DNA from: a virus
Virus record (IMG/VR): IMGVR_UViG_3300025168_000257
Coordinates: 1-36,772 of that record
Strand: one strand, 5' to 3'
DNA length: 36,772 bases
Below, piece by piece: positions 1 through 36,772 of this stretch; position 1 is the first letter of the stretch; every line of letters begins with the position of its first letter. Below the pieces are notes generated by a model that did not search any database, had not been told where the DNA came from, and saw nothing but the letters and a program-made list of their open reading frames with translations. Position numbers and translations under genes: made by a program.

Positions 1-170
1 TTATTTTCTAAAGTATCAAGATCTAATCTATTTGTTCTTGTACGTGTAGAACAATCTCTTAGACTATCTTCTAGCATACCGAAATCTTTGTGTACAGATA
101 TAGTTATTAATAAATTAATAATTGATAGTGCTGATGCTATTATTGCTATAAGTAATGTTACTGTATTCAT
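1..170 (-). CDS. Small membrane protein, 3' end outside window
   Basis: The frame opens at an ATG at 170 and reads leftward for 56 codons without a stop, so the C-terminus is off the window. Residues about 4-25 (TVTLLIAIIASALSIINLLI) are a single hydrophobic segment, with a polar, charged tail after it (HKDFGMLEDSLRDC). This suggests a single-span inner-membrane protein with a short soluble domain. The upstream bases are A-rich, as for the other genes here. It lies 88 bases downstream of the 195 aa gene on the same strand, separated by a hairpin. I do not recognise the family. A phage spanin or other small membrane accessory protein is possible, but nothing in the sequence shows it. Confidence 0.55.
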   Translation of the reverse strand, partial: MNTVTLLIAIIASALSIINLLITISVHKDFGMLEDSLRDCSTRTRTNRLDLDTLEN

Positions 171-200
171 TTTTTTTCTTTTGTTTATATTTCATAAATA

Positions 201-230
201 GAGAGCACTGGTTGTTACACCAGTACTCTC
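201..230 (-). terminator. Hairpin between two minus-strand genes
   Basis: Twelve-base arms at 201-212 and 219-230 pair around a 6-base loop. On the minus-strand RNA the single non-Watson-Crick position is a G-U wobble; on the plus strand the same position is a C-A mismatch. This favours a minus-strand RNA. The T-tract after it is poor, so it may be a weak terminator, or it may protect or process the mRNA end of the 195 aa gene. Confidence 0.55.
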
Positions 231-258
231 ACTCAACTTAGACTTACTACAATCTAAT

Positions 259-846
259 TTAGTCTGCTAACTCGTTAGACATCATATTTACAAGTGTGTC
301 AGCTTTTACATCTCCTTCTTTAGATCCATCACCCTTTATAAAGGTATCGAATGAACTTTCATCTTGAGATATTTTAGTTTCACAGTTCCAGTAAATAGGT
401 TTACCCTCTTTACACATAACTTCTTTAGTTGATGGATTTACTTTAGGTTTTTGTCCATCATATGATGCATCAAAAGATTCAGTAATAAATAAATCTACAA
501 TTGGAAACTCTTCTTCAAATGAAGAGCCTGGGCGAGTAGATATTTCTATATCACTCACTCTTGTTAAATGATTATTGAATAGATTATCTCCATCAAGAGT
601 CATTTCTTGTCTAGGACTTTCTACTATACTGCCTAATGTAACAGCATCAAAGTCATAACCATAAGCTTCAAGAAAATTAATGTCAACTGGAAACCAGTCT
701 ACATATCTTTTTGCACGACCGCCTAAACTCATGTTTAATAAACTACCATCACCTGATGATGCTTGTTCTTTTCTTAATTCAAGTTGAACTACTTGCTTGT
801 TTGCTGTACTTCTTACTTTTTCGATTCTAATTTCTGGTTTAACCAT
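259..846 (-). CDS. Unrecognised 195 aa protein
   Basis: A complete frame from ATG at 846 to a stop at 259, preceded by an A/T-rich leader typical of this genome. The protein is hydrophilic and mildly acidic, with no signal peptide and no membrane segment. The N-terminus (IRIEKVRSTANKQVVQLELR) looks like alternating beta strand. The middle mentions three aromatic residues close together (YVDWF, residues about 48-52). Two cysteines lie in the C-terminal third (MCKEG and YWNCE). No catalytic motif is visible. It is probably an early or accessory phage protein, because it lies in the minus-strand block opposite the structural genes. I do not recognise it. An ssDNA-binding or other nucleic-acid-binding role would fit a small beta-rich protein but is not supported by any motif. 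Confidence 0.7.
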   Translation of the reverse strand: MVKPEIRIEKVRSTANKQVVQLELRKEQASSGDGSLLNMSLGGRAKRYVDWFPVDINFLEAYGYDFDAVTLGSIVESPRQEMTLDGDNLFNNHLTRVSDIEISTRPGSSFEEEFPIVDLFITESFDASYDGQKPKVNPSTKEVMCKEGKPIYWNCETKISQDESSFDTFIKGDGSKEGDVKADTLVNMMSNELAD

Positions 847-885
847 TTTACTTGTTGTTTAAATTAATTGATTGTTGTTGTATAA

Positions 886-939
886 ATAATAAAAGAATAA
901 CACCTAAGCGTAAGCTATCTTCGGTGCTTCTTTTATTAT
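886..939 (-). terminator. Long hairpin immediately 3' of the tmRNA-like RNA
   Basis: Arms 886-897 and 928-939 pair perfectly (12 bp, A/T-rich). A small internal loop separates them from an inner CACC/GGTG stem (901-904 with 923-926). On the minus strand the 3' arm reads TTCTTTTATTAT, so stem and T-rich tract coincide. It begins 2 bases after the 3' end of the tmRNA-like RNA and ends 39 bases before the 195 aa gene. It is well placed to end the RNA or define its 3' processing site. Confidence 0.5.
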
Positions 940-941
940 AG

Positions 942-1186
942 TAAAGCATGCAGGAATCGAACCTGCACTTGTACCATATGCTTTATTTAAGAGCAATGCA
1001 CTACTCTAATGTTAGGTGCCAACCTAACTTTTATGGCTTTTTTTGAACACACACTGTGCATAACGTGTTAAGGATTGAGTAACTAGTATTGTCATTCCTA
1101 GCACTTTCACCTTTGCAGTTTCTTGTTGTAGAGGCGAAGTATCTGCAGACTTCTGGTTTAACCCGTCTAGACAACCTCTCTGCTTT
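942..1186 (-). ncRNA. Candidate compact tmRNA-like (tRNA-mRNA) RNA
   Basis: On the minus strand 1186-1180 (AAAGCAG) can pair with 949-943 (ATGCTTT) to form an acceptor stem with 6 of 7 pairs. A canonical T-arm precedes the 3' strand: stem GCAGG/CCTGC and loop TTCGATT (966-950). After the 5' acceptor strand, 1179-1162 ends in TAGACGGG, resembling the TTCGACGGG of the tmRNA D-loop. Next, 1161-1154 can form a weak P2 with 976-969 (6 of 8). An H-type pseudoknot follows directly: GAAGT/ACTTC (1153-1149, 1140-1136) with its loop TGCAG (1147-1143) pairing to CTGCA (1118-1114). After an 11-base linker, a frame from 1102 to 1031 reads ARNDNTSYSILN... and stops after 23 codons. The order matches tmRNA: acceptor, D-loop, P2, PK1, tag, T-arm. 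At 245 nt it is short, CCA is not encoded, and the tag lacks the usual ALAA end. A simpler alternative is a 42-nt T-arm minihelix at 943-984, because a perfect AAAGCAT also lies at 984-978. Confidence 0.45.
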
Positions 1187-1319
1187 ATAAAATAGCAGTT
1201 TATCACACTTGCTTAGGTGTTGCCTTGGCATCAATGTTTCTGTAGCACATTAAGTCGTACTATCCTTTAGAGATGCTCCTCAGCGTAAAATAAAAACATT
1301 ACAGTATCCACAAACCAAC

Positions 1320-1510
1320 AAAACTTATCGCGCGACCCCTTTAGGTGATATAAGTTTTATATTATGTTTGTCTTCCATGCCTAGAGCCACCCCTTTCGTG
1401 GGGATATTAAGGCTTGCTGCAATGTTTATTGAAAATAAGTACAACATTCACCGATATAGTTCTTTAACAGAACATCATTGCACGGCTTTTATTAAGTTGT
1501 ACTTATTTTT
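1320..1510. other. Structured non-coding block with candidate pseudoknot
   Basis: No convincing gene covers 1187-1593, but the stretch is rich in inverted repeats. AAAACTTAT at 1320-1328 pairs with 1350-1358. A perfect 14-bp pair joins 1432-1445 with 1496-1509 (AAAATAAGTACAAC). Inside its loop a hairpin GTTCT/AGAAC lies at 1459-1473. TGCAATG at 1418-1424 pairs with CATTGCA at 1476-1482, which crosses the 14-bp stem and gives an H-type pseudoknot. A nested hairpin lies at 1543-1573. A plus-strand TATGTTTG (1363-1370) resembles a -7 box, yet the flanking genes are on the minus strand, so the transcribed strand is uncertain. It may be an independent ncRNA. Confidence 0.4.
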
Positions 1511-1593
1511 AATATTTGCCTGGCGTGCAACAGGACTACATAATAGCAACTCGTCAGTTACTCAACGTGCTATGTTACGCACTTTCTTCGGCA

Positions 1594-1737
1594 CTAATCT
1601 TCAGTATCTGGTAGTACAATATCATCAGCTCCATACATAGCTTTATTGTATCTATCTTCCATATCTAGAAGTATTTGTTCTTCCCAATCTGTTAGTACTG
1701 ACCAATCTCTAGTACCATCATCATTGTATATTTCCAT
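1594..1737 (-). CDS. Small acidic protein, 47 aa
   Basis: The frame runs from ATG at 1737 to TAG at 1594 and encodes 47 residues starting MEIYNDDGTRDWSVL. It is strongly acidic (many D and E), with two tryptophans and a helical middle (WEEQILLDMEDRYNKAMYG). There is no membrane segment and no cysteine. The upstream bases are A/T-rich and similar to other starts in the block. Overlapping plus-strand frames have no comparable composition and lack a proper start. I do not recognise the family. Small acidic proteins in phage early regions are often inhibitors or DNA mimics, but that is only a possibility here. Confidence 0.55.
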   Translation of the reverse strand: MEIYNDDGTRDWSVLTDWEEQILLDMEDRYNKAMYGADDIVLPDTED

Positions 1738-1880
1738 AATTAGCTATATTTTATAATGTAATGGATTAGTGTATTAGTGGATTATAAGGGAATATGTATG
1801 GATATGAACAGGTAACCGAAAGATCACACACAACAGATCACGCACAACGTGTACACAACGTGTACTAACAGGCACAAACA
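1738..1880. repeat. Intergenic stretch with tandem repeats
   Basis: Between two minus-strand genes lie two kinds of tandem repeat. A 14-base unit GATCACACACAACA (1822-1835) is followed at once by GATCACGCACAACG (1836-1849). An exact 11-base unit CACAACGTGTA occurs at 1843-1853 and 1854-1864. The repeats are short and could be operator-like binding sites for control of the 47 aa gene downstream. There is no other gene in the stretch. Confidence 0.5.
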
Positions 1881-1905
1881 AAAAAGAAAGAGCACGAAGT
1901 GCTCT
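1881..1905 (-). terminator. Intrinsic terminator after the 72 aa gene
   Basis: A perfect 7-bp stem (1889-1895 with 1899-1905, AGAGCAC/GTGCTCT) with a 3-base loop. On the minus strand it is followed by a run TTTCTTTTT. It lies 6 bases past the stop codon of the minus-strand gene ending at 1912, which supports that gene over the overlapping plus-strand frame. Confidence 0.8.
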
Positions 1906-1911
1906 ATTCTT

Positions 1912-2130
1912 TTACTTCTTCCACTTAGGAACGCCGTCGGTGATAGACACGATGTCGTCAACTTGTTGACCGACAGAGATGTCGTTACGGACTTTGTCAG
2001 TGCGAAGAAATGTGGTGGAAGATTTATCTGACACCATAGTTTCTTTGCCTAACAAAGTGCGTTTAGCAAAACTATTAACACCGATAATTGTCGCATCTTT
2101 TTCCTGTTTAATCCAAAATACTGTAACCAT
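1912..2130 (-). CDS. Small basic protein, 72 aa, unrecognised
   Basis: The frame runs from ATG at 2130 (MVTVFWIKQEKDATIIGVNS) to a stop at 1912, directly before a good minus-strand terminator. The protein is small, beta-rich in the N-terminal half and ends in a lysine/tryptophan tail (VPKWKK). A region SVGQQVDDIVSITDG near residues 52-66 resembles a beta-hairpin seen in small SH3-like or OB-like phage proteins, but this is not enough for a name. A plus-strand frame covers the same bases, but it begins at a TTG and has no terminator or promoter of its own. Function is unknown. Confidence 0.6.
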   Translation of the reverse strand: MVTVFWIKQEKDATIIGVNSFAKRTLLGKETMVSDKSSTTFLRTDKVRNDISVGQQVDDIVSITDGVPKWKK

Positions 2131-2305
2131 TGTAGTAAGTTTTAAGTTTATTATGGGGGGAGTTTCCCGCCAAAATATACAGGGGGTGATGAATTATAAG
2201 TGGTCTACACCCTCATTTCCAAAGACATTTTTTTTATAAAAATAAAATTGTATATTCGCATTGTGTTTTTCGATTGATTAGTTTCGATTGATTGTTTTGG
2301 TTTCT
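2131..2305. other. Divergent intergenic region between minus and plus blocks
   Basis: I see no gene here. Transcription diverges around this stretch: minus genes lie to the left and the plus operon to the right. It contains a G-run (2154-2159), GC-containing patches and a direct repeat TTTCGATTGATT near 2268-2294. On the minus strand TATATTTTG (2177-2169) is one base longer than a TAnnTTTG box, so it is a possible but imperfect promoter for the 72 aa gene. Confidence 0.35.
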
Positions 2306-2337
2306 GATCCCCCTTTTTCTAGGGGGATCTTTTTTTT
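2306..2337 (+). terminator. Strong intrinsic terminator
   Basis: GATCCCCC (2306-2313) pairs perfectly with GGGGGATC (2322-2329) around an 8-base loop and is followed by eight T residues (2330-2337). The T-run is on the plus strand only. No plus-strand gene obviously ends here, so it either ends a short unannotated plus-strand RNA or insulates the operon to its right. Confidence 0.85.
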
Positions 2338-2353
2338 ATAAAAAATTTTTTAT

Positions 2354-2361
2354 TATGTTTG
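2354..2361 (+). promoter_or_regulatory. Candidate -7 box of the right-hand operon
   Basis: TATGTTTG matches the Bacteroidota -7 consensus TAnnTTTG. It sits between the terminator at 2337 and the structured leader. A TTG at the expected -33 position is not present, so the call rests on the -7 box and its position. The 11 bases TATTATGTTTG recur exactly at 1360-1370. Confidence 0.45.
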
Positions 2362-2368
2362 CCAACTG

Positions 2369-2511
2369 GGTTACCGAACCGACACTTCAATAAGTAAAAC
2401 GATTGTTGGGACAGATAAGTAATCTTCATCTGATGTTTGAGAGTTGAACCAGCAATGACTCTCCCAATTGAAAAGTTAGTGGCGTTTCAATTTGGTTTTA
2501 TTTTGGCCACT
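2369..2511 (+). promoter_or_regulatory. Structured 5' leader with candidate pseudoknot
   Basis: A row of hairpins follows the promoter: GGTT/AACC (2369-2380), CAGAT/ATCTG (2412-2432) and GAGAGT/ACTCTC (2439-2463). Then AATTGAAA (2466-2473) pairs with TTTCAATT (2485-2492), an 8-bp stem. AGTGGC in its loop (2478-2483) pairs with GCCACT downstream (2506-2511), giving an H-type pseudoknot. The leader ends 28 bases before the first ORF. It could be a cis-regulator of the operon or a separate small RNA. It does not match a riboswitch that I can name. Confidence 0.45.
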
Positions 2512-2539
2512 TTTCTTTTAACAATTAAATGTGTATATT

Positions 2540-2686
2540 ATGCCTACAAACAACGAAGACTTGAAAAGAGAAGCACAAAGAAACGATGAATCAAGAAACG
2601 ATATTTTTGATTCTTGGATTGTAGATTCTACTACAGATGAAGAACCAAATTACGAGCACACAAAAGAAGAAGGACGTGAAGACTAA
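2540..2686 (+). CDS. Small hydrophilic protein, 48 aa
   Basis: The frame starts at ATG 2540 with MPTNNEDLKREAQRNDES and ends with TAA at 2686, encoding 48 residues that are almost all charged or polar. There is one tryptophan (FDSWIVD) and no membrane segment or cysteine. It is the first ORF after the structured leader and overlaps the start of the nuclease gene by 50 bases in another frame. The overlap may mean translational coupling, or that the nuclease starts later than its first ATG. The family is unknown; it could also be a leader peptide. Confidence 0.5.
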   Translation: MPTNNEDLKREAQRNDESRNDIFDSWIVDSTTDEEPNYEHTKEEGRED

Positions 2687-3425
2687 TATTTTTCAAGAAC
2701 TAAACAAGTTCAATAATGTAATTTTTACAGAAGAAGGACACACATACACATTAAACGGTAAACCACTTACATCAGTAACTACATTTATAGGTAAATTTAA
2801 AAAACCTTTTTTAAAAGATTTCTGGGCAGACAAAACTGCTAACAAAGAAGGTAAGACTCGGCAAGAGATTTTAGATAAATGGGATTCTATTAGTTTGCGT
2901 GCATGTAACAAGGGGAGTAAGTTTCACGCATTTGCTGAAAATTACATTAATAATAAAATATTACCTAATACAATATATGACTTCGATATAGATATGGATG
3001 CATATGATACTATCGAATCACAATTTTTAAAGTTTTATGAAGAATCAAAAAATAACCTTACACCTATTCGCTCTGAGCTGTGCGTTGGCTCTAGCTCTCT
3101 TGGGCTGTGCGGTATGGTTGACCAGCTCTACTATTCAAACACTCTTGAAGGTCTGGTTATATTTGATTGGAAGACTAACAAAAAAATGAACTACACTAGC
3201 AGGTATAAAAACAAAATGCTTGCTCCTATATCCCACCTAGACGAGTGTGAATATTCTACATACTCCTTACAACTCTCCACATATAAATATATTATTGAGC
3301 ATGAAACAGATCTTAGAATAAAGAAATGTTATATTGTTTGGTTTAATGAAAAAAACGAAAGCTACAGACTTATTGAGTGCGTGGATTATCGCAAAGAAAT
3401 TATAGACATGTTAGATTATAATTAA
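2637..3425 (+). CDS. PD-(D/E)XK nuclease, RecB/Cas4-like
   Basis: The protein (262 aa) shows the motif order of the RecB/lambda-exonuclease type PD-(D/E)XK fold. A GxxxH motif (GSKFH, residues 93-97) is followed by a helix with FAENYIN. Next come RSE (E147), GMVDQ (D162) and IFDWKTNKK (D177, K179), then a glutamine-containing helix YSLQLSTYKYI. D162, D177 and K179 are the expected metal-binding and catalytic residues. The enzyme is likely a DNA exonuclease or single-strand nuclease for phage replication, recombination or packaging. Related nucleases occur in many phages next to DNA-processing genes. The start at 2637 overlaps the preceding ORF by 50 bases, and the conserved part begins near residue 30 (FTEEGHTYTLNG), so the true start is not certain. 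Confidence 0.85.
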   Translation: MKNQITSTQKKKDVKTNIFQELNKFNNVIFTEEGHTYTLNGKPLTSVTTFIGKFKKPFLKDFWADKTANKEGKTRQEILDKWDSISLRACNKGSKFHAFAENYINNKILPNTIYDFDIDMDAYDTIESQFLKFYEESKNNLTPIRSELCVGSSSLGLCGMVDQLYYSNTLEGLVIFDWKTNKKMNYTSRYKNKMLAPISHLDECEYSTYSLQLSTYKYIIEHETDLRIKKCYIVWFNEKNESYRLIECVDYRKEIIDMLDYN

Positions 3426-3431
3426 TTTTAT

Positions 3432-3439
3432 TATATTTG
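3432..3439 (+). promoter_or_regulatory. Candidate -7 box before the winged-helix gene
   Basis: TATATTTG matches TAnnTTTG exactly but lies only 4 bases before the ATG at 3444, which would give a leaderless or nearly leaderless mRNA. There is no TTG at the right distance (the sequence is GTTAG). It may be fortuitous. Confidence 0.25.
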
Positions 3440-3443
3440 CTGC

Positions 3444-3788
3444 ATGATTATACCAATACAAGCAAATATACCACAAGCACTTAAAGCTTACTTGCAAATT
3501 CTAAATCCTGTATTAAAACTTAAGGATAAAGAAATAGAAGTGCTATCTAGTTTTTTATCTATATGGTACTCCAATAAAGATAAAAAGAATTTAGATAAAC
3601 TTTTATTTTCTACAGCAGTAAGAAAGATGGTAAGAAATTCTATCGGAATGTCTGAAGCATCTTTTAATAATCATATTACTATGCTTAGAAAAAAAGGAAT
3701 GATTAAAGACAAGAAAATAAGTAATCTGATATTAAATGGTGTAAAGGAAAACATAGAGGTAACTTATAAAATATCGTGGACAAATTAA
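3444..3788 (+). CDS. Winged-helix DNA-binding protein
   Basis: A 114 aa protein with a helix-rich middle. The segment LKLKDKEIEVLSSFLSIW is helix 1. IGMSEASFNNHITMLRKKGM (residues about 68-87) has the shape of a helix-turn-helix with a recognition helix, and KGMIKDKKISNLILNG can form the wing strands. The protein probably binds DNA, as a transcription regulator or a replication-initiation accessory protein. It lies 18 bases after the nuclease gene and overlaps the next ORF by 13 bases, in an operon leading to the terminase. No enzymatic motif is present. Which promoter it controls cannot be told from sequence. Confidence 0.65.
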   Translation: MIIPIQANIPQALKAYLQILNPVLKLKDKEIEVLSSFLSIWYSNKDKKNLDKLLFSTAVRKMVRNSIGMSEASFNNHITMLRKKGMIKDKKISNLILNGVKENIEVTYKISWTN

Positions 3789-3976
3789 TAAAAGAAATAG
3801 CAGGTAAGTATAAGATAAGCGAGTTTAAAGCTGATCTAATAATTAAATCTCAATTTAAACTTTTAAAAGAAACTATATCTTCTGGGGATTTTAAATCTCT
3901 ACGTTTAAAACATCTTGGAATGTTCACTGTAAAAAAAAATAGATTTAAATATTATAAAGATGGCAAAAGAAAATAA
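3776..3976 (+). CDS. Truncated HU/IHF-like DNA-binding protein
   Basis: Translation appears to start at GTG 3776, overlapping the preceding gene by 13 bases. The 66 residues match the N-terminal half of HU/IHF: two helices (LIKEIAGKYKISEFKADLII and a FKLLKETISSGD segment) followed by strands LRLKHLGMFTVKKN, which corresponds to the ...V.L.gFG.F.V..R pattern. HU is about 90 residues. Here the long DNA-intercalating arm and the C-terminal helix are missing and the chain ends in KDGKRK. It may still dimerise and bind DNA, or assist packaging. IHF-like genes near head modules are known in crAss-like phages. Confidence 0.6.
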   Translation: MDKLIKEIAGKYKISEFKADLIIKSQFKLLKETISSGDFKSLRLKHLGMFTVKKNRFKYYKDGKRK

Positions 3977-4232
3977 ACCCAAACCAAATCCGCCAGTAAA
4001 ACCAGGAGCAGTTGACAGAGTTACATCTGCAGCATCTAAAGTTAGTGAGATATTTAATGGTTGGAAGAATGTGGTGTTTCAAAATGAGCATGTAGAAAAA
4101 ATTGCAAAAGCAAGAGTTTCTATATGTGGAGATTGTGAATTTAATGTTAGAAGTAGATGTAGTAAATGCGGGTGTCCGCTAATAGCAAAAACAAGGTCAA
4201 TGCAATCGCACTGTCCACTTAAAAAATGGTAA
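3960..4232 (+). CDS. Small zinc-ribbon protein (DUF6171-like)
   Basis: A 90 aa protein. The N-terminus is lysine/proline-rich and disordered (KENKPKPNPPVKPG). A helix around residues 20-50 is followed by a Cys cluster: C56-x2-C59, C67-x2-C70-x-C72, and C85 near the end, with sequence RCSKCGCPLIAKTR and SHCPLKKW. This arrangement is that of the small phage zinc proteins grouped as DUF6171, where the cysteines bind zinc. The role is not known; nucleic acid or protein binding is plausible. It overlaps both neighbours by 17 bases (before) and up to 7 bases (after), so it is translated within the operon. Confidence 0.7.
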   Translation: MAKENKPKPNPPVKPGAVDRVTSAASKVSEIFNGWKNVVFQNEHVEKIAKARVSICGDCEFNVRSRCSKCGCPLIAKTRSMQSHCPLKKW

Positions 4233-4234
4233 CT

Positions 4235-4510
4235 ATGATTAATTACGAACCTTTAGGAAACCACATTGTGGTTGAAATGCCTAATGTGGCGAAGGAAACA
4301 GATAGTGGAATCTTAAAATCAGATTCTATGATCAAAGAGGAGAAAGATAAAAAGGACGGTCATGCTAAAGTTGTAGCAGTTAGTCAAGATGTTAAAAATG
4401 TAAAAGTTGGAGACACTGTAATACCAAAGGGCCAAGGGTTTATGGTTATGGTAGACAATGTAGAGTATTTCCAAATGAATATGTTTGATGTTCTAGGAAT
4501 TGTAAAATGA
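4235..4510 (+). CDS. GroES-like co-chaperonin
   Basis: The 91 aa chain MINYEPLGNHIVVEM... fits the GroES fold. An N-terminal strand pair comes first (YEPLGNHIVVEMP), then a flexible segment about residues 18-40 (ETDSGILKSDSMIKEE) where the GroEL-binding mobile loop belongs. DGHAKVVAVSQDVKNVKVGD matches the G.V.AVG....... .VG DTV core, and VEYFQMNMFDVLGIV is the C-terminal strand. I chose ATG 4235 instead of 4226 because GroES proteins start just before this strand. It probably replaces or modifies host GroES so that GroEL can fold a phage protein, as T4 gp31 does for gp23. It lies just before the terminase and head genes, which fits a role in capsid protein folding. Confidence 0.85.
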   Translation: MINYEPLGNHIVVEMPNVAKETDSGILKSDSMIKEEKDKKDGHAKVVAVSQDVKNVKVGDTVIPKGQGFMVMVDNVEYFQMNMFDVLGIVK

Positions 4511-5028
4511 TACTAAACGGATTTGACACAGATGTTAACTTCTGGAAGTTAAACCCACAACTAAAAGTTCCCCAGGAGTTTGCTAATATTTTAAAACAAG
4601 ATAAAAGCAAAAACAAAAGCAAAAGCTCACAGATAATGTGGGCTATTGCTCTTTTAGTGGACCCCGACTCTAAATTCTCTAATATATCGTATCAAACTCG
4701 TAGAGATATGATAAGCAGAGACTTTCTTAAAAATTCTAAGTTTGACTGGGATAGTTATAAAGGTGCTATTGTTTTTTATGAAAGATCTTTAATTACTCCA
4801 GCCAAACGCCAGCTAATGGTGTGGAATAAAAAAATGGACGAAAAAACTTTATATCTAGATATACTTACTTATGAAGATAATGCAGATACTATTGAAGGAT
4901 TACTTAAAACAAATGTTAAATTGTTTGAGGATTATGAACGTCTTCTTAAACTCGTGGATAAAGAAAGTAACGAAGGCTCTACAAAAGGTGGAGCAGAAGA
5001 ATCAGCTTCCGAGAAAGGATTAATATGA
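4507..5028 (+). CDS. Putative terminase small subunit
   Basis: A 173 aa helical protein directly upstream of TerL, overlapping it by 4 bases (ATGA) and overlapping the GroES-like gene by 4 bases. It contains a lysine/serine-rich segment (KQDKSKNKSKSSQIMWAIAL), then helices with YERSLITPAKRQLMVW and LLKLVDKESNEGSTKGGAEE. The C-terminal 25 residues are low-complexity and acidic. No helix-turn-helix is evident. The position argues for the packaging small subunit, which recognises the phage DNA and regulates TerL. Sequence alone does not establish it. Confidence 0.45.
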   Translation: MILNGFDTDVNFWKLNPQLKVPQEFANILKQDKSKNKSKSSQIMWAIALLVDPDSKFSNISYQTRRDMISRDFLKNSKFDWDSYKGAIVFYERSLITPAKRQLMVWNKKMDEKTLYLDILTYEDNADTIEGLLKTNVKLFEDYERLLKLVDKESNEGSTKGGAEESASEKGLI

Positions 5029-7145
5029 TTATTAATAAAACCGCATTTTTACTCAAAGAGATACCACAGTTTCATCCAGCTAGCGAAGAATATTTATTGT
5101 TTTGGCGAGAGGAGAAAAAACGTTGTATTGAAGGATATTGGGTGGGAGGTGTTTGGATGCCAGGTAATTTATATTTTTATGTAAACTTCTGGACTATACT
5201 TCTTAATAAAACTGCTACATCTAAAACTAAAACTCCTGGCAAGCCTTTCCTTAGGGATCTTGAATGGGAGTTTTTTTATAACTGGTGTGAAGCTAGAGGA
5301 TTTTCTGGATTTAAAGATGATACAGAATTTACCTGTAATAGAGATAGCATAGAAAAAGATAATTATGTACCTGCCTCAGAATATATGCGTAGAACGCATA
5401 AAAAGAATCTAGGATGTCCATTATGGGAGAATGAAGCTAAAAACTTTATGATGATGGGTAGTCGTGGGTTTGGTAAATCTTATTCTGTTGCTGGTGGAGT
5501 TATTGGGCATGAGTTTGTGTTTGATGGTATGAAAGCTTACGATCCTGAGTATGTAGGTAACCCGCCTTCTACAGAAATAGTAGCAGGCGCAGGTGATGCT
5601 AAATATTCAGGAGACATATTAAAAAAGACGCAATTTGGTTTAGATAATTTACCAGGTGGCATAGAAATTGGAGATAAATTCTTTCCCTCTCCTTTTTCTA
5701 AGCAATATGCAGGAAGTTGGTATTCTGGTAAAGAAGTTATTGCAGAATATAAGAAAAAATTAGGCGGTACCTGGAAAGTTATGGGTAGTAAGTCTAAAAT
5801 TAAACATCGTACATTTAAAGATAATGCATTTGCTGCTAATGGTACTCGTCCCGCTGTAATGGTAATGGAAGAGATTGGTATGTTTAATAATCTTAAGGCC
5901 TCGCACGAAGCATCCGTGGAATGTATGAAAAATGGAGCATATAAGTTTGGAAGCTGCATGTATCTAGGTACGGGTGGTGATATGGAGGGTGGAGGTACTC
6001 TAGATGCTAGAGATATGTTTTACAATCCTGACGTATATGATATGATCTCATTTACCGACGAGTGGGAGGACAAGGGTAAAATATCGTATTTTGTACCTGC
6101 GTATAGAGGATTAAATCAGTATAAAGATAGTAATGGTAATACATTAGAGAAGCCAGCTAGAGTATACTTAGATAAGTTTAGAGAAAAACTAAAGAAAAGT
6201 AAAAATTCTAGAAGTGCTCTAGATGCAGAGTTACAAAATAGACCACTTGTACCCTCAGAAGTATTTCTTACTCGTACAGGTAATTTATTTCCAGTGGCAG
6301 ACTTACTAGCTAGACTTGCAGATCTTGAAGCTTCTAACAGAGAAAGAAATCACGACTATGTTGGAGATCTTTATGTAGACTCAGATAGTAATAAAATTAA
6401 GTGGAAACCAAATGCAAAACTATCCCCTATTGTAGATTTCCCTCTTAGAAGTAGTGATCAGCTGTCTGGATGCGTGGTAATATATGAAATGCCTTATGAA
6501 GATTCTGATGGAAAAATTCCTTATGGTATGTATCTTGCAGGAACTGATCCTTATGACCATGATGATTCTACTACATCATCTTTAGGCTCCACTATTATTT
6601 TAAATAAACTTACAAATAGAATTGTAGCAGAATACACAGGAAGGCCCGACACTGCTAACCAATACTATGAAAAAGTTAGAAGATTGCTACATTTTTTTAA
6701 TGCAAAGTGTTTGTATGAAAATGAACGTAAAGGTATGTATCAATATTTAGAGTTTAAAAATCAAACTCATATTTTACTAGATCAACCAGAGGTAATAAAA
6801 GATGTAGTACAGAATAGTAGAGTAAATAGAGGTAAGGGTATGCATATGTCTAAACCACTTAAAGATTATGGAGAAGAATTAATTAAGATGTGGTTACTTG
6901 AAACGTATGAAAAAGAAGAAGGAATATTAAATCTTCATAGGATACGCAGTATACCTTTACTTAAAGAGTTAATAGCATATAATAATACAGGTAACTTTGA
7001 TAGGGTTATGGCATTTATGATGGTGTGCTATCATTTACAAGAAGTGCGAAAGATAAAAGTAGATAAAGAAAACAAAGTAACTACTATATATGATCAAGGT
7101 TTCTGGAATAAATCTTTATTCTCTAGACGTAAAAAGATCTTTTAG
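5025..7145 (+). CDS. terL: Terminase large subunit (TerL)
   Basis: A 706 aa packaging motor. The ATPase part has a Walker A-like P-loop GSRGFGKS (residues 145-152, K151) and a Walker B VMVMEE (278-283, catalytic E283). The C-terminal RNase H-like nuclease has GTDPYDHDDS (D508), LYENERKG (E565) and NFDRVMAF (D659), which are the expected metal-binding acids. The length is typical of large-phage TerL. It cuts the concatemeric genome and pumps DNA through the portal into the prohead. Codon use is AT-rich like its neighbours. The stop codon is embedded in the TTTTAGCTATAAA box that also occurs before the scaffold gene. Confidence 0.95.
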   Translation: MIINKTAFLLKEIPQFHPASEEYLLFWREEKKRCIEGYWVGGVWMPGNLYFYVNFWTILLNKTATSKTKTPGKPFLRDLEWEFFYNWCEARGFSGFKDDTEFTCNRDSIEKDNYVPASEYMRRTHKKNLGCPLWENEAKNFMMMGSRGFGKSYSVAGGVIGHEFVFDGMKAYDPEYVGNPPSTEIVAGAGDAKYSGDILKKTQFGLDNLPGGIEIGDKFFPSPFSKQYAGSWYSGKEVIAEYKKKLGGTWKVMGSKSKIKHRTFKDNAFAANGTRPAVMVMEEIGMFNNLKASHEASVECMKNGAYKFGSCMYLGTGGDMEGGGTLDARDMFYNPDVYDMISFTDEWEDKGKISYFVPAYRGLNQYKDSNGNTLEKPARVYLDKFREKLKKSKNSRSALDAELQNRPLVPSEVFLTRTGNLFPVADLLARLADLEASNRERNHDYVGDLYVDSDSNKIKWKPNAKLSPIVDFPLRSSDQLSGCVVIYEMPYEDSDGKIPYGMYLAGTDPYDHDDSTTSSLGSTIILNKLTNRIVAEYTGRPDTANQYYEKVRRLLHFFNAKCLYENERKGMYQYLEFKNQTHILLDQPEVIKDVVQNSRVNRGKGMHMSKPLKDYGEELIKMWLLETYEKEEGILNLHRIRSIPLLKELIAYNNTGNFDRVMAFMMVCYHLQEVRKIKVDKENKVTTIYDQGFWNKSLFSRRKKIF

Positions 7146-7252
7146 CTATAAACTAAAAAACTAAAAATATAATTTTGTAGATTATTATTTGTTGGTAGTA
7201 ATTAAATTTCTATTTTTGTTTTTTAATTCGCGAATTTAAAAAAATTAATAAT
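7140..7252 (+). promoter_or_regulatory. Late promoter 1 with upstream box and 5' palindrome
   Basis: TTTG at 7188-7191, 19 bases, then TATTTTTG at 7211-7218 fit the Bacteroidota promoter form. TTTTAGCTATAAA (7140-7152) begins 71 bases before the -7 box, and the same 13-mer occurs 72 bases before the promoter at 10703. A perfect 12-base palindrome AATTCGCGAATT (7225-7236) lies at about the transcription start and could be an operator or a 5' hairpin. The ATG follows at 7253. Confidence 0.7.
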
Positions 7253-7666
7253 ATGGCAACAGTAAATGTAACATTGTCTCTTTCTAGTACAGACTTATTT
7301 GCAAAGCAAAATTTAAGTTTTACAGAAACAGACGCATTGTCTCCTGCAGGGGATCAGCAAGTAGTAGCAAAACTGTATTTAACAGGGTCAAGCGTAGAAG
7401 ACAGTATACACATAAAAGCATTAGACGGTACAGACGACAGAGCGTATCTTTATATGAAGAATTTAGCAACAGCCGCAACTGATTATGTAGAGGTATCTGG
7501 ACGAAGATCTGCTATTGGTACAGATTCAAGCGCAAATGACTTTTTTGCAGTTTTAGGGCCTGGTGAATTTTTATTTATACCTATTTCAGATCTATTAACT
7601 GTAGATTTAATACCTGCTGCAGGTAATCCTACAGTAGAGTATATGTTAATGGAGAAAGCGCAATAA
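7253..7666 (+). CDS. Small virion protein, paralogue 1
   Basis: A 137 aa beta-rich protein starting MATVNVTLSLSSTDLFA. It aligns with the next gene product over the whole length. Both have an N-terminal SSTDLF, a central AYLYMKNLA / AYIYAKNLD segment and a GPGEFLFIP / SPGEFMFYP strand before a C-terminal EYMLME / EYLILE. No enzyme motif is visible. Position between TerL and portal suggests a head surface protein; in crAss-like phages a similar slot holds head-fibre proteins, but this is only positional. It is the first gene after the promoter. Confidence 0.65.
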   Translation: MATVNVTLSLSSTDLFAKQNLSFTETDALSPAGDQQVVAKLYLTGSSVEDSIHIKALDGTDDRAYLYMKNLATAATDYVEVSGRRSAIGTDSSANDFFAVLGPGEFLFIPISDLLTVDLIPAAGNPTVEYMLMEKAQ

Positions 7667-7683
7667 TTTAAAAATACAATAAT

Positions 7684-8070
7684 ATGGCAACTTTAAACGC
7701 AACATTTAACATTTCAAGTACAGATTTATTTGACAGTGTTAATATATCAAAAACAGTTACTAAAGCTTTAACTATTGATGGTGATAATCGTCAAGGACTT
7801 ACAGTGGTAAAAACAGCTAATGATGCTGATTTACCTTTAACTGTAGAAAATTTATCTGGTACTACTGGTGGTGGTAAAAAAGCTTATATCTACGCAAAAA
7901 ATTTAGATTCTACAGCAGATTTAATATTTAAAGATGATGGAGATGCAGTATTTGCAAAATTAAGCCCAGGAGAGTTTATGTTTTACCCTTCAGCAGACAA
8001 CACTACAATAAAAGTTAGAGGGTCCGCAGGTACTCCTCTTTGTGAATACCTTATATTAGAAGTAGACTAA
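7684..8070 (+). CDS. Small virion protein, paralogue 2
   Basis: A 128 aa protein, clearly the product of duplication of the preceding gene: MATLNATFNISSTDLFD at the N-terminus, AYIYAKNLDSTADLIF in the middle and LSPGEFMFYPSADNTTIKV near the end. It carries a glycine-rich insertion (TTGGGKK) not present in its partner. The spacing to its neighbours is 17 and 9 bases, so it is co-translated with them. It is likely a head decoration or head-fibre subunit that forms a hetero- or homo-oligomer. No domain name can be given. Confidence 0.65.
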   Translation: MATLNATFNISSTDLFDSVNISKTVTKALTIDGDNRQGLTVVKTANDADLPLTVENLSGTTGGGKKAYIYAKNLDSTADLIFKDDGDAVFAKLSPGEFMFYPSADNTTIKVRGSAGTPLCEYLILEVD

Positions 8071-8079
8071 AACTAATTT

Positions 8080-10458
8080 ATGCCTCATATAGATTTTCCC
8101 AGACAAAAACTGAGCCGAAGAAAAAAGACTCAGAAATGGGGAGAAGAATGCATAGAATCTGCTTTAGGTTTAATAGGTATTTATGATCATACAAGACGTA
8201 GTTCTCGTTTTAAGAAAAAACGAAACTACGATCTTTATAACGGTAAGTTTGACAAGAAAGATCTTGAGTATGTGACAGACCCGTTAGGCCTAGGTGGAGT
8301 AGCAGAACTTCCCGCTTCCTTGCAGTATTACGATGTAGCGTCTCCAATTTTTAATCTTCTTTTAGGAGAAGAAACTAAGAGAGCATTTAGCTATGTAGTA
8401 AGATCTGTCAATGAGGAAGCTATTGGCCAGAAAGAAGAAGAAAAAAAGAAAGCTGTAGTAGGTGTGTTTCAAGGCCTAATGCAAAAATCTATGGATGCCT
8501 TTATGCAAGGGCAACAACAGAAACCCTCTAATGAGGAGGAGATGCAACAGCTTATGGCTGAGGCTCAGGAAAATATCCCTGAAGAACTTAAAAGAATACA
8601 AAAATATTTTGACTATGATTTTCAAGATATGAATGAATCAGTGGCTCACAAGCTGCTTACATATTTTGAAAAACAACAAAAATTAAAAACTAAATTTAAT
8701 AGGGGGTGGGAAGATGCTCTTATTGCAGGGGAAGAAATTTACTGTATAGAAGAAGTTTCTAATGAGCCTGTTGTAAGAAATGTTAATCCTTTAGAATTTT
8801 ATTGTTTATTACCTCACAATTCAGATTTAGTAGATCACGCAGATATTATTGTAGAAGATACATGGATGTCTGTAAATACTATTATAGATAACTACTATGA
8901 AGATTTAAGTGCCACACAAATAGATAAACTAGAAAGAGAACATGGAAATAGAAGTTCTATGGAAAGTAATAGTTTATTAAATTACCCAAGTGAGCAAAAA
9001 CTATATGTCGAAAATAGAGAAGGTGATGATAGTAATGTATTTAATTACTATGATCAAGATGGAAACATTCGGGTTACAAAAGTAGTTTGGAAATCTATGC
9101 GTAAGTTAGGTAAACTAACTTATGTTGATGAATTAGGCATGCCTCAAGAAACTATTGTGTCTGAAGGATATAAAGTAGATATTGATGCAGGAGAAGAAAT
9201 AGAACATATTTGGGTAAGTGAGTATTGGGAAGGAACTAAATTAGGAGAAGATATTTACATACATATACGACCTAGACCTAATCAGTTTAGACATATGGAT
9301 AATCTTTCTATTTGTAGTTCTGGTTATGTAGGAACAATTTATAATTCAAATAACTCACAATCTGTTTCTTTAATGGACAGACTAGTTCCTTGGATATATC
9401 TGTATATAACAATGTGGTATAGACTTGAATTGTCTATTGCTGCAAACCAAGGTAAAATAGCACTAATAGATTTATCTTTAATTCCTGATGGATGGGAGGT
9501 AGAGAAGTGGATGTACTATGCACAATCAATGAAGTTTGGTTTTGTAGACTCATTTAACGAAGGTAAAAAAGGACAATCAACTGGTAAACTTGCAGGTAAT
9601 ATATCTACACAAAACAAAGTGATGGATATGGAAACTGGTAATTTTATTCAGCAACATGTACAGTTATTAGATTTTGTAGAACAAAAAATACATACTTTAT
9701 CAGGAGTAACTCCTCAAAGAATGGGAGCTATATCAAATTCTGAACTAGTAGGTAACACTCAAAGAGCTGTAGTACAATCATCTCATATCACTGAAAAATT
9801 ATTTGAAATCCATAACGAAACTAAAATTAGAGTTATGGAAACTTTATTAAATGTATCTAAAGATTTATATAAAGGTAAGACAAAAAGATTCCAGTATATG
9901 ACAGATGAACTAGCTAATGTAGTATTCTCTATGCAGGGAGACCAGATTGCTAATTCAGAATACGGTTTATTTGTTTCTAATTCTGCTAGAGATACAATGG
10001 CACTTGACGCATTAAAACAACTTACTCATGCAGCTCTACAAAATGATAAAATATCTTTATCAGATGTTATTGGTATTTATAACTCAAATTCTTTATCGGA
10101 TACAAGAATTAAACTTAAACAAGCTGAACAAGAAAATAAACAGCAGCAAGCCCAAATGCAAGAACAACAAATGCAAATGCAGCAACAACAGCAACAACAG
10201 CAAATGCAGTTCGAGTTAGAAAAAGAAAATAGAGAAGATGCTCGTAATAGTGAAGACAATAATACAAAAATTGAAGTAGCTAGAATGTCTGCCCAGTCTA
10301 AGAATATGGATAGAGATCTTAACAATAACCAAATTCGCGACGACATAGATTTAGCAAAACTTCAGCTTGAGAGAGAAAAACTTCAAGTGGGTACAGCTTT
10401 AAAACAAAGAGAGTTAAACATAAAAAGTAAAGATGCCGACACCAAACGAAATAGTTAA
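8080..10458 (+). CDS. Portal protein
   Basis: A 792 aa protein immediately downstream of TerL and its small partners, and upstream of the scaffold and capsid genes; this order and size fit a portal. The N-terminal part (KKRNYDLYNGKFDKKDLEYVTDP) resembles the entry helices of phage portals. The core has the mixed alpha/beta pattern around YYDVASPIFNLLLGEE and IHTLSGVTPQRMGAISN. The C-terminal 130 residues are a glutamine-rich helix (QQAQMQEQQMQMQ...) followed by charged coiled coil, as in portals with a long crown or barrel. It forms the dodecameric ring at the capsid vertex that TerL uses for packaging and that joins the tail. Confidence 0.8.
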   Translation: MPHIDFPRQKLSRRKKTQKWGEECIESALGLIGIYDHTRRSSRFKKKRNYDLYNGKFDKKDLEYVTDPLGLGGVAELPASLQYYDVASPIFNLLLGEETKRAFSYVVRSVNEEAIGQKEEEKKKAVVGVFQGLMQKSMDAFMQGQQQKPSNEEEMQQLMAEAQENIPEELKRIQKYFDYDFQDMNESVAHKLLTYFEKQQKLKTKFNRGWEDALIAGEEIYCIEEVSNEPVVRNVNPLEFYCLLPHNSDLVDHADIIVEDTWMSVNTIIDNYYEDLSATQIDKLEREHGNRSSMESNSLLNYPSEQKLYVENREGDDSNVFNYYDQDGNIRVTKVVWKSMRKLGKLTYVDELGMPQETIVSEGYKVDIDAGEEIEHIWVSEYWEGTKLGEDIYIHIRPRPNQFRHMDNLSICSSGYVGTIYNSNNSQSVSLMDRLVPWIYLYITMWYRLELSIAANQGKIALIDLSLIPDGWEVEKWMYYAQSMKFGFVDSFNEGKKGQSTGKLAGNISTQNKVMDMETGNFIQQHVQLLDFVEQKIHTLSGVTPQRMGAISNSELVGNTQRAVVQSSHITEKLFEIHNETKIRVMETLLNVSKDLYKGKTKRFQYMTDELANVVFSMQGDQIANSEYGLFVSNSARDTMALDALKQLTHAALQNDKISLSDVIGIYNSNSLSDTRIKLKQAEQENKQQQAQMQEQQMQMQQQQQQQQMQFELEKENREDARNSEDNNTKIEVARMSAQSKNMDRDLNNNQIRDDIDLAKLQLEREKLQVGTALKQRELNIKSKDADTKRNS

Positions 10459-10606
10459 TAGTTTTTTGGAAGATAAGGTTGCTGATGCTTTAGATTTTAT
10501 GATTAATAAAAAAGCTTCTGCAGAAACTATATATGACGGTATTAAATTAAATCGTCAGAGAATAGAAGAAGAAACTCAAAAAAAGCAAAAAGATAATTTT
10601 ATGTAA
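10433..10606 (+). CDS. Small protein overlapping the portal end, 57 aa
   Basis: The frame starts at ATG 10433 (MPTPNEIVNSFLEDKVADAL) inside the end of the portal gene (26-base overlap, other frame) and stops at 10606. The chain is helical throughout, with amphipathic segments and a charged, coiled-coil-like tail EEETQKKQKDNFM. The position between portal and scaffold suggests a head assembly accessory. No motif is recognised. Confidence 0.55.
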   Translation: MPTPNEIVNSFLEDKVADALDFMINKKASAETIYDGIKLNRQRIEEETQKKQKDNFM

Positions 10607-10630
10607 TAAAATATAATATTTAAAATTATA

Positions 10631-10731
10631 TTTTAGCTATAAAATAAAAATAATTTTAGCTACACTGTAGTGACAAGGTGTTGTATACTAACTTAAATTA
10701 ATTATTTTTGTCACTTAATAAACAAAACTCT
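10631..10731 (+). promoter_or_regulatory. Late promoter 2 with upstream box
   Basis: TTG at 10681-10683, 19 bases, then TATTTTTG at 10703-10710 match the Bacteroidota -33/-7 pattern. TTTTAGCTATAAA at 10631-10643 lies 72 bases before the -7 box, and a second partial copy TTTTAGCTA is at 10654-10662. It drives the scaffold and capsid genes. The -7 box contains the TTG that a naive reading takes as the start codon of the next gene. Confidence 0.7.
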
Positions 10732-11892
10732 ATGGCAATAGAAGATAACATTTTAGAAGGATTGGATTTAAGTGTGTTAGATAGTCTAACCACTAATCCA
10801 AAAGAAGAAGAGAAACAGCAAGAGGCTGTTAGTGGAGAAACTAAAGTAGAAGAAGAGCCTAGTATTTTTAACCCAGAAGCAGGATTAAAAATTCAAGAAG
10901 TTGACGAACTGCCTGAGGTAGCACCCAAAGAAGAAAAAAAAGAAGATCAACCCGATGAACCTAAAGCAGAGGATACTAAAGAAGATGCAGAGGAAGAAGT
11001 TCCAGAAGTGTCTGAGGAAAGCAAAACTGAGGAAGAGCCTCAGTCAGAGCCTATCCTTAAAGTATTTGCAGAAGTTCAACGAGAAAATGGTTTAATAGAT
11101 TTTAAGGATGATGAGTTTGAAGACTCTGAAGAATGGTTATTAAATAAAGTGCAAGACACTATAGATTCAAAAGTATTAGAATACAAAGAATCTATGCCTG
11201 AAGAAATTAAATATTTATTAGAAAACCATGAGGATGGAGTTAACATGTACGATTTATTACAATCAGATGTACAACAAAAAACATATGACTCTATAGATAA
11301 AGATAAGTTGTCTGATAGCCAATCCTTACAGAAAAAATTAGTTCGAGATTTACTAAGTGTAAATGGTTTTTCTCAAACACAAATTGAAAGAAAAGTTGCG
11401 AGGTACGAAGATGCAGGAGTTCTTTTAGATGAAGCTGAAGAAGCTTTAAGTACTTTACAGGATGTTCAAAAACAACAAAAAGAACAATTGATAGTAAAGC
11501 AAAAAGAAGAACAAAAGCAAAGAGTGGAATCGCATAAAGCTTGGCTAGGAGATTTAAAAACTCATATAGACAAGAAAGACGAAATTCTTCCTGGGTTTAA
11601 TTTAAACCCAAAAGATAAAAATGTACTGTATAACGGTATAACTAAATTAGACAGGAATGGAGAAAATGAAATCATGAGAATGAGGAAAAAAGATCCAGAG
11701 TTTGATTTAAAAATAGCATATTTAGCGACAGTCCTTAAGTGGGATTTTTCAGCGTTTGAACGTCAGTCAACAACTAAATCAACACGGAAGTTGGCAGACG
11801 CGATAAAGAGTACGAAGAAAACTGGTTCCAGACCAAGTAGAGGTACTTCGAATAATGTTGATTTTGGCACTATGAGAAAATCTCTGCGATAG
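10732..11892 (+). CDS. Probable scaffold protein
   Basis: I start the protein at ATG 10732 (MAIEDNILEG, 386 aa) because the upstream TTG at 10708 falls inside the -7 box. Residues about 20-115 are strongly acidic and proline/lysine rich (EEEPSIFNPEAGL, EKKEDQPDEPKAED), as in many scaffolds. A long coiled coil follows (about 225-275: LQDVQKQQKEQLIVKQKEEQ). The C-terminus is basic (STRKLADAIKSTKKTGSRPS), which in scaffolds is the part that binds the capsid. It lies directly upstream of the capsid gene. Function is by position and composition; no catalytic protease motif is seen. Confidence 0.6.
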   Translation: MAIEDNILEGLDLSVLDSLTTNPKEEEKQQEAVSGETKVEEEPSIFNPEAGLKIQEVDELPEVAPKEEKKEDQPDEPKAEDTKEDAEEEVPEVSEESKTEEEPQSEPILKVFAEVQRENGLIDFKDDEFEDSEEWLLNKVQDTIDSKVLEYKESMPEEIKYLLENHEDGVNMYDLLQSDVQQKTYDSIDKDKLSDSQSLQKKLVRDLLSVNGFSQTQIERKVARYEDAGVLLDEAEEALSTLQDVQKQQKEQLIVKQKEEQKQRVESHKAWLGDLKTHIDKKDEILPGFNLNPKDKNVLYNGITKLDRNGENEIMRMRKKDPEFDLKIAYLATVLKWDFSAFERQSTTKSTRKLADAIKSTKKTGSRPSRGTSNNVDFGTMRKSLR

Positions 11893-11942
11893 GAGCTACT
11901 TATTTATAAACAACAACAAGTAATAATTAAATTAAATTAAAA

Positions 11943-13379
11943 ATGGCAACAAACGCAATTAGTTCATTACAATTGTACTCTCCGAAAAGCTGGTCTGGTC
12001 TTACAACTGAGAACCACTTAGGGAGTGTATTTGCACAAGAACCAACTTTAGTATCAAATATTATTAGTAGAGTTTTTGGCCTAAATCAATACGCTGGTTT
12101 AGATTATTTTTTATCAATCGGTGGAGGAGATCAAGAGCTTCCAGATGATAATGATTTTGAGTGGTACCTAAAAGGGGACGACGAAAGAGCTCTACCTATT
12201 ATGACAAGTATTACCTCTCAAGGTGCTAATGGGGCAACTATCCTTTTAGTATTAGGAGAACGATACTTTGCTAAAACTGACAAACTTGTTTTAGATGACG
12301 GTGAAACAGCTTTACGTGTTATGGAAGAGCCTTATGCTCAAGGTACAAATTATGTGTACCCATGTCAAACAATGGTATTTTCTAGTTCTGCTGTTGCAGA
12401 TTCTTTATTGGCTGCAGGGGCTAGAGTAAGTAAGGAGTATTCTCCACAAGAAAGAACATTGAACAGAACTTATGGTGAAACAAGCTATACTTCTCCGTTC
12501 AAAATGCGTAATGCAATGTCTTTCTTATCTAAGACTTATACTATTCCTGGAAACATGCACCAACGTCCTTTAGTTATTGAGATGATGGATCCTAAGTCTA
12601 ACAAGACTACTAAGATCTGGACTCAGTATGCAGAGTATGAGTTCATGTGTCAGTGGATGAAAGAAAAAGAAAGAATGTTATTCTTCTCTAAATCTAACAA
12701 ACAAGCAAATGGAACTTACAACATGATGGGTGACTCAGGTACTCCAATCATTGAAGGTGCAGGTATCCGTGAGCAAATATCACCTTCTTACAAATTCAAT
12801 TATAATGAGTTTACAATCGACTTCTTAGAAGATGTATTATTAAACTTATCTATTAATATACTTCCAGAAGATCAACGTCACTTTGTAGCGTTTACAGGTG
12901 AAAGAGGTATGGTACAATTCCATAGAGCTCTTGAAAACCACGCTGCTAGATTCCAACCATTAGACTCTAAGAGAATTGGTGGAGCAGGACAAAACTTATC
13001 TTTCCAAGGTCAGTACAGAGAGTTTATGGGACCACAAGGTATCCGATTTACTTTAGTTCACTTACCAATGTATGACAACGAAGTTCGTAACCGTATTGCA
13101 CACCCTAAAGGTGGTTATACTGAATCTTACCGATACACTATCCTAAACATGGGTACTTCAGGTGGAGAAAAGAATATTCGTAGAGTATATCCTAAAGGAC
13201 GTAAAGAATTAATGTGGCACGTAGCTGGTTCTACTTCTCCACTTGGTCCAAACACTGCGTTTTCTAAAGGATCTGCATCAGCGGTAGATGGTTATCAATT
13301 ATTCGCTCAAGCTCAACAAGGTGTGCTTATTGCAAACCCAATGTCTTGTGCAGAATTGATTTACAATTCTACTATCTAA
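11943..13379 (+). CDS. Probable major capsid protein
   Basis: A 478 aa protein following the scaffold, the usual place of the capsid protein. Length fits HK97-fold proteins of large Bacteroidota phages. It has long loops and mixed beta structure: a segment with LPDDNDFEWYLKGDDERALP near the N-terminus and a C-terminus ending CAELIYNSTI. Codon use differs from its neighbours: TTC, AAC and TAC endings are frequent, for example between 12600 and 13370, while the tail genes prefer TTT, AAT and TAT. Such bias is typical of the most highly translated gene of a phage. No signal or membrane segment is present. The gene is likely expressed from the promoter at 10703. Confidence 0.8.
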   Translation: MATNAISSLQLYSPKSWSGLTTENHLGSVFAQEPTLVSNIISRVFGLNQYAGLDYFLSIGGGDQELPDDNDFEWYLKGDDERALPIMTSITSQGANGATILLVLGERYFAKTDKLVLDDGETALRVMEEPYAQGTNYVYPCQTMVFSSSAVADSLLAAGARVSKEYSPQERTLNRTYGETSYTSPFKMRNAMSFLSKTYTIPGNMHQRPLVIEMMDPKSNKTTKIWTQYAEYEFMCQWMKEKERMLFFSKSNKQANGTYNMMGDSGTPIIEGAGIREQISPSYKFNYNEFTIDFLEDVLLNLSINILPEDQRHFVAFTGERGMVQFHRALENHAARFQPLDSKRIGGAGQNLSFQGQYREFMGPQGIRFTLVHLPMYDNEVRNRIAHPKGGYTESYRYTILNMGTSGGEKNIRRVYPKGRKELMWHVAGSTSPLGPNTAFSKGSASAVDGYQLFAQAQQGVLIANPMSCAELIYNSTI

Positions 13380-13412
13380 TAAAAATTAAATTAATTATAA
13401 ACACAAAAGAAG

Positions 13413-14276
13413 ATGGCAAAAGCAAGAAAAGCTACCACAAATGAAGTTAATACTTCTACTATGGTGATGAAGGAAGAAAGTGTTTCTAAAAGTAAAGTTA
13501 CGTTAAAACCTATAAAGAAGCATGGATGGCTCCCCGACGATCACGACGGGAGCATCCGTTATTCTAAATGTTTTGAGAGATTGACAGTTCAATCTCAGCG
13601 TGGCACAGGAGTTTTGAATACTGGGTTAACTGAAGAAGACGAACGTCGACTTGAGTCTAAAATGAACATGTCTTCAGGAACACTATCTAGATACAATACA
13701 GATTATTGGAATAAATTCTACATAGATGTACCTAAAGAAGGTAAACAATTAGATTTAAAAAACCCAAAGGATGAACTTATCTACTTTATATTATCAGCTC
13801 ATCAAAGAGTTGCAAATTCTGAAATGGAAAGATTTGATTCCCCATTTGCAGAGTATGTAATGACTTCTGTTGAGCAGGAAGCTAAAGTAGAAAATAAGAA
13901 ATCTAAACTTAAACGTAAGGCTTACAAAGTATTTAGTGCAATGAATACTACAGAAATGAAAGATGTTCTTAAAGTTATTGGTAAACGAGCTGGAGACGAT
14001 TCGTCTGTAGACTTTGTTGAATCACAACTGGATAAAATTGTAACAGATAATCCACAAGAATTTTTAAATACTGTAGAGGACCCAACATTTAAAATGAGAG
14101 CATTTATTGATGATTGTTTATCATCAAGAGTTCTTGTAAAAAGTGGTACTAAATATCAACTTCCTGGTGGAGATACTGTAGGATTTACGCTTGAGCAAAC
14201 GATTGAATACTTACAAAATCCTGATAATCAGGAAGTGTATTTAGATTTGAAAGGTAAAATGTCTATAGCAAAATAA
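13413..14276 (+). CDS. Virion-associated protein, 287 aa
   Basis: A basic N-terminus (MAKARKATTNEVNTS) is followed by a conserved-looking part: HGWLPDDHDGSIRYSKCFER (residues about 38-57), then LTEEDERRLESKMNMSSGTL and YWNKFYIDVPKEG. The C-terminal half is helical and ends in a beta-rich QLPGGDTVGFTLEQTIEYLQ. It sits between capsid and connector genes, 33 bases after the former and 1 base before the latter. It is probably a structural or head completion protein. I do not recognise a family by name. Confidence 0.6.
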   Translation: MAKARKATTNEVNTSTMVMKEESVSKSKVTLKPIKKHGWLPDDHDGSIRYSKCFERLTVQSQRGTGVLNTGLTEEDERRLESKMNMSSGTLSRYNTDYWNKFYIDVPKEGKQLDLKNPKDELIYFILSAHQRVANSEMERFDSPFAEYVMTSVEQEAKVENKKSKLKRKAYKVFSAMNTTEMKDVLKVIGKRAGDDSSVDFVESQLDKIVTDNPQEFLNTVEDPTFKMRAFIDDCLSSRVLVKSGTKYQLPGGDTVGFTLEQTIEYLQNPDNQEVYLDLKGKMSIAK

Positions 14277-14277
14277 T

Positions 14278-15018
14278 ATGAGTACATCTGAAATGCAGAC
14301 AGAGTTTAAATTTCTATTAGATAAAATAGATTCAGGGGGAGCACCTTTGTTTTTAAATACGGAAATTAATAGGTTATTAAGTATAGCCCAAGACAAGTTT
14401 GTATCTAAAAGAATGTACGGTAATAATATTAGACGTAGCGGATTTGAAGAAGATCAAAAACGTAGAGATGATCTACGTACTTTAATTCATTCTGTTACTT
14501 TTGATACTAGTAGTTTTATATCTTCTGATTTTACAAAGCCTACGGGTAAGCTTGTAAAACTTCCTGAGGATTATAGGCATGCAATAAATGAAGAAGTTGT
14601 CCTTAATAATAATACAAGAGTTTCTGTTACACCTCTAACTCATGATCGTTATAATAAAATAGTAGATGATCCTTTTAATAATCTTTCATCTGGAAAGGTT
14701 TATAGATTAGGATTTGGATCAATAACTAATACTATTGAAGATGATCCTGACACAGATTTAGTAGAGACAGGTAGTACTACATCTTATAATTATTTTGAAA
14801 TACTTTCTAATAGTGGAATTTCTGGTTCATCGTTAGGGGTTAATAAATATTATTTAAGATATATTAAGAATCTTTCTGATATTACTGACGACAGTAGTTG
14901 TATACTACCTAATCATACACACAGAGAAATTGTAAGGATGGCTGTTTTGGAGGCTCTAGAAAGCATAGAGAGTCCAAGATACCAATCAAGTAAAATAGAA
15001 CTTAACGAAATAGAATAA
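14278..15018 (+). CDS. Putative head-tail connector (adaptor) protein
   Basis: A 246 aa protein of mixed helix and strand. The N-terminal helices (MQTEFKFLLDKIDSGGAPLF, LLSIAQDKFVSKRMYG) and the C-terminal helix THREIVRMAVLEALESIESP are of the type found in phage head completion or ring proteins. The central part has a LPEDYRHAINEEV turn and a strand pair VYRLGFG / YYLRYIKNL. It is the second gene after the capsid. In Bacteroidota podoviruses a similar slot holds a portal-adaptor ring protein. The function is by position and general look only. Confidence 0.5.
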   Translation: MSTSEMQTEFKFLLDKIDSGGAPLFLNTEINRLLSIAQDKFVSKRMYGNNIRRSGFEEDQKRRDDLRTLIHSVTFDTSSFISSDFTKPTGKLVKLPEDYRHAINEEVVLNNNTRVSVTPLTHDRYNKIVDDPFNNLSSGKVYRLGFGSITNTIEDDPDTDLVETGSTTSYNYFEILSNSGISGSSLGVNKYYLRYIKNLSDITDDSSCILPNHTHREIVRMAVLEALESIESPRYQSSKIELNEIE

Positions 15019-15023
15019 ATAAA

Positions 15024-15746
15024 ATGGCAAGAACAGCAAAAATAACGAACGCTAACGTAGGACCTCTTAAAAATGTAAGAGGTGCGGTTGGCAATACTCC
15101 CGTTCGAGCTCAGGATTTTAATACCCTGATAGGAGATCACGTCAGCCAAACTGATGCGAGCGCTCAATCTGTTGCTAGTGATTTGACACTAAATGGTTCT
15201 GTAACACAAATAGGTGGAGCAGCATCTGCAGATAGTGTAGCTGCTGTATGTAACGGTATAGCAGTTGCTGCAAATGGCGCTGGTATTTATGAATTAGTAT
15301 TTGAAACTGACTTTGGTGGAACTACATCAACAGCCACTGATAATGGTTTAATTAAAACAGCAGTTACAATACCAACAGATTCAATGATATTAGCAGCATC
15401 TACAATAGTAACAGAAGTGGCTGGGCGAGATGTAACTAATACTATTGATTTAGTATCAGCAACTACTGCGCATACAGACACAGCAGATGAAGCAGTAACA
15501 GCAGTCTTAACTATTATTGATGGGCTAGATTTTAAATCTAGTACTGCAGGAGCTCTTGGAGCGCTTGGGGCACCAGTATATGCGAACGATATTGTTCACC
15601 ATATTGGTTCAACAGGTACTTCAACAACTTTAGCTTGGATCAATAAAGGTACGGGCAATGGTACAGCAACTCGTATATCAGGGAAGATTCTTACTTATAT
15701 TAAATATATGGGTACAGGACCAGCCGTAGCTGATGCACGAGTTTAA
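15024..15746 (+). CDS. Virion structural protein, 240 aa, alanine/threonine-rich
   Basis: The protein starts MARTAKITNANVGPLKNVRG and is low in charge and rich in Ala, Thr, Gly and Val, with short beta strands throughout (LTLNGSVTQIGG, AGIYELVFETDF, TNTIDLVSATTA). This composition fits a virion surface or tail tube protein. There are no catalytic motifs and no coiled coil. It is co-directional with the connector gene (6 bases after) and precedes the 308 aa structural gene. The family is unknown. Confidence 0.6.
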   Translation: MARTAKITNANVGPLKNVRGAVGNTPVRAQDFNTLIGDHVSQTDASAQSVASDLTLNGSVTQIGGAASADSVAAVCNGIAVAANGAGIYELVFETDFGGTTSTATDNGLIKTAVTIPTDSMILAASTIVTEVAGRDVTNTIDLVSATTAHTDTADEAVTAVLTIIDGLDFKSSTAGALGALGAPVYANDIVHHIGSTGTSTTLAWINKGTGNGTATRISGKILTYIKYMGTGPAVADARV

Positions 15747-15781
15747 TAACAACAATAATTAATTTTTAAAAATAGAATAAA

Positions 15782-16708
15782 ATGGGTGCATATAAAACAG
15801 ATAATTCATTACACGTATTTGTTGGTACTGTAGATCTAGACCACAGCGAAACTTTGGCAGATTCAGTAACAAATCAAATTTGTATATTAAATGCTGATGG
15901 TAGTTCTATCGGCAACGGAACGGCAGCAATTGTAGATGGCACAAGAGTTTATGTAGCTATGAAAGATGCGGACGGTAATGTTCGTAAATCTCCTACATTT
16001 GAATTTAAAGCAGCAAATGTAAAAGGTTTAGCTTTTGGGGCAAGAACAGAGCAAACAACTACTTTAGATTTGTGTGACGATACTCCAAATACTCGTTACA
16101 CTTTGAGACTTAACTTTAAACATAATACAGAGTTATTCTCTAATCAATCTGATCAATACTTCTTCGAGTATACAACTGGTGATACAGTTACAGCTGGAGA
16201 AGTTATGACTAAATTTAGAGATAAAATTAATCTTCAAGAGAGTTGTAAAGATAAAGTTGTAGCAGCTTTAGATGGTACTGATGGTTTAACTATTCTTGGT
16301 AAAGCTCAAGACTGGAGTTTAGGTCTTCACGCTTACACTATGGTATTGTTTGATGTAACAATCGACGGATTTGCTTCAACAGCAACAAACGTTGTTACTG
16401 GTGCAGTTCATGGTTCTGGAGCAGGTGAAGAAATTGCAGAACTAGAATGGTTTGGTATAGGTTCAGCAGGAGCTCCTTATCGTCAAGGTATTCCTAGCAA
16501 TAACCACTTAGTTGCTCTTAATGCAGTGAGTACAGCTGAATACGATGTAGCTGTTATTGATACTCCATTAGAGGATCCTAAGTATGCGGTTGCGGGAGCA
16601 GGGGCAGGACGATGTCAAATAATTTTAGCTCAAGAAGTAAGTCTTACAGGTACTGAAATAGACAAAGTATTAGGATTTACAGATGGCGCTAATATTTTCT
16701 CGTCTTAA
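15782..16708 (+). CDS. Virion structural protein, 308 aa
   Basis: A soluble beta-rich chain starting MGAYKTDNSLHVFVGTVDLD. The middle has a helix-strand part (TVTAGEVMTKFRDKINLQES) and a strand series around LGLHAYTMVLFDVTIDGF. The C-terminal part is rich in glycine and alanine (GAGAGRCQIILAQEVSLTG). The protein is probably abundant: the gene uses many well-translated codons, is the last gene before a strong terminator and is only 35 bases after the previous one. A tail tube or major tail/sheath-like role is possible; no name is justified. Confidence 0.6.
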   Translation: MGAYKTDNSLHVFVGTVDLDHSETLADSVTNQICILNADGSSIGNGTAAIVDGTRVYVAMKDADGNVRKSPTFEFKAANVKGLAFGARTEQTTTLDLCDDTPNTRYTLRLNFKHNTELFSNQSDQYFFEYTTGDTVTAGEVMTKFRDKINLQESCKDKVVAALDGTDGLTILGKAQDWSLGLHAYTMVLFDVTIDGFASTATNVVTGAVHGSGAGEEIAELEWFGIGSAGAPYRQGIPSNNHLVALNAVSTAEYDVAVIDTPLEDPKYAVAGAGAGRCQIILAQEVSLTGTEIDKVLGFTDGANIFSS

Positions 16709-16731
16709 TAGTTAACTTATTTATAATAATT

Positions 16732-16765
16732 AAAGGGCAGGCAGCTATTCTGTCTGTCCTTTTTT
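16732..16765 (+). terminator. Intrinsic terminator between head and tail modules
   Basis: A 13-bp stem joins 16732-16744 with 16750-16762, with a 5-base loop. Two positions are G-U wobbles on the plus-strand RNA and would be A-C mismatches on the minus. It is followed by a T-run to 16765. The next gene starts only 11 bases later and no TAnnTTTG box is visible between, so the tail genes may depend on read-through or a distant promoter. Confidence 0.85.
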
Positions 16766-16776
16766 AATTTCTACCC

Positions 16777-17358
16777 ATGGCTCTAGATTTAAAACTTAGT
16801 GTACAAACTACAGATGATTGTAAAAATTTAGTCATTGAAGATGTAACAGGTCTTTACAATGAAACAAGTAACCCAGGCGGGTGGGGAGGTTTTAATATAA
16901 ATGGAGATAGATCTGTATATAATTTATCTTTAAATTTAGTTGTGTATAATTTTATAGAGGGGGAGCAATATACAACTCCTATAAGCATTGATAATTTTGC
17001 AAACGATGTTATTTACCCTACAGAAGATACTTTTAGATCTTTTAAAATCTCTATACCTTCTTATGACATATCAACAGCTGTTGCTAATAGTAACACTATA
17101 AGTATTCCAGATAGTTATAATTCTATGCAAGAAGTTGTAGAAGATTGTTTATATGAAGTAATTGTTACAATAACAAGTAGCTCAACTAATTACAGTAGTA
17201 ACTCTAGTCTTACATATAAAAATATTTGCAACTCTAAAAAAATTGTAGATAGAATGATTAGTAAAATTAATTTAGGATGCGAAGATTGTAATGACTTTGA
17301 TATTGATAAAGCATTATTAGCCAAAAGTTTATTAGAAACTATAAAAAATATAGATTAG
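16777..17358 (+). CDS. Tail module protein, 193 aa
   Basis: The protein starts MALDLKLSVQTTDDCKNLVI and is mainly beta: the N-terminal half contains NPGGWGGFNINGD, YNLSLNLVVYNF and a short strand series. The C-terminus holds two Cys pairs (NICNSKK and LGCEDCNDFD) and an amphipathic helix DKALLAKSLLETIKNID. A similar helical end (KKIQGIKNLLNKTT) is found in the next protein, so these ends may be a shared docking element. Position at the start of the tail module suggests a tail-tip or baseplate-like subunit. The family is not recognised. Confidence 0.6.
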   Translation: MALDLKLSVQTTDDCKNLVIEDVTGLYNETSNPGGWGGFNINGDRSVYNLSLNLVVYNFIEGEQYTTPISIDNFANDVIYPTEDTFRSFKISIPSYDISTAVANSNTISIPDSYNSMQEVVEDCLYEVIVTITSSSTNYSSNSSLTYKNICNSKKIVDRMISKINLGCEDCNDFDIDKALLAKSLLETIKNID

Positions 17359-17359
17359 T

Positions 17360-18778
17360 ATGGCTCTAATTGATGGTTTAGACCGTAGAAATGTGTACTC
17401 AAAAGATATTAGTACTTTTGGGACACAACTGGCTAGTGCTAATTTTATAGGAGTAGATTTAAATGCTTATGAAACAAGTATTCAAAATACTATTTCTAAT
17501 TTTTTATCAGGAGCTCCTAGTAATTATAATTCTAATCAAGTAACTTTTCCTATAATATTTCATTTAGTAGTAGATCATCCATCAATAATTTCCAATGATC
17601 AAAATAATATAACATTTAATGTAACTAAATTATTACAAGACATAAATGAAGTTTTTTCTCAGGTAGGAGTTAGCTTTAATGCAGTAACAAAAGATGCTAA
17701 TGGAAACAATTTAGCAATTCCAGGTATTAATATAATAGATGCAAGTGATTTATTAAGTTCAAATAAATCTTACCCTGATAATGGAATTAGTATTAGCAGT
17801 ACAGTTTTTACTACTACTAATAGTGACCCTACTAATAATATAACTACTCTAGGATACCCTATAAATAATTTACATGATACCTATAGTTGGGATAATAAAG
17901 AGGTAATAAATGTTTTTTTGATAAATGATTTTTCACAAAACACTGACCTTTTATTAAATTCTTGCAATCCTTATATGTTTGATAACAATAGTAAAGCAAC
18001 TTTAAATATTACTCTTCCTTTTTATTGTTTGGGATCTTCTTTAGAATATGGTTATCAATACACTAGTAATACTGCTGCACAACTACATGTTTTTAATTCT
18101 ATTAATGACTTTAGTGCGGAGTTATATGCAAATAAATATCAATACTATGGTACAACAGATCATAAGGCTAAAGTTTTATTGCATGGGTTAGGTAATTTAT
18201 TAGGTTTAGCTCCGTCAAATACTTTTAACCCTATTGAGGTACAAACATCAACAGACAACGGGTACTCTGCAAATGCTTGCAATATTAATTGTATATATAC
18301 AGATTATGATTCTGCAGATTATTGTGCAAGTTGTGATGAGTTAGTCACTGTTAACAAAATTCAAAATCCTCTTTTTTCTGGAGACTCTGATATTGTTTGT
18401 GATGACAGTACTATTGAATCTTTACATAAAAATATAATGAATTTTTTTGTAGGGGGTACAGACTATAATTTTCAACCTTCCCAAATACTACGTATTAGGG
18501 CAAACTTAGGAATGCAATATATAGATACTGTTACATCAATAACTACTCCTGGAGTATTAATAAGACTTTTAAATACTAGCTTTGAAACTTATGGTGGTTA
18601 CCCTGTTGCAAGTGCTGAGTTATGTGACCAAGTAATAGATACAAATATTCAAAGAGTTACAAATTCTTCACTAGCTTATTCTAATATAATGGGTATTAAT
18701 ACTGCTAAGGCTGAAGTAGCTTTAACATTTTCTAAAAAAATTCAAGGTATAAAAAACTTACTTAATAAAACTACCTAA
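17360..18778 (+). CDS. Metzincin-like (M43-type) domain protein, inactive
   Basis: The 472 aa protein follows the plan of pappalysin-type M43 metalloproteases. An early strand TFPIIFHLVV (about 61-70) parallels the M43 VPVVFHV start. A helix follows (ITFNVTKLLQDINEVF), then EVINVFLIND. The zinc site position reads HGLGNLLGLAP (275-285) where M43 has HExxHxxGxxH. Only the first His and the Gly (G282) remain; the catalytic Glu is Gly and the other two ligands are Asn and Pro. The Met-turn is kept: KNIMNFF with M360, and then FQPSQILRIRANLG, the M43 FTxxQxxRMR part. It therefore retains the fold but not the metal or catalysis. It is probably a structural or binding protein of the tail. It lies 1 base after the 193 aa gene and overlaps the active paralogue by 1 base. 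Confidence 0.7.
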   Translation: MALIDGLDRRNVYSKDISTFGTQLASANFIGVDLNAYETSIQNTISNFLSGAPSNYNSNQVTFPIIFHLVVDHPSIISNDQNNITFNVTKLLQDINEVFSQVGVSFNAVTKDANGNNLAIPGINIIDASDLLSSNKSYPDNGISISSTVFTTTNSDPTNNITTLGYPINNLHDTYSWDNKEVINVFLINDFSQNTDLLLNSCNPYMFDNNSKATLNITLPFYCLGSSLEYGYQYTSNTAAQLHVFNSINDFSAELYANKYQYYGTTDHKAKVLLHGLGNLLGLAPSNTFNPIEVQTSTDNGYSANACNINCIYTDYDSADYCASCDELVTVNKIQNPLFSGDSDIVCDDSTIESLHKNIMNFFVGGTDYNFQPSQILRIRANLGMQYIDTVTSITTPGVLIRLLNTSFETYGGYPVASAELCDQVIDTNIQRVTNSSLAYSNIMGINTAKAEVALTFSKKIQGIKNLLNKTT

Positions 18779-21700
18779 TGGCAAAAGTTCCTTATACACA
18801 AATAAGTAAAAAAATTTCTGAGGGTCTTGGTTCTGCAAATAAAAATGCTGTAAATCTAGACTGCGGTAATGAATACCTTGTGTCAATTAATGATGGAAAC
18901 GATTCTACAGAATCAATGATTAGGCTTGCACTTAAAAGTATTTCTAAAAATTTTAGAGATTTGCCAGAGAATTGTGCAGACGGTAGTTGTGATACAGTAT
19001 ACGTTCCAGTTATTATTCATTTTCATGAGTACAATGATAATTATGGATTTGTTATTGATGTTACTAGACAACAAAAGTATGCAAAAGTTGCCTCTATTTT
19101 TGAAGCTTTAAATAGAGCTTTTAGAGGAGAGTATGATGCAACCAACGATTTAGACGTAGAACTACAATCAGTTATAGGACATAGACTTCCTGGAGAAGAC
19201 GAAGACCCTCCATCCCATCAGCTAAATACTGGTGTGGGAGGTGCTGTTTCATATACTAGACATTATCTTAGAGCAATTAAAGATATTAGCTATCCTACTA
19301 ATATTGCTACCTATAATACAGACTCTGGAGGATATGAAGAGGAGCTTGTGCCTCACAAAGATTTAAGAGAACTGTATCCTAATATACAATTTTTCTTTCC
19401 TGAAAGATTAAAAACAGAATATATTATAGAGGGGTTCTATAAAGAAAATACTGGATGTAAAGTTAATTTTCTAAACTTATTAAATACTATAGACAATACT
19501 GGTTTATTATTTTCAGATACTAGAGCCCTTTTAGATCAAGAGTATATGTATTTTGCTAGTGAGTTGCCTGGCGCTTTATTTTGGGATTCTAAAATATTAG
19601 ATTCTACATTTTTTGCTAAATTAAATACAGTACAACAAATACTTAATAGTAATACTAATGAAGTTAATATACAAAGTTTTAATATTAACTTTGGTTCGGC
19701 AGCAGATGGTGGTTTTGGTGCCCCATCTACCACAGGTACTGAGGGTGTGGACTGGGGAATTATTCAAAACTTTAGACCTAACAAGACAACAACAGGAGGG
19801 GCTCGCGATCTTATTTTTTCAGATTATACTTTTTCTATAAATACTAGTAGATATAAAAGTGCTTTTAGTGCTTACGGGACAACTACCCCTTACTCTAATG
19901 CAATTGTTAATCTAGGTCTTGATTTTAATCAGGATATTTTGCCCCAAACATTATTTCATGAATTTAATCACACACTAGGTAGTGTACATAGTTGGACTAT
20001 GCCTACAGTTTGTGGAAGTTACCTTGATGCGGATTCGTATTTAAATGAAGACGGGAGTTTAAAAAATGTAGGAGCTTATCAAAGTTTTCCAGGACTAAAT
20101 ACTATTAGCGGTAACATTCCTCCAGGAGAATCTTCTTATAATTCTTTTATGTTAAAAGAAGATTTTAAAGTTCCTTTTAACTACTCTGTAAAAGATCCTT
20201 TATATATTAAGAGAAAAAGATTGTATGACAAAGCTGTCCAAGATCTTAATGCTGCAGTGTTGCAAGACTACCAAAGTGCTGCTATTCCAGGAATAACTAG
20301 TGACTCAGATTATGAAGATTATATAGAAACTTTAGAAGAAAGAGTTGCTGAATATTCAAATAGTCTTAACGAAGTAAATGAATTTAATGTAGGAAATTTT
20401 TTAGATATAAGTGACGACGAAAAAGGTTATATAGAATATTTGTATAATACTTTTATTCCTAATATAACAAATAATTTTAATAGTAGAACAACTTTTATAA
20501 ATGGGGAGTTTGGAGTTTCTAATCCTGAAATAAATAGATCAGAAGACTATAATTTAAGCACAACATCTCTTAGATTAACTTTAGAGGATGTTATTTTTGG
20601 TATAAGTTCTTTTTGGGGAGGATCCTATATATTAAAAAACCCACCCACACTTAACTCAGGAGATGATTCTAATGGGTTTGTATTTAAAATAGAGGAACAA
20701 AAAGATATTCATTACTTTAGACCTACTGACATTCCTGGAGGGGACACTATTATTAGATACTCTCAGTTCTCAGATTACAATGATAATCCTTCTAATTTAC
20801 CTGAAGGTTGGAGTTTATTTACTGTAGACTCTCTCCAAAAATTTGTAGACAGTTTACCAGACCTATACCCTGAAGAAGAAAGTTTAACTGATATTTTAAA
20901 TATAATCTACCCTGAGTATGAAGCTTTAGCTTCAAGCATTATGGGTTTAAATTCTACTGTATTTAGTTTTTGGGTATCTACAGATACTACACTATCTGCA
21001 AATGAAATTGGTACTCAAGGGTCGTATGTTTTAATAAGTGATGATGGTGCACTCATACAGTCGGGTGTAAATATAAATAATTTGTCTCTTATTTGCCCAC
21101 TGCATAAAGTACATGACGCACTAGAAGATGATTCTATAGCTAAACAATTAGTTGTAAATCCTGCTAATGACGACGGTACTAGAAAAGGTCCTGATGTAAC
21201 AACACACATACCTTTTTGTGACATAGATGATGACAACAAATATGATCCTTATTGGATGCATAACTTTAATGCTTGGAATTCTAACTACACTGAGTACCCT
21301 AATAATACTCCAGTAGAAGATCTTATGCACGAAGACTATTGTCCTTGTTTACATCAAACACAAGTTTATCACGCTATAGATAATTCCTACGAGTTTAAAA
21401 TTATAGGAGGAGGTTCTTATGCGTGGGCAGCACACGCAGTAATGCATAATACTTTTGCAGATACTCAAATAGATTCTTTTACTTCTTCAATATCTGAAGT
21501 AAACACTGGTTTAAATTCTAGATCAAATACTTCTGTAGACCCAGATGATTACACAGATAAAATAGATTTTAACTATGGCTTATGGCTTTCTAATACTACT
21601 AATAGATATAAAGATGGTTATGATAACTCTGCTTTATACACTATAGGTAATATTACAGATATTGCATTATATAGATATTCAGACTCTGAATCTACTGTTT

Positions 21701-24615
21701 TAAACTTACCTATTTTTAATGGCTACTGCGGTTTTGGGTGGGGCTCTGTTTTACCTAAAGCTATAGAGTTAGATAAACAAAAATTTACAGAATTTTCAAA
21801 TGAAGAAAATGAATATATTTTAACCATTCCATCAGAATTTAATTTATTAAATACTGGTAATGCTTTTGATACAGATTTAAGATTGGGCCATAGAGGCCCC
21901 TCTGCTACTACTACAGATGATAATATTAGATCTAGGTATGATGTGGGAGGGGAAGATAATCCTTTATACCAGTATAGATCTAAAGTTTTAAGTTTAAGTG
22001 CTGACCCTGTTACGGTGTCTGAAACTTTTGAAAACGGTTTTCCTTTAACTGCAGATGTTTTAGATTATACTAGAGAACCTGTTCCTGATAATGGGTATTT
22101 TTCAGATTTATATGGCGAGTATAATCATTTTAATTTTAATCAAGTTTTACATTATAGGAAAAGTAATAATAATACAGCTTTAAATACTAAAACTGTATAT
22201 ATGCCGACAGCTAGAGTAAGAGCTGCAAACTATTATTTTAATGATACAAACGTAGATTTAGTTAATAATTATTTTGTAGTACATACAGAGCATCAGGAGT
22301 ATATCGAGGAGGTAATAGAAGAAGAAGAAGAGGAAGTAGCAGCATTACTTACTTTACCTCAAGTAGGAGATATAATTACTGAAGGTGGTATGGTAATAGA
22401 GATTAATGCGGATGGCTCAGGGGTGGTAGCTTTGTGGGGTACTAAAGGTAATACAGAAGGAGATTGGGTTCCTTTAAGTGAGGGTGAAACTTATGCAAAT
22501 CTTTTAGAAACTTCTAATAGAGTACCCGAAGGAAGCACAGTAGTTCCTACTGAGAATTATGTTTATTACCCTGATATACGAGGCAGAACTACAGAGCCTC
22601 TACTTACAATGAGTAATATGATAGGTGCACTTACGCAGAATGGATATGATGATTGGCGTGTTCCTTCTAGAGCAGAACTAATATCTTTAAATACTACTTC
22701 AGGATGGGACGCAGATAATAAAGCTTTTTTGAGAGCATCGTGGTCAAAATATATATGCCACATAGACGATACTCTTAAAAGAATAGATTTATTTGATATT
22801 CCTGCCTATGCAGCTTCTTCGCCCCCTGCTAGTCCTGCAAGAGGAAGGCCTGTTAGAGATTTTCAGCTTGATTTAAGCTTATACGAAGGGGAGGCGGGCG
22901 CAAGCTCTCGAGCAGTATCAAGAAATGTTAATACTGTAATATCTCAATTTGAAGAATTATATATACTTATAGCAGATCATTTTACTACTGATTTTGATCT
23001 TGAGTATAATGTTGGAGGATGTAATGATCCCGATGCATTTAATTATGATCCTAATGCCACTTATAATAATGGTACATGTGTAGACAGGGTATATGGATGT
23101 ATGCAATCTTGGTCTGATAATTATGCTATTGTAGATGACGATGGAAATGAAATTAATACAGATGACGGATCATGTTACACTACTATCTGTACTAATCCTG
23201 AAGCAACAGGAGATTATGGTGCAGGGTATAATTTAGATTTAGTAAACACAGTTAATGCTTACGCAGTAACTTATAACGAAACTGCTCTTATTGAAGCTGT
23301 CGATGGATTTACAACTGAACTTAATGAGGAGAATTACGAGGAATGTCAATTTACAAGTATACCTAGAAATTCTATTATAAGACTTGTTTGTGTTCCTTCA
23401 GATGAACTGGACACTGAGAGTTCTCCTGAAGTTTGTAATTATAATCCTGATATTACTTTTATTAGAGATCGTAGTACAAAAGATATTAGTAATTACACTA
23501 GTGATCCTGAACAAGTGTCTTTACCATTTTTAGATTTTATAAGAACAAACGCAGCAGACACTTCTTCTGAAGATATTCAATCTAAAGTTAAATTATTAAA
23601 TCATATAGTATACGGCGATAATTCACTTTTAGAATCTAATGATTGGCTTCAGTCAGGATTTAACATTTCAACTACGTTAGGAAACTCTTTTCCTTCAAAT
23701 GATATTACTGATAATATTGATACTATGGGTGAAGAAATTTCTAATAATCCTGAACATAGAATTAAACAAATTATTAGAGACTTTATTCTTGAGGGTTCGT
23801 TTAACTCTTCAGCAGCTGGACTGCAATACAATTGTGTTGAGAATCCTATACTACCTGATGGTACAGGAGGATGTTTTTTATATGCACCGTCTTTAGGAGA
23901 AGCTAATGATAGTGATTTAATTGCTAAATTTAAAGCATGTTCTGTAGGTCAAATACAAACAGCAAGTGCTTATGGTTGTACTAGTGAGCTTGTTTTTGAG
24001 GGTGGATTTATAGAAAGTGATGAATTTATTTCTAATCTAGCTGCATATCAAGCAGGTACAGGTTGTTCGGAAGGAGGGGAAACTCCAACTACTTTTTATA
24101 TTATTGGAGGAGATCTTGCATCTGAGTACGCAGATGTAGAACAGCAAAATGGAGTTATTATAAATGTTCTTAATTTACCTGTTTATTCTAGCACACAGCT
24201 AAGTAGCGTGGTTGGTGTTGGGTATTCTGAAGAGGTGTTAGACCTAAATTTAATTAGTGTTCGTAATTCAATATCTTTTAGAACTGGAAATCCTATTAGC
24301 ACTGCTATTTCAAGAAATTGTAATAACACTATATCTAATCCATTCCCTAATTCTTTTGAGGGATATTTGTATTTTGAAGACGGATCTGTTTACAATGGTG
24401 CAGAATGGGCTATAGAATTCAATGACTGTAGTAATGTATTTACTAAGTACAGTTACAACACTCCTGACAATACAAACCAAAAACTATATTATAGAAACGA
24501 GATTCTTAGAGGTTCAAACTTTAATGTAGCTCTTACAGATAAAGAATCTTTAGCCAAAAAAATGAGCAAAGTTATAAATAAAATTATTAATTTACCTATA
24601 TTTACCGACAATTAA
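18778..24615 (+). CDS. Giant virion metalloprotease with intact metzincin motif
   Basis: A 1945 aa protein. The start VYVPVIIHFHEYND (about 74-87) has M43 character. The zinc site HEFNHTLGSVH (394-404) is an exact HExxHxxGxxH. The probable Met-turn is EDLMHEDYCPC around M850, so about 400 residues are inserted between the two, including a coiled-coil part (about 475-545). Further on are an acidic stretch (about 1180-1190), a DUF1566/Lcl-type domain (about 1195-1350, YDDWRVPSRAELISL with W1293), a Cys repeat GC-x-DPDAFNYDPNATYNNGTC at 1414-1434 and a degenerate second repeat. No signal peptide is seen, which fits a virion protein. The enzyme may cut host surface proteins or matrix. The C-terminus ends in a helix as in its neighbours. 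Confidence 0.75.
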   Translation: MAKVPYTQISKKISEGLGSANKNAVNLDCGNEYLVSINDGNDSTESMIRLALKSISKNFRDLPENCADGSCDTVYVPVIIHFHEYNDNYGFVIDVTRQQKYAKVASIFEALNRAFRGEYDATNDLDVELQSVIGHRLPGEDEDPPSHQLNTGVGGAVSYTRHYLRAIKDISYPTNIATYNTDSGGYEEELVPHKDLRELYPNIQFFFPERLKTEYIIEGFYKENTGCKVNFLNLLNTIDNTGLLFSDTRALLDQEYMYFASELPGALFWDSKILDSTFFAKLNTVQQILNSNTNEVNIQSFNINFGSAADGGFGAPSTTGTEGVDWGIIQNFRPNKTTTGGARDLIFSDYTFSINTSRYKSAFSAYGTTTPYSNAIVNLGLDFNQDILPQTLFHEFNHTLGSVHSWTMPTVCGSYLDADSYLNEDGSLKNVGAYQSFPGLNTISGNIPPGESSYNSFMLKEDFKVPFNYSVKDPLYIKRKRLYDKAVQDLNAAVLQDYQSAAIPGITSDSDYEDYIETLEERVAEYSNSLNEVNEFNVGNFLDISDDEKGYIEYLYNTFIPNITNNFNSRTTFINGEFGVSNPEINRSEDYNLSTTSLRLTLEDVIFGISSFWGGSYILKNPPTLNSGDDSNGFVFKIEEQKDIHYFRPTDIPGGDTIIRYSQFSDYNDNPSNLPEGWSLFTVDSLQKFVDSLPDLYPEEESLTDILNIIYPEYEALASSIMGLNSTVFSFWVSTDTTLSANEIGTQGSYVLISDDGALIQSGVNINNLSLICPLHKVHDALEDDSIAKQLVVNPANDDGTRKGPDVTTHIPFCDIDDDNKYDPYWMHNFNAWNSNYTEYPNNTPVEDLMHEDYCPCLHQTQVYHAIDNSYEFKIIGGGSYAWAAHAVMHNTFADTQIDSFTSSISEVNTGLNSRSNTSVDPDDYTDKIDFNYGLWLSNTTNRYKDGYDNSALYTIGNITDIALYRYSDSESTVLNLPIFNGYCGFGWGSVLPKAIELDKQKFTEFSNEENEYILTIPSEFNLLNTGNAFDTDLRLGHRGPSATTTDDNIRSRYDVGGEDNPLYQYRSKVLSLSADPVTVSETFENGFPLTADVLDYTREPVPDNGYFSDLYGEYNHFNFNQVLHYRKSNNNTALNTKTVYMPTARVRAANYYFNDTNVDLVNNYFVVHTEHQEYIEEVIEEEEEEVAALLTLPQVGDIITEGGMVIEINADGSGVVALWGTKGNTEGDWVPLSEGETYANLLETSNRVPEGSTVVPTENYVYYPDIRGRTTEPLLTMSNMIGALTQNGYDDWRVPSRAELISLNTTSGWDADNKAFLRASWSKYICHIDDTLKRIDLFDIPAYAASSPPASPARGRPVRDFQLDLSLYEGEAGASSRAVSRNVNTVISQFEELYILIADHFTTDFDLEYNVGGCNDPDAFNYDPNATYNNGTCVDRVYGCMQSWSDNYAIVDDDGNEINTDDGSCYTTICTNPEATGDYGAGYNLDLVNTVNAYAVTYNETALIEAVDGFTTELNEENYEECQFTSIPRNSIIRLVCVPSDELDTESSPEVCNYNPDITFIRDRSTKDISNYTSDPEQVSLPFLDFIRTNAADTSSEDIQSKVKLLNHIVYGDNSLLESNDWLQSGFNISTTLGNSFPSNDITDNIDTMGEEISNNPEHRIKQIIRDFILEGSFNSSAAGLQYNCVENPILPDGTGGCFLYAPSLGEANDSDLIAKFKACSVGQIQTASAYGCTSELVFEGGFIESDEFISNLAAYQAGTGCSEGGETPTTFYIIGGDLASEYADVEQQNGVIINVLNLPVYSSTQLSSVVGVGYSEEVLDLNLISVRNSISFRTGNPISTAISRNCNNTISNPFPNSFEGYLYFEDGSVYNGAEWAIEFNDCSNVFTKYSYNTPDNTNQKLYYRNEILRGSNFNVALTDKESLAKKMSKVINKIINLPIFTDN

Positions 24616-24622
24616 TTCTACT

Positions 24623-25312
24623 ATGGCAATTACGATACAACAATTACAAGATAGGTATACAAAAGCTAACGCAGAGTTAGACTCTTATGGGATTAATATT
24701 TCAGATAAATTAGCTAATGGTACTGCTACAGCAAATCAAGTTAGAAAATTTAATTTAATGTCTGCTTGGATTTCATTTATATCAAGTAGGCTTACAGCCC
24801 CTATAGTTATGCAAGCTTCTGCTCCTTCTAGTATAATTTTAAATATACCTAGCTATGTTGAAGCTGATACAACTAGAGATATAACAATGGGAATAGAAAA
24901 TTCTTACGGACGATACATACCCATAATAAGTATTATTAATTATAATGTGGGTATCACACCAGATCCAGATATATATTATACTTATGACTTATTCAAAACA
25001 AATGTAAATCCACTTGCTTCTTATATAGATGAGCAGGGTATTAATAGAGGGGACTTTTCATTTAGTTTTTCTAATTCAAGTCCTACAACATTTACTTTAA
25101 ACTTCCCTCAAACTTCAGACTTTAATGGTCAAAAATTATCATGCAGTACTAATATAAACGCAGGTGATTACACAACATATTTGGCATCTTTACCTTCTTT
25201 ATCTAAAGGAGTTAATGAGTATAAGTTAGGACAATCTTTATCCTCTGAGGTTATGTTAAACTATAATAAAGCTTTAGAAGAGATAGCTATCGAACTTAAT
25301 ATTTCATACTGA
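24623..25312 (+). CDS. Tail module protein, 229 aa
   Basis: The N-terminus is helical (IQQLQDRYTKANAELDSYG), followed by a loop NGTATANQVRKFNLMSAWISF. The middle and end are beta: SSIILNIPSYVEADTTRDIT and FSFSFSNSSPTTFTLNFPQ, which fit strands of a sandwich. The C-terminal 25 residues are again helical. It lies between the giant protease and the tail-fibre gene. No catalytic motif, signal or membrane segment is present. It may be an adaptor holding the fibre. The family is unknown. Confidence 0.6.
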   Translation: MAITIQQLQDRYTKANAELDSYGINISDKLANGTATANQVRKFNLMSAWISFISSRLTAPIVMQASAPSSIILNIPSYVEADTTRDITMGIENSYGRYIPIISIINYNVGITPDPDIYYTYDLFKTNVNPLASYIDEQGINRGDFSFSFSNSSPTTFTLNFPQTSDFNGQKLSCSTNINAGDYTTYLASLPSLSKGVNEYKLGQSLSSEVMLNYNKALEEIAIELNISY

Positions 25313-25326
25313 TAAAAAATATAAAA

Positions 25327-26871
25327 ATGGCAAAAAAAATAAATTTACCTAAAGCTTATTCAAGCGCAAAAGGAGACTTAATAACTGTTTTACAGAACGG
25401 AGTTGAGAAAAATATAACTAAAAAAGATCTTCTTAAATATTTAGAAGATTCTGTTTCTACTATATCTAAAGATATAAATTCTCTTCAAAGACAAATTAGT
25501 AGAAAAACTATAGATAAAAATACACCGTCTTTTAATTCTGCAATATCTGCAAAGAGCCCAAAAGTTGCTAATCATCTTACAACTAAAGGCTATGTGGATA
25601 CTGCGTTACATAATGTAGTAAAAAATGACGGAACTACTAAACTAGTAAAGACTTTATCTTATAGAAATTCTCCCCCTTCTTTCACGGGTAATGATGTTGT
25701 CACTAAAAATTATATAGACTCCAGACTACAGCGAGCTTTAAAAACAGTTATTTCAATTGCAGGCCTTGATGGTTATCCTGAGGCATCTATGGGAGATACT
25801 TTTATTGTTACAAATAACATAGATCGTTACGCAGTAGATGGTCCTGAAATACAGGAAGGAGATTTACTTATATGTTTAGAGTCTTCTGTTGGCGGAGCAC
25901 ATAGTGCTGTAGGGCATCAATTTGCTATTTTAAATACAAACATAGTTAATGCTGACACTACCTCTGCAGGTATAATAAGAGTGGCCACGGAAGATGAGGT
26001 ATTAGGTTTTAATTCAGACGACTCTGCAGTAACTCCAGTAAGTTTAAAAACAGTAATTGAATCGGGGAGTGAGTATAGTAGAATTCAAGTAGTTACTCCA
26101 ACCTACAGTATACTAGAAGAAGACAAAGGTATTATAGGTGTAGATACTTCTAACCATTCTATTACTTTAACATTACCGTCTATAGGAAGATTACTCCAAC
26201 CTAAAATTGTAAAGTACGTTATTAAAGATGAAAGTGACAGTGCATCTAAAAATACTATTAAAGTTGTAGCTTCGGGAGGTAATACTATACAGGGTAAAAG
26301 AACTGTTATTTTGTCTACTAATGGAGAATCTCTTAAATTATATAATGATGGGAGCAACAAGTGGTATAAAGAAAGTAATGTAAGTTCTTCAGGTTCTGGG
26401 GGTGTAGGTTCAGGAGTTAAAACATTTAATACTTCGAATGTAACTACTGGTGAAAGAGCTCTTACTACAGGGGCTTATGAATCAGTAATGAGTATAGATA
26501 TAGATTTATCTGAGTATCCTATAGGAACAGGATTTAAGGTTGTATCGCATTGTAAAGCCGCAGCAACCAGTAACGCTAAAAAAATTGCTATAGGATTAAA
26601 TGGTTCTCAAAAACTAGAATCTAGTTTAACAGGTACTACTTCACCTAATGATAAATTTATTCATCATGAATTAACAGTTATGAATTCTGACACTCCAACT
26701 ACAATGGCATTTGGTTTTGTTATGATAGGAGCAGATGATACATCTACAGGGTTTAGTAACGATTCTGAGTTTGATTGGAATAGTATTATAACAATTAGCC
26801 TTGATGTTTTAGCAGCAACAGCTGCAACAGATGTTGATGTATATGCATTACAAATATTACCTTTGAGATAA
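25327..26871 (+). CDS. Tail fibre-like protein
   Basis: A 514 aa protein with typical fibre elements. N-terminal helical part 1-60 (KKDLLKYLEDSVSTISKDIN). HLTTKGYVD (about 85-93) and VVTKNYIDSRLQ (about 122-133) are fibre repeat ends of the xKGYVDxxL kind. NADTTSAGIIRVATEDEVLGF (about 208-228) with DDSAVTPVSLKT matches the tail-fibre repeat TxxGIVxxATxxEVxxGxxDxxAVTP found in many phages. The segment 250-340 has YKESNVSS and a glycine hinge GSGGVGSGV. A C-terminal beta sandwich (about 365-514) is likely the receptor-binding head. The protein is expected to be trimeric and to bind the host surface. Confidence 0.75.
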   Translation: MAKKINLPKAYSSAKGDLITVLQNGVEKNITKKDLLKYLEDSVSTISKDINSLQRQISRKTIDKNTPSFNSAISAKSPKVANHLTTKGYVDTALHNVVKNDGTTKLVKTLSYRNSPPSFTGNDVVTKNYIDSRLQRALKTVISIAGLDGYPEASMGDTFIVTNNIDRYAVDGPEIQEGDLLICLESSVGGAHSAVGHQFAILNTNIVNADTTSAGIIRVATEDEVLGFNSDDSAVTPVSLKTVIESGSEYSRIQVVTPTYSILEEDKGIIGVDTSNHSITLTLPSIGRLLQPKIVKYVIKDESDSASKNTIKVVASGGNTIQGKRTVILSTNGESLKLYNDGSNKWYKESNVSSSGSGGVGSGVKTFNTSNVTTGERALTTGAYESVMSIDIDLSEYPIGTGFKVVSHCKAAATSNAKKIAIGLNGSQKLESSLTGTTSPNDKFIHHELTVMNSDTPTTMAFGFVMIGADDTSTGFSNDSEFDWNSIITISLDVLAATAATDVDVYALQILPLR

Positions 26872-26877
26872 TAAGAT

Positions 26878-29800
26878 ATGATACAGAGTTTAAGAAATGC
26901 AATAAACGATGGTAAAACTACAGGAAGCCCTGTAGCGATAGAACTTAAATACTCATTACAAGATTTAAGTTCTATTGTTGTAGATCATCCTACATTAGTA
27001 AATGTAAAAATTATACCTGGTACTTATATAACTGAAGAACAATTTAAACTAGAAGTGTTTAATGCTTTTACTCAGTGGCAAGTTTTATTTAATTCTTTGT
27101 ATCAAGACTACGTTCAATTAACTTTTGTTTCTAGTAAATCTACTTCTGATATAAGTATTAATTTTAATGCATCTCTAGTTCCATTATTTTCTGTAACAAA
27201 TACTTCTATACAACTAAACTTAGGAATAAACTGGTCTATTATAAATCAAGTTGGAGGCTTATCTCTTTTAAATTACTTGGTTCAGAGTATAGGAAAAACT
27301 TTAAGTGTTGCAGAAACACTTGTACTTTCTCCTATGAATCCTTCTAATCTAGGACTTAATTATATAAATCTTTTTGGGTTAACTGTTTTAGAAGATGGTA
27401 TTTTATCTGCAGGCTATTTAAATAATTATAGTTCTATAAGTAATAATATTGTAAATATATACGGATCGAGTAATAGTGCAATTCCTTACATATTAGGATG
27501 CACAAATCCTTTAGCTAGTAATTATGATTCTTTAGCTACTGTAGATAATAATACTTGTATAATTCCTGACACTGAAACTTTATCTTATAATAGAGATAAT
27601 GTAATTTATAATGCAGATGGAGATCAATATTATTTAGCTAACAATCAAACTGTATATGCTATTATTGCAGATACTTTTGGGGATAGCAATGCTAGTACTA
27701 TACAAGATACGAGTGGAAGTAATACATCCCTACCTTTAACTATATCAGATACTGTTCCTTTTACTTCTTTAGTTATTACAGATAAAGAAGCAAGTATTTA
27801 TGGAGATAGTATTGGCACAATTAGGTATTATATTGTAGCTTCTCAAGCTGGCGACATTCAGATATTTAATAAAGATGGACTTCTTTTATCAGCAAGCACT
27901 GATACAGCTCAAAGTTTTACGTTTGCTAACGAATCTATATCTCCATTACAATATCTTTCTCATTTTAATTTTAATTACAAATATTTAGGGGAGGGAAAAC
28001 ATGATGTTAAATGGTTTAGCAAGAATGGAGACTTTAATAGAATAGTTTTAAATGATTCTATAGCTCAACAGAATGCTGCTGGAGAGGTAATAGCTGCATG
28101 TGATTTAGACACTTATACTTATGGTAATGCTGAAAGCGTAAATTATAGAAGTGTGAAGCCATTATCAGACAGTCTGGGAGCCCATATAAGTGTCACAGAA
28201 AGTGGAAAAATTTCTACTTCTAATGAAACTTCCCTACCTATTTTATATTCTAATGTTATAAAAAATAACTCAAATTTTAATTCATTCGACGGTGAGTTTT
28301 TGGTTGATGTTTTAAACTTTGACAATAATAAATTTTCTGAAGCATCTACAATAAATTTAAAATCTTTTATTGTACCAACTTTTACTGGGGACTTTGCAGT
28401 GTATGTAGATTTAAGAGCGAATTTTTTACAGATAGCAAGAGCAGATTTATCTATAACAGAATCAGATAATATATATAGTGTATGGGTAGGAGATTCTAAA
28501 ATTAATAATTTAGATGATGGAGAGTTTGATTTCTCTAATGTAGATTATAATTTTGATGGTGATGGGTCTAGTCTTTCTGAGGTTAGAAATACTGCGGCAG
28601 ATTTACACCCAGCATTTAGTGAAAATAATAATACTATTGTATTAAGACCTTTTAGTTTAGGTTTTAGTTTTGATAGTGATGGACTTGATGCTTTAAGTAA
28701 TAAAGAGTGGGAGGCAGGAGAATTTAAAAATGGAGAATCTGAAGTAGATGAAGCTGCTTATGGCCAAATAGTAGTTTCTATTGGTAATAAATTATGTAAA
28801 AATTCTTTTTTCTCTGACACTACCACACTTAGTTATAGAGCTTGGGCATGTCCTAGTGGTAGTAGTTTTGCTACCAACTACCAAATATTTAATGAAAGTT
28901 TTTCAAACTCGGTTGATTTAATAAATAATACTTTTAATGATTTTAATCATATTGGAGATTTTCATTTAGCTATTGGTGTTAGTCATGGATTTATTCTAAC
29001 TAAGATTAACAATACAAACTTTTCTTTAGTTTCTCCAACCACAGAAGGTGGGCTAGAGATACATGTTCCAGGAGGTAAACCTGATATGGAAAACTTTAAT
29101 GGAGGTTGGCGTCCAGTCTCTATGCAGTTCTCTCCAAATGACAATTTTTTGTATACTATAATGGCTAATCCTGATGATGATACTGATAGAAAAATAGTAA
29201 TATATAATATATACGCAGGAAATGCTCAGTTTGGGTGCACCGACGCACAGTTGTCTACATCCATATCAGATACAGCAGTAGTAGTAGAGACATCAGATAT
29301 TGTTTATGAAAAAATAACTTTGCAAGATGATGGTAGTATATACATATGGTCAGAGTCACAAGACTATATAAAAATTACAGACCCTGATTTATTAGCATCT
29401 GTAAATTTATTTGAGTTCTATCCTACAAACTACATGTATACCAGATCTGGTTTAGAATATTTTCCCTCTTCTTCCTACGGTACAACTACCGAGTATGTCT
29501 CTGGCGTTTCTATATTTGATACTCTAGAGAATGGGTTAGACTTTGGACCCACTGATCCTAGAACAATATATTCTAATGTATATAATTCTAGTTCTGTAGG
29601 TCCTGGCATTGGAGAAGGAATTACGGCTATTAATAACTATGATTTTAATTCAAAAGTTATTGGGTCAGGATTTACTTATGATGTAGTTTCAGATTTTTTA
29701 ACATCTAATACAGAAACTAATACTGAAAGTATAATTGCAGTTGCAACCCAAACATCTAATGGTGGAGAGTTAAATACTGTATTATATTTAACAGCAGATT

Positions 29801-32800
29801 CTTCAAATAATGTTTCTATAAAGGAATATGATGGAACTACTTTAACTACGGATGACGCGTTTACTAATTTAGATTCTAAAGATTCAATATTTATTTTTCC
29901 ATTAAGAAATTTAAATGATGTTTATATGTGCGGTTATGTAGGAAAAAGAAATGCTGCAAATGGTTCAACACATATTATATTTAGAAATATTTCTGTTACT
30001 CCCGATATAACATCTTCGTATAACTATAGTGAGGGTCCGCTATCATATTCATCATTTTCATTAAGTGATGATACTACCCAAGTTATTCCAGGAAATAAAC
30101 TTATAGAACGCACTTCTGAAGGAGTTGTATTAGCTACAACTTCTTATGAAAAAACACAAGGTACAAATGAAGAAATTCCTACTGTAGATAGTAATAATAG
30201 GATAAGTATTAAACTTAAATTTTATGTAAAAAATTATAATGTAGACAATTGGCAAAACGATGCCGTTGGCACAATTGTACATCAGTTAGGTGAAAATAAA
30301 TTAACCGACAATGAAGATAATACATTCTCACTTTCCGCAGGATCATTTGTTCATACTAATATTTCTGTATCTCAAGACTCTTCTCTTATAGCTATTGCTT
30401 CAATGATTAAAGGAGAAGAAAATATAACTGAATGTGTTATTAGTGTATATAATTATACTGAGAATCCTGCCGTAGGGCAATCTCCTATTCATGGGGGTCG
30501 GGTAGGTAATACATTAAAGTTTACATCTGAAGATTTTTTAATAGACGAAGATTTAAACAAAATGTACGACACTGTTGTTAGAGGTTTAGAGTTTTCTCAA
30601 GACTCCTCTAAGCTGTATGTTTTATTTGGTAAACACCAAACTGCAAACGACTCTAGTAATTTTTATACAAGCGATAATATTAATATTCTTACAAAAACTA
30701 ATAGAGTATTAAGGTTAGCAGTAGATACTGAAGAAAATACATTTAAGCTTGATGGCCCGTTAAATGAGCCTACACAGTTTTCACAACCTAGCAGATTAGC
30801 AGGGTCTTTTATGACTTATGATGCTGACGGTCTTTCTACTCAAGGAAATAGCACCCACAGAAATAACACTGCTATGACAGGATTATTTCTTAACTCCTCA
30901 GGTAATATTTATATATCTAATATTCAAAATTCAGATGACTATGTATATTCTTTGGGAGTTATTACCCAGCCTGACGATAGTGTATCTTCTAGATTAAATA
31001 GAACTGCTGCAATAAAACTTTACAATCCTGACGAAGAAGAACGTATTGTTGATGGCTCAATAGGATTTCCTTTAAATATTAATCAAGTACATAGGGTAGC
31101 AGATCCTTCTTTTGAAGCTATAGATCCAGGAACTCCTAATGCAGAAGCGGTGGAGGTATACGGATGTACAGATGGAACGGCTGCTAACTTTGATGAATTA
31201 GCAACTATTAATGATGGTTCATGTTCATACCTAGAGATACAAAATGAAGATTGTGAAGGTAACTGTGAACCAATTATATTTGATCCCGCTCAAGTTCCTT
31301 TAGTTAATAGTACTATGCAAGCCTTAATCAACGCTAATTCTAGCGGAGTAGGTTCTGAAAGAGAATTAGTTATAGATCCTTTGCCAGATCAACTTATAAG
31401 TTTATACACTTGTGATAAAAATACTATTTGTGGCTGTCAGGCTGTTTATTACTTTACAGTAAGTTATACTATAGATACTTTAGATGGAAGTGTTACAAAT
31501 AATCCTTGGGTAATGCCAGATTCAAGCACTTCTATAATAACTGTATCTGCAAATTTTGTATACATACCTATTGTAGATAGTTTAGGAAATCTTTTAGCTA
31601 ATTACCCAGGAGAAAGTACTAACGAATATAGTAATTTTGTAGGAGTGGATCCTGCAAACTTTTTCTTAGAAGAAGACTACGTAGAGGATTATTGTTTAAC
31701 ATGCACTGATTCCAGCGCTCCTAATTTTACATCGGACGGAGAAGTTACTCCTGCGGATTGTGAAACTTACACACCATTTTGTATACCTGATAATGGGATA
31801 GAAGCTGACGCTTGCGGAAAGTATGGTTGTACAGATTCAGTAGCATGTAATTATGATGAAGAGGCTACTCATGACAACGGTAATTGCACATACGAACCTA
31901 CAGGTATTAATGATTATGGCTACAGTATAGATGATATTTGTAATTGTAATGGATTTACTCCAGGATATAATTCTGCAGACTATTGCGGCGATTGCGACAC
32001 TGCCGAAGGTAGAGCAAATTTAAGATTAAAATCTGACACTCCTGGATGTGATTGTGATTCAAATCCACTTGAATTTACTGGCGGAGGATATTACGGAGAC
32101 TGTTCTGGTTTACAACCAACTGTTACAAATATAGCTTCTAATTGTTATTATAATATTTCTGGGGTATTAACTCCAGAGGATGGTACATATCTTAATAACT
32201 CTTGCGACTGTGAAGGAACTTTACCCACAGGCAGTAATTGTGATTGTTTTGACAATTTATCAGACGACCAAACACAATGCGATTGTGATACTGCTGTGTC
32301 TGTATATTATCCAGATCCAGATAATAATGGTTACGCAAGTTGTGACTTACCTGCTATAACTGTTTGCCAAAAAACAGCTACCTCTGCTACTTTTCATGAT
32401 ATGGAAAGTGCTAGTGATGGAGATTGGGTGGATATAATTACAGGAAATGTTTACACTCAAAGTGAAATAAATAGCGATTACATAGTAGGCCCAGTTAATG
32501 CTGGGCAGTGTGAACAATGTGCCACAGAAGGTCCTAATGGGGAAGAGCAGCAATACAATTCTTGTATTACAGAACTTGTATCTGATGCACCTAACTGTCT
32601 TTATTTATATAATTCTGAGACCGAACAAGCATATGTAAATCCTAATTATAACGATTATTATTTTAATGATGACTGCCAAGAATGTATGGCGGAAGGAAAT
32701 GATCAATGTTGTAATAAAGATGCTGCTGGTAATTCTATTAATGATGCTTGTGGTCAATGCATAAATCTAGTAGCACCAAATGGAGTTACTGTAACAGATA

Positions 32801-35007
32801 ATCAAGATGGGACATTTACAGCAGTACATAATAATGCTGCGGCAAACACTTCTACTGGACCTTGTAACTACTGTCAGACGTCTGGAGGGCCAGTAAGCTC
32901 ATCTTACACTCCTAATGCAGAACAATTTATATCTGATATGGCTAATTGGGAACATGATGATTGCCAGCAATGTGGTGGAGATAATGTTCGTTTGCAAACA
33001 GACGCAGACAGATTCCAAGGGTATATATATTCTGAGACTAATAATAGTGGTTATAAATGTAATTGCTCGATAGAAAATTATTATCCCTTAACATTCCTAG
33101 AAAGTAGCTTAATAAACGGAACATTAAATTGTTGCGAGGGTTACTATTGGGATGCTTGTGCTTTTAATGGACAGGGGGGATGTATAGATACCGATGTTGA
33201 TTCTATAAGTAAAGACTGTAACAACGAGTGTTATCAACAAGATACAGATGGAAATTATACTGTTGCTATTCATTCTTATTCTCCTATATGCCAAGAGTGT
33301 AATGAAGGTGGAGCTGACAGCCTTAATGCTGCTGGATGTTGTGATGGTAGAGAAGAAGGATGTCAAGCTTCTGCAGACTTAGATGGATGTTTTGAATCAG
33401 GAACAGCTCCAGAATTTGATGAGTGTGCAGTTTGTGGTGGAGATAATTCTACGTGCACAGGATGTACAGATCCTGAGGCATTTAATTACGTCGAAGGTAA
33501 CACTATAGATGATGGTAGTTGTAATACATCTAGTTTGTACGGAGCTATAAACTCAGTACAATTTACTCCAGGGGGTCAAGTTGCAGTTGTAGAGGAAGCA
33601 TATTATTTAGATATTAATTTAGCTTCTGCTAATATTCAAGAAATTAATAATAATCCCGTATCTGTATTAGATCAAGATTTAACAGAATTACAGGGTACTA
33701 ATATATACATAGACCAACCTAGTTACACACAAAAATGTCAAGTTATTAGTTACAGTAATAGAGTGTTATATCTAACTAATCCTTTACAAAATGCAGAGGT
33801 GTATTATACGGGCTTACCTTCTATTGGTAACAGTATTGTTCAGAATGAATCATACCAATCTATTGATTATGAAAATGGCGCATCTTTAAGTTACACTGCT
33901 GCATATTATTTTAGAGTTAAAGAAAATATAGAATTAACCCAGTCTGATATAGAGATATTATTTGCTTCTGTTTCCAGTCAAATTGAATCTATTTCTATAG
34001 CTAGCGGATTATCTTACATACCTACAAGTAATCAAAGCAATTTAGGAAATATAGTACAAGAAGATTCAGGAACTACAATACCAGACTCTGATTCTCCATC
34101 TGTTACTGCGGAAGTATACACTGTTTATAAAATAATTCCAAAAATTGGAAACAACGGAAAACCTTTTGCGTTTACTTTTGATTTTTCTAATTTTATGAAT
34201 ATTCCTATTCCAGGTTGTATGGATCCAGAAGCAACTAATTATAATCCTTCAGCAACATATACCGACGGGTCATGTAATTATGAAGTAATACCAGACGAGT
34301 TTAATTTAACAATTAAAGGAAACGCTGATGATGTTTCTAAATTAAAATGGGTTTTATATAATGATAACAATCAAATAGTTAATTCTAATTTTGGAGACTA
34401 TCCTGCAACTTTTAGCAGTACTAATGAGTATAGTTTAGATTTAAACACTAGTTCTTCTTGTATGTATTTTGTACCTATAGGATTTACTAGCAATGATAAT
34501 TGGCAACAAGTTTCTTTTACTATAAGTTTAAACTCAGAAAAAATATTTAGTGCTGTTAATGGTATAGAAACTATAGGAGCAACACGGACGGATATCAGAC
34601 TATCTACAAATAACAGAGGGGCAGCACTTATTAAATTAGGTAATGCTAATTGTTCTTTAGGTTGTAATTCTTTACATGTTCCTAATGAAATATCTACAGA
34701 TTATTGTAAAGCTATAGCAAGAAAAGATGTTAAAGAATTTACAGATATATACTTTAAATTAGAAGTGAACGCTTTACCGCAGGACGAAGATAGTTTTTTA
34801 GTTGAGGTTTACGATTTAAACACAGGAGATTTATTATTAGAAATTGAATCAGAAGAACTTGCTGTCCAAGATCCTAAAATTAGACAATTTGCAATAGATA
34901 AAGAAACTAGAATAGGTGTTAGAATTAAAAACGAGGAAAGTCTTATTTTAAAATATGAGATAACTTCTGAGTACGGAGAAACAATAATTAAAAAGACCTT
35001 AAACTAA
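26878..35007 (+). CDS. Giant adhesin-like virion protein with degenerate matrixin domain
   Basis: A 2709 aa protein. Residues about 20-175 follow the matrixin (M10) plan: VFNAFTQWQVLF, then VQLTFVSS and DISINF, a zinc position reading QSIGKTLSVAE (136-146) in place of HExGHxxGxxH, then SPMNP (Met-turn, M153) and LEDGILSAGYL. All three His and the Glu are lost, so it is a dead protease fold. Five GC-x-DP Cys repeats lie at 207-227, 1429-1449, 1650-1670, 2195-2215 and 2446-2466. Residues about 600-1430 have propeller-like repeats (SPNDNFLYTI at 752, SQDSSKLYVLF at 1240). Residues 1450-2215 are Cys-rich with many CxxC and ECAVCGGDNSTC. No signal peptide is seen. It is probably a long tail adhesin. 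Confidence 0.7.
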   Translation: MIQSLRNAINDGKTTGSPVAIELKYSLQDLSSIVVDHPTLVNVKIIPGTYITEEQFKLEVFNAFTQWQVLFNSLYQDYVQLTFVSSKSTSDISINFNASLVPLFSVTNTSIQLNLGINWSIINQVGGLSLLNYLVQSIGKTLSVAETLVLSPMNPSNLGLNYINLFGLTVLEDGILSAGYLNNYSSISNNIVNIYGSSNSAIPYILGCTNPLASNYDSLATVDNNTCIIPDTETLSYNRDNVIYNADGDQYYLANNQTVYAIIADTFGDSNASTIQDTSGSNTSLPLTISDTVPFTSLVITDKEASIYGDSIGTIRYYIVASQAGDIQIFNKDGLLLSASTDTAQSFTFANESISPLQYLSHFNFNYKYLGEGKHDVKWFSKNGDFNRIVLNDSIAQQNAAGEVIAACDLDTYTYGNAESVNYRSVKPLSDSLGAHISVTESGKISTSNETSLPILYSNVIKNNSNFNSFDGEFLVDVLNFDNNKFSEASTINLKSFIVPTFTGDFAVYVDLRANFLQIARADLSITESDNIYSVWVGDSKINNLDDGEFDFSNVDYNFDGDGSSLSEVRNTAADLHPAFSENNNTIVLRPFSLGFSFDSDGLDALSNKEWEAGEFKNGESEVDEAAYGQIVVSIGNKLCKNSFFSDTTTLSYRAWACPSGSSFATNYQIFNESFSNSVDLINNTFNDFNHIGDFHLAIGVSHGFILTKINNTNFSLVSPTTEGGLEIHVPGGKPDMENFNGGWRPVSMQFSPNDNFLYTIMANPDDDTDRKIVIYNIYAGNAQFGCTDAQLSTSISDTAVVVETSDIVYEKITLQDDGSIYIWSESQDYIKITDPDLLASVNLFEFYPTNYMYTRSGLEYFPSSSYGTTTEYVSGVSIFDTLENGLDFGPTDPRTIYSNVYNSSSVGPGIGEGITAINNYDFNSKVIGSGFTYDVVSDFLTSNTETNTESIIAVATQTSNGGELNTVLYLTADSSNNVSIKEYDGTTLTTDDAFTNLDSKDSIFIFPLRNLNDVYMCGYVGKRNAANGSTHIIFRNISVTPDITSSYNYSEGPLSYSSFSLSDDTTQVIPGNKLIERTSEGVVLATTSYEKTQGTNEEIPTVDSNNRISIKLKFYVKNYNVDNWQNDAVGTIVHQLGENKLTDNEDNTFSLSAGSFVHTNISVSQDSSLIAIASMIKGEENITECVISVYNYTENPAVGQSPIHGGRVGNTLKFTSEDFLIDEDLNKMYDTVVRGLEFSQDSSKLYVLFGKHQTANDSSNFYTSDNINILTKTNRVLRLAVDTEENTFKLDGPLNEPTQFSQPSRLAGSFMTYDADGLSTQGNSTHRNNTAMTGLFLNSSGNIYISNIQNSDDYVYSLGVITQPDDSVSSRLNRTAAIKLYNPDEEERIVDGSIGFPLNINQVHRVADPSFEAIDPGTPNAEAVEVYGCTDGTAANFDELATINDGSCSYLEIQNEDCEGNCEPIIFDPAQVPLVNSTMQALINANSSGVGSERELVIDPLPDQLISLYTCDKNTICGCQAVYYFTVSYTIDTLDGSVTNNPWVMPDSSTSIITVSANFVYIPIVDSLGNLLANYPGESTNEYSNFVGVDPANFFLEEDYVEDYCLTCTDSSAPNFTSDGEVTPADCETYTPFCIPDNGIEADACGKYGCTDSVACNYDEEATHDNGNCTYEPTGINDYGYSIDDICNCNGFTPGYNSADYCGDCDTAEGRANLRLKSDTPGCDCDSNPLEFTGGGYYGDCSGLQPTVTNIASNCYYNISGVLTPEDGTYLNNSCDCEGTLPTGSNCDCFDNLSDDQTQCDCDTAVSVYYPDPDNNGYASCDLPAITVCQKTATSATFHDMESASDGDWVDIITGNVYTQSEINSDYIVGPVNAGQCEQCATEGPNGEEQQYNSCITELVSDAPNCLYLYNSETEQAYVNPNYNDYYFNDDCQECMAEGNDQCCNKDAAGNSINDACGQCINLVAPNGVTVTDNQDGTFTAVHNNAAANTSTGPCNYCQTSGGPVSSSYTPNAEQFISDMANWEHDDCQQCGGDNVRLQTDADRFQGYIYSETNNSGYKCNCSIENYYPLTFLESSLINGTLNCCEGYYWDACAFNGQGGCIDTDVDSISKDCNNECYQQDTDGNYTVAIHSYSPICQECNEGGADSLNAAGCCDGREEGCQASADLDGCFESGTAPEFDECAVCGGDNSTCTGCTDPEAFNYVEGNTIDDGSCNTSSLYGAINSVQFTPGGQVAVVEEAYYLDINLASANIQEINNNPVSVLDQDLTELQGTNIYIDQPSYTQKCQVISYSNRVLYLTNPLQNAEVYYTGLPSIGNSIVQNESYQSIDYENGASLSYTAAYYFRVKENIELTQSDIEILFASVSSQIESISIASGLSYIPTSNQSNLGNIVQEDSGTTIPDSDSPSVTAEVYTVYKIIPKIGNNGKPFAFTFDFSNFMNIPIPGCMDPEATNYNPSATYTDGSCNYEVIPDEFNLTIKGNADDVSKLKWVLYNDNNQIVNSNFGDYPATFSSTNEYSLDLNTSSSCMYFVPIGFTSNDNWQQVSFTISLNSEKIFSAVNGIETIGATRTDIRLSTNNRGAALIKLGNANCSLGCNSLHVPNEISTDYCKAIARKDVKEFTDIYFKLEVNALPQDEDSFLVEVYDLNTGDLLLEIESEELAVQDPKIRQFAIDKETRIGVRIKNEESLILKYEITSEYGETIIKKTLN

Positions 35008-35327
35008 TGGCAAATTATTTTGAAGCAATAACAATAGGGTTAGGGGAGGCAGGCTGCATGGACAGTTCTGCTGCTAACTACAACTCAAGAGCAAGTATAA
35101 ATACAGGAGTTTGTTTTAGTGCTGCCTTTGAGCAGTGTGTATATAATTCTTTATTTTCTGTTTCTTTAAGAGAGTGTACTGCAGAACATGCAAAAAGAAT
35201 TTTAAAATTGTATGCAGTACATAATGCATACAAACAGTCAATTATAGAAGGTAACCAAATTAAAATAGATATTTATACTCAGCAGCTTACAGATATGTGT
35301 AATGCTGAATATTGTGAATCATGTTAA
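35007..35327 (+). CDS. Small Cys-repeat protein, 106 aa
   Basis: The ATG overlaps the stop of the 2709 aa gene by one base (TAATG). The N-terminal 35 residues are one copy of the Cys repeat, GCMDSSAANYNSRASINTGVC, the same unit that recurs in the two giant genes. The rest is helical: CTAEHAKRILKLYAVHNAYK and IDIYTQQLTDMCNAEYCESC with a CxxxxCxxC end. It is probably a partner of the giant adhesin, or a terminal cap. Disulphides are expected once exposed outside the cell. Confidence 0.65.
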   Translation: MANYFEAITIGLGEAGCMDSSAANYNSRASINTGVCFSAAFEQCVYNSLFSVSLRECTAEHAKRILKLYAVHNAYKQSIIEGNQIKIDIYTQQLTDMCNAEYCESC

Positions 35328-35339
35328 AAATAAAATAAA

Positions 35340-35870
35340 ATGGATAGAAATAGAGATTTAGCCCAAGGGCTATCAAGAATAAGTAATAAATTAAGTTCTT
35401 TTAGAACAGTACGAATTACGCCTACAAGTTTAAATGCTACTTCTGGGGCTGTTGATGAGGTTATATTTAATCCTACAGAAATAACTAATGCTGTAAATGG
35501 TAATGGAAGCGCAGCTTTATTAAAATCAATTACTGTAATAGATTATGATGATAATTCTAATATGGCATTAGATCTTTACTTTTTTCAATTAGGAACTAAT
35601 GATGTGGGAACTCTTGGAAATGTAATAGATATTACTGATGCAGAGCTTCTAGCTAACAAATGTTTAGGAGTAGTTCAAATGTCAGCTGTAGCTGATGGAG
35701 CTATTGGGGACGCTATTCTTTCAAGAATTTATACTAAAACTGGAGTAGACTTAATGGTGCAAGCTGAAGATACTAGTAAATCAATATTTGTTGCAGCAGT
35801 ATGTCAAGCTAGTATGGTGTCAACAACTTCAGGTACTGAGCTTATTTTTGGATTTGAACAAATTAAATAA
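35340..35870 (+). CDS. Virion structural protein, 176 aa
   Basis: The protein starts MDRNRDLAQGLSRISNKLSS (helical) and then is mainly beta: VRITPTSLNATSGAVDEVIF, LLKSITVIDYDDN and LYFFQLGTNDV. It ends in AAVCQASMVSTTSGTELIFG. It has no catalytic motif. Small beta proteins of this type in marine phages are virion surface or decoration proteins. It precedes the lysis end of the block and overlaps the next ORF by 1 base. The family is not recognised. Confidence 0.6.
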   Translation: MDRNRDLAQGLSRISNKLSSFRTVRITPTSLNATSGAVDEVIFNPTEITNAVNGNGSAALLKSITVIDYDDNSNMALDLYFFQLGTNDVGTLGNVIDITDAELLANKCLGVVQMSAVADGAIGDAILSRIYTKTGVDLMVQAEDTSKSIFVAAVCQASMVSTTSGTELIFGFEQIK

Positions 35871-36004
35871 TGAGTAAAAATTATAAATGGGCTATCTTAT
35901 CGCCTGAAGAAATATGGGAAGAAGTTTCTCCTAAATCTAGAAAGAATAAAAAAAAAATTAATATTAAAAAATTAAAACAACAAGATTATGAAAATGAAAA
36001 GTAA
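35870..36004 (+). CDS. Small basic protein, 44 aa
   Basis: The frame opens at ATG 35870, overlapping the previous stop by one base, and ends at 36004. The protein (MSKNYKWAILSPEEIWEEVS...) has an amphipathic N-terminal half and a lysine-rich second half (KNKKKINIKKLKQQD). It overlaps the next gene by 17 bases. It is probably translated by coupling. No family is known to me. Confidence 0.5.
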   Translation: MSKNYKWAILSPEEIWEEVSPKSRKNKKKINIKKLKQQDYENEK

Positions 36005-36224
36005 AAGCTATAAGGCTGGCGGTAGTAGTAAAAAAGTTAAAATGGCTAAAGCTGGAAAAAAGTTAGTAGGCGGGCAGTCTAAGTTAGACATGAATAAAGA
36101 TGGAAAGCTTAGTGGTGCTGATTTTAAAATGATGCAAAGCGGTGGTAAAATGATGTCTAAAGGTATGGACATGATGAACAAAGTCATGATGAAGTACGGT
36201 GGAAAGAAAAAGAAAAAGAAGTAA
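35988..36224 (+). CDS. Lys/Met-rich small protein with one EF-hand loop
   Basis: A 78 aa chain. The N-terminal basic part (MKMKSKSYKAGGSSKKVKM) is followed by DMNKDGKLSGADF (residues about 54-66 in the pattern D-x-N-x-D-G-x-L-S-x-x-D), a single EF-hand-like calcium loop. The rest is methionine and lysine rich (MMSKGMDMMNKVMMKYGG) and ends in KKKKKK. Similar small proteins are common in marine phages with no known role. An alternative start is ATG 35994. It overlaps the previous gene by 17 bases and the next by 1 base (TAATG). Confidence 0.6.
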   Translation: MKMKSKSYKAGGSSKKVKMAKAGKKLVGGQSKLDMNKDGKLSGADFKMMQSGGKMMSKGMDMMNKVMMKYGGKKKKKK

Positions 36225-36436
36225 TGGAAATTTTTAAAAATGACAACGCTTGGAACGAGAAGGCTGTAGTAGGTTTTATTGCTTTTGCAATAATGTGTCT
36301 TATAATGGTAGCAGATCTTGTAACAGGTTGGGTAGGTAATGATTTAATAATAAACGAGTATGTTTACAATTCGTTTGTTTGGGTTGTACTTGGTTGCTTC
36401 GGTATATCAGGCGTTGAGAAGTTTGCTAAAAAATAA
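36224..36436 (+). CDS. Holin-like membrane protein
   Basis: A 70 aa protein with a short charged N-terminus (MEIFKNDNAWNEK) and two hydrophobic segments: residues about 14-35 (AVVGFIAFAIMCLIMVADLV) and about 47-64 (NSFVWVVLGCFGISG). A positive tail (VEKFAKK) follows. Two membrane spans in about 70 residues, near a cluster of small basic proteins at the end of a structural run, fits a small holin that opens the inner membrane at lysis. No endolysin is seen in the window, so the assignment is by topology only. Confidence 0.55.
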   Translation: MEIFKNDNAWNEKAVVGFIAFAIMCLIMVADLVTGWVGNDLIINEYVYNSFVWVVLGCFGISGVEKFAKK

Positions 36437-36439
36437 ACT

Positions 36440-36571
36440 ATGGCTTTTAAAAAACATTTAATGTACAAGGGGTCTAAAAGTGTAATGGCTAAAACCAACA
36501 AAGAACATTTAGCTTTAAAGGCTAAAGGTTATGGACACACTAAACCTAAATCTAAAAAAAAGAAAAAGTAA
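36440..36571 (+). CDS. Small basic lysine-tailed protein, 43 aa
   Basis: The frame runs from ATG 36440 to TAA 36571: MAFKKHLMYKGSKSVMAKTN... ending HTKPKSKKKKK. About one third of residues are Lys. The stop overlaps the next ATG by one base. There is no membrane segment. It is likely a DNA- or RNA-binding or virion-packaged peptide. Confidence 0.55.
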   Translation: MAFKKHLMYKGSKSVMAKTNKEHLALKAKGYGHTKPKSKKKKK

Positions 36572-36741
36572 TGGCTGCAAAAAGAGGATTATACGCAAAC
36601 ATACATGCGAAAAGAAAAAGAATAAAAGCGGGTAGTGGTGAAACCATGAGAAAGAAAGGCGCTAAAGGTGCTCCTACAGCTGCTAACTTTAAAAGATCTG
36701 CTAAGACAGCTAAAAAAAGAACTACTAAAAAGAAAAAGTAA
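36571..36741 (+). CDS. Small basic conserved phage protein, 56 aa
   Basis: The frame runs 36571 to 36741 and starts MAAKRGLYANIHAKRKRIKA. The run GLYANIHAKRKRIKAGSGE followed by MRKKGAKGAPT is a pattern I associate with small basic proteins of many marine phages and some other viruses. The tail is TAKKRTTKKKK. The stop overlaps the next ATG. The likely role is nucleic acid binding or packaging within the virion, but no name can be given. Confidence 0.6.
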   Translation: MAAKRGLYANIHAKRKRIKAGSGETMRKKGAKGAPTAANFKRSAKTAKKRTTKKKK

Positions 36742-36772
36742 TGGTCATAGACAAAGACACTACTGAAATAAT
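36741..36772 (+). CDS. Start of a further gene, cut by the window end
   Basis: An ATG at 36741 overlaps the previous stop (TAATG) and opens MVIDKDTTEI before the sequence ends. Only 10 complete codons are visible, so nothing about function can be said. The overlap with the previous gene and the same strand support it as a real gene start. Confidence 0.4.
   Translation, partial: MVIDKDTTEI

Follow-up and report, generated by a model that had tools for sequence, protein, structure and literature searches.

The trimeric fibres of Crassvirales attach to the tail hub through the N-terminus of the fibre, as in the case of gp22 of crAss001 (PMC10172136), and the spikes of these phages have been reported to carry glycosyl hydrolase, phosphatase and CHAP domains (PMC10136315). 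Fibre and spike clusters such as crAss001 gp22-gp26 and phi14:2 g081-g087 bring fibres and surface-degrading enzymes together at the tail hub. The locus described here is of the same kind, but in place of those enzyme domains the window (the whole stretch of DNA that was analysed, a linear virus record from IMG/VR, 36,772 bases long) encodes a putative zinc protease and two dead lookalikes, named below by their lengths of 1945, 472 and 2709 aa.

The M43 pappalysins (ulilysin, mirolysin, PAPP-A/PAPP-A2) resemble the 472 aa protein in collinear segments and in predicted fold; the 472 aa family, however, always lacks the catalytic Glu, has partly lost the zinc ligands and lies in a phage fibre locus. 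The matrixins (M10A; MMP12, MMP9, karilysin) resemble residues 1-200 of the 2709 aa protein in predicted fold, in the position of the zinc-site helix and in the SPMNP turn, whereas the latter form the N-terminal module of a giant phage protein and have neither the Glu nor three ligands in 12 sequences. Myroilysin, fragilysin and serralysin share HExxHxxGxxH and its flanking strands with the 1945 aa family, in which, in contrast, the site lies amid a CPCL region and a large amount of sequence, and no Met-turn was found.

Metzincin folds that have lost catalysis are also known. ADAM11, ADAM22 and ADAM23 are animal pseudo-metzincins. Like the dead domains of the window, animal pseudo-metzincins combine a metzincin fold with a substituted zinc site, theirs being kept for binding; they are, however, secreted or receptor proteins of cells, whereas those of the window lie in a phage tail locus and are paired with a live protease. 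The inactive PII metalloproteinases of snake venom are likewise pseudo-metzincins (PMC5086652). In Listeria, a phage-derived metzincin gene adjoins a gene for a TIMP-like partner (PMC8235301), and here, as in the window, a metzincin has a neighbouring partner, but that partner is not a dead metzincin and the pair is secreted rather than encoded in a tail locus. Our literature search for metzincins, pseudoproteases or M43 proteins in the tails of crAss-like or other phages found no described case.

The window and its relatives

Judged by its marker genes (major capsid, auxiliary capsid and ring proteins), the window is a piece of a Crassvirales genome, and its capsid protein is 34% identical to that of the gut crAss phage cr10_1. 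The genes of the structural region are as follows.

11943..13379, + strand, major capsid protein (Crassvirales), used as the anchor for relatives (Pfam Crass_capsid E 3.4e-130, whole-length match)
14278..15018, + strand, tail ring protein 3/4 (Pfam CrAss_Ring_3_4 E 1.1e-18)
15782..16708, + strand, auxiliary capsid protein (Pfam crAss_AuxCP E 3.8e-9)
16777..17358, + strand, 193 aa conserved protein directly upstream of the dead/live pair (homologues in ~30 related contigs)
17360..18778, + strand, 472 aa dead M43 (pappalysin-like) pseudo-metzincin (profile A1 and AlphaFold2 model)
18778..24615, + strand, 1945 aa giant protein whose zinc-protease site is intact (invariant site residues; profile matches to metzincins)
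24623..25312, + strand, 229 aa protein in a conserved position (same place in L001, L076, L078-L081)
25327..26871, + strand, 514 aa tail-fibre protein with an N-terminal segment of Crassvirales type (PHROG tail collar fibre E 1.4e-6)
26878..35007, + strand, 2709 aa giant protein, fibre-like and bearing GC.DP.A.NY repeats (relatives of 2240-3300 aa at the same place)

No relatives came up when the 472 aa and 1945 aa proteins themselves were used as queries. Since the protein sequences of the locus diverge fast, relatives were gathered through the capsid gene, which yielded 66 related loci, ~22 of them extending to the gene after the 193 aa protein. With four proteins as queries, tblastn gave no match in annotated phages, and a scan of genome contigs with the capsid protein gave no link to any host.

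All of the ~22 relatives that reach the position after the 193 aa gene have a 472 aa-type gene there. The live protease gene is next in contigs that are long enough, where it mostly overlaps or abuts the dead M43 gene (in the window, the two overlap at TAATG), and longer contigs continue with proteins of ~230 aa, ~510 aa and then 2240-3300 aa. This order (dead M43, live protease, ~230 aa protein, ~510 aa fibre, giant protein with dead matrixin) is kept in every relative contig of sufficient length. The dead M43/live pair is absent from two more distant loci, L045 and L055 (capsid identity 75% and 67%), which have other proteins at its position, some with collagen-like repeats.

On one side of the locus are the Ring_3_4 and auxiliary capsid genes. 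Its other side is seen in a relative of 95 kb (G014), where the equivalent region is followed by an M15 peptidase and by the Ring_2, Ring_1 and muzzle proteins; the last three were matched in L083. Because the ring and muzzle genes of G014 come after the equivalent region, the window locus falls within the structural module, between the capsid and the tail-barrel genes. The N-terminus of the 514 aa family matches that of cr10_1 gp53 (E 3.3e-5 against a small set of ORFs), and its likeness to crAss001 gp22 was seen by eye and was not significant. Comparison of the 193 aa and 514 aa proteins with crAss001 gp38 and with phi14:2 proteins gave no significant match; the 193 aa protein is possibly tail-hub-like, by visual resemblance alone. 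Gene content and order support the view that the locus occupies the tail-fibre position of Crassvirales.

Elsewhere in the window, a 195 aa gene on the reverse strand is separated from the forward structural genes by ~1.8 kb (850-2636) that holds small ORFs only, with no tRNA found, and the contig end (35988-36741) holds a series of short ORFs (43-78 aa) very rich in lysine. A 3564 aa ORF of the 95 kb relative (L084:1-10692) contains HEAFHVVMGKF, an HExxH that does not fit the metzincin pattern.

The three metzincin-related proteins

The original prediction had described one live and two dead metzincin-like proteins in this locus, and the three open reading frames and all the quoted motifs were found at the claimed places. 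When the window proteins were scanned singly, Pfam gave no M43 or M10 match and PHROG no metzincin, and family profiles and structure were therefore needed to see the metzincin signal. The inputs to structure modelling left out the loci from whole records (L068-L075).

The 1945 aa protein has the following features.

19957..19989, + strand, zinc site HEFNHTLGSVH, residues 394-404 (exact HExxHxxGxxH)
20176..20178, + strand, F467, the only invariant residue past the zinc site (invariant column of alignment A2, context [PV]PF.Y)
21142..21417, + strand, region conserved across the 1945 aa family, residues 789-880, with a CPCL motif
22636..22752, + strand, segment like Lcl_C (DUF1566) (Pfam Lcl_C E 8.1e-4, under the curated cut-off)

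When the 1945 aa protein was shuffled 20,000 times, the exact motif turned up in 3 of the shuffles, and so it is not due to chance. A search of 28 related records for the motif as a DNA pattern found exactly one copy in each of 17 records, and 0 matches when the pattern was reversed. The zinc site was found again in 18 related contigs, mostly as the sole such site; in one further relative, L009, it reads HEYMHGAISGNH and is longer by one residue. H394, E395, H398 and H404 are invariant in 17 relatives, in an alignment (A2) with only eight invariant columns. The profile of the live family matches myroilysin (E 1.1e-6, ~140 residues), fragilysin (E 1.3e-5) and also serralysins in the PDB.

A Met-turn was found in the 1945 aa protein neither by eye nor by pattern. 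The region of residues 789-880 was considered as a Met-turn and rejected, its Met not being conserved; F467 could, speculatively, be a candidate substitute for the Met-turn Met. The failure to find a Met-turn, together with very large insertions around the zinc site in this family, would suit a giant adhesin in which the zinc site is structural or serves binding and which is not a protease. However, the His, Glu, His and His are invariant in a family that has otherwise diverged to ~15% identity, and the myroilysin match spans the length given above, so that we consider such an adhesin highly improbable. Further along the protein, the Lcl_C-like segment is a possible ligand-binding domain.

The 472 aa protein has lost the same motif.

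18182..18214, + strand, degenerate zinc site HGLGNLLGLAP, residues 275-285 (family without Glu)
18431..18445, + strand, Met-turn-like NIMNF, residues 358-362, followed by M43-like F.P.Q..R..AN (aligned with the pappalysin/ulilysin Met-turn region)

Its M43-like character, as proposed at the outset, is borne out by profile and model alike. Profile A1, made of 15 relatives, matches pappalysin-2 (E 8.3e-6), pappalysin-1 and ulilysin (E 4.7e-4) in the PDB, and the alignment with ulilysin is collinear over four stretches, namely the first strand, a W....NIF segment, the zinc-site region and the Met-turn with F.P.Q..R..A. Pfam Peptidase_M43 is matched by 4 of the 15 members (best E 1e-4). An AlphaFold2 model of the 472 aa protein (pTM 0.72, core blocks at pLDDT ~80-90) has promirolysin as its best PDB match (E 1.5e-6, probability 1.00), followed by PAPP-A2, mirolysin and ulilysin; the TM-scores are moderate (0.53-0.57 on mirolysin) and the loop after the zinc site is of low confidence. 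Homology, fold and Met-turn thus place the protein with M43, but HExxHxxGxxH with its Glu is absent. Since the site reads HGLGNLLGLAP and the catalytic Glu is missing from 23 of 23 family members whose zinc-site residues were compared, the 472 aa protein is a pseudo-member and not an active M43 peptidase.

The 2709 aa protein opens with a domain of a similar state.

26878..27477, + strand, dead matrixin-like domain, residues 1-200 (AlphaFold2 model: MMPs, karilysin)
27283..27315, + strand, degenerate zinc site QSIGKTLSVAE, residues 136-146
27328..27342, + strand, Met-turn-like SPMNP, residues 151-155 (S/T-PM-N/S conserved in most relatives)

Relatives of this N-terminus are present in 9 of 22 records, with more found by profile, and 2 of the 9 match Pfam Peptidase_M10 weakly (best E 0.0081). 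An AlphaFold2 model of residues 1-200, built from 7 sequences (pTM 0.71, mean pLDDT 67), matched MMP12 first (E 1.9e-4), then MMP9, MMP1 and karilysin, with probability 1.00, TM-scores on the target of up to 0.67 and MMPs making up nearly all of the first 30 matches, in agreement with the predicted matrixin-like nature. Residues 1-200 have the matrixin fold and the Met-turn of M10 and lack HExxHxxGxxH; in all 12 alignable sequences the site is dead, with no Glu and no three-ligand set. A lectin match of the matrixin-like profile was weak, a match to MPEG1 covers the Cys repeat alone, and both were set aside, the fold search having given MMPs. An unrelated fold for either dead domain had been named beforehand as speaking against the proposal; structure prediction gave a metzincin fold for both.

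The Cys repeat just mentioned, GCTDP.A.NYNP.AT.DDGSC, is ~25 residues long and is found in the 1945 aa and 2709 aa proteins and in a small gene at 35007-35327 (window positions 23017, 27496, 31162, 31702, 31825, 33460, 34213 and 35052). It forms long arrays in relatives (L085 ORF 8018-10513, 832 aa), and a PDB search matched the segment to part of MPEG1 from mammals (E 7e-4).

Origin and upkeep of the dead domains

The original prediction held that neither dead protein can bind zinc. This is fair for the window proteins, but five relatives of the 472 aa protein keep three potential ligands without the Glu: H,H,H in L015, L034 and L056 and H,H,D in L037 and L033. In the tree of the dead M43 family, which has a number of long branches and some uncertain joins, the zinc site of the window clade is mostly K..x..H..x and that of another clade mostly H or N..S or N..P. 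The simplest reading would be that the Glu was lost once, early, and the zinc ligands later and repeatedly. In the three members with H,H,H the Met-turn has lost its Met as well, a residue that many members with broken ligands retain.

One source offered for the dead domains, along with recruitment, had been gene duplication in the locus itself, after which two copies decayed. In its favour, a 95 kb relative (L049/L081) has a genuine tandem duplication of the live protease gene (L081:165-3983 and 3974-7690, 34% identical), each copy with an intact zinc site (HELGHSFTLSH and HELGHTFALKH), and hhalign linked the dead M43 family weakly to the live one at the N-terminal first strand (E 1.5e-4, probability 52%). 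The dead-M10 profiles, however, gave no match to the live family and a faint one to dead M43, and the dead state is old and common to all relatives found. Because the two dead domains best match different metzincin families, M43 and M10, separate recruitment is the likelier half of that proposal, and we regard local duplication as improbable.

Nor do the dead domains look like tolerated remnants without function, although their catalytic residues are gone, their sequences diverge fast (~18-37% pairwise identity) and the closest dead M43 pair, L037/L044, has a dN/dS of 0.84, which could mean weak constraint. The dead M43 frame is open in 22 of 22 relatives with the gene at the same position, the core strands are kept, and the Met-turn motif is present in most. 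The dN/dS of the dead domains ranges over 0.27-0.84, below 1 and near the 0.39 of the one comparable live pair; as dS is close to saturation in most pairs, these values tell merely that the dead domains are not drifting freely. Taken with the open frames, they leave a vestigial state with very little credibility in our estimation.

Possible roles at the tail

The observation behind the original prediction was confirmed, and its interpretation is partly supported. That the live/dead arrangement is kept in relatives suggests that the dead copies have a job of their own, such as binding. We consider it reasonably probable that the locus is a tail-fibre module in which one protease is accompanied by conserved pseudoproteases used for binding or assembly. 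It would serve as a tail-fibre and receptor-binding locus whose enzyme is a zinc protease instead of a polysaccharide-degrading enzyme. The 1945 aa protein would then be the working protease and may act during adsorption by cutting proteins of the host surface or extracellular ones, and a tail-borne protease of this kind could open or trim a host surface protein. The M43 fold of the 472 aa protein and the matrixin fold at the N-terminus of the 2709 aa protein would be long-inactive metzincins retained as non-catalytic modules. From gene coupling, the 472 aa protein is most likely a binding or holding partner of the co-translated protease or of its substrate; from its N-terminal placement, the matrixin-like domain may join or dock the giant fibre to the tail apparatus.

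The gene position in the structural module suggests that the three proteins are part of the virion. In the cultured marine phage phi14:2, genes at the same position are annotated as virion proteins by MS/MS, one of them a pectate lyase; no sequence relatives of the metzincin proteins were detected in phi14:2, and the argument from this phage is therefore positional alone. A more ambitious, lineage-wide version, in which the dead metzincins of two families would set the substrate choice, attachment or activity of a virion protease/pseudoprotease machine, is put forward only tentatively.

The dead domains might instead be structural scaffolds or attachment domains unlinked to the protease, with the live protease possibly acting in virion maturation. 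The surrounding gene clusters are structural, and the dead matrixin forms the N-terminal end of a fibre-like giant; in L086 it is a stand-alone 253 aa gene (L086:2431-3189) with one Cys repeat at its end and, being a separate gene there, is a movable module. On the other hand, the dead M43, a gene of its own, adjoins or overlaps the live gene in almost every contig that shows both, and the three potential zinc ligands kept in several relatives would be needless in a bare scaffold, which makes the scaffold account rather unlikely.

Pseudoenzymes and tail enzymes are both known, and it is the conserved dead/live/dead set of metzincins in an apparent phage tail locus that appears to be new. The family also offers a natural series, from the full live site through three ligands without the Glu to no ligands, of which we found no published case in a phage setting and which may inform on what remains for an enzyme fold to do once catalysis has gone. 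The tail enzymes reported for crAss-like phages act on polysaccharides or the cell wall; a conserved tail-locus zinc protease, if true, would mean that some crAss-like phages work by way of a host surface protein.
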